A stretch of DNA of 64,000 bases from Zanthoxylum bungeanum (Eukaryota; Streptophyta; Magnoliopsida; Sapindales; Rutaceae). Where the stretch lies: contig SKCR01036132.1 in NCBI GenBank assembly GCA_019454045.1, positions 42,339 through 106,338 of the forward strand. Direction: 5' to 3'. How positions within the stretch are numbered: the stretch's first letter is position 1; every line of letters starts with the position of its first letter. The notes under the pieces were generated by a model, which saw only the letters and a program-made list of their open reading frames with translations, did no database searches and was not told the origin of the DNA. Shown here piece after piece: positions 1 through 64,000 of this stretch. The position numbers and the translations under genes are program-made.

Positions 1-104
1 AAACTGATCAAATGTATAAAACCAGTTTCGATTGTGTGAGATTCGCTGTATAGATTTCTTGCTCTCATTGTATTTTATTATATATTCTCTTTTCTTTGCT
101 AATT

Positions 105-345
105 AGAAACGGAATTAAAATTCCGTAGTTAATTAGAAACGGAATTAAAATTCCGTAGCTAATTTTAAATTTTCATTTTTATTTTAATTTTAATTGGTAA
201 TTAGAAACGGAATTTTTCCGTCGCTAATTTGAAACGGAATGAAAATTCAGTAGCTAATTAGAAACGAAATTAACATTCCGTAGCTAATTAGAAACGGAAT
301 AAAATTCCGTAGCTAAAGCAAGTATCTATAGAAACGAAATTCCGC
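105..345. repeat. Inner subterminal repeat array of the CACTA element
   Basis: About eight copies of a unit reading roughly AATTAGAAACGGAATTAAAATTCCGTAGCT. GAAACGGAAT and ATTCCGT form small inverted pairs inside each unit. Such arrays are where CACTA-encoded DNA-binding proteins bind in known elements. A non-repetitive AT-rich spacer (346-900), with no visible gene, separates it from the outer array. Confidence 0.75.
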
Positions 346-904
346 TTTACGAAAATTTCAAATATCTATAAAATTTACAAATTTTACCGCTTCTCTTATC
401 TTTTCCTCTATATATACACCATAATCTTTTTAAATCTCAACTCCAATACATCATCCAAAATTTTCCTATTCAATTCCATATACCATCAAATTTATATTTT
501 CATATTCAATTCCATATACCATCAAATTTTTTCATTCCTCAACTCTCATTATCAATCTCTCATTTTTCTTATCTCCACTTTTAAAATTTCCTAAGAAACA
601 AACACTAATATTTTTTTTTTTTTTTTTTATTTAAGGTGGCGTAAATGGATGGTGGTGTGTCGAAGCTTGCGGTGGACATTACGGTGTCTTGTGGAATTGA
701 AGATTTATATATAACATTGAAATTTAAAAATTTACTCTCTCTACAATTTAAAAAATTTCTCACATCTAAATAATTATAAAATTTCTCACCTCTCTAAAAT
801 TTTAAAATTTTTGTCCTTTATAAAATTTTAAAAGTTTCATGCATCTTTAAAATTTTTAAATTTCCCGCCTCTCTAAAATTTTAAAATTTTCATTTTTAAT
901 TTTT

Positions 905-1265
905 TTTAAATATATAGCTATGGAATAGCTACGGAAATTCCGTCTCTAATTTGCGACGGAATATCCGTCTCTAAATAGAAACGAAATTTCCTTCGCTATT
1001 TAGCGACGAAAATTATTTCGTCTCTAAATAGAAACAGAATTTTCCGTCTCTAATTTGCGATGGAATAATTTCCGTTGCTAATTAGAGACAGAATAAATTT
1101 CTGTCGCTATAAAGAGACGGAATAAAATTCCGTCTCTAATTTTAGCGACGAATGAAATATTTTCGTCGCTATTTTTTTTTGCAACCAATAAATTAGAAAC
1201 AGAATTTTTCCGTCGCTAGTGGTCAGTTTGCTACGGATTAGCTAAGGATTTTTCCATTGCTATTT
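905..1265. repeat. Outer subterminal repeat array of the CACTA element
   Basis: Repeats of GCGACGGAAT/ATTCCGTCTCTAAT in both orientations run up to the terminal TTTTCTTGTAGTG. The units differ from the inner array (CCGTCTC or CCGTCGC against CCGTAGC), so the two arrays expanded separately. Confidence 0.75.
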
Positions 1266-1286
1266 GACAGTTTTCTTGTAGTGATC

Positions 1287-2745
1287 ACTCGCCACGTGTC
1301 AGAATCTCAATGGACCGAATCATAACGTGTGCCACGTGTCAAAATTGGATTCGGTCGACAAAAACCGCGTGCCACGTCAGCAAGTCAACAATTGCAAATG
1401 CGTTTGACTAGTCAACAGGTCGCCGCGTCACGACGCAAGAAGGAATTGCCCGTCGCGACGCAGACCTGTCCAGATGCCTATAAATTGAAGCCATTTGCAC
1501 CTCATTTCTTTTGTGATTTCCTTAGGGTTTTCTTAAACTTTTAAGGATAACATCTATTTTTGTAAAAATTTGTAATATTTAAATTATGTATTTTTATTTT
1601 TACATTTAACTTTAATATTTTAATTTTTATTTACTTTTATGTTTTGCAGTTAAATTTCCGCTGGGGTAAAAGGTGAAACATTTGATATAATTATCTAGGT
1701 TAATCTCACTTAATTATAATATTTAAATTATAATTTAACCGGATTAATTAATGGCAGATTTTATTACCGCCTATCTGGCTGGTTTAAATATAAATTATTT
1801 TACCGCCTATATGGCTGGTCTTTATTTGACAGATAATTACCGCCTATATGGCTGATGTAGTTGGACTAATTGGATTACCGCCTATATGGCTAGTTTTAAA
1901 TGTTTAACATTATTAATTACTGAGAAAGCAGACATAAAATAATTTATATATTATAATAAATGAGATTCCTAGATATGATATATTAAATGTGAATCCTCTA
2001 ACCCCATCATTGTCTTTTTATTCTATGGAAGTGATGAAACACAATATTCACATACTTAATAATTGATTTAATTATATATTGAGTAATTCTTTAGTTTGTT
2101 TATTGAGTCTTAAGCTTAATGCTTCTTGTTGTCTGATCACCAATAAGATTGATGTGGTAAACTTAAAATGAACTTGACGAAGGGATTTTAGGTTTCAGCC
2201 TTAGATTCAATAGCCCACGATCTTCCTTGAGGATAGATAACCCTTTAATAGATTTCCTTCTAGGATAGACATATACCTGTCGGGCGGGGGTAGCCATAAT
2301 TGGAACTTAATCTTAATGAATCCAAGTAATTTGGTTGACATAGACATATGGTTCAATTGGGTTATACTGGGTATAAGCATCTGACCATCGACAGAGGCTT
2401 TTGCATATCTTCGTGTTCCAGGTTAGCAAACTGACTTATTACAATATATAAGAGAATCAATGTATCTTTAGAATAATATTGTGTGGAATCACAACCCTAG
2501 ATTTTTGTGTCTTTTGTTTATTTTTCTTTTGTATTTTCTTTTGTGTCTTTATTTATTTATTTAGCAAATCCACATTCAACCAACCAAAAGCAATCAATCC
2601 CTTCTCTCTAAAATTAGATACCTGTAAATAAATCGTATCAATAATTAATAACAATAGTAGGAATTAAGTCTTCGTGGGATTGATATTTTTATACTACTTG
2701 AACGATACGTGCGCTTGCGTTATACGCGTGTGATTACGCCGGTCA
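1287..2745 (+). mobile_element. Athila-like Ty3/gypsy LTR fragment (G0)
   Basis: This matches the 3' two thirds of the G1, G2 and G3 LTRs in order: CACGTG sites, GTCGCGACGC palindrome, CTATAAAT TATA box, several ACCGCCTATATGGCTGG units (about 1765-1895), the CTGTCGGGCGGGGGTAGCC block, and the terminal GATTACGCCGGTCA ending at 2745. The 5' part of the LTR is absent, most simply because the CACTA element inserted here and the remainder lies to the left of the window. The sequence after 2745 lacks the TGGCACCGTTGCCG primer-binding site seen in G1, so this is likely a solo LTR or 3' LTR remnant. Confidence 0.85.
1294..1485 (+). promoter_or_regulatory. U3 promoter of the G0 LTR: G-box sites and TATA box
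   Basis: Two GCCACGTGTC sites (near 1292 and 1332) and one CCACGTCAG site precede a CCTATAAAT TATA box at 1479-1485. The same arrangement occurs in every LTR copy of this family in the window. CACGTG/ACGTGTC cores are known plant bZIP and bHLH sites; function here is inferred. Confidence 0.55.
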
Positions 2746-2750
2746 CGTAG

Positions 2751-3044
2751 GTTTACCATGGAGAAAAATAAAACTCCGACTCCCAATATATCCATTCAGA
2801 AGCCAATATCATTTATCACGAGCATCATCAAGAAAATGATGATGATATGATTGGTTTTTTGCATGACTGCAGAGTTCGACATTGGACTACTTTGGTGGAT
2901 AAACATCACATGCGGATAAGAACGACAGACAAAAAGTATTTAGTTAGTTACATGAAGAAGCTAAGAAGATACCGTTTGATGGTGCTGACATGTCGACTTT
3001 GAATTTTGTTGTCAAGCTACTCCACATTAAAGTCATTTATTGAG
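2751..3044 (+). pseudogene. Possible TNP2-like transposase fragment
   Basis: A short, broken stretch translates in part to residues such as HQENDDDMIGFLHDC and, further on, STLNFVVKLLHIK. These loosely resemble parts of the TNP2-type CACTA transposase. No full domain or uninterrupted frame is present, and the segment switches to copia-like sequence at about 3045. I cannot confirm the family by eye; it could equally be another decayed coding remnant. Confidence 0.3.
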
Positions 3045-3905
3045 GTGATGCATTGTTAATTGCTACATATATACTTAACTGAGTGCCATCAAAATCAGTT
3101 ACCACCACACCTTATGAGTTATAGACATGTCGCAAACAAGATTGTCACTTTCTGAAACCTTGGGGTTATGCAATCTATATCCATGTGCGTTCTTACAAAC
3201 ATGGAAATATAGGTCCAAGAGGAAAAAAAAATATCTTCATAGAATATTCTGAACAAATCAAAAGGGTATGTTTTCATAGGTGAACATGAAAATAGAGGCG
3301 TGACAGAATTTGAATCACGAGATATCACATTTTTAGAAAATAATTTTCCTAAGCAGGGAGAGATAGGTCAAGATTTATCTATATATGAAACTCAGAATCA
3401 CATGAATCCAATGATTGGTGAAAACTTAGGTTTACCTAATTCAAGAGGGAATGATATTGATGAGAGAAATTTGAGAAAATATGATGAATAAGTTTCACAT
3501 GAATCTCAAAATGATGAATTAGTTTCACATGAGTCTCCTTTACGCGATGAGTGGGAGTGATGTACATAATCCAAGTGGGTGTAATGTGTAAATGAGATTA
3601 ATTATAGAAAGTGAGGAATTAGTTCCACAACCAGAATCCCAATTACGATGTAGTAATCATATAGGCATTCATTGATGTCGTCTCAATATCGAAGGAGAAG
3701 ACTTTATGATTCTACCTTAAAAAGCTCTTCAGTGTCCTGCTATGGAGAAATGGAAGAAGAAATGGAAGAAGAAATGGAGTCAATGAGGTATAATCAAGTT
3801 TGGGAACTGTTTGATCTTCCCAAAGGACGCAAAACTATCAAGAACAAATGATTTCTTAAAATACAACATAATATTGACGGAAATATCGCTTATAACCTAT
3901 TTAAA
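3045..3905 (+). pseudogene. Ty1/copia pol fragment (integrase C-terminus to start of RT)
   Basis: Broken frames on the plus strand follow copia pol order. First comes GDALLIATYILN, then VPSKSVTTTPYEL (end of the integrase core). Next is the LKPWG / GPRGKKNIFIEYSEQ linker, then VTEFESRDITFLENNFP, a common copia pattern. It ends with SMRYNQVWELFDLPKGRK, the start of reverse transcriptase. Several stops interrupt it and the rest of RT is missing after about 3905. It is a small relic on the opposite strand to the three larger copia elements downstream. Confidence 0.75.
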
Positions 3906-5258
3906 CTTTGTTTCCTTCTTACTTAATAGATAATTCACGAATTTAAAAGAAAATTTGAAGTTCTTAAGCTTTGGCTATGGCCGAATTTCTTGTGGGGGGG
4001 GGGGATTCCTCTTCCAAGTTGAAATCGACTTATCTAAGTTTAGAAAGCTTAGTGGCGTCTCAATTGCTAGTACAACACACTAATTTCATATTCTTAGGTT
4101 ATCACGTGCGATGTTTCATGGTGGTTTAGGGATGATCTTGGATGAGTTTTGTTCCTACAAAATCATCGATTAAGGTTCTTAGGGTTTAAGAAATAATACT
4201 TGGGGTTTGTTTGGTTTTGACCCAAGTGAGTTTCTTATCATTTTATATTAGAGCTCAGGGTTCCAAGGTCTGATTTTCCTATCCTTTTTTATTGTTTGAT
4301 TATGTTTTCATCTTTGTTTTTTATTGATTTAGTTTCGGCATCAAGGTTTTACTTCTACCTTGATTCGGCTATTGTTGGATCTTGTTGTTTTTCTTATTTT
4401 TTGTTGTTTCTGGGTTAATACTTTGTTCTAAACTTCTCTGTCAAATCTGGATTTTCTTTGCCTTCGTCATACTAGTTCGTAATTAAGTCAAATTTGGGGC
4501 TTTTGTGTTCTTTCTTTGAATTAAGTGTTTAGTTGTTAAATGTATGTTGTTAAATGATGATTAACATTATTAGCAAGTTTGTTATGCCAGTCAAATCCGG
4601 CCTAAGGAAGCATATCATTATATCAAATAAAAATAACCCAAGTCAGATTCGACCTAAGGCAGCATATCAGTATTAGACTCTGAACATCAGTAGAACTTGA
4701 GTGATTAGTGATCACTTGAGCAAAAAAAAAAAGTTAGAAAATTTGGTTGAATCTGGTTGGTTCCATATTATCATTGGGGTGTCTGTGGATGGTCATCCAT
4801 CAAAATTTCTATTAAATCACCAAAATTAGGTCTGAAATTACATACGATCGTGAATTTTGTATGCTTGATTGCTTATCGTGCTAATTTTTTATTTCATTAC
4901 TTCGAATACTCTATCTTAAGTCTCTTCAATTGAGTCTTCGTCATTACTATTCTTATTTGCATTCTCCATCTGCCATATATACATTATTGGTTCTTTGTGT
5001 TTCATGTTGGCTTGATGACTACACCTAGTTTGTGTATTCTTGGATTGAGTTTGATCTGCATTTGAATTGAGGAAGAACTCAAGCGTGGTAAAAGGCAGTG
5101 CATGTGAGCTCAGTATCGGGTAAAAGCCAACAGAGTGCAAACACGAGTGAAGTGATATCATTCGAGTGTAAACATGTGAGACTGTGACGATTTACATATT
5201 TATTTTACTTTCTTGTTATTTCTAATTTGTTTGTTTGTATAAAAAGTTTACAGATTTG
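3906..5258 (+). other. Decayed LTR end and leader of a Ty3/gypsy element
   Basis: No gene is visible. 4241-4258 (TTTTATATTAGAGCTCAGGG) resembles a degenerate initiator-tRNA-Met primer-binding site (consensus TGGTATCAGAG). That would place the end of a 5' LTR just upstream and make the next 1 kb the leader before the gag at 5259. A run of ten G lies near 3996-4005. The LTR start cannot be placed. Confidence 0.35.
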
Positions 5259-5850
5259 ATGGACAACATGAATACTACTTTGGAGAGGTTATCCTGGAGT
5301 GTAGATAGTATTCAAATGGGCAGTGGTCCCAGAGCACCACCACCTTAGAATGTACTACCACCTCAAAATGTGCCACCTCGACGTGTACCACCACAGTGTG
5401 TACCACCAGATGATGAAGAAACTAAAAATGAGTTTGATGATTATGATGATCTTGATGATGTGGAGGAGAGATTTCAGCCAGGGTATGATAGAAGGCCTAA
5501 TATGAGGTTTGAGAGGAGGAATGATATAAAGGATAAGAGGTTTGATGGTATAGGTGCATTTTATGATAGAAGATGGGATTATAATCAGATGGGTTATGAT
5601 AGACGAGGAGATGTAAATGGTGATCTAAGTAGCATCAAGATCAAGATACCAACCTTTCAGGGCAAGAATGACCCCGAGAAATACTTAGAATGGGAAAAAA
5701 TAGAACTGATTTTCAACTATCATCACTACTCAGATGAGGAGATCAATCTGGTAGTAATTAAGTTTAATGATTATGTTATGATTTAGTGGGATCAAGTTGT
5801 TTCTACTCGGAGGAGAAACTATGAGAGGTCGGTTCAGACATGGGCTTAGG
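5259..5850 (+). pseudogene. Ty3/gypsy gag, N-terminal fragment
   Basis: Starting at ATG 5259, the frame gives a variable, Pro-, Arg- and Asp-rich N-terminus. The conserved plant gypsy gag block follows (near 5635-5840): IKIKIPTFQGKNDPEKYLEW, then IELIFNYHHYSDEEINLVVI, then WDQVVSTRRRNYERSVQTW. In-frame stops occur at 5346 (TAG) and 5784 (TAG where WWDQ is usual, so TGG to TAG). Gag would normally continue several hundred residues to a zinc knuckle. Here homology ends abruptly at 5850, where an LTR terminus begins. Gag would have packaged element RNA into cytoplasmic virus-like particles; this copy is dead. Confidence 0.8.
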
Positions 5851-5851
5851 G

Positions 5852-6402
5852 TGTAGAAAATGCTTTCCTCGCGCAGCGGAAGCATCTTAGTCACCCGGGA
5901 TCATCCTTGAAAATTTTTTCTACCCTCCTCATATATATCCAGAATTTTTCCACCCAAAAATCCCAGATCCGAACAGCCCCATAATTTATTCGCTGCCGAA
6001 TGCTCAATCCTTAAACCCAGAACCAGTTACGCGAACATCCATTGAGCTAGGACCAGTCACGCATATAGCTGTTAAGCCAGAACCAGTCTTGCACAAGGCA
6101 TGAAATACAACAACCCTTGGTCTCCCATGCATGTCTTTATCTGCCATCACGCTCATCATCTGTGGTTCATCTAATATTGATTATCATCATGTGCATCCCC
6201 ATAGCATTAAGTTTCACTTTGATCATATGAAGAACACATACGTCAGGTTCAATTGCCACTCGTACAACCACTTTTCAAAATTACGAGCAATGCCCCAAGA
6301 TGATTCGCCCAACATGATGACCATGCAATTACCGAGATATATGTTCGGATTCATCATTCGACCTTCCGAGCTATGTCTCATTACCAACAGAAAGTAGGGT
6401 GG
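5852..6402 (-). mobile_element. Left terminal part of a copia-type LTR, minus orientation
   Basis: It starts with TGTAGAAAATGC. Read on the minus strand it ends CTTCCGCTGCGCGAGG...ACA, like the U5 end of other copia LTRs here. Removing the solo LTR inserted at 6403-16119 (TSD GGTGG on both sides) makes it continuous with 16125-17387, and from there with the 3' LTR of C1. Three imperfect copies of a CCAGAACCAGT(T/C) unit occur at about 6014-6100. No gene is seen. Confidence 0.5.
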
Positions 6403-8422
6403 TGTAACATCCCTCATAAGCCAGGATGCTACTGGCAGGAGACAGGCTAATCCCGTCTCCATAAGCCTCTAATTTTAGAAAAATTTCGGCATGATATATT
6501 GTAACATCATGCAACCTGGCCTATAGCCAGCATCCATTTACAACATGAAAATAAAATCTTGGCCTCAGGCCGATATCTCAACATTAATGCAATCTAAAGG
6601 CCCAACTAAAATACGATGCATACATAATACAACCAGGGCTTCGTGCCCGGAAATACGTATATATGAAAACGTTTCTAAAATAAACTCGTGCTCAGCACGT
6701 TACAACTTATACAAACTAAAACATAAGCTACTACTCTTTATTTCCCCCAAGACCTGGTAACTAGCTGACTGCAACGCTGCTATTCGGCTCCTCAAGCTCT
6801 GGTGTCTGTGGTTGACTGATCAGGTAACCAACCTGCAAAACTAACAAACTGTGGTGGTGTGAGTCATAATGACTCAGTAAGTAACTATGCTCATTCCTTG
6901 AGCGTCAAACAAATGCATTTAAAATATACTCATCAAATTATTACATCCCCATCAATTAAGTTAGTCTCCATCATGTTTCTGATGTGCTACTCTGATATCT
7001 CAATACTTAACTACTTATTCTTTGCTAATCTAGTTTGGTTATTTATCATACTTACCTTTCTTGTATTTCATTGAAATATCCTCAAATCGGATTTATATAA
7101 TATTCTTTCTATTAAACATTCGTCTTTAACTATCTATATTCTATATACTAATTCTGTCATTAATATATTTCACACGCAGGTAAATAAATTCACTAACATA
7201 ACAAATTATCACAATATCATAAACATATGCAAACTAATGTACCTTACATCTGTAATTTCATATATTCATATTCGAACTTATTATGCTTAAATGCTATAAA
7301 TACAGGCCTTTGCAAATTTCTTATTTTCAACTCAATAACACCATACATGTATATGTAATCTGAAATCCTTTTTCTGAAAACCGAAATCTGAAATCCTTTT
7401 TCTGAAAACCGAAATCTGAAATCCTTTTTTCTGAAAACCGAAATCTGAATTGTGCATCTCCACCTGTAGGCACATCTCTGCCCGTAGGCGCATCTCCGTC
7501 CAGGAATGTACCATCTGAGCGCTGAGGATCTAGGGGCGTCCCCCCAGTCCTCCACATGTGCACATGTATATAAATCCGTCAATTCCAACAATGTACAATT
7601 GGGATGGGTCAAATCCCAAATCCCGAATCCATATGATAACCGTCAATTCCATCTGTGTCTCAAGTTACGTACTAGGGTGAGGTTTTACCTCATGCCTTGA
7701 AAATATAATACCATGTTTCGTATCTCAAAACTGAAATCATTTTTTTAATCTTTTAAAACTATAGAAATCTCTTTTCTTCCATTTCTTTTGAAACTTTTTC
7801 ATCTAATATCATGCATCCATGCATAGATATCTCATACACATATGGATTTTCCACAACATTTTCTCGTATACATGTTCAAACAATATCATTACTCATACTT
7901 CCATTTTTTTATTTCTCATGCTTCCCCATTTACTAATGTTCTCATGCATTCAAGCTCTATTCATACAAATACACATGTATTCAAACATACATATTCATAT
8001 CATTATGCATCTTCTCATACATCTTATAATTCCAAGTATCCATACATGTCATTCACTTATCGTTCAGCTTCACATACCCTCACGCAGTCACAAAAACATA
8101 CTTAACTCAAATAGTGTAAACATAATCATATCACATTTCACATATCGATATTCTCACTATGCATTACCACACACTTTAAGCATGATTATAAAATCACAAC
8201 TCATACTGGTATCTTGTGTACATCACATATTTTCAAGTGTTTCCACGTCACCCATATATCATAACCAATAATCACGCATAATTCACCAATTCTCATAATC
8301 TTACCATTATAATCATATACTCTTGCATTCCATTTCTCAAATATTTTGAGTCATATTACAAAAAAAAACACATCATTACAATTACGGTATCATATTATTT
8401 ATATTCAGTGTTCTAAAACGCG

Positions 8423-8735
8423 CCGCCTAGGCGGCGCGTTTTCGCTAATCGGGTCTTAGCCGCCGTGATTACCACCAAATCAGTGGTGGTAATCGCGCGA
8501 TCGACTGGTCGGTGTGAAATCGGCGCCTAGGCGGCGAAGGCGCCGATTTCGCCGCCAATCGGTCGCGTAGGCGCCGATACACGGCTGCTAATCGACCGTG
8601 TATCGACGCTGTATTTTTTTTTTTTTTTTTTGACCAAAACGACGACGTTTTGGTCTTATTTAAACGGCTAAATGGACACCGTTTTGGCCGTTTAAATAAA
8701 CAGCCAAAACGACGTCGTTTTGGCGTGTGTATATA
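8423..8735 (+). promoter_or_regulatory. hAT subterminal palindromes and likely transposase promoter
   Basis: It holds stacked palindromes: CCGCCTAGGCGGCG near the TIR, a GATTACCACC...GGTGGTAATC hairpin, and several CGACGTCG-centred AAACGACGTCGTTT units (about 8635-8720). A TATATAAA box follows near 8729. Subterminal repeats are the usual transposase-binding sites in Ac-like elements. The leader from here to 9276 is AT-rich with no other gene. Confidence 0.55.
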
Positions 8736-9276
8736 AAAAAAAAACCCTTCTTTTCTCCTCTACCTCTCTCTTCTGCGCTGCGTTTCTTCATTTCTTCTCT
8801 GCGACTGCGATTTCTTCATTCTTTTCAATGTATTTTTTTTTATTTCAATAGAAATAACAAGCAATAATATAAATAACCCCTAATATAATTTGTTATAAGT
8901 ATAACTAATTTCGTATTTTATTTTCCCTATGCTATTAATTTGACCTAAAATCTTATTTTAATTTTCGTTTTGATTTATTTTTTGTTAATAATTAAAAATT
9001 AATTACATATTAATATTAGTAGTTAGACTAGTTACTTTAAATTATTAATTAATTGTTAATTGTATTTGTGCATATTAATTGGACCTCTTTTTTATTCTGT
9101 TTTTTTTTTGAAACCATTGTTGAAGTTTCTGTTGTGGGCTTGTTGCAGTTGGTTATTGTTTTTCTGCTATTGTTGTAATGCTTATTAGTATTTTACTATT
9201 GTTATTAAAATGTAATTTTTGTTAATAATGATTAATGCTTATTAAATTAATTGATTTATACTATATAGGATATTGC

Positions 9277-11717
9277 ATGGCTTCTTCTTCCGCGGCTTCT
9301 AATTCGGAGAGTAGTCCCGTTCTTAAACGGAATTCAAATGATGTTGGATGGGAGTATGGGGTTTTAGTGGATCCGAATAACTTGGATAAAGTGAAATGCA
9401 AGTTGTGTTCAAAAATTTTTTCCGGTGGAGTTACCGAATGAAAGAACATATTGGGCATATATCGGGGAATGTTGCAAAATGTCCAAAGTCTAGTAAAGAA
9501 GATCAAGAGAAATGTAGACAAGCCATTTTAGAGGCAAGGAATAGGAAGAAAAGAAAAGAGAAGCATGTTAGTGAGATAAGGCAAGGAGTTAATATTGGGG
9601 GCGATGAAGAAGAAGCTGGAATTCGTGAAATAGAAGAAGGGTTAGATTCAAGACCCCCTCGGCATCGTGGCCCTTTGGATAGGTGGACAGTGGTAACCCC
9701 TTATGATTCTTCAACTGGTGATGGTAAAACTGCGGCAACAAAATATTAATGAAGCACTTTTTAAAGAAAAAACGCATAATGTCAAGCGATTTGTTGCTAA
9801 GTGGGTGTATGAATTCGGAATTCTTTTCAATGCTATTGACAATGACAGTTGGATAGCGATGATGGAAGCAGTTGGTCAATTTGGACCGGGTTTCAGAGGT
9901 CCTAGCCAATATGAGTTGAGGGAGCCATTGTTGAAAGAGGAAGTTGCAAGTGTTAAAGATTTCCTGAAACTATATGAGAATGAGTGGATGGAGAACAGAT
10001 GGTCTATCATGACAGATGCTTGGAGTGATAGGAAAAGAGGAAGCATAATGAATTTGTGTGTTAATTGCACAATAGGCACCACTTTTCTTTCTTCCAAGGA
10101 AAGTTCTGATGTGGCGCATACTGCGGAGCACATTTATGAGTATGTGATGACGGGCATTGAACAAGTGGGGGCGGAAAATGTGGTTCAAGTTCTAACAGAC
10201 AATGCCTCGAACAATATGGCCGCGGCAAAGTTGTTGAAGGCGAAGATGCCAAATATTTTTTGGAGTTCATGTGCTACTCACACCATCAACCTAATGCTTG
10301 AAAGTATTGGGAAATTGCCGAGATACAAGAAAACCATTGATAGTGCCAAGGCTTTCACCATTTTCGTGTATGCCCATCACAAGACTTTGTCCATGATGAG
10401 ATCGTTTACAAAACAAAGGGATATAGTCAGACCGGGAGTAACTAGGTTTGCTTCAGCTTTCTTATCCTTACAAAGTTTGATCGAGAAAAAAGAAAGTTTA
10501 CGAACCATGTTTGCTAGCGCGGAATGGGATGAGTGCATATAGTCGAAGCAAGCTAAAGGGAAAGCTGCATTTGCCACGGTGATGAGTATCTCTTTTTGGA
10601 ATGGGGTGACCCAATGTTTGAAGGTGTTTGCACCTTTGGTGAGAGTGCTTAGATTAGTTGATGGGGATAGAAGGCCATCCATGAGGTTTGTTTATGGAGA
10701 GCTAAAGATTGCAAAATAAGAGATCAATGATGCATTGAACAATATTGAGAGTAATTATCGGCCAATCTTGGAGATTATTGATAGTAAAATTGAAGGGCGG
10801 CTTGATACTCCATTACATTGTGTTGCTTATCTTTTAAATCATTACTACTACTATAAGGATTCAAGTATCGAGTACGATGTGAAAGTAATGGATGCAATAT
10901 TTATGGTTGTGGAGGCTTTCTTCCCCCAATGACATTGACATGCAGAGTAAGGTGATAAATGAGGAGTTGGCTTCGTACAAGGCAAAAGAAGAAGTTTTTG
11001 GTAAAGAAATGGGGGTAAAAGCATGTCGGGTATCGATTGATGTTTTTAATCCAGGTAAAAATAAAGTATTCATTTGAATTATTTTGCAAAATATATAAAA
11101 AATCTTATATTTCATTCAAACTATTTATGTTCATTTGTAGTTTCATGATGGCGTACATATGGAAATCATACAACGAACTTGGTAAAAATGGCAAAAAGGA
11201 TATTGTCATTAACCACTAGTTCATCCGGTTGTGAACGAAATTGGAGCACTTTTGAGGGGGTAAATATTTAACATTAGCTAAATTTTGATTTCCTTATTTT
11301 GTAATTATTAATATTAATTGATTTATTTAAATTATTTATGTAGATTCACATAAAGAAAAGGAATAGACTAGATGTGAATCGATTAAACAATCTTGTCTAT
11401 GTTTCCTTTAATGCCAAGTTGAAGAACAAGCGCAAAGGGAGAAGGATTTGAAAGTTGATGTATTAGAAGCCAAAGATGCTACTAATGCACAAGGATGGAT
11501 CATTGATGGTGGTGACTCTGGTGATGATGAAGAAGTAGAGCCCGATTCAGGGCTTACTTGGAGGATGGTTGGAGAAGCATCTGGGGCTGATGACATATTA
11601 CAACCTCGAAAAAGTGCCAGAAATGTTGAATACAGAGAACTTGATGAAGATGATTTTGATTCTGATGAAGAACTTCAAGATGATGAGTTCGAATTAGATG
11701 AAGAATTAGATATTTAG
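9277..11717 (+). pseudogene. hAT transposase (BED zinc finger, DUF659, dimerization domain)
   Basis: ATG 9277 opens a protein with a BED-type zinc finger (GWEYGVLVDPNNLDKVKCKL, CSKIFSGG, then RMKEHIGHISG with the second half of the finger). A DUF659/RNase-H-like core follows (WSIMTDAWSD, then VVQVLTDNASNN, then SSCATHTINLMLE). The C-terminal hAT dimerization block is SLTTSSSGCERNWSTFEG, then KKRNRLDVNRLNNLVYV. An acidic tail ends at TAG 11715. Two introns are suggested: 11055-11140 and 11260-11343, both GT...AG and restoring the frame. Lesions include one lost base near 9432, one extra A near 9727, a stop at 10540, a stop at 10717, an extra C near 10928, a TGG-to-TGA change just after intron 1, and a shift near 11437. 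The enzyme would excise and reinsert the element in the nucleus; this copy cannot make it. Confidence 0.92.
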
Positions 11718-12046
11718 TGTAGTTCAACTTTGTTATAGGATGATGAACATGAACTTAATTAAATGATATTTTATATCACTATGTGGTTGATTGAGTTTGA
11801 TTAATGGTTTTATGTTTATTACATTTTGTTTGAATTTATATGATTTGGATTATTTATGAATTATGATGTTGGAAAATATTATATTTTTAACTGTCTGCCG
11901 ACTAATTGTCTAGGCCCCGCCTAGGCACTAGGCGCTAGGTCGCCGCCCGACTAGCGTCTAGCGCGTTTTAGAACACTGTTTATATTTCACTTTACATTCC
12001 CCACAAGTACTTACCTCTTCACTTATATATAGTTTCATGCTTAATC

Positions 12047-14394
12047 TGTTAGGATTGGTGCTCTGAGCGCCAATTTCTTATGTATTTCCTTGTAAATACT
12101 CTTGTATATTTATTTTATTAATGAATAAAATAGACAGTTTCTTTAATATAAATTCTTTTATTATATGGTAAAGACGTAAATGACCTTAGAGTGATTGGTT
12201 ATGATACAGTTGCAAAAGCGTCATAACTGACATTGAGTGGTATCATAACAATGTCATTATTTAACTGTTCATGGTCAAGGTTTACAATTACTTGGTCAGT
12301 AAGTAAACATGTTGAGACCGGTACGTGTCGTATATTGGAATGTTGGATTCTAATGATTTCTCAATGAACCATGAGTCTCGGGAGACTCGTATAGACACGT
12401 AGGTGTTTATATCGGATAAATATTGAACGACTCGCCGAAGATTCTTAATAGATGGTACACCAACGTCAATAAGAATCTTCTCGGGTTGAGTGAGCATAGT
12501 GATTCTCCGACTTGAGGTACCACTGTGGATATATGAGGTATCCTCCACACTTTGATGGCAGTCATGTCACCGATCTATTTAGATCAGACCTCCACCTGTT
12601 CGTTGGGTGTGGATTGATCCTCATGATATCCTGTGCGTATCAAGATAGGATCCGTCAGTTCTGTGTACAGAGCATAAGTATCCAATTAGCAATCTGTTAA
12701 AACCAATGGGCCCGTGGTACACTGTAGAAATCAGTTTTAAGTGTTATTTAAGATATTGCTAATAGAATCGTCGATAGGATTATACCTAAAGATATTTGAC
12801 GTTTATATCTATATCTCTGGGATAATTCAGATACCTGTGACGGAATGATTATACGTATGCAGTGACCTCGACCTGTATGGTTCATAGTTTTTATCCGTGT
12901 TCGTCATAATTTACCGGTGGGTAAATTATTGACACGAAATTGGATATCATGACAAATATGCCTGAACCTAGAGAGTCTCACTAATGAGATATACTCGTTG
13001 GAAACTAGGGCAACTTTTATAAATAATACCAATTATTTATAAGTCGTTTAACGGTTAAACGAAGATACATGCTTTTGGCCATTTATTAAATGTCAAATTA
13101 TGATATTTGACATTTATAATTAATATATGTATTTTGATTATTTAATGTAAATATAATACATATATTTTGAGATATTTATATTTAATTATTTATTTATTCA
13201 ATTGTTGAATAATTAAATGAATTAATTATTTAATATCTTTTACTTATAAAGATAAGACATTTGGCCACTTTTAATTGGAAATCTTGGCCAATTTTGATTG
13301 GTTATTTTTGGCATGATTTAATTGGTTAGTTTGTGATAAGTATTGAATTATTTGATAATTTAAGACCACAAATTAATTAAATCTATTTCCAATTAATTTA
13401 AAACAAAAAATTGAAAATGTGGCTATTATAATTTCTTGAAAATTTCGGTCATTACAAGAAAATATATAAAGCCAATTTTATTTTTTGTTTCAACATACTG
13501 GAACCCAAAAAAAAAAAATCAGATTCCAAAGAAAGAAAAGAAGAAGAAAGGAGGAAAAATAAAGAAAAAGTCTTGAATTCAAGCAATTTTAGTAAGTTTT
13601 CTCAACTTTTTCCTTCTTGAAAAATGTTTTTTCTCTACTCTTTCATGGTCATGAATTGATGATTTGGGAACTTGATTGAAGATGAAAGCATGTATATTAA
13701 TTTAGTATGCTTTAAATTGTTTATTAAGCACACTTTTTGCCATTTTGATGGAAAGTTGCCATTCTAGAGTTTAGTAGCCACTCATGGTAAACCTAGAATT
13801 GTTCTTAGTGTATTTCATGATTGTGAGACTCAATTGGTGTTGGAAAATTGAATTAAAATATTGAATTTGATTAATTTGGTGATAATTGATTAATTTGTGA
13901 AATTATTAAATTTGGGTTTCAAACCTTCACCAAAATTGAGGCTTTTCATATATGTGATGAGTTTAGATGTATATATTATGTATATAAAATTTGAGAATTT
14001 TTGGAATTGATTTGGGCATGTTTTGAACATAAAGGACCAAATTGCAAATTCTTGAAAATTGAGGGACCATTCAGTAATTTTGGAAAATTGTTTTCTGAAA
14101 TTGTAAAACTGAAATTTTTATGTATTAGACATAAATAAATCATTTTGGAATTGATTTAGAATCAATTAAAATTGCTTCGGACAATTTTGGGCTAAAATGA
14201 TTAAAATTCCAAGTTTTGGGGCAAATTGATAATTTCTGTAAAATCTGATTTTTGGGTAAAATTTCAGTTATTAAATATTGAGTAATTGAATAAATTAATT
14301 TATTTTCATTACCCGAGAAAAATAATTGAAATCGAAAATTTTGATTTTCCGCAATCCGCTGCGTTTACCCGAATTACCGCCCGAAACCCCAACA
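12047..14394 (+). mobile_element. Solo LTR of a TGTTAGG...CCCCAACA family
   Basis: It begins TGTTAGGATTGGTGCTC and ends CGAAACCCCAACA, with perfect TAATC duplications at 12042-12046 and 14395-14399. Length is 2348 bp with no internal genes, so it is a solo LTR left by LTR-LTR recombination. It shares its start, an internal block around 12290-12550 and its end with the solo LTR at 55316-57497. A TATATAAA-type box near 13470 followed by a purine-rich leader supports plus orientation. It sits inside the long solo LTR at 6403-16119 and is younger than that host. Confidence 0.92.
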
Positions 14395-16124
14395 TAATCT
14401 ACTCATACTTGTCTACATAACTTCACTCATACTTGATCATACTCACTTACTCTTATCCTTACTCATACTTCCATATCATCTAGTATTCCTACAACATTTT
14501 TACTCACATAACATGCTACTCGTTATTCGAAATCGACACTTTCTTTTCTTTCTTTTTTTATCATCACCACAAAGTCTTTAAAGCATTTACATATCGACTC
14601 CACTTCCTTTAGTTAACAAATACAACAAGTTTGTAAATATCACAATAATCCATTCTACTTTATAATAACATACAACATGCTCATATGCACAATCGTCACC
14701 CATCCGCGAATCATTACATGCCCATATACATTAACCCTCATCAATTTATTATCAAAACATGCAAATTATTTCCGCAAACATGTAACAAATTTGATCAAAC
14801 CATTAAACAAGAATTTACAAATTTTAGCCATGTTTCCAATAGTGCTACAACCTGAACATCTCTCGGTTTCTTTGCCATTTCAGAAGCAATTTAAGTCCAA
14901 TTGAAAAACCACTTTACAAGAATTTATTTAACACATAAATGAACAAAACTCATACTTCCCACTTAGCCTAATTCATCTCCTAAAGTCCTCATATTAATTG
15001 ATTTACAGAGAGCTGTATGCATAAATTCAAACCAAAACCAGCTCCAATCATTACCCCATATATTTTCCAATACTCACTATTTCACAAAACCATTTTACAG
15101 CCATATATATAAGACATAAAGTGACAAGTTTCATGTTTCATACTTTTGCTAATTCCTCTTCCAAGGCCACGAAAATCAGAGTACAAACCAAACCAACTGT
15201 TTTAACAAAATTGTCCAATTTACTACTTTTGCATTTTCCATTCCAATCAAACCGAACATATACTAATTTATTCAAACACATCAATCACCGTTAATTCATA
15301 ACCAATCTAAACAAAATCATCAACATTCTATCATCATCATTTTCAACCCTAAGCAAAATTTGGGGGAATTTTATGAACTCAATAGAATTGAAGTGAGACG
15401 CATGCCTATATATCACAAAACATACAAATATTCAACTTATTTCACTCAATCATATCACTTTCACAAATCTCTCCCTAGGGTCCTTTCCAATTCGAATTTG
15501 GGGGAGAGTATCTAATACCTCAAATCTGAAAATTAAAGGAAGAGCAAGACTTAGATGACTTACATGCTTGATTGAACACTTGATTCCTTCCATTTTGCAT
15601 GAGAAATTGATGGAAACATGAAGAAAATATGAAGATGGCGTGAAAGAGAGAAGCAAATTCGAAATTTGGGGCTGGATGAAAGAGAAGTGAATAGTGTCTT
15701 ATTTTTACTTGGGGACAGATTTTTACTTTGTTGGTGACTGGCTTTTGTTGTGCCGAGTGTCACTTTCTTATTTGTTCTCGTATTTGTGCAGTGACAGCCA
15801 CTTTGCATATAGTTTTGACCTATTTTCGATCGGATTTTGGGAACATATTTAACATGAAAGATATGTGTCTATGTCTTCCCTTCGAAATGATATATTACTC
15901 GTCAAAATTGGAGTTAAAACGAAGAAGTTATGGATATTTTACTAACAGCTGTTCAAAACGAAAAATTAACGGAAAAGCGTCAAACCTTGAAAATTTATCC
16001 CGAGTCTCCGCTCGGGATTTCTAAGTCATGAAAATCATTTTCATACCCTAAAATGAATATTAACATGCTTCGCATAATTTTTTCTGTGCTGGGCAGGTTA
16101 CGGATGACCGGGATATTACAGGTG

Positions 16125-17387
16125 GGCTACACTCACAAGATAAATCCCTAAACTATTTAGAGATTATAAATCACACTCAATTTTTATTTTTAATTTCTTC
16201 TTCTTCTTGCTTTTGTTTTCTCTCAACTCTTGAAAGGATTTGGAGAAGATGAAGATGGAGGCTAGGGTTTCAAAAATGATTTTTTTTTCAAAAAAAAAAC
16301 ATATTTCCTTTTTATATTTAGGTTAATTTGTTTCCAAAACAAAATAAACCTTTCCATTTCTTCTCCTCCAAGAATCGGCAATGGCATCATCAAATTAGGA
16401 ATAAATCTCATTTATTTGTATTAATTTTGTAACAACAAAATAACTTTCCATAAAGCCAAAAGTTTTACAAAATTAAAAGGATTAATGCCATAATGTATTT
16501 GTAACTTCCAAAATTAAATCAAGTGTTTCCAAAACCCTTTAATTGGAAATTACAACTTTAGCCTAATTAAATCATATCGAATATAATTTTATTAATTCAT
16601 TTAATAATTATCATATAATTATTAAAACCATATATTAACTTTGAATATATAGTTCCAAGTGTGACAAATAATATTATTAATCATATTAATAATATTTATA
16701 CCTTTGTGAGTATATAATCGGACTATCCAATTATACTAAATCCACTATAGTAAATCGAGCTAGCACGAGGACCAAATGGACCTACGATTCCGAGATCCAA
16801 TAATCTCGAAATAATAATTAAGTTCTTAATTAAATATTTCCAATTATTAACTCTGGGTTATTCCACTAAAAACCCGAAGATGTACTCTCGTTGCCGCAGA
16901 TGATATATTAACCAGAACCAAGTCGGTGTTCATCGATATAATCATTACATATGAATTGACCCTTCACGAGTATCTCATAATTAGAGTCGGGTCATAATAT
17001 CTGTTATACCCCTCTAATTATTTTTAACTTAAGTACCATTGATTCTCTAATGAACGATTTATTCATAACGATTATGAATTTTAATCTTTCTATTCGTAAT
17101 AGAAAGACTAGAGCACTCTAACCGTTCAAGTACTGAATCAACCTTTAAGAAAGATACTCATCTACTTCTCGCAAGGAGTGAACTACATATCTATGTAAAA
17201 CGAACCCAACTACACAACAGACCATGCCCCCAAAGTACGTAGCTATTGGTCGGGACTGCTACACAAACCTCACCTTTGTAAATCAAATGACATAGCCTGC
17301 CATGCATGAGTTCGTAGTACACTAAGGATTAAGATCAATCCATATATGACCATCTAGTAGATCGAAATGACATTATTTGTTTAATAC
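16125..17387 (-). mobile_element. R/U5-side part of a copia-type LTR of foreign type
   Basis: Non-coding, AT-rich, with typical LTR phrases (CGAGATCCAATAATCTCG, GAACGATTTATTC). It is continuous with 5852-6402 once the solo LTR at 6403-16119 is removed. At about 17388 it joins, in register, sequence matching the U3/R part of the C1/C2 LTRs. It does not match the corresponding part of the C1 partner LTR at 37880-39100, so the 3' LTR of C1 is a chimera. Confidence 0.5.
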
Positions 17388-18171
17388 ATGGTAGGCCTGA
17401 GGTTGAAATTGTGTATGCCCCGTGCGAAGCATATATCGGATCACTAGCAACTAGTCTATTTAATCGGATAATCATGACCTTGTCATATTATCCTGATAGT
17501 TGCAACATATTAGAGTACCAGTTCTGTATTCTACGTGATCATCATCTCCATATGACTGAAGTGACACTTCCATCTTGACATCACACCCAATACACTACGA
17601 TTCTCAATAAACCCAGAAGAGTCGTACATAGAATTTGTTAAAGCCCCGGAGGACAAAAACCAAAGCGTACTGATTGTCGCAAGTCTTAGCGATGGAAGTC
17701 TCAGGTTAAGAGCAAATACATCTACCGTGATTCGGATTCCCATAGACACATAGTCATACTACTAATGGGATTCCGAGGGGTCTATCCAGAGCGAAGCTGT
17801 TTCCGTACCATCGACAAACACAACCTCCTATCACACTTGCATAAGTATCCAATACTTAAATATATGAGAACTATGTCGTTAAGCTTCTATAACAAGCACA
17901 AGTGCAATACTAGTCTATTCCGTATTATCGATGTCCAGTCTCGATAATACTACGACTAGGGATATTTAATGATTAAACCGTTCCTGGATTGATAGTGTCT
18001 CATATCTTATTAATCCAGAACTAATCATAAGGACTTTTATCATTTACATATGTTCAAGTAATCTAATTACAAAATGATAAAATAATAATTTCCTTTGTCA
18101 CATAGTTAATTTGTACAAAAACCACAATGTCTTTTACAAATAGTGATGCTATGGGTCATAATTGTCCAACA
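17388..18171 (-). mobile_element. C1 3' LTR, surviving U3-side part
   Basis: Read on the minus strand it starts TGTTGGACAATTATGACCC at 18171. It shares variants with the C1 5' LTR (for example ACCGTTC.TGGATTGATA near 17985 and 52415, and ATATGTTCAAGTAATC) that differ from C2. It is therefore the true partner of that LTR on this side. Similarity to the LTR family stops at about 17388. Confidence 0.8.
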
Positions 18172-19760
18172 GTCTCCCACTTGGCCTATAGCCAATCACT
18201 CAAGTATCTAACGCTTGAACTATGTACATGTCGCTCAAACTTTTGTTAAGAAATAGCTTTCGTCAGCGGATTTGCAATATTATCATCTAATGTGACCTTC
18301 TCGATCTTCACATCGCCACGTTGTATGATCTCACGAATCAGATGGAAACGTCGAAGTATATGCTTGGATCATTGATGAGATCGCGGTTCCTTAGCCTGCG
18401 CTATAACCCCGTTATTGTCACAATACAAAGGAACGAGATCAGATGCTAACGGAACTACTACAAATCTAATTAGGAATTTACCGATCCAAACTGCCTCTTT
18501 TGCTACTTCAGCTGCAGCGATATATTCTGATTCTGTTGTTGAATTGGCAATAGTCTCTTGATTGGAAGATCTTCAGCTCACTGCTCCGTTGTTCAAACAA
18601 AATATGTACCTAAATTGCGACTTACAGTCGCCTTTATCGGTTTGGAAACTTGCATCGGTAAACCTAGTTACCTCAAGTTCTTTATCTCCATAGACTAAGA
18701 AAACATCCTTAGTTCGTCTAAGATACTTAAGGATGTTCTTAACCGCAACCCAGTGACCATCTCCTAGATCAGCCTGATAGCGACTACACATACTTAAAGC
18801 ATACGAGACATCAGGTCTCATACATATCATGGCATACATGATCGATCCGATTGTAGAAGCGAACGATATCCGACTCATTGCTTCTCTCAATTCTTTAGTT
18901 TTAGGACACATGTCCTTAGATAGAGAGACGCCATATGACACTGGAAGCAATCCCCTCTTAGACTGATCCATGTTGAATCTCTTCAACACTTTGTCAATGT
19001 ATGTGCTCTAAGAGAGTCCAAGTAGCTTTCTAGACCTATCCCGGTAGATCCTTATTCCTAGAATAAAAGCTGCTTCTCCCAGATCTTTCATGGAGAATTT
19101 TAAAGAAAGCCAAGCTTTCACCAATTGTAGCATGGGAATGTCATTGCCAATAAGCAATACATCATTAACGTAAAGGATAATGAATGTTAGTGCGCTCCCA
19201 CTAACCTTCTTATATACACAATGATCATCTTCATTTTGAATGAAATCATATTCCTTTATGATCTCATCAAAAAGTTAGTTCCAAGAATGCAATGCTTGCT
19301 TCAATCCATAAATGGATCGATTTAACTTGCAAACCTTGTTTACATGTTTTAGCACGACAAAACCGTAAGGCTGTTGCATATAAACATCCTCCAAAAGGTT
19401 TCCATTAAGGAAAATGGTTTTGACATCCATCTGCCATATTTCATAATTGAAATATGCAGCAACAGCAAGCATAATCCGAATGGATTTAATCATGGAAACA
19501 TGTGAAAAAGTTTCATCGTAATCGACACCATATCGTTGACGATATCTATTCGGTACAAGCCTAGCTTTGTATGTTTGTATGTTGCCACCCATGTCCATTT
19601 TCTTCTTGAAGACCCATTTACAACCAATAGGCTTTACACCTTCTGGTGTATCAACCAGTTTCCAAACTTAGTTGGTATACATGGAATCTATTTCGGACTT
19701 CATGGCCTCTTGCCAAAAAGCGGAGTCGATACTTTGTATTGCTTCCTCATACGTAGCCGG
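18172..19760 (-). pseudogene. C1 polyprotein, reverse transcriptase and RNase H part
   Basis: On the minus strand the order is RT N-terminus (IQTYKARLVPNRYRQRYGVD, QMDVKTIFLNGNLLEDVYMQ, NRSIYGLKQALHSWN; 19598-19275), then the catalytic box LYVNDVLLIG (about 19174-19145). Next come the RT connection (MLKRFNMDQSKRGLLPVSYG, IGSIMYAMICMRPDVSYALS; 18989-18573) and RNase H (LYCDNNGVIAQAKEPRSH; about 18450-18380). The catalytic YVDD is YVND and several stops break the frame, so it is inactive. A polypurine tract (minus-strand CCAAGTGGGAGAC, 18172-18184) lies next to the 3' LTR. The frame is cut at 19760 by C2 and resumes at 29451. Confidence 0.85.
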
Positions 19761-21711
19761 TGTTGGTCTCTAAGATCATCCCAATAAAATTTAAAACATG
19801 AAATAATGTGAATACAAAAGAAAAGTATAGCGGAATAATACTTACAAAGATCAGTAGAGAGGATGTGTAGAGAACAAAAATCTTTGCTCCTTAGAAAATC
19901 TTCAAGCTTTCCTTATGTAGGAATGAAGTTGATGAGCTCCAAGCCTGAGAAGGATTCCAAACTCAAAGGGTGGTTTCCCTATCACCTTTGTATGATTCCC
20001 TTTAAATACTAGCTTATGAAAAATTGCTACAAAATTTCATTTTCCTTCTTGTAACTCTCGGCCAAGCAAAGAGGAAGAAGAAAGAGTGATTTGGGCGGGA
20101 ATGGTGGAGAGAAGAAAGAGAGGAATGACTTGTATTTTGTTTCAAAAAAAATAATTACTAAGTCAAATACCAAAAGTTGTAAATGGTTTATTCAAAACCA
20201 AAAACAAAAAAAAATGTTGAGAGCCAAAATTGCAATTAATGCTCTAAACCACCTCCATTACCAAAAGTGACTTGTGTCACATCACTCAAAGTTGATGTGA
20301 TTTCCATAATAAAAGGTGACTAATGATGTGACTTATGGGCCCCACTTTAATTTAAAATCTGAGTGGGCCCGTAAACACATCCTGGGCTCGGGTTCGTTAA
20401 TTCCAAATTAACGAATTTTCCGTTGCGATGTAATTAAATCCAATTTAATTAAACAATAGTGCCTCGCAAAATTATTACGAAAGTCGCTCGCGAATTAACT
20501 CTAAATTAATTCATTCGCTCGAATTAAAATCCAATTTTAATTTCGCGTCGAAATCTAATTTCATTTAATATATCGAATATATTATTTTATCGATTAATTC
20601 CAAATCAATCGTTCTCTCTCTTCTAATAGAATTTTATCCCAGATAAATTCTCGCCGTAATTAATCCCAGATTAATTTTTCTCGAGTCATACGTCATCGGT
20701 GAATCTTCGGAAAGCGACCCATGAGATCCTTAGATATATTGGCAGTAAATCTGGTCGTCGGACTATCCTAACTCATGCGTACCTTGTACCATATTTTACC
20801 GATTTACGAGACATGGTTGGCTTCTAGCAAAGCGCCGTGCCTACCCAATTCTATAGAAATATTCTTTATGGAATATATAATCTATAACAGGCGTAATATA
20901 CATAGTATTGCGATCCAGTATCTGATGTCACATGCAAGGCATGTGGCTGGAATAGTGTCTGCCCCGTACGAAGCATATATCAGATCACAAACAACTAGTC
21001 TCTATAATCGGATAATCATGACCTTTGTCATATTATCCCAATAGTTGCAACATAATACAGAACCGATTTTATATCCATGTGTGATCATCATCTCCATATG
21101 ACTGAAGTGATACTTCCGTCTTGACATCACACCCAATACACTATGATTCTCAATAAATCCAGAAGAGGCATACACAGAACCTGTTAATGTCCCGGACGAC
21201 CAAAACCAAAGCGTATTGATGGTCGCAAGTACTAGCGATGCAAGTCTCAGGTTAAAACCAAATACACCTACCCTGAACGGATTCTCATAGACACATAGCC
21301 ATACTACCAATGGGATTCTGCGGGGTCTATCCAGAGCGAAGCTGTTTCCGTACCATCGGTAAACACAACCTCCTATCACACTTGCATAAGTATCCAATAC
21401 TTAATATATGAGAACTATGTTGTTACGCTTCCATAACACGCAGAAGTGCAATACTAGTCTATTCTGCATTATCGATGTCCAGTCTCGGTAATACTATGAC
21501 TATGGATATTTAATGATTAAACCTTTATGGATTGATATCGTCTCATATCTTATAATCCGGAACTAATCATAAGGACTGTTATCATTTATATATACAAGTA
21601 ATCTAATTACAAAAATGATAAAATGCAATTTCCATTGTCACATAGTTAATTTGTACAAAAACCACAATGTCTTTTACAAATAGTGACGCTATGAGTTATA
21701 ATTGTCCAACA
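19761..21711 (-). mobile_element. C2 3' LTR
   Basis: 1951 bp, beginning TGTTGGTCTCTAAG and ending GTCCAACA on the plus strand. It is closely similar to the partner at 27534-29445. It keeps a segment of about 50 bp (near 20918-20972) that the 5' LTR lacks. Confidence 0.93.
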
Positions 21712-22993
21712 ATCTCCCACTTGGCCTATAGCTAGTCACTCAAGCATCTAAAACCTGAACTATGTACATGTCGCTCAAACTTTTGATGAGGAATAGCTTT
21801 CGTTAGTGGATCTGCAATGTTTTCCTCTGATGCGACCTTCTCGATCTTCACATCGCCACGATGTATGATCTCACGAATCAGATGGAAACGTCGAAGAACA
21901 TGCATGGATCGTTTATGAGACCGCGGTTCCTTAGCCTGCGCTATAGCCCCGTTATTGTCACAATACAATGGAACGGGCTCAGCTGCTAACGGAATTACTC
22001 CTAATCCAATTAGGAATTTACGGATCCAAACTGCCTCTATTGCTGCTTCAGCTGTAGCAATATACTCCGCTTCTGTTGTTGAATCAGCAACAGTCTCTTA
22101 CTTGGAAGATTTCCAACTTACAGCTCCGTTGTTCAAACAAAATATGTCCCCAGATTGCGACTTACAATCGTCTTTATCAGTTTGGAAACTTGCATCGGTA
22201 AACCCAGTTACCTCAAGTTCTCCATCTCCATAGATTAAGAAAGCATCCTTAGTTCGTCTACGATACTTAAGGATATTCTTAACCGCATCCAGTGACCTTC
22301 ACCTGGATCGGCCTGATAACGACTACACATGCTCAAAGCATGGGAGAAATCATGTCGCGTACATATCATGGCATACATGATCGATCCGATAACCGAAGCG
22401 AACGGGATCCGACTTATATTGTCTCTCTCATCTTGAGTTTTAGGACACATGTTCGTAGATAGAGTGACGCCATATGACACTTGCAACAGTCCCCTCTTAG
22501 ATTGTTCCATGTTGAATCTCTTCAACACTTTGTCAATGTAGGTGCTCTGGGAGAGTCCAAGCAACTTTCTAGATCTATCCCGGTAGATCTTTATTCCAAG
22601 AATAAAGGCTGCTTCTCCCAGATCCTTAATGGAGAATTTTAATGAAAGCCAAACTTTCACCGATTGTAGCATGGGAATGTCATTGCCAATAAACAATAGG
22701 TGAAAATATTTTGTCGTAATCGACATCGTGTCGTTGACGATACCCTTTCGCTACAAGCCTAGCTTTGTACGTTTGTATGTTGCCATCAATGTCGGTCTTC
22801 TTTTTGAAGACCCATTTGCAACCAATAGGCTTTATGCCTTCTGGTGCATCAACTAGTGTCCAAACTTGGTTGGTGTACATGGAATCCATTTCGGATTTCA
22901 TGGCATATTTCAATAAACCAGAGTCGATACCTTGTATCGCTTCCTCATATGTAGCTGGTCGTCTTCCTCAATAAGATTAATATCTACATGAGG
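21712..22993 (-). pseudogene. C2 reverse transcriptase and RNase H, catalytic core deleted
   Basis: The RT start is clear (KSEMDSMYTNQVWTLVDAPE, KPIGCKWVFKKKTDIDGNIQ; 22913-22730). The sequence then jumps to LLFIGNDIPMLQSVKVWLSL (22700-22650). About 350 bp present in C1 (19150-19520) is missing, including the whole YVDD region and the QMDVK / SIYGLKQ blocks. The jump also changes frame. The connection domain (KVLKRFNMEQSKRGLLQVSY, IGSIMYAMICTRHDFSHALS; 22560-22310) and RNase H (MYCDNNGAIAQAKEPRSHKR, then ENIADPLTKA; 21968-21735) remain. This element could only have moved with enzymes from elsewhere, unless the deletion occurred after insertion. Confidence 0.9.
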
Positions 22994-23914
22994 TCAGATC
23001 GGAAACCCATACCTCTCAGGTTGTTTTCTGACTCTCTCCGACCTACGCGGTTCTTGTGTATTCGAAGATTGTGGTACAGTCTTATCCCTGATGAACTGTT
23101 CATGTTCCGTTAAGGATTCTGTGCCAGGAACAATATCACTCTGATTTTCATCAAGTTCTACTTTCCTCCCACTAACCACTGTATTTAGGAATTCCTTCTC
23201 AAGGAAAAACGCATGTAGAGAAACAAATACTTTGTTCTCTTGTGGGTGATAGAAGTAATATCCTTTGGTTTCCGTAGGATATCCTACAAATAGACATTTA
23301 TCCGATTTGGGTTCAAGTTTGGTACCTTCCAAACGTTTGATGTATGCCCAGCAACCCCAAATCTTCAGGAATAAGAAACCTGGTTTCTTTCATGTCCATA
23401 TTTCATACGGATTCTGTTGAACAGAATTTGACGGAACCTTATTCAAAATAAGAATTGCACTACTCAATGCATATCCCCAGAAGGAAATAGGTAGCTCTAT
23501 GTGACTCATCATCGACCTTATCATGTCCAACAAAGTTCGGTTTCTCCGTTCGGACACACCGTTTAATTGCGGTGTTCCGGGAGGAGTCCACTGTGAAAGA
23601 ATACCATATTCTTTCAAGTAATCAAGAAACTCATTACTTAAGTATTCGCCACCACGGTCCGACCGTAATGTCTTAATACTTTTACCGGTCAATTTTTCTA
23701 CTTCGTGTCGAAATTCTTTGAATTTCTCAAAGGTTTTCGACTTGTGTCTCATAAGATACACATACCCATAACGCGATGCATCATCTGTAAAGGTTACAAA
23801 ATATTCATATCCACCTCTAGCTTGGCTAGACATGGGCCCACAAACGTCATGATGAACAAGGGCTAACAGTTTGGTGGCACGTGCACCCTTTCCGCTAAAA
23901 GGTGTTTTAGGCAT
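22994..23914 (-). pseudogene. C2 integrase
   Basis: The core frame 23914-23390 has LVHHDVCGPMSS, a central LRSDRGGEY and GVSERRNRTLLD, which supply the D, D and E of the catalytic triad. WGYALSSAILILNKVPS closes the core. The frame 23332-22994 carries the C-terminal region (KCLFVGYPTETKGYYFYHPQ and a basic EPRRSERVRKQPERYG near the junction with RT). A stop or shift lies between 23390 and 23332. The enzyme would have joined cDNA to chromosomal DNA in the nucleus. The core looks well kept compared with RT. Confidence 0.88.
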
Positions 23915-23920
23915 TTTGCC

Positions 23921-25341
23921 TTATAAACAAGATTCACAGACGTCATATGAATTTGGATCAAATCCGTCCAAGTACACACTCTTCGAAAGTGTGGATATGT
24001 GAGTCTTGTTAATGGGTCCCAGATGACAATGCCACATATAAGTTTCATCTTTGTTACTTAATTTAAGCCTTTTGTTTGTTACATTATATGTTTGAGATTG
24101 ATTTATATTCAAAATATAAAGACCATTATTCACATCAGCACTGCATATCTCCATATCATTTTTATACATAAAACACCCAGTGTTTCTAAAAACAAAAGTA
24201 TAGCCACATTGGTCTAATAAATATACAGATATAATATTCCTAGTCAAACTAGGTACATAATAACAGTCTGAAAGATTAAGTACATGCCCCGAGGGCAGTT
24301 CCAAAATATAAGTCCCAACGGCCAAAACGGTGACTCAAGTCATATTTCCAACGCGGAGGTCAATCTCTCCTGAGGCCAGTCTCCTGCTAATCCGCAGATC
24401 CTGCACATCAGTACATATATGAGTACCACAACCAGAATCAAAAATCCAATTTTTAAAACTAGAAGTAGATATGTTTATTTCTATAACAAACATACCTGAA
24501 GCCGGTTCCTTGCCCGATTTAATTTCCTTCATGTGCGCCTTGTACTCACGGCAGTCACGCTTCCAGTGATCCCGTTTGCCACACTGCAGGCATACATCTT
24601 GGGATTTGTCCTTACCTTTCCCAGAAGGTTTTGACGATTTGGCGTTGCCCTTTTTCTTCTTCTTATTCTTTACACCTCTAGTTGCCTTCGGCCAAGCCTT
24701 GGGAGACTGAGATGTTGAAGCGAAGTGCGCCTCGTGTTTTTTACCCTTCATCAGCTCTTTTTCTGCTTCACGCAGTATTGCCATCAGCTGTCTAAGAGTA
24801 TAGTCTTGGTTCATCATATTGTAGTTCATGATGAACCCGCTCCAGCTATCAGGAAGAGACTACAAGATCAAATCTATAGAAGTCTCAGCCTCAATGGTTA
24901 TGCCTAGCTGACCTAGCTGTTCAATGTCGGCAATCATCTGTGACACATGGTGCTCAACAGATGTACCCTCCGACATTCGAGAGCGAAAGAGCTTCTTCTA
25001 TAATTTATACTTTTGCGATCTAAGGTTAGATCGATGAAGGTCCTTCAATTTTGCCATCATAGTATATGGATCCAATCCATTGTTTTGGCGACGAAATTGA
25101 GGGGTCATCACAGCGAGCATGACGGACTGAGCAATTGAGTTGTCATCGCTATGAGTCTTCCAAAGCTTAAGCTCAAGCGGCTACTCATTTCTGAGCTTAG
25201 GCCCGATGGGTCTCTCTATCGTATAGAGCATCCTCTCAGCCCCTAGGACAATCCTGAGGTTTATGTCTCAATCAGGAAATTCGCGCCATTAAAGGCATTT
25301 TCGCCCATGATAATGTCCCTAACTCCGATGTTTCCAGCCAT
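23921..25341 (-). pseudogene. C2 gag, protease and pre-integrase zinc region
   Basis: ATG 25341 starts MAGNIGVRDIIMGENAFNGA. The rest of gag N-terminus carries many stops. The frame 24829-24335 has the zinc knuckle CLQCGKRDHWKRDC and the aspartic protease motif FDSGCGTHI (D-S-G). The frame 24325-23921 contains the GAG-pre-integrase zinc region (MWHCHLG, then YDVCESC). Gag would form virus-like particles and the protease would cut the polyprotein. The same start with small changes is seen in C1 at 35683. Confidence 0.85.
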
Positions 25342-27520
25342 CTTAATTGCAATAGTCAAACTATTCAATTAACGATATTTGGGTACAGTCCAACTGTTAC
25401 AAGTAAAATAATAAAATATTAGTCCAACTAATAAATATATAATTGACGAAATAATTTGAAAGCGCGTAATGCCAATTATTTGAATGAAATTACAAGTTCA
25501 ATACTGGCCTCCCATAATTTTTCGGCGAGCCTCTAACCCTCTGTTGAGTACTCGGGAAACCTAGTTTCCTAGTGGGCTAGGATCCCGTTAAATAACACAC
25601 AACCTTGACTTTGGCCAACAAGCTGTATGATATTTAACTAGTTAGATCTCTAAGATCAATTGGATCTCATCCAATTCCTAGATCCGATAGGTGGACCTCC
25701 AAGTCCGAAACATATATACAATATATATGCCAATATATCCAATATATTTTCCTAACCTTTTTCCTCTGAATAAACTAAGCCTTGGCTTTGGCTCAAGAAG
25801 CTTAATGATTCCAGTTAAGCGGGACCCATTGACCTTGGAAAGCTTCGTAATCGATGTCGATGAACAAAAATGATCTTGACTTTGGCCAAAAAATCACAAC
25901 TTGGGCAAGACATACGATATGGAACAAAGCCTTCATGATTCAAACACATCCGAAATGGACAAAGGTCTTGACTTTGGACAACAAACCAGTGCCAATCTTG
26001 GATCTTGAGAATGAATCATTCAATGGAAGGAAAACGCTTAATATTTGATTAAAGGTTTTTCGCGTAATTGGCAACCAATTAATTATCTTTGATTAGGTCT
26101 CATCATACACCTTTAAGCATGCATTCTAAAAGCATAATAAGGCGCGGTAAATAAATTAATAATGATATGCGAATGGATATCTCACAAATTATTCCTAGAA
26201 CAAATCACTCCATTTCCTCTCCCCGGCTAGCACTATTCTAACTTCTACCCAATTACTTAATACATCAAAGAAACCTCATTACATTGAGGGGAATTGGTGA
26301 GAAGAGAATTACAAAGAATCGAGAGATAAAGGCTGGACACGCAGGTCCAATTTAATAAATTCTAAATTTATTACAACAATTTCCAAAATTGCCCTCACCC
26401 ATCTAATATCCATCCGATATACATTATTCATACAACACATCCATGTATTCACACAAAGCATGTTATTCAATCAATCTAATCCAATTAATTAATCTTCGAA
26501 TTAAGTTATCATCCAATGTTCAAACAATGATTTGATTTGCGCGAGTCCAACTCATTTAAGAATAAGTACTCAAAGTACGAATTCTTGAATTATATCGAAC
26601 TACAATTTTAAATATGATTTAATTTGTATTCAATATTAATTCCTTATTTAATTCCAAATTAAATAATTACACTTTAATAATGTGCCTTTACGACTTAGAT
26701 TCTAAATCTAATCTTAATGGGTCTCAAAGCCCAATTAACATCCAATGTCAATTTAATTAAAGTCCAATGGGCTTTCAATTAATTTATCAAGGCATGGACT
26801 TTCGCAACCAACGCCCAATAAGGAATCACCATTTGTCACAAAATTAATTTTGGTCCATTAGGCCCAATTAATTATTTAAAGGCTCATATATTATATTTGG
26901 ACTTAATGGAATGGTTTATACCCAATTTGGATCTAATCCAATTGTCCTAAACCAACTTGGCCCAACCAAGCCCATTAGGCCCAAATACAACAACTATAGC
27001 CCAATTCCAAATTAAGCCCAATTAATTAAATTCGAATATTCCAAATTTCATGAATTAATTAATTAAAGTGCTTAGCCATAATCAGTTATTTAAATCAACA
27101 TTTCCAAAATACTAATTTAATCAATTAATCATGCTTTATTATATTCAACACATGTCTAACATTATTGAACCAAAATCAAGTCATTAACATGCTCCTTTGG
27201 TCACAGCAATGGAAGGATTTTTATATCCGATTTCGATTTCAATCCGATTAAATCACAAATCAAAATATCCAAGCATTTTAAACACATCCAATGGTTTAAA
27301 AAATAAAAAATCACCATGACCTAGGGTTCTTTAGTATTCGGCCAAGCTTAAGCATTTGGGGAAAATTAATCCAATTAATTTTTCTTCAAATTGATCATGC
27401 CCAACTCTAAGTTAACATTATATAAGCACACTCAAACAAACAATTTGATCAAAACATGCTTAAATCAAAAATACCCAAATCAAGCATATAAACCTAAGTT
27501 CAATTTCATGCTCAATAAGG
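25342..27520 (-). other. C2 untranslated leader
   Basis: About 2.2 kb between PBS and gag start, with no convincing gene. Near 25500-25620 it holds CGGCGAGCCTCTAACCC and a repeated phrase around TTGACTTTGGCCAACA, seen several times at 25605-25980. The region 26800-27000 repeats GGCCCAA/TTGGGCC elements. The C1 leader (35684-37865) matches it closely, so it is a conserved, unusually long leader of this family. Confidence 0.7.
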
Positions 27521-27532
27521 CTCATGATACCA
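27521..27532 (-). other. C2 primer-binding site (initiator tRNA-Met type)
   Basis: Minus-strand TGGTATCATGAG lies one base inside the 5' LTR. The plant iMet PBS consensus is TGGTATCAGAGC; this copy has a T inserted after TGGTATCA. Confidence 0.8.
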
Positions 27533-27533
27533 T

Positions 27534-29445
27534 TGTTGGTCTCTAAGATCATCCCAAGAACATTTAAAGCATCAAATAATGTGAATACAAAAGAAAAGTA
27601 TAGCAGAATAATACTTACAAAGATCGGTAGAGAGGATGTGTAGAGAACAAAAATCTTTGCTCCTTATAAAGTCTCCAAGATTTCCTTATGTAGGAATAAA
27701 TTTGATGAGCTCCAAGCTTGAGAAGGATTCCAAACTCAAAGGATGGTTTCCCTATCACCTTTGTATGATTCCTTTTAAGTGATAGGTTAGGAAAAATTGC
27801 TACAAAATTTCCTTTTCCTTCTTGTAACTCTCGGCCAAGCAAAGAGGAAGAAGAAAGAGTGCTTTGGGCGTGAATGGTGGAGAGAAGAAAGAGAGGAATG
27901 ACTTGAATTTTGTTTCAAAAAAAAAATAATTACTAAGTCAAATACCAAAAGTTGTAAATGGTTATTCAAAACCAAAAACAAAAAAAATGTTGAGAGCCAA
28001 AATTGCAATTAATGCTCTAAACTACCTGCATCACCAAAAGTGACTTATGTCACATCACTCAAAGTTGATGTGATTTCCATCACAAAAGGTGACTAATGAT
28101 GTGACTTGTGGGCCCCACTTTAATTCAAAATCTGAATGGACCCGCAAACACATCTCGGGCTCAGGTTCGTTAATTATGAATTAACGAATTTTCCGTTGCG
28201 ACGTAATTAAATCCAATTTGATTAAACAATAGTACCTCGCAAAATTATTACGAAAGTCGCTCGCGAATTAACTCTAAATTAATTCGTTCACACGAATTAA
28301 AATCCAATTTTAATTTCGCGTCAAAATCTAATTTCATTTAATATATCGAATATATTATTTTATCGATTAATTCCAAATCAATTGTTCTCTCTCTTCTAAT
28401 AGAATTTTATCCCAGATAAATTCTCACCGTAATTAATCCCAGAATAATTTTTCTCGAGTCATACGTCATCGGTGAATCTTTGGGAAGCGAACCATGAGAT
28501 CCCTTGATATGTTGGCAGTAAATCCGATCGTCAGACTATCCGAACACATGCGTACATTATACCATATTTTACCGATTTACGAGACATGGTTGGCTTCTAG
28601 CAAAGCGTCATGCCTACCAAATTCTCCAGAAATATTCTTTAAGGAATATATAATCTATAACTGGCAAAGTATACGTAGTTTTGCGTATTGCGATCCAGTA
28701 CGAAGCATATATCGGATCACAATGAACTAGTCTCTATAATCGGATAATCATGACCTTTGTCATATTATCCCGATAGTTGCAACATAATAGAGAACCAGTT
28801 CTGTATCCCTGCGTGATCATCATCTCCATATGACTAAAGTGATACTTCCGTCTTGACATCACACCCAATACACTACGATTCTCAATAAACCCAGAAGAGG
28901 CGTACACATAACCTATTAAAGTCTCGGACGACCAAAACCAAAGCGTATTGATGGTCGCAAGTACTAGCGGTGCAAGTCTCAGGTTAAGACCAAATACACC
29001 TACCTTGAAACGGATTCCCATAGACACATAGTCATACTACCAATGGGATTCCGCGGGGTCTATCCAGAGCGAAGTTATTTCTGTACCATCGGTAAACACA
29101 ACCTCCTATCACACTTGCATAAGTATCCAATACTTAAATATATGAGAACTATGTTGTTACGCTTCCATAACACACACAAGTGCAATACTAGTCTATTCTG
29201 CATTATCGATGTCCAGTCTCAATAATACTACGACTAGGGATATTTAATGATTAAACCTTTGTGGATTGATATCGTCTCATATCTTATAACCCGGAACTAA
29301 TCATAAGGACTTTTATCATTTATATATACAAGTAATCTAATTACAAAAATGATAAAATGCAATTTCCATTGTCACATAGTTAATTTGTACAAAAACCACA
29401 ATGTCTTTTACAAATAGTGACGATATGGGTCATAATTGTCCAACA
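27534..29445 (-). mobile_element. C2 5' LTR
   Basis: 1912 bp, the partner of 19761-21711. It lacks about 50 bp between GATCCAGTA and CGAAGC near 28700 relative to the 3' LTR, a likely deletion between short GTA repeats. It ends at 29445, followed by the GCCGG target duplication. Confidence 0.93.
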
Positions 29446-29450
29446 GCCGG

Positions 29451-31137
29451 CTCATTATTCTCAATAAGATTAATATCCACATGAGGTGAGATCAGAAACT
29501 CATACCTCTCATGTTGTTTTCTGACTCTCTCCGACCTACGCGGTTCTTGTGTGTCAGAAGATTGTGGTACTGTCTCATCCCTGATGAACTGTTCGTGTTC
29601 CATTAAGAAATCGGTGCTAGGAGCAGTATCACTCCGGTTTTCATCGAGTTTTACTTTCCTCCCACTTACCACTGTCTTTAGGAATTCCTTTTCGAGGAAA
29701 ACCGCATGTAGAGCAAAAAATACCTTGTTATCTTATTGGGTTGTAGAAGTAATATCCTTTAGTTTCCCTAAGATAACCTACAAATAGGCACTTATCCGAT
29801 TTGTGTTCTTGTTTGGTACCATCCAAACGTTTATTGTATGCCCAGTATCCCCAAATCTTCAGGAATGTGAAACCCGGTTTCTTTCCTGTCAATATTTCAT
29901 ATGGAGTTTGTTCAACGACTTTGACGGAACCTTATTCAAAATAAGTATTGCACTGTTCAATGTATATCCCTAGAAGGAAATTGGTAGCTCAGTACGACTC
30001 ATTATAGACCTTGACATATCCAATAAAGTTCAGTTTCTCCGTTTGGACACACCGTTTAATTGAGATGTTCCGGGAGGAGTCCATTGTGAAAGAATACCAT
30101 ACTCTTTCAAGTAATCTAGAAACTCATTGCTTAAGTATTCTCCACCACGGTCCGACCATAATGTTTTAATACTTTTACCGGTCTGTTTTTCTACTTCGTG
30201 TCGAAACTCTTTGAATTTCTCAAAGGTTTCCAACTTGTGTCTCATAAGATACATATAACCATAACTTGTTGCATCATCCGTAAAAGTTATGAATTATTCA
30301 TATCCACCTCTAGCCTGGCTAGACATGGGCCTACATACGTCACTATGAATGAGGGCTAATAGTTTGGTGGCACGTGCACGCTAAAAGGTGTTTTAGGCAT
30401 TTTTCCTAATAAACAAGATTCGCAGACGTCATATGAATTTGGATCAAATCCGTCCAAGTACCCACTCTTCGAAAGTGTGGATATACGAGTCTTGTTAATA
30501 TGTCCTAGATGACAATGCCAAATATAAGTTTCATCTTTGTTACTTAATTTAAGCCTTTTGTTTGTCATGTTATATGTTTGAGATTGATTTATATTCAAAA
30601 TATAAAGACCATTATTAACATCAGCACTACATATCTCAAAATCATTTTTTTTAAAAAAAAAAACACCCGGTGTTTCCGAATACAAAAGTATACCCATATT
30701 GGGTTAAACAAGTTACATATATAATGTTTCTAGTCAAACTAGGTACATAATAGTAGTCTGATAAATTAAGTACATGCCCCGAGGGCAGTTCCAAAATATA
30801 GGTCCCAACGGCCAAAACGGCGACTCTAGTCCCATTTCCAACTCGGTGGTCGATCTCTCATGAAGCCAGTCTCCTGCTAATCTACAGATCCTGCACATCA
30901 GTACATATATGAGTACCACAACCATAATCAAAAATCCAATTTTTAAAACTAGAAGTAGACATGTTTATCTAAATAACAAACATACCTGAAGCCGAAGCCT
31001 TGCCCGCCTTCACTTCCTTCATGTGCGCCTTGTACTCATTGCAGTCACGTTTCCAGTGACCCCGTTTGCCACACTGCAGGCAGACATCATGTGATTTGTC
31101 ATTTGCCTTCCCATAAGACTTTGATGATTTGGCCTTG
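29451..31137 (-). pseudogene. C1 polyprotein: integrase, protease and zinc knuckle part
   Basis: On the minus strand from 31137 down: zinc knuckle CLQCGKRGHWKRDC (frame 31157-30969), degenerate protease region, and GAG-pre-integrase (YIWHCHLGHINK, YDVCESCLLGKMPKTPFS; 30697-30356). The integrase core follows (LWSDRGGEYLSNEFLDYLKE, then GVSKRRN; 30254-30030), then the basic EPRRSERVRKQHERYEFLI tail (29672-29430). In the integrase core the catalytic Glu of SERRNRT reads Lys (SKRRN) and the Arg of LRSDRGG is Trp, so it is dead. It was joined to 19760 before C2 inserted. Confidence 0.85.
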
Positions 31138-33213
31138 TGACCGGCGTAAACACACACGTATAACGCAAGCGCACGTATCGTTCAAGTAGTATAAAGATAT
31201 CGATCCCATGATGACTTAATTCCTACTGTTGTTATTAATTGATGAATCTATTTATTTACAAATATCTAATTAAAGGGAGAAGAGAATGATTGTTTTTGGT
31301 TGGTTGAATGTGATTTTTCTAAATAAAATAAAAACAGACTCAAAAGAAAATACTAAGGAAAATAAAAGAAAAGACTCAAGGATCTAGGGTCGTGACTCCA
31401 CACAATATTATTTATAAAGATGAATTGATTCTCTTATATATGTGTAATAAATCAGTTTGCTAACCTGGAACACGAAAATATGCAAAAGCCTCTGTCGATG
31501 GTCAGACGCAAATACCCAGTATAACCCAATTGAACCATATTCCTATGTCAACCAAATTACCTGAATTCATTAAGACCAAGTTCCAATTATGGCTATCCAC
31601 GCCCGACAGGTATATGTCTATCCTGTAAGGAAATCTATTAAAGGGTTATCTATCCTCAAGGAAGATCGTGGGCTATTGAACCTAAGGCTGAAACCTAAAA
31701 TCCCTATGTCTAGTTCATTTTAAGTTTACCACATCAATCTTATTGGTGATCAGACAACAAGAAGCATTAAGCGTATTAATGCTTATTAATATTGTTTTTC
31801 ATCATTTCCCTAGAATAAAAATAAAATGGTGGGGTTAGAGGATTCACCATTAGAAATCTCAAATTATTATAATTTGGAAATTGTCAGTATTATCCAATTA
31901 AGTTGAACCAGCCATAAAGGCGGTATTATTATTTATCTATAAACCAGCCATATAGGCAGTAATTATCTGTCACCTAAAGACCAGCCATATATGCGGTATC
32001 ACATTATGTTACATAATTAAAATCAGCCATTAAGGCGGAATCAACTTTTAATCCAAATTATTAAATCATAATTTCCATATTATAATTGAAGTGAGATTAA
32101 TCTACCTTTACTATTTATAATTTAGAAATCTCCCTCATTATAATATATAAATCTACGTGATAATTACCAACCAACCATATAGGCGGTATCCTGATTAAGT
32201 CAAATTAATAATTAATTATCAACGGACCAACCAGGCGGTATCCTCATTAAGTCAGGTTAAAACCAATTTATAAATAATTACCAACCGACCAATATAGCGG
32301 TATCCTTATTAAGTCGGGTTTTAAATAATTTATATATTATAATTAAGGGAGATTAATCTAAATTATAAAAGTAAAAAGCCTCACCTTTACCCCAGCAGTA
32401 AATTAACTACCGAACATAAAAAAGAAAAAGAAAATAAAATAAAATTTTATTACAAAAAGTAAAAATGCATAATTAAAAATACTAAAAGTAAAAATGCTTA
32501 ATTTAAATTACAAAAACTTAAACACACAAGATGCAATCCTTAAAGTCCTTACAAAACTCAAGTAATGCATGATTTGAATTCTGACATCAAGCTGAATTTA
32601 TAGGCATCAGTAGGGTCTGGGCGTCGCGACACCAATATTTTACGCATCGCGACGCGTGTAGATCTTCGACACGTGTTGTTTTGGCTCCGCAAGATCGTGA
32701 CACGTGTCACGCTTATATCGGCAATTGACATTTTGATGTCGGTAACATGTGATGGCGACACATGTCCAGGTGCACGTTAGCGTAATCCGTTGAGATTTTG
32801 ACACATGGCAGGGTACATTTTAGCGTTGAAGCTGATTGTCGGCATCATAGGATGATGACACGTGGCGGGCGTATTTTAGCATATCAGTTGTGATGTTGAC
32901 ACGTGGCACGATGCACGTTAGCAAAGTCAACTTTTTAGATTCTGACACGTGGACCAGGCGCACGTTAGCAAGGACTCGGCGCATGTTAGGAGTCGCGACG
33001 CCAAGTGTTTGTGAAACGCGACACGCCCAAATTACCAAAATGCCATTTTTTCCAATTTTCAATATTTTGGCCCAAATCACCTCCAGAATATCCTGAAACT
33101 TTATTTATCTACAAAATAACACAAAACACATCAAAATATTCACAAACCTCAAGAAATTATACAAAATATTAGGTTAAATGAGTGGGAAATAGTGATATAA
33201 TTACAACTCATCA
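31138..33213 (-). mobile_element. Athila-like solo LTR G2, inverted
   Basis: On the plus strand it starts TGACCGGCGTAAACAC and ends AACTCATCA, the reverse complement of TGATGAGTTG...CGCCGGTCA. Perfect 5-bp duplications CCTTG flank it (31133-31137 and 33214-33218). It is 2076 bp and full length for this family, with inverted copies of GCCTATATGGCTGGT units (31900-32300) and CACGTG sites (32640-32960). It lies within C1 gag. Confidence 0.95.
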
Positions 33214-33218
33214 CCTTG

Positions 33219-33610
33219 CCCTTTCTCTTCTTCTTCTTCTTCTTATTCATACCTCCAGAAGCCTTCGGCCAAGCCTTGGCATTCGGAGATGTCGAAGCGA
33301 AGTGCGCCTCATGCTTCTTGTCCTTTAAAAGCTCTTTTTCTGCTTCATCATATTATAGTTTATGATGAACCCGCTCCAGCTGCCAGGAAGAGACTGTAAG
33401 ATCAAATCTATGGAAGTCTCAGCCTCAAAGACTATGCTTAGTTGTCCCAGCTGTTCGATGTCAGCAATCATCTGTGATACATGGTGCTCAACAGATGTAC
33501 CCTCTGACATGCGAGAGCGAATAAGCTTCTTCTGCAATTCGTACCTCTACGATCTAAGGTTAGATCGGTGAAGGTCCTTCAATTTCAACATCATTTAATA
33601 GGGATCCAAT
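33219..33610 (-). pseudogene. C1 gag, middle part
   Basis: Minus-strand frame 33537-33325 gives RSRMSEGTSVEHHVSQMIAD, then IEQLGQLSIVFEAETSIDLI and LQSLPGSWSGFIINYNM, a copia gag (UBN2-like) block. A Lys-rich run and the zinc-knuckle approach follow toward 33219. It is separated by G2 from the zinc knuckle and by G3 from the gag N-terminus. Confidence 0.8.
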
Positions 33611-35524
33611 TGATGAGTGGTAAATATATAACTTTTTCCCACTCATTTAACCTAATATTTTGTATAGTTTCTTGAGTCTTGTGAATATTTTGATGTGTTT
33701 TGTGTTATTTTGTAGATAAATAAAGTTTCAGGACATTCTGGAGGTGATTTGGAGCAAAACTGTGAAAATTGGCAAAAAGGGCAAAATGGTAATTTCTCGC
33801 GTCGCGCCGCGCAAAGCATCGGCGTCGCGACGCCTAAAGTGCGCCGAGGGCTGCTATCATGCGCCGGGTCAACGGGTCAGAATCTGAAAAGTTGACTTTG
33901 CTAATTTGCGCCGTGCCACGTGTCACAATCACAGAAGATTTGCTAACGTGCGCTGCCACGTGTCATCATCCTACGATGCCGACAATCATCATCTATGCTA
34001 TCTTGCACCGTGCCACGTGTCGACATCTCAACGGAGTTACTAATGTGCGCCGGTGCCACGTGTCGTGATCCGACGCTGCCGACAATTGCCCTCAGCGTGA
34101 CGTAAGCAATGACGTCATGAACAGTGCCACGTCATCGGATAAGAATCTGAGCCGGTGAATCAGCAAGTGACACGTGTCACTGTAGCTGGCGTCGCGATGC
34201 GGAACCCTTTGGCATCGCGACGCTGGACCCCTATCCGCGCCTATAAATTGAGCTCGATATTTCAGAAGTTGTTGTACCTTCCTCTCTCTTTAATTCTTCC
34301 TAAAGAGAGAGTTTCTCTCTCTAGTTTATTTTTATTTTACTTTTTACTTTGTAAATAATTTTAATTACGTTCTGTAGTAATAATAATTTTACTTTTGAAT
34401 AGTAGTAGTAATTTATTTTTACCTTTTACTTTCTACAGTTTTTACTATTTACCATGAGGAGGTAATTTCTCCAGCTAGGGTAAAAGGTAATTCTTTTACT
34501 GTTACTATTTAGATTAATCTCCCTTAAAAATAATATATTCACTATTTAAAATATTGACTTAAAAATGATACCGCCAGATTGGTCGGTTGGTAATTAAATA
34601 TTAATTCCGCCTTTATGGCTGGTTATTTTGGTTCCGCCTTTATGGCTGGTTATTTTGGTTCCGCCTTTATGGCTGGTTAAACTTAATTTAAAGTTAATAT
34701 ATTATATTAAGGGAGATATCTAAATAGTATTTAGTAGAAGCAATTCCTTTTACTTTAGCATTTTATTTTATTTTACTTTTCAGTTTTACTTTATGTCTTT
34801 TACTTTTCAGTATTTTTACTTTATGCCTTTTACTTTTAAGTATTTACTAGTCCTAGTTATGTGTTAGTTTTCTGAGGTTGTGATGACTTTTAATATCACC
34901 GGTTTATAAGGGATTATTTTATAGTTTGGGTAATTTAAAGGTTTACTTATTAAATCTTAAGTTTAATGCTTCTTGTTGTCTGATCACCAATAAGATTGAT
35001 ATGGTAAATCTAAAATGAACTAGACATAGGGATTTTAGATTTCAGCCTTAAATTTAATAGCCCACGATCTTCCTTGAGGATAGATAACCCTTTAATAGAT
35101 TTCCTTATAGGATAGGAATATACCTGTCGGGCGGGGGTAGCCATAATTGGAACTTAATCTTAATGAATCTAGATAATTTGGTTGACATAGACATATGGTT
35201 CAATTGGGTTAAACTGGGTATTTGTAGTTGACCATCGGAAGAGGCTTTTACATAATTTAGTGTTCCAGGTTAGTAAACCGATTTATTACACAAACATAAA
35301 ATAATTACTTTATCTTTTAAATGATATTAGAATGATTCACAACCCTAGATCTTTGTGTCTTTTGTTATTTTCCTTAGTATTTTCTTTTGTCTTTTTATTT
35401 ATTTATTTATTTTGTAAAACCACTTTCAACCAATCAAACAATCATTCTCTTCTTCATTTAATTAGATATCTGTAAATAAATAGATTCAATAATTAATAGC
35501 AATAGTAGGAATTAAGTCCTCGTG
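33611..35524 (+). mobile_element. Athila-like LTR G3, 3' truncated
   Basis: It begins TGATGAGTGGTAAATAT and follows the G1 LTR in order up to AATTAAGTCCTCGTGG at 35524. There the last 80 or so bases (ending CGCCGGTCA) are missing and C1 gag resumes. Compared with C2, about 100 bp of C1 gag is also missing at this junction, so a deletion removed the LTR end and neighbouring gag together. No target duplication survives. Confidence 0.88.
33917..34248 (+). promoter_or_regulatory. G3 U3 promoter: five CACGTG sites and TATA box
   Basis: CACGTG occurs at 33917, 33957, 34014, 34057 and 34171, most within GCCACGTGTC. A CTATAAATTGAGCTC TATA region follows at 34241-34255, then a pyrimidine-rich start region. 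GCCACGTGTC is the reverse complement of the known ABRE/G-box GACACGTGGC. Spacing is 40-115 bp. Confidence 0.6.
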
Positions 35525-35683
35525 GAAAATCCTGAGCTTACGCCTGAGAGATCTCTCTATCGTATAGAGCAACTTCTCAGCCCCCAGGAAAATCCTGAGG
35601 TTCACATCCCAGTTAGGAAAGTTCGCACCATTAAAGACATTTTCACCCATGACGATGTCCCTAACGCTGTTCTTTCCAGTCAT
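35525..35683 (-). pseudogene. C1 gag N-terminus
   Basis: ATG at 35683 gives MTGKNSVRDIVMGENVFNGA and NFPNWDVNLRIFLGAEKLLY, the usual start of this copia gag (compare C2 MAGNIGVRDIIMGENAFNGA). It is cut at 35525 by the G3 insertion and deletion. Confidence 0.8.
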
Positions 35684-37865
35684 CTTGATTGCAATAGTCT
35701 AACTATTCAATCAACGATTTCGGATACAGTCCAACTGTTCAAGGAAAAAAAATAAAATATTAGTCCAACTAATATAAATATATAAAATGAAAAAAATAAT
35801 TTGAAAGCGCGTATTTGGCAAGTATTAAACGAAATTACAAATTTAATATTGACCTCCCACTATTTTTCGGCGAGCCTCTAACCCTCTGTTGAGTACTCGG
35901 GAAACCTAGTTTCCTAGTGGGCTAGGATCCCGTTAAATAACACACAACCTTAACTTTGGCCAACAAGCTATATGATACTTAACTAGGTAGATATCTAAGA
36001 TCAATTGGATCACATCCAATTCCTAGATCCGGTAGGTGGACCTCCAAGTCTGAAATATATATATAATATATATGTCAATATATCCAATATATTTCCTAAC
36101 ATTTTCCTCTGAATCAACTAAGCATTTGCTTTGGCTCAACAAGCTTAATGATTCCAGTTAATGAGACCCATTGACAGTGGGAAAGCTTCGTAATCCATAT
36201 CGATGAACAAGAAGTGACCTTGACTTTGGCCAACAAGTTACAACTGCCCAAGACATGCAATATATAACAAAGCCTTCGTGGTTCAAACACATCCGCGATG
36301 GACATTGATCTTGACTTTGGCCCACAAATCAATGCCAATCTTGGATCTTGAGAAAGAACCATTCAATGGAATGAAAACGCTTAATATTTGATTAAGGGTT
36401 TTTCACGTAAATTGGCAACCAATTTATTATCTTTGATTAGGTCTCATCTTACACCCTTAAGCATGCATTATAAAAGCATAATAAGGCGCGAAATAAATAA
36501 TAATGATATTCGGATGGATATTTAACAAATTATTCCTAGAACAAATCTCTCCATTCCCTCTCTCTCGCTAGCATTATTCTAACTTCTACCCAATTACATA
36601 ATACAATAAAGAAACCTCATTAACATTGAGGGGAATTGGTGAGAAGAGAAATACAAAGAGAATAGAGATAATAGGCTGGACACGTAGGTCCAATTTAATA
36701 AATTCTAAATGTATTACAATAATTTCCAAAATTGCCCTCACCCTTCTAATATCCATCAGATATACATTATTCATACAATACATCCATGTATTCACACAAA
36801 GCATGTTATTCAATCAATCTAATCCAATTAATTAATCTTTGAATTAATGACCATCCAATGTTCAACCAACGATTTGATTTGCACAGGTCCAACTCGTTTA
36901 AGAATAAGTACTCAAAGTGCGTATTCTTGAATTATATCGAACTACAATTTTAAATCCAATTTAATTTGTATTCAATACTAATTCTAATTTAATTCCAAAT
37001 TAAATAATTACACTTATTTTAATGCCTTTTAGACTTAGATTCTAAATCCAATCTAAATGGGTCTCAAAGGCCCAATTAACATCCAATGTCAATTTAATTA
37101 AAGTCCAATTGGCTTTTAATTAATTCTTAAGGCATGGGCTTTCGCAACCAAAGCCCAATAAGGAATCACCCTTTTTGCCAAAAATCAATTTAGGCCCATT
37201 AGGCCCAATTAAATTATTAAAAGCCCAATTATTATATTTGGACTTTATGGAATGGTTTTAGGCTCAATTTGGATCCAATCCAATTGTCCTAAACCAAGCT
37301 TGGCCCAACCAAGCCCATTAAGCCCAAATACAACAATATTAGCCCAATTCAAAATTAAAGACTAATTTTAATTAATATAAAATTCCAAATTTCACATTAA
37401 TTTTAATTAAAATGTAATAGCCATAATTAATTAGTTAAACTAATATTTTCAAAACACCAATTAAACTAATTAATCATGCTTTAAATTAACCAACTCATGT
37501 CCAACACAAATGGAAGCAAAATCAATCAATACATGCTTCTTATAGTCACGGCAATATGGCACAAAATAGTAATCAATTTGATTTCAATCCAATTAAATCA
37601 ACAATCAATTTATCTCATGCTTTAAACACATCCAATGGTCTAAAATCAAAAAATCACCATGATACATCTAGGGTCATAGTTTCGCCAAAGCTAGGAATTT
37701 AGGGAAAAAATTTTCCAATTCATTTTCTCAATTCCTAAGATGCATAAATCTAATTCATCATCATCCAAGCTCAACCAAACAACCAATTTGAAGAAATCAT
37801 GCTCAAAACATAAAAACCCCAAATTAAAGTATATAAACCCTAAACTTAAATCATGCTTAGAAAAG
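35684..37865 (-). other. C1 untranslated leader
   Basis: Matches the C2 leader at 25342-27520 in order and length, including CGGCGAGCCTCTAACCC (near 35866) and GGCCCAA runs (37190-37330). No gene is seen; short frames here are not conserved between the two copies. Confidence 0.7.
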
Positions 37866-37878
37866 GCTCTTGATACCA
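37866..37878 (-). other. C1 primer-binding site (initiator tRNA-Met type)
   Basis: Minus-strand TGGTATCAAGAGC, one base inside the 5' LTR end at 37880. It is close to the iMet consensus TGGTATCAGAGC, with one extra A. Confidence 0.8.
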
Positions 37879-37879
37879 T

Positions 37880-39181
37880 TGTTAGTGTTCCTAGAACATG
37901 CCAATGATCTCTAAGATGATTTAGTGTGTGAATATTCAAAGAAGTTGCGGAATAAACTTACAATGATCGGATTTGATGGATGTATGAAGTTCAAAACTTT
38001 TGATCCTTTGTTGAAGCTCCAATCTTTGCCTTGTGTTCCAAACTCAAGGGATTAGTTTCCCTAACACCTTGTATGACTCCTTGAAAGTGCTTAGGGAGAA
38101 AGGAAGCTCACGGAAATTGATGGAAGAATGAGAGAGTTTTTTTTGTTTGATTTTTTGATTTCTAAAATCAATTACCAAATCAACTTCCAAAGTTGGTATA
38201 TGGTTTAATTTCAAAAAATAAAATAATGAAATGTGTTGAGATTGGTTAGTGTGAATTACAAGCAATCTAAGCTTACACTCAACAATTAACAACTTCCATC
38301 ACATGTCTAATGTGTGATGTAAGTCAAGTGGGTCCCACCACTTTTAAATTCCAAATTTAAATCGAATAATCTCAACACGCAACTTCGCTCGGGCTCGGGT
38401 TCGTTTAATTCTGAAATAAACGAATTTGTCATTGTGACATAATTAAATCTAATTTAATTAAATAATTATGCCTTGCAAAATTATTATTAAAGTCGCTTAC
38501 GAATTAATTCTAAATTAATTCGTTTGCCCGAATTAAAATCCAGTTTAAATTCCGCATTGAAATCTAATTTCAATTAATATATCAAATATATTATTTAATC
38601 GATTAATTCCAAATTAATCGTTCTCTCTCTTCTATCCGAATTTTATTCCAGATAAATTTTTACCGCAATTAATCCTAGATTAATTTTTCTCTCTTATAAT
38701 TAATCCTAGATTAATTCTGTTCGAGTCAAATGTCATCGGTGAATCTTTGGGAAGCGACCCATGAGATTCCTGGATATGTTGGCAGTAAATCCTGTCGTCG
38801 GACTATCTGAACACGCACGTACCCCCGTACCACATTCTTACCGATTTACAAGACATGGTTGGCTTCTAGCATAGTACCGTGCCTACCCAATTCTCCAAAA
38901 ATATTCTTTTAAGGAATACATAATCTTTATCAAGCGTAGTATACTAAGTATTGCGTATTACGATCCAGTATCGGATGTTACATGCTAGGCTTGGGGCTGA
39001 AATTATGTCTGCCCAGTATAAAGCATATATCGCATCACTAGCAACTAGTCTCTTTAATCGGATAATCATGACCTTATCATATTATCTCGATAGTTGCAAC
39101 ATATTCCAGTACCAGTTCTGTATCCTACGTGATCATCATCTCCATATGACTGAAGTGACACTTCCATCTTGACATCACACC
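37880..39181 (-). mobile_element. C1 5' LTR, U5-side part
   Basis: It starts TGTTAGTGTTCCTAG on the plus strand and follows the C2 LTR loosely at first, then closely (TATCCCGATAGTTGCAACAT, GATCATCATCTCCATATGAC). It is cut at 39181 by G1 and continues at 51998. Confidence 0.9.
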
Positions 39182-39578
39182 TGATGAGTGGTAAATGTAT
39201 CACTATTTCCCATTCATTTGACCTAATATTTTATATAGTTTCTTGAGTTTTGTGAATATTTTGATGTGTTTTGTGTTATTTTGTAGATAAATAAAGTTTC
39301 AGGACACTCTGGAGGTGATTTGGGACCAAAACAGTGAAAAACTGACAAAAGGGCAAAATTGTAATTTTCAGCGTCGCGACGCGCAAGCCTTTGGCGTCGT
39401 GACACCTAACGTGCGCCTTTGCTAACATGCACCGGGGACACATGTCAGAATCTAAGAAGTTTGACTTTGCTAACTTGCACCGTGACAAGTGTCAACATCA
39501 CAGCCGATCTGCTAACGTGAGCCGTACCATATGTCATCATCCTATGGTGCCGACAATCGCCATCGCCACATGTCGTCC

Positions 39579-39870
39579 CACGTGTCAGCCACGTTATCAC
39601 CATGTCAGCAGAAGACCAAGTCAACATTGCCACATCATCATCAACCAATCATCGCTTGCCACGTGTCGCAATCCTATCGTGCTGACAATCGTCATCGCCA
39701 CGTGTCGCCACATCATCACCACGTCAGCGCAACGTCAGCACAATTATTGATTTAATCATCCACATCACCATATCATCGGATAAGAATCTGTGCGGACCAA
39801 TCAGCGCGTGACACGTCTTTGCGTCGCGACGCGAAACTGTTCGCGCGTCGCGACGCGAAGACCCTATAAA
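39579..39870 (+). promoter_or_regulatory. G1 5' LTR promoter region
   Basis: CACGTG occurs at 39579, 39660 and 39699, with several CCACGTCA-type sites. Two GCGTCGCGACGC palindromes follow at 39821 and 39845, then CTATAAA at 39864-39870. The layout matches G0, G3 and the 3' LTR. Confidence 0.55.
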
Positions 39871-40460
39871 CGCCTTTAAATTCAGCTCAAAATTTTAGTT
39901 TCAGATGTACCTTCCTCTCTCTAATTCTCTGAGTAAATAAGGAGTTGGTATCTAGTTTTCTTTTAATTTCAGTTTTGTAATTAATTTAATTTACTTTCTG
40001 TAATAGTAATAGTAATTTACTTTTTTTACTTTTTCAATTTTTACTATTCAGCTATGATGAGGTAACTTCTCCATGCTAGGGTGAAAGATAAATCTTTTAC
40101 TATTGCTATTTAGATTAATCTCCCTTAATTATAATATATTCACTATTTAAAATTTGACTTAACGAGGATACCGCTATATTGGTCGATTGGTAATCAATTA
40201 TAAACTGGTTTTAACTTGACTAAGCATGGATACCGCCTGGTTGGTCGGTTGGTAATTACCGCCTATATGGCAGGTTTATGGACAAATAATGATACCGCCT
40301 ATATGGCTGGTCGGACTTAATTTGACTTAATCAGGTTACCGCCTATATGGCTGGTTGGTAAAATCATCACAATTTAATATATTATATTGATGGAGATATC
40401 TAAAATAGTAGTAGTAAAAGTAGATCCTTTAACCCTAGCAATTTATTTAATTTTACTTTT

Positions 40461-41116
40461 CAGTATTTTACTTTACCACATTTACTTTTCAGTATTTTAC
40501 TTTATGTCTTTTATTTTACTAGCCCTAGTTATGTGTCGTAACTAAGTTAGTTATCTAGGGTTGTGATGAATTCCAATATCACCGGTTTATAAGGGGTTAA
40601 ATTATGGTTTGGGTAATATAAAAGTTTATTTATTGAGTCTTAGTCTTAATGCTTCTTGTTAACTCGCCATTAATAAGATTGATTCGGTAAACTTAAAATG
40701 AAATTGGAAAAAGTATTTTAGGTTTAAGACCCTAGACACTATAACCCACGATCTTCCTTGAGGATAGATAACCATTTAATAGATTTTTTCAGCATTTACT
40801 TTACCACATTTACTTTTCAGTATTTTACTTTATGTATTTTATTTTACTAGCCCTAGTTATGTGTCGTAACTAAGTTAGTTATCTAGGGTTGTGATGAATT
40901 CCAATATCACCGGTTTATAAGGGGTTAAATTATGGTTTAGGTAATATAAAAGTTTATTTATTGAGTCTTAGTCTTAATGCTTCTTGTTAACTGGCCATTA
41001 ATAATATTGATTCGGTAAACTTAAAATGAACTTGGAAAAGCGATTTTAGGTTTAAGACCCTAGACTCTATAACCTACGATCTTCCTTGAGGATAGATGAC
41101 CCTTTAATAGATTTCC
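40461..41116 (+). repeat. Tandem duplication of about 328 bp inside the G1 5' LTR
   Basis: The first unit (40461-40788) and second unit (40789-41116) both run from CAG(T/C)ATTT...TTACCACATTTACTTTTCAG, through GCCCTAGTTATGTGTCGTAAC, to AGGATAGAT(A/G)ACC. The 3' LTR has a single unit that resembles the second more (CAGCATTTACTT). The duplication therefore arose after insertion. Confidence 0.85.
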
Positions 41117-41603
41117 TTACATGATAGGAATATACCTGTCGGGCGGGGGTAGCCATAATTGGAACTTAATCTTAATGAATTCAGATAACTTAATTGACAT
41201 ATGAATATGATTAATTGGGTTACACTGGGTATTTGTAATTGATTATCGGAAGAGACTTTTACATAATTTTGTGTTCCAGGTTAATAAATCAATATATCAC
41301 CCAACTGTAAGATAACCACTTCATCTTTAAATAATATTGGAAGGATTCACAACCCTGTATAGTTTTCTAAATTTGAATTTTCTTTAATCTACTTTCACGC
41401 CATTTTATTTACTTATTTTAATTTTTAATTTTGTAAGTCACAATCTCAATCAAAACAATCAATCCATTAGATATTAGTAATCATTCGGCCTCATAAAAAT
41501 TAATAGCATAGGTATTAAGTCATCGTTGGATCGATACTTTTTATACTACTTGAACGATACGTGCGTTTGGGTTATACGCGTGTGATTACGCCGGTCACGT
41601 TTT

Positions 41604-41617
41604 TGGCACCGTTGCCG
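41604..41617 (+). other. G1 primer-binding site (tRNA-Asp type)
   Basis: TGGCACCGTTGCCG, one base from the TGGCGCCGTTGCCG complement of the plant tRNA-Asp 3' end, the primer known for Athila-type elements. Past 41617 the match fades. Confidence 0.85.
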
Positions 41618-41729
41618 AATACTTATTTATCTTTTACTATTAGTTTAGGGGTTAGATACGTTACTTGTATCTAATTTTCTTTTTACTTATTATTTTTGTT
41701 TTCTTGTGTTTAAGGTTCTCAAACACAAC

Positions 41730-43060
41730 ATGAGACGAACCAGAAGCTTTGAACTTCGACCGCTTGACCCATAAATTGAAAGAACCACCAGACAGTTGAG
41801 AAGGGAAAGACGAGAAGGCCAATAAGCAATTATCATTATAGAACCTGAACCTTTAGAAGTTGCACCACCAATTCTCATTCGAGACAGAACCATTCTGGTG
41901 GTTGACGGCTTCATTTCCTATATTGTACTTCCTCCCTAACCAGCAAATACGTGTGACATCAAAACATGTATCTAGATGATTTAACAGTCAGTACAATTTA
42001 GAGGGAATTCAACTGAATATCCTAATGCCCACATCAGCAACTTCCTGGAAGTTTGTGGCACTTTCAATTACAACCGAGGAGCTGAAGAAGCAATGAGACT
42101 GCGATTTTTTCCATATTCCCTGAAAGATAGAGCTAAGGCATGGCTACATTCACTACCAGTAGGTTCCATCACAACTTGGAACAATATAGCCACCAAATTC
42201 CTTGCAAAGTACTTTCCACCAGCCAGAATAGCAAAACTGATGAATGACATCACGTCTTTTGTACAACTTGACTCGGAGACTCTCTACGAAGCTTGGGAAA
42301 GGTACAAAGATTCGCTCCAGAAATGTCCTCACCAGGAGATTCCAAAATGGCTTCAAGTTCAAACTTTCTAAAATGGACTTCCTGGACTGATGAGAACCAC
42401 AATTGATGCTACTACTGGAGGAGCTTTGATGGCAAAAGGAGAAGATCAAGTCTGGGACCTAATCGAAGAAATGGCTAACAAAAACTCTTTGTGGCCAACA
42501 GAAAGAAGCATGATCCAAAGAATTGCAGGAATTTATGAAGTTGGAGCAAATACAGCAGTCAGTGCCAAACTGGATCAGATATGCAAATTCATGGAGACTC
42601 TCAGCATGCAAGAATCCATTAGTTCACCATATAGAGGAGCACCAAAGTCAACCCAACCTGAAGAAACGGTGAATTGTATCAATAATTTCAACAGATAGGG
42701 GAACAATCCATATTCCAACACCTACAACCCATGGTGGAGGAATCATCCCGGCTTTTCATGGAGCAACAATTCAAGGCAAAAGAACAATCCACCACCTGGA
42801 TTCCAACAGCAGAACTATCCACCACCTGGATTTCAACAGCTGGACAAAGGTCAGGAACATGAAAAAGAACCAGTAATGACAGAAGTGCTAGCTCAGTTAA
42901 AAAAATATGAAGCTATGTTTCAAAGCCAATAAGTTTCTATCAAAGCACTGGAGAATCAAATTGGACAACTGGCCAATGCTCAGAGTTACAAATCGCTAGG
43001 AAATCTTCCCAGAAATACGAAACCAAATCCAATGAACCGAGGGAAGGAGCAATGTCAAGC
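41730..43060 (+). pseudogene. G1 gag
   Basis: ATG 41730 gives MRRTRSFELRPLDP and then an early stop. The conserved Athila gag core lies at 42010-42370: NAHISNFLEVCGTFNYN, RLRFFPYSLKDRAKAWLHSL, TTWNNIATKFLAKYFPPARI, LYEAWERYKDSLQKCPHQEI. A stop (42369) interrupts FYNGLPG. Downstream are MANKNSLWPTERS, a Pro- and Gln-rich stretch (42770-42840) and the LENQIGQLAN helix. At least five in-frame stops are visible. Gag would form cytoplasmic particles around element RNA. Confidence 0.88.
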
Positions 43061-44094
43061 CATTACTTTGAAAAGTGGTACTGAGATCAATAAAGATGTT
43101 GGAATCAAGGCATCAATTGAAGAAGTTCCAAAAGAAGCAGAGCAACAGATGGAGGAAAAATAAGCAAAGGAAAAAGAACCAGAAAGAATCACTCCAACTC
43201 CATTTTTTCCACAGTGTCTTCAGAAAAATAAACTCGACAAGCAGTTTGCTCGTTTCTTGGAGGTTTTCAAAAAGCTGCACATCAACATCCCATTTGCAGA
43301 ACCCTTGGAAGAAATGCCCAGCTATGTCAAATTCATGAAAGATATTCTTTCATGAAAATGAAGATTGGGAGACTACGAGACAGTTGCATTGACGGAAGAA
43401 TGCAGTGCCATCATTCAGAGGAAACTTCCCCTAAAGTTGAAAGATCCTGGCAGTTTCACAGTCTCATGCACCATTGGATAACATTATATAGGTAAAGCTT
43501 TATGTGATTTAGGTGCTAGTGTTAACTTGATGCCTTTTTCTATTTACAGGAATTGTAAATTGGAGAAGCAATGCCTACCTCGGTCTCATTGCAACTTGTT
43601 GATCGAACACTCGTATTTCCGAGAGGAGTTATTGAAGATGTGTTGGTCAAAGTAGACAAACTCATTCTCCCAGCAGATTTCATCATCCTTGACATGGAAG
43701 AAGACAAAAAAGTGCCTATCATTCTTGGGAGACCATTCTTGGCTACAGGTAAAACTGTGATTGATGTGCAAAAATGAGAACTGACCATGAAAGTGCGGAC
43801 CAAGAAGTTACCTTCAATGTTTTCAAAGTAATGAAATTCACTAGCGATGAAAAGAATGGGGAATGTTTCAGAGTTGATGTTGTTGATAGTATCGTTCAGG
43901 ATACTGAGCCAAATCCTATGGATAAACTTGAAGCTTGCATCACCAACATGACTAACAGCGAGCTAGATGCTGAAATCCTAGAATGTATCAACTACCTTGA
44001 CAAACCATTCCAATTCAAATCAACACCACCAGTTGAAAGTTTGGAACTTCCGAAGAAAGATCGAATCAAACCTTCAATTGAAGAACCACCATAG
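43061..44094 (+). pseudogene. G1 protease and flanking linkers
   Basis: Before the protease come FPQCLQKNKLDKQFARFLEV and FKKLHINIPFAEPLEEMPSY, then YETVALTEECSAIIQRKLPL. The protease active site is ALCDLGASVNLMPFSIYR (about 43500-43552). After a frame change near 43560 follow MPTSVSLQLVDRTLVFPRGV and VPIILGRPFLATG, the flap and C-terminal helix region. The 43774-44094 frame is a variable linker to RT. The order and wording match Athila polyproteins. Several stops make it non-functional. Confidence 0.85.
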
Positions 44095-45777
44095 TTGGAA
44101 CTGAATTTACATCCGAGCCATCTCAGGTATGCATTTCTTGGAAACTCTTCTAAATTACCTATTATTATTCCTTCATCACTAACATTGGAGCAGGAAGAAA
44201 AATTGCTGAGAGTGTTACGAGAACACAAGAAAGTCATTGGCTGGACTATAGCAGACATTCGAGACATCAGTCCATCATTTTGCATGCATAAGATTCTGAT
44301 GAACGATGAGTACAAACCCACAGTGAAGCATCAAAAGAGACTCAATCCAATCATGAAGGAGGTCGTGAAGAAAGAAATCATCAAATGGTTGGATGCTGGC
44401 ATAATTTACCTAATCTCAGACAGCAGTTGGGTGAGTCCTATGTAGTGTGTACCAATAAAATGAGGAATTATTGTTGTCACCAATGAAAAGAACGAGCTGA
44501 TTCCAACAAGAACAGTGATTGGATGAAGAGTATGCATGGACTACCAGAAGCTAAACAAAGCCACACGAAAAGACCATTTTCCGCTACCATTCATTGATCA
44601 GATTCTAGAGAGACTAGCGGGACATGAGTTCTATTACTTTCTGGACGGATATTTAGGGTACAATCAGATTGCCATCGCACCAGAAGATCAGGAGAAAACC
44701 ACATTTACATATCTGTATGGTACTTTTGCTTTCCGCAGAATGCCATTTGGATTATGTAATGCCCCTGCCACATTTCAGCGTTGCATAATGGCCATCTTCT
44801 CAAACATGCTGGAGCAGAGTATGAAAGTGTTTAAGGATGACTTCTCTGTGTTTGGAGATTCTTTTGACCACTGCTTGTAAAATCTGGAACAGGTATTACA
44901 AAGGTGCGAAGATACAAACATGGTACTCAATTGGGAGAAATGCCACTTCATGATACATGAATGCATTGTTCTTGGACACCGGATCTCAGAAAGGGGAATC
45001 AAGGTAGAAAAAGCAAAGATCGAGATAATTGAAAAATTACCTCCACCAACATCTGTCAAAGGGATTCGGAGCTTTCTCGGACATGCAGGTTTTTACAGTA
45101 GATTTATCAAAGATTTTTCCAAGATTGCTAAACCTCTGTGCAACCTTCTGGAGAAGGATATTCCTTTCAACTTCACCAAAGAATGCCAGGAAGCTTTTGA
45201 GATCTTAAAATTGAAGCTGATTTCTGCTTCTATCATTGTAGCACCTGACTGGACCCTTCCATTTGAAGTAATGTGTGATGCTAGTGATTTTGCTGTAGGC
45301 GCAGTTTTGGGACAACGTAAAGTAAATATTTTCCACACCATTTATTACTCCAGCAGAATTTTGAATGAAGCTCAACTCAACTACACAACCACTGAAAAGG
45401 AGTTGCTTGCAGTTGTGTTCGCTTTTGACAAATTCCGCTCCTATCTACTAGGTCCCAAAATGGTGGTCTACACAGATCATTCAGCAATCAAATATTTGAT
45501 CACAAAGAAAGATGCCAAACCCAGATTGATCCGTTGGATACTTCTTCTACAAGAATTTGACGTGGAGATTCGAGACAGGAAAGTGACAGAAAACCAGGTG
45601 GTAGATCATTTATCGAGACTTGAGAATGGAGAAACAGCTAGCACAGAATTGATAATCAAAGAAACTTTTCCAGATGAACAACTATTTGCCATGAAACAAC
45701 ACGATGTCCCTTGGCATGCTGACTATGTCAACTTTATTGTATCACGAAAATTGCCGTTGGAATGGACAACTCAGTAA
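44095..45777 (+). pseudogene. G1 reverse transcriptase and RNase H
   Basis: Visible in order: LPIIIPSSLTLEQEEKLLRV, IGWTIADIRDISPSFCMHKI (44150-44290), KKEIIKWLDAGIIYLISDSS, MDYQKLNKATRKDHFPLPFI (44536-), GTFAFRRMPFGLCNAPATFQ, and the catalytic VFKDDFSVFG (44827-44856). VFMDDFSVFG is usual; both Asp are kept. RNase H has [29 protein letters not shown] and [16 protein letters not shown], supplying D, E and D. Stops at 44443, within the following 90 bp and at 44878 break it. The 45777 stop follows KLPLEWTTQ at the start of the integrase linker. The 286-codon RNase H frame is intact. Confidence 0.93.
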
Positions 45778-47022
45778 CAGAAGAAATTCTTCAAAGAAGT
45801 CAAACACTATGTCTGGGATGAGCCGTACTTGTTCAAACGCTGTGTTGATCAATTACTGAGACGGTGTGTTCCACATGAGGAGGTCAATAGTGTTCTTCAA
45901 AACTGTCATTCATCACCATATGGCGGACACTTCAGCGGAAACAAAACTGCAACCAAAGTCCTTCAATCAGGTTTGTTCTGGCCCAATCTTTTTAAAGATG
46001 CTTATCTTTTTGCTCTTCAATGTGACAGGTGACAGAGAACGGGAAATATTTCGAGGAGAAATGAAGGACCTTTGCAAAATATTTTAGAAGTGGAGATATT
46101 CGATGTGTGGGGTATTGATTTTATGGGACCTTTTGTTCCATTATTCGGAAACCTGTACATACTAGTTGGAGTTGAATATGTCTCCAAATGGGTTGAAACA
46201 ATTGCATTGTCATCCAATGATTCGAAAGTGGTGATCAAGTTCCTTAAAAAGAATATTTTCACTCAGTTCGGAAAATCTCGTGCAATTATCAGTGATGGTG
46301 GCTCACATTTCTGCAACAGATACTTTGATGCACTCCTATCCAAATATGGAGTTACTCATAAGGTTGCCACAGCCTACCATCCACAGTCAAATGGACAAGT
46401 TGAAGTTTCAAACAGGGAAATCAAAAGAATCTTGGAGAAAATCGTTGGATCATCAAGGAGGGACTGGTCTACAAAACTAGATGACGCATTATGGGCCTAC
46501 AGGAAACCTTACAAGACACCCATTAGTATGTCACCATATCGAATGGTGTTTGGGAAAGCGTCTCATCTGCCAGTTGAGCTTGAACACAAGGCGTACTGGG
46601 CACTGAAGAAGTTTACTCTCGATCCACAAGCTGTATGAGAGAAAAGACTTCACCAAATCAATGAATTGGAGGAATTTCACCTACAGGCTTATGAGAATGC
46701 CAGATTGTACAAAGAAAAGACCAAGAAATGGCATGACCGAAAAATAGTGCACAGACAATTGGAACCAAGGCAACAGATGTTGTTGTACAACTCGAGGTTG
46801 AAACTTTTCCCTGGAAAGTTGAAATTAAGGTGGTTTAGTCCATTTGTGATCACTCAGGTTTTACCATACGGAGCTGTTGAGTTACTGGATCCCAACACCA
46901 ACAACACATTCAAGGTTAACAGTCAGCGTGTCAAGCACTACTGGGAGAATCATTTGAGCGACAAAAAGAAATTGTCACACTTTCAGATCCAGCATAACGT
47001 TCGGGCAGTCATGTCTAGCTGA
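45778..47022 (+). pseudogene. G1 integrase
   Basis: The N-terminal zinc region has HSSPYGGHFSGNKTATKVLQ and FALQCDR, where the second Cys of the HHCC finger is a TGA stop (46030-46032). The core has WGIDFMGPF (first D), [17 protein letters not shown] (second D) and [16 protein letters not shown] (catalytic E). The tail includes [20 protein letters not shown] and SRLKLFPGKLKLRWFSPFVI, the GPY/F-like module, ending at TGA 47020. A stop at 46636 interrupts it. No chromodomain is seen, which is normal for Athila. Confidence 0.9.
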
Positions 47023-47135
47023 CGACGTTAAACTTAGCGCTAGCTGGGAGGTAACCCATGCAAACTTTGTATATATTGTGATTCGGTGTGATTTCATTTT
47101 ATGTGTTTAGTTTTTACACGTTAAGTTATTTCATA

Positions 47136-47624
47136 ATGGATGAAGTTCTCGCAAATCTTCACAAGCAATTTCCTTCTTTCCCTCAAAAATCTCTGATGAA
47201 AGTTTACAAAGGTCGCTTAGAACTGATGAGACTACTGATGATCAAAGGAATTCCTACTGATATTCGTTGGATTATTGAAGCACATGTCCGATTGGCAGGT
47301 GAGTCTTTTGACTCTTTTATTTCACATCTGTCTGGTCTAGGAAGGAGCACGTATGCTAAAAAGAGAATAGCCAAAAGAATGTGTGTTTGTTATAAATGTG
47401 CTCATATGTTTTGTGATACTCGTTGTCGTTCTTTAGGAATGGTGTCTGATAACCGTGAAGATAAGATTAATTTCATTAGGGATGGCTTGAGTAATGAGTC
47501 TTTGGATGACATATCTAAAACTCTTGAGATGCATCCCGGTGGATATGTGTATCACGAAATTCGCGTGTTATATACACAATTCCAAAAAGAAAGACAACAG
47601 TTAAGTCTCGGGAATCTGACTTAA
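47136..47624 (+). CDS. Unrecognised 162-residue accessory protein of G1
   Basis: An uninterrupted frame from ATG 47136 to TAA 47622, 114 bp after the integrase stop, on the coding strand and inside the element. I do not recognise the family. It opens MDEVLANLHKQFPSFPQKSL, has a charged helical first half, then a basic and Cys-rich patch AKKRIAKRMCVCYKCAHMFC followed by DTRCRSLGMVS (C, C, C and C spaced like a small zinc-binding knuckle), then an acidic and helical end. No signal peptide or membrane segment is evident, so it is unlike a classical env-like protein. It stays open while gag and pol around it carry many stops, which hints at recent constraint or chance. It could be a captured host gene or a lineage-specific regulator. 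No ribosome-site logic applies in plants; expression would need splicing or a subgenomic RNA. Confidence 0.6.
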   Translation: MDEVLANLHKQFPSFPQKSLMKVYKGRLELMRLLMIKGIPTDIRWIIEAHVRLAGESFDSFISHLSGLGRSTYAKKRIAKRMCVCYKCAHMFCDTRCRSLGMVSDNREDKINFIRDGLSNESLDDISKTLEMHPGGYVYHEIRVLYTQFQKERQQLSLGNLT

Positions 47625-47936
47625 AAAGACCATGTTTGCCAATTTATGAGAAAATTGGATAGAAAGCTTGTCCTTGACGCATAGACGTCAATAAAGCCGC
47701 TACTTTTCTTGTACATATTATATCTCTTTGTCTTTTACTAATAATTAGGATTTGTTTTGTTGTTTTCTTTTATTTTCTCCGACAGGATCCAGACCTTTTT
47801 GACTATCACGATTTATTTTACTGTTTAACTAATAATTGTCATTTGGCAGGTACTAGTGCTATTATTTTTACTCACCCTTTTCAGGTGTTATAAATTCAAC
47901 TCATCATTGCACTTTTGAAGGCATCCAGAGTAAAAC
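47625..47936 (+). other. Spacer with pyrimidine-rich tracts and candidate splice acceptors
   Basis: No gene. Three pyrimidine-rich tracts end in CAG near 47785 (TTTTCTCCGACAG), 47849 (CATTTGGCAG) and 47884 (CACCCTTTTCAG). They lie upstream of the LOG-like ATG at 47937, suitable positions for acceptors giving a spliced RNA for the downstream gene. Use is unproven. Confidence 0.35.
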
Positions 47937-48588
47937 ATGGAAGCCACTTCAAGAAGACGAGTTGAAAACATCTGTGTTTTACGGTATTAGTGTTGGTGCT
48001 AAACCAGAATATGTAGCGGCAGCAGAGGAATTGGGTCGAGTCTTAGCTGTAAGGAATATGCACTTAGTATATGGCGGTGGCAATCTTGGACTTATGGGGA
48101 TCGTTTCAAAGGCCGTACATGAAGGAGGCAGTCAAGTCTTGGGAATCATTCCAAAACCCTTGGTGGAAGCGAATCTTATTGGACCATCAAACGGAGAAGA
48201 ACTAATCGTGCCAGGTATGTTTGAATGACTGGTAGAAATGATTAATTGTGTTGATACTTTTATTGCTTTGCCAGGTTGCTTGGGCACAATGGAGGAAATT
48301 TTTACAGTACTATCTTGGGCGAACCTGAACATACACCAGAAACCGCTTGGACTGTACAACATTGATGGATTTTATGATTTTCTTTGTGTGTTTCTTGATG
48401 ATGCTCGGAGAAATGGGTTCGTGACAAAACCTCTGAAAGAACTCCTCTTCACTGCCAGAACTACCCAGGATTTACTTGACCAAATCTTGGCCTTTGAACC
48501 ATAAATTGACCATGTCCTTTCTAAGATAAAATGGTACGAGGATGATCGTGGTAAGAGGCGTCGTATAAATCTGGATCTTAACCTGTAA
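47937..48588 (+). pseudogene. LOG-like cytokinin riboside monophosphate phosphoribohydrolase, captured in G1
   Basis: ATG 47937 gives MEATSRRRVENICVF. After a net +1 frame change near 47979 (simplest: loss of two T from a T run), it continues YGISVGAKPEYVAAAEELGR, LVYGGGNLGLMGIVSKAVHE, VLGIIPKPLVEANL, VDTFIALPGCLGTMEEIFTV, LSWANLNIHQKPLGLYNIDG. That is the plant LOG fold in order. LOG enzymes release active cytokinin bases from nucleotide precursors in cytosol and nucleus. GGG.LGLMG and PGG.GT.EE are family motifs; here PGG is PGC. TGA 48226 replaces the conserved Arg of the MHQRKAEM-type motif, and TAA 48502 follows AFEP. The same frame runs on through HVLSKIKWYEDDRGKRRRIN to LDLNL and TAA 48586. 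No introns interrupt it, whereas plant LOG genes have several, so it came from a processed mRNA. It sits between integrase and 3' LTR on the element's coding strand. Confidence 0.88.
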
Positions 48589-48656
48589 CTTTTCATTTAG
48601 ATGTAGAATTTCAGCTAACCAGGTATGGTTTTCTATACTCTTCTACTACTGTTTAA

Positions 48657-48674
48657 GACATTGGGGACAATGTC
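48657..48674 (+). other. Small palindrome GACATTGGGGACAATGTC
   Basis: A perfect 7-bp stem (GACATTG/CAATGTC) around GGGA, directly followed by a purine tract at 48685-48697. It may be an RNA hairpin or mark an internal polypurine tract. Confidence 0.5.
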
Positions 48675-49112
48675 TCATTTATGTTTGGGGGAGGGGAATA
48701 GTTAATTAGTACCTTGTTTTTGTTGTTAGTCCAAAATTTTTCGAAAAATACAAAAAATTGAATTTTTTTTAGAAAAATTACAAAAATATTTTGTGTTTTT
48801 ATATTATTAATTTGATTAATCAGGTGAAATTGGAACAAGATAGCTGTGTAAGGAGTTTCCACTCCTGAGACGTATCTCAAACTTATTTTCGGAACAAGTT
48901 AATTTTTATTTATTTCATTTTAATTATTTAATTTGTGAATTCTCCATAAAACTGATTAAAATGGATCTTCATATGCTTAGTTGACAGGTATTATCAACAT
49001 ACATGGTAACATACAGACATAAGTTGTAATTGACAAGTTTGTAATATTCAGTGCTCTATTTTAATTGGAGGAAGCATCTAAAAAAGCGATGGGATAAAAA
49101 AAACGTCTAATA

Positions 49113-49213
49113 TCCGAGTTATTAAGTCCGTATGGGTGTTTTAACACCTAGAGCCCTAAAGCCAACTGGTTTGGGAGTCACTGGCCCAAAGCTTGCTACA
49201 TAGATCAAGGATG

Positions 49214-49252
<39 letters not shown>

Positions 49253-49360
49253 GAAGTCTGAGTAATTAAGTCCGTAGGGGTGTCTTAACACCTAGTGCCC
49301 TAAAGCCAACTGGTTTGGGAGTCACTGGCCCAACACTCGCTACATAGACGGAAGATATTG
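49113..49360 (+). repeat. Two-unit 105-bp repeat in the G1 3' region
   Basis: Unit 1 (49113-49217) and unit 2 (49257-49360) share TTAAGTCCGTA(T)GGGTGT, CCCTAAAGCCAACTGGTTTG and GGGAGTCACTGGCCCAA, with about ten differences by eye. They are separated by the AT run at 49221-49250. Confidence 0.85.
49221..49250. repeat. (AT)15 microsatellite
   Basis: Fifteen uninterrupted AT units between the two repeat copies of the G1 3' region. Confidence 0.95.
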
Positions 49361-49888
49361 TATATAAATAAAAAATAATAAAAAAATCAAAAAGAAAGAA
49401 AAAAAATCAGAAAAATGAGAAAAATTATTCCATTACTGTAAAAAGGTGTGAATTCTGATAAAACTTTAGGACAAAAATATTACTCTCTTCTCAACTGCAA
49501 TTGTGACTGTTGTGGGTAAAAATGAGTTGATTAATATTTTGTTGGCTGTGTACATGGAGAATGGTAAATATAATCAGAGAATTTACTTATTCAGTAATTT
49601 AGAAAGAAACAAAACAACTAGTAACTTGGAGTAGAAGTTTCACCTGCTTAATCACTAACTTCTTTATTCTCTTTGTCTATTGTCTTTTTGCTTTTGTGTG
49701 CATTAGTTTTACTATCTTTTTACTTTTGTAAAATGTTTATAGGTATCATTGTTGTAAACCCTCACGAGACTACAACTCGTCCACTAAGGACACCTAGGGG
49801 TTTAAAGGCTTGTTGCATACGCTAAATGCACCCGTGATCCTACGAAAGTGGCTTAGCTTAATTTTATTTTTATGTTATTTTGTGTTTT

Positions 49889-49923
49889 GCTCGAGGACTA
49901 GCAAAATGTTAGGTTTTGGGGTG
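49889..49923 (+). other. G1 polypurine tract region
   Basis: CTCGAGGACTAGC, then AAAATGTTAGGTTTTGGGGTG lies immediately 5' of the 3' LTR start TGATGAG, where the plus-strand primer should form. The tract is interrupted by pyrimidines, so it may be degraded. Confidence 0.55.
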
Positions 49924-51992
49924 TGATGAGTGGTACATGTATCACTATTTCCAACTCATTTGACCTAATATTTTGTATAGTTTCTTGAGTTTTGTGAATA
50001 TTTTGATGTGTTATGTGTTATTTTGTAGATTAATAAAGTTTCAGGACACTCTGGAGGAAATTTGGGGCCAAAACAGTGAAAAACAGACAAAAGGGAAAAA
50101 ATGTAATTTTCAGCGTCGTGACGCGCAACGCCTAACGTGCGCCATTTGCTAACATGCGGCAGGGACACGTGTCAAAATCTGTGAAGTTTGACTTTGCTAA
50201 CTTGCGTTGTGACACATGTTAACATCACAGTCGATCTGCTAACGTGAGTTGTGCCACATGTCATCATCCTATGGTGCCGACAATCGCCATCGCCACGTGT
50301 TGCCCCACGTGTCAGCCACGTCATCACCACGTCAGCAGAATATCGAGTCAACATTGCCACGTCACCGCCACGTCATCATAAACCAATCATCATTTGCCAC
50401 GTGTCGCAATCCTATGGTGCCGACAATCGCCATCGCCATGTGTTGCCACATCAACGCCACATCATCACCACGTCAGCGCCACATTAGTACAATTATTGAT
50501 TTAATCATCCACATCGCCACGTCATCGAATAAGAATCTGCACGGACCAATCAGCGCGTGACACGTCTTTGCGTCGCGACGTGAAACTATTCACGCGTCGC
50601 GATGCGGAGACCCTATCGACGCCTATAAATTCAGCTCGAAATTTCAATTTCATATGTACATTCCTCTCTGTAATTCTCTGAGTAAATAAGGAGTTTGTAT
50701 CTAGTTTTCTTTTAATTTCAGTTTTGTAATTAATTTAATTTTACTTTCTGTAATAGTAATAGTAATTTACTTTTTTTTCTTTTTCAGTTTTTACTATTCA
50801 GCTATGATGAGGTAACTTCTCCCTGCTAGGGTGAAAGGTAAATCTTTTACTATTGCTATTTAGATTAATCTCCCTTAATTATAATATATTCACTATTAAA
50901 ATTTGACTTAACGAGGATACCGCTATATTGGTCGATGGTAATCAATTATAAATTGGTTTTAACTTGACTAAGCATGGATATCGCCTGGTTGGTCGGTTGG
51001 TAATTACCGCCTATATGGCAGGTTTATGGACAAATAATGATACCACCTATATGGCTGGTCGGACTTAATTTGACTTAATCAGGTCACCCCCTATATGGCT
51101 GGTTGGTAAAATCATCACAAGTTAATATATCATATTGAGGGAGATATCTAAAATAGTAGTAGTAAAAGTAGATCCTTTAACCCTAGCAATTTATTTAATT
51201 TTACTTTTCAGCATTTACTTAACCGCATTTACTTTTCAGTATTTTACTTTATGCATTTTATTTTAACAGCCCTAGTTATGTGTCGTAACTAAGTTAGTTA
51301 TCTAGGGTTGTGATGAATTCCAATATCACCGGTTATAAGGGGTTAAATTATGGTTTGGGTAATATAAAAGTTTATTTATTGAGTCTTAGTCTTAATGCTT
51401 CTTGTTAACTGGCCTTTAATAAGATTGATTCGGTAAACTTAAAATGAACTTGGAAAAGAGATTTTAGGTTTAAGACCCTAGACTCTATAACCTACGATCT
51501 TCCTTGAGGATAGAGGACCCTTTAATAGATTTCCTTACATGATATGAATATACCTGTCGGGCGGGGGTAGCCATAATTAGAACTTAATCTTAATGAATTC
51601 AGATAACTTAATTGACATAGGAATATGATTAATTGGGTTACACTGGGTATTTGTAATTGATTATCGGAAGAGACTTTTACATAATTTTATTTTCCAGGTT
51701 AATAAACCAATTATCACTCAACTGTAAGATAACCACTTCATCTTTAAATAATATTGGAAGGATTCAAAACCCTGTATAGTTTTATAAATTTGAATTTTCT
51801 TTAATATACTTTCACGTCATTTTATTTACTTATTTTAATTTTTAATTTTGTAAGTCACAATCTCAATCAAAACAATCAATCCATTAGATACTAGTAATCA
51901 TTCGGCCTCATAAAAATTAATAGCATAAGTATTAAGTCATTGTGAGATCGATACTTTTTATACTACTTGAACGTGTGTGATTACGCCGGTCA
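49924..51992 (+). mobile_element. G1 3' LTR
   Basis: 2069 bp, TGATGAGTGG...CGCCGGTCA. It lacks the duplication of the 5' LTR and has lost about 17 bp near its end (ACTTGAACGTGTGTGATTACG against the 5' copy). Confidence 0.93.
50166..50630 (+). promoter_or_regulatory. G1 3' LTR promoter-like region
   Basis: CACGTG at 50166, 50294, 50306 and 50398, many CCACGTCA sites between, a GCGTCGCGACG motif near 50571, and TATAAAT at 50624-50630. It could drive read-out transcription into flanking DNA. Confidence 0.55.
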
Positions 51993-52609
51993 ATACCCAA
52001 TACACTATGATTCTCAATAAACCCAGAAGAGTCGTACACAGAACATGTTAAAGCCCCGGACGACGAAAACCAAAGCGTATTGATTGTCGCAAGTATTAGC
52101 GATGCAAGTCTCAGGTTAAGACCAAATACATCCAAGTCTTAGGTTAAGACCAAATACACCTATCCTGATTCGGATTCCCATAGACACATAGTCATACTAC
52201 CAATGGGATTCCGAGGGGTATATTTAGAGCGAAGCTATTTCTGTACCATCGGCAAACACAACCTCCTATCACACTTGCATAAGTATCCAATACTTAAATA
52301 TATGAGAATTATGCCGTTAAGCTTCCATAACGCGCACAAGTGCAATACTAGTTTATTCCGCATTATCGATGTCCAGTCTAGATAATACTACGACTAAGGA
52401 TATTTAATGATTAAACCGTTCATGGATTGATAATGTCTCATATCTTAGTAATCCGGAACTAATCATAAAGACTTTTATCATTTATATATGTTCAAGTAAT
52501 CTAATTACAAAATGATAAAATAGCAATTTCCTTTGTCACATAGTTAATTTGTACAAAAACCACAATGTCTTTTACAAATAGTGATGCTATGGGTCATAAT
52601 TGTCCAACA
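51993..52609 (-). mobile_element. C1 5' LTR, U3-side part
   Basis: It starts with the ATACC target duplication, then CAATACACTATGATTCTC, continuing the LTR cut at 39181. It ends GGTCATAATTGTCCAACA at 52609. A 28-bp tandem duplication (AAGTCT.AGGTTAAGACCAAATACA) lies at 52105-52160. Confidence 0.9.
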
Positions 52610-54471
52610 TATGTCTGACTTCTCATCCTCATGAAGATCTTGGACTTTCATTTGTTAAGTGCTAAAAACCCATTCTACCCTTCTTCAGGCTTCAAAGTTT
52701 CTTGAGCCAGAAAATCACCATCAACACAACTAAATGGACTTATATTTGGTATCTGAGATATTTTAAAAAAAATAAATTAGGATGAAACTATTTGTATTCT
52801 AAAATTTTATTTGAACGCACATATTTTAGTAAATTTATTTATTATTAAAATACCTATTATATTAATTACTGTTAAGGATTACTTATAATAGGTAAAAATA
52901 TAATATTTCTCTCCACACTCATTAGCCACACTCTTTCATCCTTACTAAAATACTTCTGAGGAACTAAAAAAAATTATTAAAATACTTTCCAAACTTATTA
53001 TACAAATATCATTATTGAAAATGATAAAAAGATGAAGAAAACTAAATTCTTTACCTAAATCAGGTACATTGTTGCCACTTTCATCTAACTTTCAATAAGT
53101 TTTTTAACTGTTATTTGAAGAAGTTTTTTTAATATTTTTCTGTTATATTATATTTCTTGTATTTTGTTGTACTATTTTATTTTTCCTAGTGAGACCAATA
53201 TAAGTGGCATATGATTGTCTTGATGTATTTTCCTTTACTACAACTTTAATTTTTGTTTTTGATATTTTTCACGTGTAGAATGAGATTTGCAAATAAATTT
53301 TATAAAATTGTAGATATCTTTTTATTCTAGTTAAATAGATTTTAGTTTAAAAAAGTGTTTTATGCTAATTTTTTTAGTGTATTGAATATTTCAAAGAGAA
53401 TATAGAGTAAAAAAAGTTAAGTGAATTAAAATATTTTAATTGAGGGTTTTTTTAGTATATTGAAGAGTGTACAAAGTAAAATTTTAATTTTTAAATTTAT
53501 CATATGAGTGTACATAGTAAAAGTGTTTAAAAAAAAATTTAGAGTGTAAATAATCTCACCCAAAAATTATGGTTATTAATTATTGAATAATAATTTATAT
53601 ATAACTAAATTTTAATCATGTTGTTAGGTTTTGAGTATTGGTAAATTTCATATGTAAACTTGGCTAATTGAATTATAGTGGTTTCGGGACTTTAGCGTTT
53701 GAAAGAAGGTTCAAACGCATCTTGCAGAGAGCTGGTGTACGAAGAGCGTGTAAAAGAGGTACGTACGTTTGGTATACAAGTATGTCGACGGCCTTGAGTT
53801 GTTTTGAATTTTTTTAGACCCTAGATGAGTTCTTAAAATGAGACCCGTAGAGAATAATGATTAAAAAAATATATAAATCATATTATACACTAAAGTTTGA
53901 AATTTCTCTGAATTCGGGCCCATAATTTTGAGTCAAATTTGGGGAGCCCACCGACTGCGTGTTTCAACTCTCCCCAATGCCACCTCAGTGTGGGTTCGAA
54001 AGGAGGATCGAATGCTAATGCATATTTTACTAGAAAACGAGCATTTTAAAGGATAAAATTAAGTTTTGAAAAAACCTAACTTATAAATATTAAGTGTTGA
54101 TCTTCCTTTACAAGTGAGAAAGCATAAATACTTCTAGAAACCTCCTTAATCTTGAGAAATTCTTCCCTTGACATTTAAACCTAAAGTTCCATAGGATTTC
54201 TTTGTTGACCTTCAAAACACCAAAAACAAACCCTTAAAACTTGCGGAGTTCTGTGGGAGATTTGTTTGTCGAAGTTCCGATTGTTAAAGGCAAGTTCAAA
54301 TTTTGAATATCCAATAAAGAAGTTTCAGAGTTTTGGAGAATGGTACTTGGATGTGGGTTTGAAGAGTTGCTTCGAGTTATTACATTAGGGATTATAAAGT
54401 TTTCGAAGTTTTGTTATGTCAAAACTATTTGTGTAGAGTCTTCTTTACTAGTGGATTGTGGGTGATAGCTT
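52610..54471. other. AT-rich DNA without recognised genes
   Basis: 52610-53650 is very AT-rich with no frame of note and no clear repeat termini. 53690-54470 has more LTR-like texture (CGTGTAAAAGAGGTACGTACG, AACTCTCCCCAATGCCACC) and may be an old gypsy LTR remnant. No boundaries can be set. This is the only sizeable segment that might be pre-insertion host sequence. Confidence 0.4.
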
Positions 54472-54950
54472 TGTTGTGATAAAATATACACAATAGAGGA
54501 GATGTGAGAGAAAACTCTTCTTTTATATCACACAACAAAAGAATTACAAAGCTTCAAAATCAAGCTTTACAAAAAAACTCTCATCTCTCTTTACTCTATA
54601 TTATACAAATTTAGGGATGATGAAGAATGGTCTGGGAGCTCTTTTTTATAGTGCCTAAACCGTGTGAACAGTGTCACACGGTTTGGGACTTGATAGCAGC
54701 AAGCTGGAAGCAACTCCATCTCCATCAAGCTTTCGGTGGCCATCATTTCAACTTTCGGCTGCTGAGCTTGCATGCATTCTGCATGTATACTGCTGCTGAC
54801 TTCAAAAAATATCCCCCTCGGTGAAGATTTTCCCAAAATCTGAGCCGACCATCAATCATCCAAACGGGATCCTCAAAAGGATCCACTCTTGGCTGTATAT
54901 GTATGACTGCCTACGTACCCTGAGTTGGGATCAAGCCAATCGTAGTTCTC
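54472..54950 (-). mobile_element. C3 3' LTR
   Basis: Starts TGTTGTGATAAAATATAC and includes CCGTGTGAACAGTGTCACACGG, a perfect palindrome arm pair near 54658-54680. The right boundary is approximate. A polypurine tract (minus-strand GAGTGGGGAGATT) lies at about 54953-54967 and should mark it, but a clean TG start is not obvious. Confidence 0.75.
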
Positions 54951-54984
54951 TGAATCTCCCCACTCTGACTATGTGGAGAGTTTT

Positions 54985-55315
54985 GTCATCCCGGCTATGA
55001 CACGACAGATTTCAAGCTTCTCCTTCGGTAAAACCTTGGTAAACATATCGGCACCGTTGTCATCGGTGTGAATTTTCCTGACTTCTAACAGTTTTGAGAT
55101 CAGGACGTCCCGTATCCAGTGATACCTCACATTGATATGTTTTGACCTCGAGTGTGAAAAGTGGAATTCTTACCAAGGTAGATAGCACTCTGGCTATCAC
55201 ATTACAAAATGTACTTCTCCTACTTGAAACCCAATTCCTGGACGAATGTCTTCATCCACAGTAATTCCTTGCAAGCCGCTGTCACTGCAATGAAATTTTC
55301 CTCTGTTGTAGAATG
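54985..55315 (-). pseudogene. C3 RNase H
   Basis: Minus-strand translation gives TEENFIAVTAACKELLWMKT, then YCDSQSAIYLGKNSTFHSRS, KHINVRYHWIRDVLISKLLE and ADMFTKVLPKEKLEICR. These are the C-terminal RNase H blocks of Tork-like copia pol, with DSQSA holding a catalytic Asp. A stop splits the first two blocks. It was joined to 57498 before the solo LTR inserted. Confidence 0.88.
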
Positions 55316-57497
55316 TGTTAGGGTTGGTGCTCCGAGTGCCAATCCGGATCGTATTTATGTCCGATTCACAAATATGGACAGTTTCATTTTCCATAATATT
55401 ACTAATTTTAACAGTAGAACCCTTGTTTTTTATACACTTATTCGATTTAATTACGATTAGATATCTGATTACGATTAGATTGAAACTGAATCTAGTTCAA
55501 TGATGAGTGTATACTAGACAAAGACCCTAGGATTTACAGTATAGTGCGCAGTTACAACGCAGTTTGTAATTGACATTGGGAAGCGTACTATTAGTTGTAT
55601 ATCCTTAAATAAAGTTCCTGGTCAAGATTTACTAACATGGGTCGGTTAGTAAAATCCGCTGAGACCAGTACAGGTCGTATATCGTGACTTGGGTTCGATG
55701 GTTTATCCCAGTAAACCATGAGTCTCGAGAGACTCGTATAGACATGTAGGCGTTTATTTGATAAGACATTGAACGACTCACTGAAGGTTTCCTAATAGAT
55801 GGTAAACCAACGTCAATAGGAACCTTCTCGAGTTGAGCGAGCATAGTGGTCTTTCGACTTGAGATATCACTGTGGATATATGAGCTATCCTCCACACTTT
55901 GATATGTGGTCGTCATAATCCATGAGTGGGTGGATTATGGACACGAAATTAGATTTCGTGACGGATAAACCTAAACTTATAGAGTCCCACAATATGAAGT
56001 GTACTCGTTGAGCACTTGGGCAACTCGATATGAATAATACGAATTATTCATAATACTTCACCGGATTAAATGAGTTAATTTAGATCGTTTAATTGTTAAA
56101 CGATAACACATGCATTAGGGGATTTTGTCCGCTAATAATTATTGTGTATTTGTATTTGATACATAATACGATTAGGTACACATTAATTATTCGTCAAATG
56201 AGATTTTGACACATGCCATAAATATATATATTTATTATTTATTGTAAATAAAATACATATATAATAATAATTATATTAATTAATTATTTGGATATTAATT
56301 ATTAAATATTTAAATTATTAATTAATAAAATTTTCCATAAATGTTATGGAAGTTGTTTAATTATTATTGGAATATTTGGCTTGCTTTAAATATACTTTAT
56401 ATGTGTTCCAATTTGATTGGATTAGATAAAGTAAGTTTGATTTTAATTTGATTAAAGTAAAAAATGACAAAATTTCCCTTGGATGGCTTTTTAAAAAGGA
56501 AAAAGTTGATTTCTTCTTCACTTTTGATTACCATTTTCGTGAGCTCCATGAAAGAAAAATGGGTTTCAACTTTTCTTTGAAAATCCATGAAGAATTGAGA
56601 GAAAAATCAAGGAAAAAGCTTAGGATTCAAGGGAATTAAAGGTAATTCTTTATAACCCAAGCTTAGTAAATTTGATTTCTTATTCCTTGATAATATAGAA
56701 GGGTTTTAGGGTTCTTCAAATCTGAAAATTTTGGGGCTTTTGGCTTTGGTAGTTGAATTGGAAGTGGTTGAGCATGTGTGAAGTGAAATTGGTGAATATT
56801 ATTGTAATATTAGGGCAATTTATTCAATTGTTGAAGTTTTTCCATTTTAGAGTTATTGATCCACTCTAAATAGACTAGAATTGTTCTAGAGTTGTTCATT
56901 TGTGGTGGGACTCATTTGGTGATGGATTAATTAGATTAATCTTGTAGAAAATTGGATTTAAAGCATGAATTTTGGGCAATTTCGTTTTCTGTTATTGACC
57001 TATAAATGATTCTGATTTTATGATGAAATTTGTGTCTTTTGAATGTTTTGGATGCATTTTGGGAGTTGGCATTATTTCCGGAAAGTTTTCGGACTTGAAA
57101 TAAGCGAAAATGGCCAAAAACGGCGTTACCGGGTGGATTTTGAGCCAACCGGGTGACGGCTATGAAAACAGTGATTCCGTCACTGTTTGGGCAGCCTATG
57201 AACTGTCCCGACACTATTGGAGCTGACCTAGGCAATTTCCATAAGTGTCGGGTAGTCGGTTCGGTCAAAAACGCATTTTAGGCCATTTTGCGGAAAAACG
57301 GTTTTCGTAAAAGTTTCGCGAGTTTTCACCATATTTTATGTTGATATTTGATATTGAATAAATATGTTTAGGTGAAATATGAATAAATTATTCATATTAG
57401 ATATTGAATAATTTATTTAGTATTTTTGAAAAAGTTTTAAAATACGATTTCGCTTGGATCCACGCTTCCGCTGCGCCCCGACCCCAAAACCCCAACA
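55316..57497 (+). mobile_element. Solo LTR, second copy of the TGTTAGG...CCCCAACA family
   Basis: Starts TGTTAGGGTTGGTGCTC and ends CCCCAAAACCCCAACA. Flanks are GAATG (55311-55315) and GAAAG (57498-57502), one mismatch. 2182 bp without genes. It shares GAGACCAGTACAGGTCGTAT-type and ATGAGTCTCG.GAGACTCGTA blocks with 12047-14394. It interrupts C3 RNase H. Confidence 0.9.
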
Positions 57498-58733
57498 GAA
57501 AGTGCAACACATCTCTGCAACCTAGACTACCATGCCACAGCTCCCCCTGAGAGAGTAATCAGATACCCCAAAGTAGACTTTTGGGAATCCACATCTTCTG
57601 CCATATCTGAATCGGTGTATCCCATCAACACTGGTTCGCTGCTTCCAAAAACATAGTCTCATTTTGGATGTGCCTCGTAGATACCGCATAATCCATTTGA
57701 TGGCATTCCAGTGTTCTTGTCCTGGGTTTGACATAAACCGGCTGACCAATCAAACTGTGTGTGCTAAATCTGGCCTCGTGCACACCATGGCATACATAAG
57801 ACTTCCCATTGCTGAGGTGTATGGAACCTGTTTCATTTCCTCCTTCTCTGTCTCAGTAGAGGGGCTCTGTTGTGTACTCAATATAAAATGGGTAGCAAGA
57901 GGAGTGCTAACCGCTTTAGCATTGTCCATCTTGAATCTCTGAAGTACCTTCTCGATGTACTCCTCCTGTGATAAGTATAATCTCATGGCTTTCCGATCAC
58001 AACCGATCTTGATGCCAAGAATCTGTTTAGCTGGCCCTAAGTCTTTCATCTCAAAATACTTACTCAGTTGCTGCTTTAAATTATCAATCCTCGATTGATT
58101 CTGGCCAACTATCAACATATCATCTACATACAGTAGTAAGATGATAAAGTCATTTCGTCAGAAAATTTCTGAACGAAAACACAATGGTCTGAAGTGGTCT
58201 TCTTGTATCCCTACTCCCCTATAACTGACTCGAACTTCACATACCACTGTCTCGGTGCATGTCTCAAACCGTAGAGGCTTTTCCTGATTCTGCACATATA
58301 GTCCTCTTTCCCTCTGACTCTGAAGCCTTCTGGTTGCTCCATATAAATTTCTTCTTCCAGATCTCCGTGAAGAAATGCGGCCTTGACATCCATCTGCTCA
58401 ACTTCCAGGTCGAGGCTTGCTGCTAAGCTGAGTACTACCCGGATGGATGACATCTTCACAACTGGAGAGAAGATTTCATCAAAGTCAATGTCTTTCCTCT
58501 GATTGAATCCCTTGACAACTAATCTGGCTTTGTACCAGGGTTGTGAAGTGTGCTCCTGTTGCTTCACCCTGTACACCCATTTGTTCTTAAAAGCTCTTTT
58601 GCCTCTTGGAAATTTCACCAACTCAAAAGTGTAATTGTCATGCAAAGATTTCATCTCATCTTGCATGGCTTCCTCCCACTTTTCTTTGTCTTATGTTTCC
58701 ACAGCCTCCTGGAAGCTCTCGGGTTCTCCCCCG
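57498..58733 (-). pseudogene. C3 reverse transcriptase
   Basis: Frame 58666-58211: MQDEMKSLHDNYTFELVKFP, WYKARLVVKGFNQRKDIDFD, EQMDVKAAFLHGDLEEEIYM and KSLYGLRHAPRQWYVKFES. After a shift near 58200 comes LYVDDMLIVGQNQSRI (YVDD near 58119-58130), then LGPAKQILGIKIGCDRKAMR, and YTSAMGSLMYAMVCTRPDLA (57860-57770). Later frames (57749-57522) cover the connection domain to the RNase H start. The YVDD box is intact, but shifts and a stop near 57748 inactivate the protein. Confidence 0.92.
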
Positions 58734-60744
58734 TGTTGGGTTTATATTAGGTCCCAATGATCAAATCAAGCAATGAAACAAATATGTGAATACTTGTAAA
58801 AGCATGGCGGAATCATACTTACAACAATCGGTTATAGTGATGCGAGGAACAACAAAATCTCCAAGCTTTATGTCCATGAGGCTCTCGGCTTTCTTCAAAA
58901 ATTTTAGCTCCAAATTCGGCCATGGTCCTCCATTGATGCTCCAAGCTCCAAGTGGTGATTCCATGCTCACAAGTCGATTTCCCTATCACCTTCGTAAGTC
59001 TCCGGAAGTGTGCTAGCACCTTGGAAATTTTACCACAAAATTCCCTAAGCTTCTCCTTCATCTCACGGTTTTGTGCAGAAAAATGAAGAAGAAATGCCCA
59101 TTGGGCGAGAACAAGAGAAGAGAGATGAGAGAAAATGTGTGTTATTTTTTGGTTGTTGGAGATTTGTGTATCTAATACACAAATTCAACTTTCAAAAAGA
59201 CAAAGGCATTTAAGCCTACATCCACCACCATCAACTTCCATCACAATTCATATCAAAAGTGACTAGACATCACTTCACTCAAAGTGATGTGACTTCCATC
59301 ACTTGATTGACTAGTGATTTGACGCTTGATGTGACTTGTGGGCCGCACTTTAATTCGCAATGCGAGTGCGTCCGCAAACACTCATGGGCTCGGGTTTGCT
59401 AATTCCAAATTAACGAATTTTCCGTTGCGACGTAATTAAATAATTATGCCTAGCGAAATCATTATTCACGTCGCTAACGAATTAATTCTAAATTAACTCA
59501 TTTGCACGAATTAAAATCCAATTTCAATTCCGCGTCGAAATCTAATTTCGTTTAATATATCGAATATATTAATTTATCGATTATTTCCAAATTAATCGCT
59601 CTCTCTCTCTCTTTAAGTAATATTTTATCCCAGATAAAATATATTCGCAATTAATCCCAGATTAATTTTCTCTCTATCATTAATTAATCCCATATTAATA
59701 AAGTGCGAGTCATACGTCATCGGTGAATCTTCGGGAAGCAACCAATGAGATCCCTAGATATGTTGGCAGTAAATCCGGTCGTTGGACTATCCGAACACGT
59801 ACGTACCTAGTACTACGTTTTTACCGATTTACAAGACATGGTTGGCTTCTAGCAAAGCATCATGCCTACCCAATTCTCCAGAAATATTCTTACTGGAATA
59901 AGTGATCTACATCAGGCGTATTATACGTAGTATTGTGTATTTCGATCCAGCATCGGATGTCACGTGCAAGGCCTGAGGCTGGAAATATTTCTGCCATGTA
60001 CGAAGCACATATCGGATCTCTGGTAACTAGTCTCTATAATCGGAGAAACATGACCTAGTCATAATATCCCGATAGCTGCAGCATATGAGAGAACGAGTTC
60101 CGTATCCTACATGATCATCATCTCCACTATGACTGGAGTGATACTTCCATCTCGACATCACACCCAATACACTACGATTCTCAATATATCCAGAAGAGGT
60201 GTACACAGAACCTGTTAAAGCCCTGGACAACCAAAACCAAAGTACATTGATTGTCGCAAGTATTAGCGGTGCAAGTCTCAGGTTAAGACCAAATACACCT
60301 ACCCTGATTCGGACTTCCATAGACACATAGTCATACTACTAATGGAATTCCGATGGGTCTATCCAGAGCGAAGCTGTTTCCGTACCATCGGTAAACACAA
60401 CCTCATATTACACTTGCATGAGTATACTATACCCAAATATATGAGAACTATGTCGTTATGCTCCAATAACACGCACAAGTGCAATACTAGTCTATTCCGC
60501 ATTATCGATGTCCAGTCTCGATAATACTACGACTAGGGATATTTAATGATTAAACCTTCGTGGATTGATACTGTCTCATATCTTATCAATCTGGAACTAA
60601 TCATATGGACCTTTCATCATTTATACATCTTGGTGATCTAATCACAAATGATAAAAGAGCAATTTCCTTTGTCACATAGTTAATTTGTACAACAACACCA
60701 TGATCTGTACAAATAGTGATGCTATGGGTCATAACTGTCCAACA
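58734..60744 (-). mobile_element. Solo LTR of the C1/C2 copia family
   Basis: Starts TGTTGGGTTTATATTAGG and ends CATAACTGTCCAACA on the plus strand. Perfect CCCCG duplications lie at 58729-58733 and 60745-60749. 2011 bp. The U3 side (60000-60744) is close to C1/C2. The U5 side (58734-59300) is a distinct variant, showing that subfamilies differ mostly there. It interrupts C3 between integrase and RT. Confidence 0.95.
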
Positions 60745-62284
60745 CCCCGTCAGTAAGCAGCACATACTCGTATGCAGAGTATTTCGTTAAAGGTCGCCTT
60801 TCTCTAGGAGACCTTCTCTGTGGAACTGTTGGTGTAGCTTCTGGTACTGGTGGTTGATCACGATCATCATCTCTGGGAGCTTCATCACATGTACCCTCAT
60901 GTCTGGGAACCTTATCTTCAACTTGTACTGGCACCGATGTTTGAGGTTCTGGATTCACATCTCTGTATTGCTGGGGTATTGTCTTCATCTCCTTTCTGAT
61001 ATCTTTTATGGTCTGGTCTTCGACGAAGACAATATCTCGGCTTCTGACAATTTTCTTTTCAATATGATCATAGAGTTTGTAGCCGAAAGCATCCTGACCA
61101 TAGCCAATAAAGACACACTTTCACGTCTTTGCATCAAGCTTGGATCTCTCGTCCTTTGGGATGTGTACAAAAGCTTTGCACCCAAAGACATGCAAGTGTT
61201 CATAAGACACTTCTTTACCTGTCTAGGCTTGGTTAGGAACATTACCTTTCAGTGCGACTGCTGGGGACATGTTCAAAACATGTACTGTTGTGTTGAGTGT
61301 CTCCCCCCAAAATGTATTCGGCAGCTTGGCTTGTGACAGCAAGCTTCTGACCCTTTCGCACAAGGTTCTTTTCATCCTCTCAGCTAGGCCATTCAGCTGA
61401 GGTGTCTTTGGAGGTGTCGTTTGATGTCGGATTCCTTGCATCTTGCAGTACTGATCAAACGGACCTATGTATTCTCCACCGTTGTCTGTTCTGATGCATT
61501 TGAGTTTCTTGCCGGTTTCTCTCTCCACTAGGGCGTGAAACTCCTTGAACACTCTCAGCACTTGGTCTTTTCTCTTAAAGGTGTATACCAATGTCTTCCT
61601 TGAATGGTCGTCTATAAATGTCACAAAGTAAAGTGACCCTCCAAGTGTTCGTGTCTGCATCAGACCACATACATCTGAATGTATGAGATCAAGTACCTCC
61701 GGTTTCCACTGAGGCGAGTAGTTCTGGAAGGACACTCTGTTCTGCTTTCCAGCTATGCAGTGTTCACACTTCCGTAAGTAAGAGTTCTTCAACTTGGGAA
61801 GAATATTCTTCATGCGTAGTATTTCCATCCATGTTTGACTCATGTGACCGAGCTTTTTATGTCATAGCTTGGCTGCCTCATTACTGTTGACTGTATTTAT
61901 GTTACTATTGGAAATCTTAGCATGCATCAAATACAAAGTTGAATCTTTCTTACCTCGTGCCACCACCATTGATCCTTTAGTGAGCTTCCAGGTGCCGTCA
62001 CTAAAGGTGCTGCAGAAACCTTCATCATTCAGCTTACCTATTGAGATCAGGTTTAACCGGATATCTGGGATATTCTTGACTCCCTTTAACACTAGCCTTG
62101 TCCCGTTGTCTGTTTCAAGGCAGATGTCTCCAATACCAACGGCTTTGGACTGTCCGTCATTCCCCATCCTTACAGCACCGTAGTCTCCTGATGTGTAAGA
62201 TGAAAAGAAGTCTCTGCGAGATGTGGCATGTATGGAGGCGCCACTATCTATCACCCAACTAGTCTCGTGGCTGGCAAGATTCAC
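60745..62284 (-). pseudogene. C3 protease and integrase
   Basis: Frame 62284-61862 holds the protease site VIDSGASIHATSRRDFF and GVKNIPDIRLNLISIGKL. Frame 61843-61223 has the GAG-pre-integrase end RKCEHCIAGKQ and the integrase core LIHSDVCG, CIRTDNGGEYIGPFDQYCKM and NGLAERMKRTLCERVRSLLS (D, D, E kept). WGETLNTTVHVLNMSP closes the core. The linker to RT (61242-60722) has a basic VPQRRSPRERRPLTKYS patch and is frame-broken. The stop between the two main frames is at about 61861. Confidence 0.9.
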
Positions 62285-62290
62285 AACATC

Positions 62291-63144
62291 TTATTCGTAT
62301 ATAATACATAATTCTTTGGAGGTTTTGTCGGTGGTAGTAGCAACTCTTTCTTGATTAGAGTCACAATCTCTCCTGGACTGCTCGTTCTTCAGTTTGTAGC
62401 AATCTCTCTTCATATGGCCTTTCTTCTTACAGTAGAAACATTCGATTTCCCTCGTTCTTGATTTCCCCCGGTTCTTGTCTGATTTACCTGGGCCTCTGCT
62501 TTTACTCCTCCCCCTTCTGGTGTTCTTCTCCGTCACTGGAGCTTCTAAGGTTGAGGTTGATGCTGATGCTGACTCATGCATTCTCGTCCTCTTTTCTTCC
62601 TCGAAGATCTTGGTTTTCGCCATCTCCATAGTGACTTTCCCATCTGCGGCTGAATTGATCACCGTAGATCTGAACGTTTCCCATGATTTTGGTAACGTAT
62701 TAAGGAGTATTAAGCCATTTACCTCATCACCGAAGTCTATGCCCAATCCAGACAATTCTTTGATGATGCTGAGGAAATCGTTGATATGGTCCGTCACAGC
62801 TGTACCTTCCTGGTATTTCAACCCCATCATCTTCTTGATGTAGTACAACTTGTTGTTGCCAGTCTTTGCTCGAAAAGCTCCTCCAGTTTTCTCCATATGA
62901 CACGTGCATTTGTTTCTTCACTAACATGGTTCAAGATACTATCGTCGATCCACTGACAAATAGTACTACATATTTTCTGGTGAAGATTGTTCCACCTTGC
63001 TTCGGACATTTCTTCTGGTTTCTCCTCCAGAAATACCGATCCATCATAATCCTTCACATATAGAAGGTCTTTCATCCTTCCTCTCCATGTGAAATAATTG
63101 GTACTAGTCAACAAAATCATTTTTCCGACACCCCCTTCCATCAT
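62291..63144 (-). pseudogene. C3 gag
   Basis: ATG 63144 gives MMEGGVGKMILLTSTNYFTW, then RGRMKDLLYVKDYDG and VIWRKLEELF. A frame change near 62870 leads to RAKTGNNKLYYIKKMMGLKY, VTDHINDFLSIIKELSGLGI and LPKSWETFRSTVINSAADGK (UBN2-type gag). A basic Ser/Arg region and the zinc knuckle CFYCKKKGHMKRDC (about 62430-62390) follow. The rest is open to 62291. Gag packages RNA; only one clear frameshift separates it from an intact protein. Confidence 0.9.
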
Positions 63145-63776
63145 AACAATTCTGAGTAGAATTTCAAAAAACGGACCTCACTGTTGCGTCCGGAATGGTC
63201 TAAAATGGTGGAAATGACACTTCGTTTGTCAAAATCCGACACAGGGACCAAATTACAAATTTCAGAAATTACATGGGTCAAAGTGCAATTTCCGAAAGTT
63301 CAGGGTCCAAATAGCAATTACGGAAAAGTTTAGGGACTAAATTTTAATTTCCAGAAGTACAGGGACCTATATGAAATTTACCAGGTTTATGCTGACGTGG
63401 CAAGTGTTGCTGATGTGGCTGACACGTGGCGGATTACGTGGCAGCTGACTGGTCGATGACGTGGCGCTGACTGGGTGCTGACTGTGCGACACGTGGCGAT
63501 GACTGGGCGCTGACTGGACTGCTGATGTGGCGTCGTCTTCTTCCTTGGAATGTGCGTGCAGCACGTGTCTACGACTGGCGGCGCGTGGGGAAGAGTCTTT
63601 AAGGCGCGTGACGACTGCTGGGACCTCCGTTTGATTGCCGAAAATACCACCGTGCTCGTCTCGCCGTGAAAAGTCCGATGGTATGCTCAAAATCGATTTT
63701 CGACAACTTTCGTCGGAACCGACTTTCCGAACCGAATCTCTGTTACCGAGTTTCGGGATCCCACCGTGGAACCTTA
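63145..63776 (-). other. C3 leader with an ACGTGGC-rich array
   Basis: No gene. 63394-63533 carries repeated (TG)ACGTGGC, GACACGTGGC and GATGTGGC units separated by GCTGACTGG-type spacers. These are ABRE/G-box-like on either strand and lie between PBS and gag. Confidence 0.55.
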
Positions 63777-63789
63777 GCTCCTGATACCA
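63777..63789 (-). other. C3 primer-binding site (initiator tRNA-Met type)
   Basis: Minus-strand TGGTATCAGGAGC, two bases inside the 5' LTR, matching the iMet consensus TGGTATCAGAGC apart from one extra G. Confidence 0.85.
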
Positions 63790-63791
63790 CT

Positions 63792-64000
63792 TGTTGTGAT
63801 AAAACACACACAATAGAGGAGATGTGAGAGAAAACTCTTCTTTTATATTACACAACAAAAGAATTACAAAGCTTCAAAATCAAGCTTTACAAAAAACTCT
63901 CAACTCTCTTTACTCTCTATTATACAAATTTTGAGATGATGAGAATGGTCTGGGAGCTCCTTTTTATAGTGCCCAAACCGTGTGAACAGTGTCACACGGT
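63792..64000 (-). mobile_element. C3 5' LTR, partial
   Basis: Matches 54472-54685, from TGTTGTGATAAAA to GTGTCACACGGT, where the window ends. Confidence 0.92.

Follow-up and report, generated by a model that had tools for sequence, protein, structure and literature searches.

Within the window, a stretch of 64,000 nucleotides of Zanthoxylum bungeanum DNA, the retrotransposon that we call G1 is very probably a decayed copy of an old Athila-type lineage that carries a two-gene module between its integrase and its 3′ LTR: an ORF resembling the cysteine-rich nucleic-acid-binding proteins (NABP/CRP) of carlaviruses and allied viruses, followed by a homologue of the LONELY GUY (LOG) enzymes. The first-pass annotation had placed a LOG homologue at 47937–48588 on the plus strand between the integrase and the 3′ LTR, and matches to PDB entry 2a33 and to Pfam bear this out; the ORF upstream of it, at 47136–47624, was absent from that annotation. 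LOG cargo in plant LTR elements is already known; searches of the open-licence PMC literature gave no report of an NABP-like ORF in an LTR element.

G1 is bounded by two plus-strand LTRs with TG...CA termini (39182–41597 and 49924–51992) and by target-site duplications that differ at one base, ACACC (39177–39181) adjoining the 5′ LTR and ATACC (51993–51997) on the 3′ side. An uninterrupted target site, ACACC, is found at 17583–17587, within another repeat copy of the window. The two LTRs are 94.5% identical, with a K2P distance of 0.058 over 2046 aligned columns; the 5′ LTR also holds a 329-nt tandem duplication at 40457–41114, its copies 96% identical, which the 3′ LTR lacks. After the 5′ LTR comes a primer-binding-site-like sequence, TGGCACCGTTGCCG (41604–41617, plus strand), of which 13 of 14 bases agree with the tRNA-Asp form, the sequences diverging beyond. 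By eye, a polypurine-tract-like sequence is present at the 3′ LTR (49911–49923, plus strand), and another purine tract of the element lies at 48687–48696. The coding fragments for gag, reverse transcriptase, RNase H and integrase follow one another in this order, which is of the Ty3/gypsy type: a gag fragment at 41985–42371 (plus strand; PF03732, E 5.1e-18) and a pol part at 44527–47022 (plus strand; PF00078, PF17917, PF17921 and PF00665) with reverse transcriptase, RNase H and the zinc-binding, core and C-terminal regions of integrase, its frame interrupted by in-frame stops. The domain scan detected no chromodomain, with no family match in 46639–47019 past the integrase, and, among the ORFs it covered from 41985 to 47621, a part of the broken frames, no additional RNase H of the archaeal type. 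A second RNase H of this type marks Tat elements, in contrast to Athila, according to the excerpted text of PMC6317226; the absence of both features therefore fits Athila rather than Tat. Judged by its sequence, G1 fits a decayed Athila-type Ty3/gypsy element (OTA), in keeping with the carrier named in the first-pass annotation, and the LOG homologue lies inside it.

Other repeats share the window. Diverged pieces of the LTR family of G1, 60–77% identical, occur at 33611–35202 and 2056–2355; broken minus-strand ORFs at 18573–24859 and 57750–63177 resemble, by eye, Ty1/copia polyproteins, and a 281-residue plus-strand ORF at 9697–10542 resembles, also by eye, a hAT-type transposase.

The LOG homologue was searched as the translation of 47937–48588, with an X at the first stop and the frames joined over the frameshift. 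In the PDB search, Arabidopsis At2g37210 (2a33) matches query residues 5–185 (E 3.3e-50) with no intron-sized gap in the alignment, and Pfam assigns the first half to PF18306 (1.6e-9) and the second to PF03641 (1.1e-20); neither half of the broken gene taken singly reaches an NCBIfam cut-off, the matches being sub-threshold. Two intact relatives, P0078 and P0080, are 84 and 81% identical to it, intact forms having 217 residues. By BLAST, P0078 matches 47974–48585 with 82% identity over 204 residues, and its residues 1–15 match 47937–47981 in a different frame, so that the whole protein aligns in two frames and 47937–48588 spans start codon to final stop. Given this end-to-end alignment, again with no intron-sized gap, the earlier description of the gene as nearly complete and intronless stands. 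P0078 is itself a member of the LOG family by TIGR00730 (173.7 bits, cut-off 96.35) and scores 114.4 bits on the equivalog NF058542, below its cut-off of 300 bits; plant LOGs outside the clade described below fail NF058542 as well (P0107, 137.9 bits; P0135, 131.8 bits), so this bacterial/archaeal cut-off does not discriminate here.

The copy in G1 is a pseudogene, with one frameshift (near 47974–47981) and two premature stops (48226–48228 and 48502–48504). The catalytic residues proposed for LOG are an arginine and a glutamate of the PGGxGTxxE motif (PMC4979012, in part); neither site is intact in the window, where the motif reads PGC in place of the expected PGG and the first premature stop falls on the position that this arginine occupies in 90 of the 104 relatives counted in the clade. 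The window copy ends in an LxLxL tail. With its LOG disrupted in this way, G1 cannot spread a functional hormone gene.

In a midpoint-rooted tree of 122 rows, the window LOG falls within a clade of 107 rows (support 98/89) that also contains P0053 from Rhamnella and P0077 from Citrus; AtLOG3 and AtLOG8 fall outside it, as do the MHERK-bearing LOGs of Xanthoceras. P0077 lies in the same 35-row part of the clade as the window (96/69) and P0053 in the other part (94/58), places that are unsure owing to the long branches of both. Motifs were counted in 104 clade rows, leaving out the window, P0053 and P0077, and in the 13 outside rows. PGGxGTxEE is kept in 80 of the 104 clade rows, and an LxLxL tail occurs in 78 (72 of 84 among rows of at least 200 residues); the outside rows have the arginine and PGGxGTxEE in 13 of 13 and the tail in 1 of 13. 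Where the arginine is not kept in the clade, there are 8 glutamines, 1 methionine and 5 rows that are not readable, and none of the 99 readable rows retains the lysine that follows it. The activity of the clade enzymes is uncertain on account of these substitutions. The predicted structure of P0078 (pTM 0.83) has pLDDT below 50 at residues 202–217, and the tail is thus predicted to be disordered, as expected of a short linear motif; with the LxLxL of EAR motifs, it is EAR-like. Three Populus proteins that public records call LOGL10 (P0119, P0132 and P0141) also belong to this transposon-linked clade and, from their place in the tree, may be genes of transposons that were taken for host genes in annotation.

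The accessory ORF between integrase and LOG (47136–47624, plus strand) is zinc-finger-like and ends at a TAA (47622–47624) about 20 codons short of its relatives, with homology reaching 47681. It matches PF05515 (Viral_NABP) with 30.6 bits, against a cut-off of 23, over profile positions 108–199 of 227, and PF01623 (Carla_C4) with 18.4 bits, under the cut-off of 20.9; the latter cut-off is reached by some relatives, for example P0001 (77% identical to the window ORF, 182 residues), P0020 and P0043. Searched as a single sequence, the ORF gave 77 homologues out of 154 candidates; with a profile, 710 out of 4006 candidates were homologues, and 120 of these 710 are listed. The named holders among the matches listed are Rhamnella, Citrus, Parasponia, Xanthoceras, Acer, Populus and Orobanche, which represent six eudicot families: Rhamnaceae, Rutaceae, Cannabaceae, Sapindaceae and Salicaceae among the rosids, and the asterid family Orobanchaceae. 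Some relatives (P0067 from Parasponia, and P0204) carry 'Viral nucleic acid binding' as their record name. Across 128 full-length relatives, a C-x2-C-x4-C-x3-C cluster is present in 104 and a basic stretch ahead of it in 101.

Such a match might arise from a generic basic zinc-finger peptide that has no common descent with the CRPs of flexiviruses, a reading that we consider unlikely. Consistent with it, Cys, Lys and Arg abound in the matched core, PF01623 stays sub-threshold in the window ORF and in some relatives, the profile has 0 matches among the solved structures of the PDB, and the viral contigs scanned with the window ORF, with the NABP alignment A1 and with P0078 gave 0 relatives each, just as no viral protein is found among the 120 listed of the 710 profile matches. 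The predicted structure of the NABP-like protein has a mean pLDDT of 66.7 and a pTM of 0.31. Against a generic peptide, the two Pfam families matched are both families of viral NABPs, one of them above its cut-off in the window; in a scan of 48 diverse relatives at E ≤ 0.01, PF01623 is matched by 45 and PF05515 by 44, the next family by only 3. CRPs are encoded towards the 3′ terminus of flexivirus RNA genomes; the ORF here is part of an LTR retrotransposon, and in the relative L001, described below, it comes after the integrase, so that it can be said at most to work like a CRP.

The pairing of the two genes recurs outside the window. Rhamnella P0053 and Citrus P0077 are single gene models in which NABP sequence is followed by LOG sequence, the NABP part being 56% identical across 90% of the query in P0053 and 66% identical across 34% in P0077, where it comprises the last third of NABP only. 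A domain rescan of both gave Pfam matches in the LOG parts and none for NABP; P0053 is listed with PF01623 in the precomputed domain list. A further Rhamnella model, P0056, joins what looks by eye like an integrase C terminus to NABP, with Pfam matches in the NABP part only. Three NABP–LOG pairs were thus seen, one in the window and two as gene models without DNA. In both the LOG and the NABP tree the window is nearer Citrus than Rhamnella (midpoint roots, three paired taxa), an agreement that is weak with three taxa and forks supported at 96/69, 94/58 and 90/65. Linkage of LOG and NABP through equal-sized contigs above 2500 nt produced one match (8723 nt, P0190/P0198), which we did not use because 51 of 400 shifted controls were as good (0.1275); over all sizes there were 7 such matches, compared with a mean of 6.25, and the comparison gave no significant evidence of linkage.

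A relative lacking LOG indicates where the gene sits. Alignment A1 gave 57 pattern matches in genome contigs, of which one is a relative, L001, with an intact integrase frame and an intact NABP but no LOG: about 160 bases after NABP comes the block that in the window follows LOG (48594–48691, plus strand, by local alignment). This block scores 64 against L001, and none of 500 single-base shuffles scores above 42. The window stretch upstream of LOG aligns to L001 at chance level (score 57, shuffle maximum 63), and the 5′ edge of the insertion therefore rests on the end of a BLAST match at 47704. L001 brackets the gene in this way, and LOG is an additional segment that lies within the interval from roughly 47704 to 48594. 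We prefer the reading that LOG was added to an NABP-bearing lineage; it could also have been lost in L001. The L001 sequence (positions 1–3330) comes from a MAG record assigned to Candidatus Nomurabacteria (contig DAIEQH010000041.1) and looks like plant contamination, as it holds a plant-type gypsy integrase and NABP.

These data bear on whether the window LOG is an independent processed pseudogene that landed in G1 after the insertion of G1 itself. Its lack of introns would suit such an origin, which we judge highly improbable and have rejected: the NABP–LOG gene models of Rhamnella and Citrus show the same arrangement, the window LOG groups with transposon-linked LOGs and not with AtLOG3 or AtLOG8, and by eye no poly(A) tail follows 48588. 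The first-pass annotation had named, as the outcome that would speak against capture, a LOG confined to this copy with its own target duplication or poly(A) tail; neither was found, the two gene models share the arrangement and the LOG-free L001 brackets the insertion, so that the case is not a one-off. The gene models, the intact relatives and the bracketing by L001 together identify LOG as cargo of the lineage.

For the lineage as a whole we propose that NABP was present first and that LOG was gained later, from the cDNA of a plant LOG gene; capture from processed mRNA would fit the missing introns. In intact elements, both proteins might be made from spliced LTR-driven RNA, which we put at about an even chance; CAGG acceptor-like sites precede LOG at 47783, 47847 and 47882. 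By analogy with viral CRPs, the NABP protein would then enter the nucleus, bind RNA and dampen silencing of the element, a step that we place slightly below an even chance. The LOG protein, in a step to which we give much the same standing, would remove ribose phosphate from cytokinin nucleotides, with more cytokinin and more cell division at the sites of element expression, and its LxLxL tail may recruit a co-repressor, although this last step seems to us improbable. Taken to its full extent, the proposal is that flexiviruses and an Athila-type lineage of rosids and an asterid came to share a silencing-suppressor-type gene by exchange between a retroelement and an RNA virus, and that one branch paired NABP with a LOG bearing an EAR-like tail, giving a host-manipulation module (less silencing, more cytokinin and division) that would favour copying in dividing, future germ-line cells. 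This full scenario is speculative and, as a whole, rather unlikely.

Alternatively, NABP and LOG may be captured passengers of no benefit to the element, a possibility to which we give somewhat more weight than to the full scenario, while still thinking it less probable than not. Both genes are broken in G1 and LOG is absent from L001, as passengers would allow; many relatives, however, retain full-length frames with kept motifs, including PGGxGTxEE in the 80 of 104 LOG rows and the cysteine cluster in the 104 of 128 full-length NABPs counted above, which speaks against it.

If the NABP ORF does share descent with the flexivirus CRPs, it would represent a counter-defence gene common to plant LTR elements and RNA viruses, and would bear on the origin of viral CRPs and on the means by which Athila-type elements evade silencing. 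Its LOG partner offers a testable case of a transposon acting on a growth hormone, and the Populus proteins P0119, P0132 and P0141 advise caution with plant LOGL10 annotations, some of which may be transposon genes.

Several known systems can be set beside G1. Steinbauerova et al. 2011 reportedly described two Athila-like elements with similarity to LOGL4. A 2022 study states its own result to be 'in line with' that work, reporting, in its excerpted text, that LTR consensus sequences from two Citrus species, C. sinensis and C. clementina, contain a YgdH (LOG) domain, as do those from Populus trichocarpa once the filter is relaxed (PMC9289625). With a LOG domain in plant LTR elements already published, a LOG-carrying element is known in kind, and the statement of the first-pass annotation that no LOG case was known was mistaken. 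Those Ty3/gypsy elements have the same cargo as G1, and Citrus and Populus proteins are among our matches too; an NABP-like ORF (by term search) and an LxLxL tail, both present in the G1 lineage, go unmentioned in the excerpted text of PMC9289625. According to PMC5408684 (in excerpt), earlier work on extra ORFs in plants had recognized homology in no more than two captured host ORFs.

Compared with the plant enzymes AtLOG3 (2a33) and AtLOG8 (1ydh), the clade shows family likeness over about 180 residues and retains PGGxGTxxE in most members, but it has the additional LxLxL tail, and the window copy is intronless. The outside rows read MHERK where most clade rows have MxxR[L/I/M/F], and two of them share 57% (P0107) and 54% (P0135) identity with P0078.

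The NABP/CRP proteins of carlaviruses, allexiviruses and mandariviruses (PF01623, PF05515) have in common with the G1 ORF a basic stretch and a zinc-finger-like Cys cluster; the G1 ORF, by contrast, belongs to an LTR retrotransposon and has conserved N- and C-terminal regions beyond the Pfam match. Viral CRPs, as described in part of PMC12172455, combine a nuclear localization signal with a zinc finger and suppress RNA silencing, and one of them is a transcription factor that causes hyperplasia. A piece resembling a flexivirus replicase is present in the cucumber genome with retrotransposon-like sequence nearby (PMC3136472, in excerpt); the excerpted text of PMC2714080, on virus sequences in plant genomes, contains nothing like NABP in an LTR element.

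Athila-type elements with 3′ extra ORFs resemble G1 in layout, with sense ORFs between pol and the 3′ LTR as in G1 (PMC6317226, PMC7264820 and PMC11728184, each in part). In the excerpted texts those ORFs resemble env or a transposase or have no known origin, and are not NABP-like as in G1; for the sunflower Tekay elements, a silencing-related role has likewise been proposed for the extra ORFs (PMC11728184).
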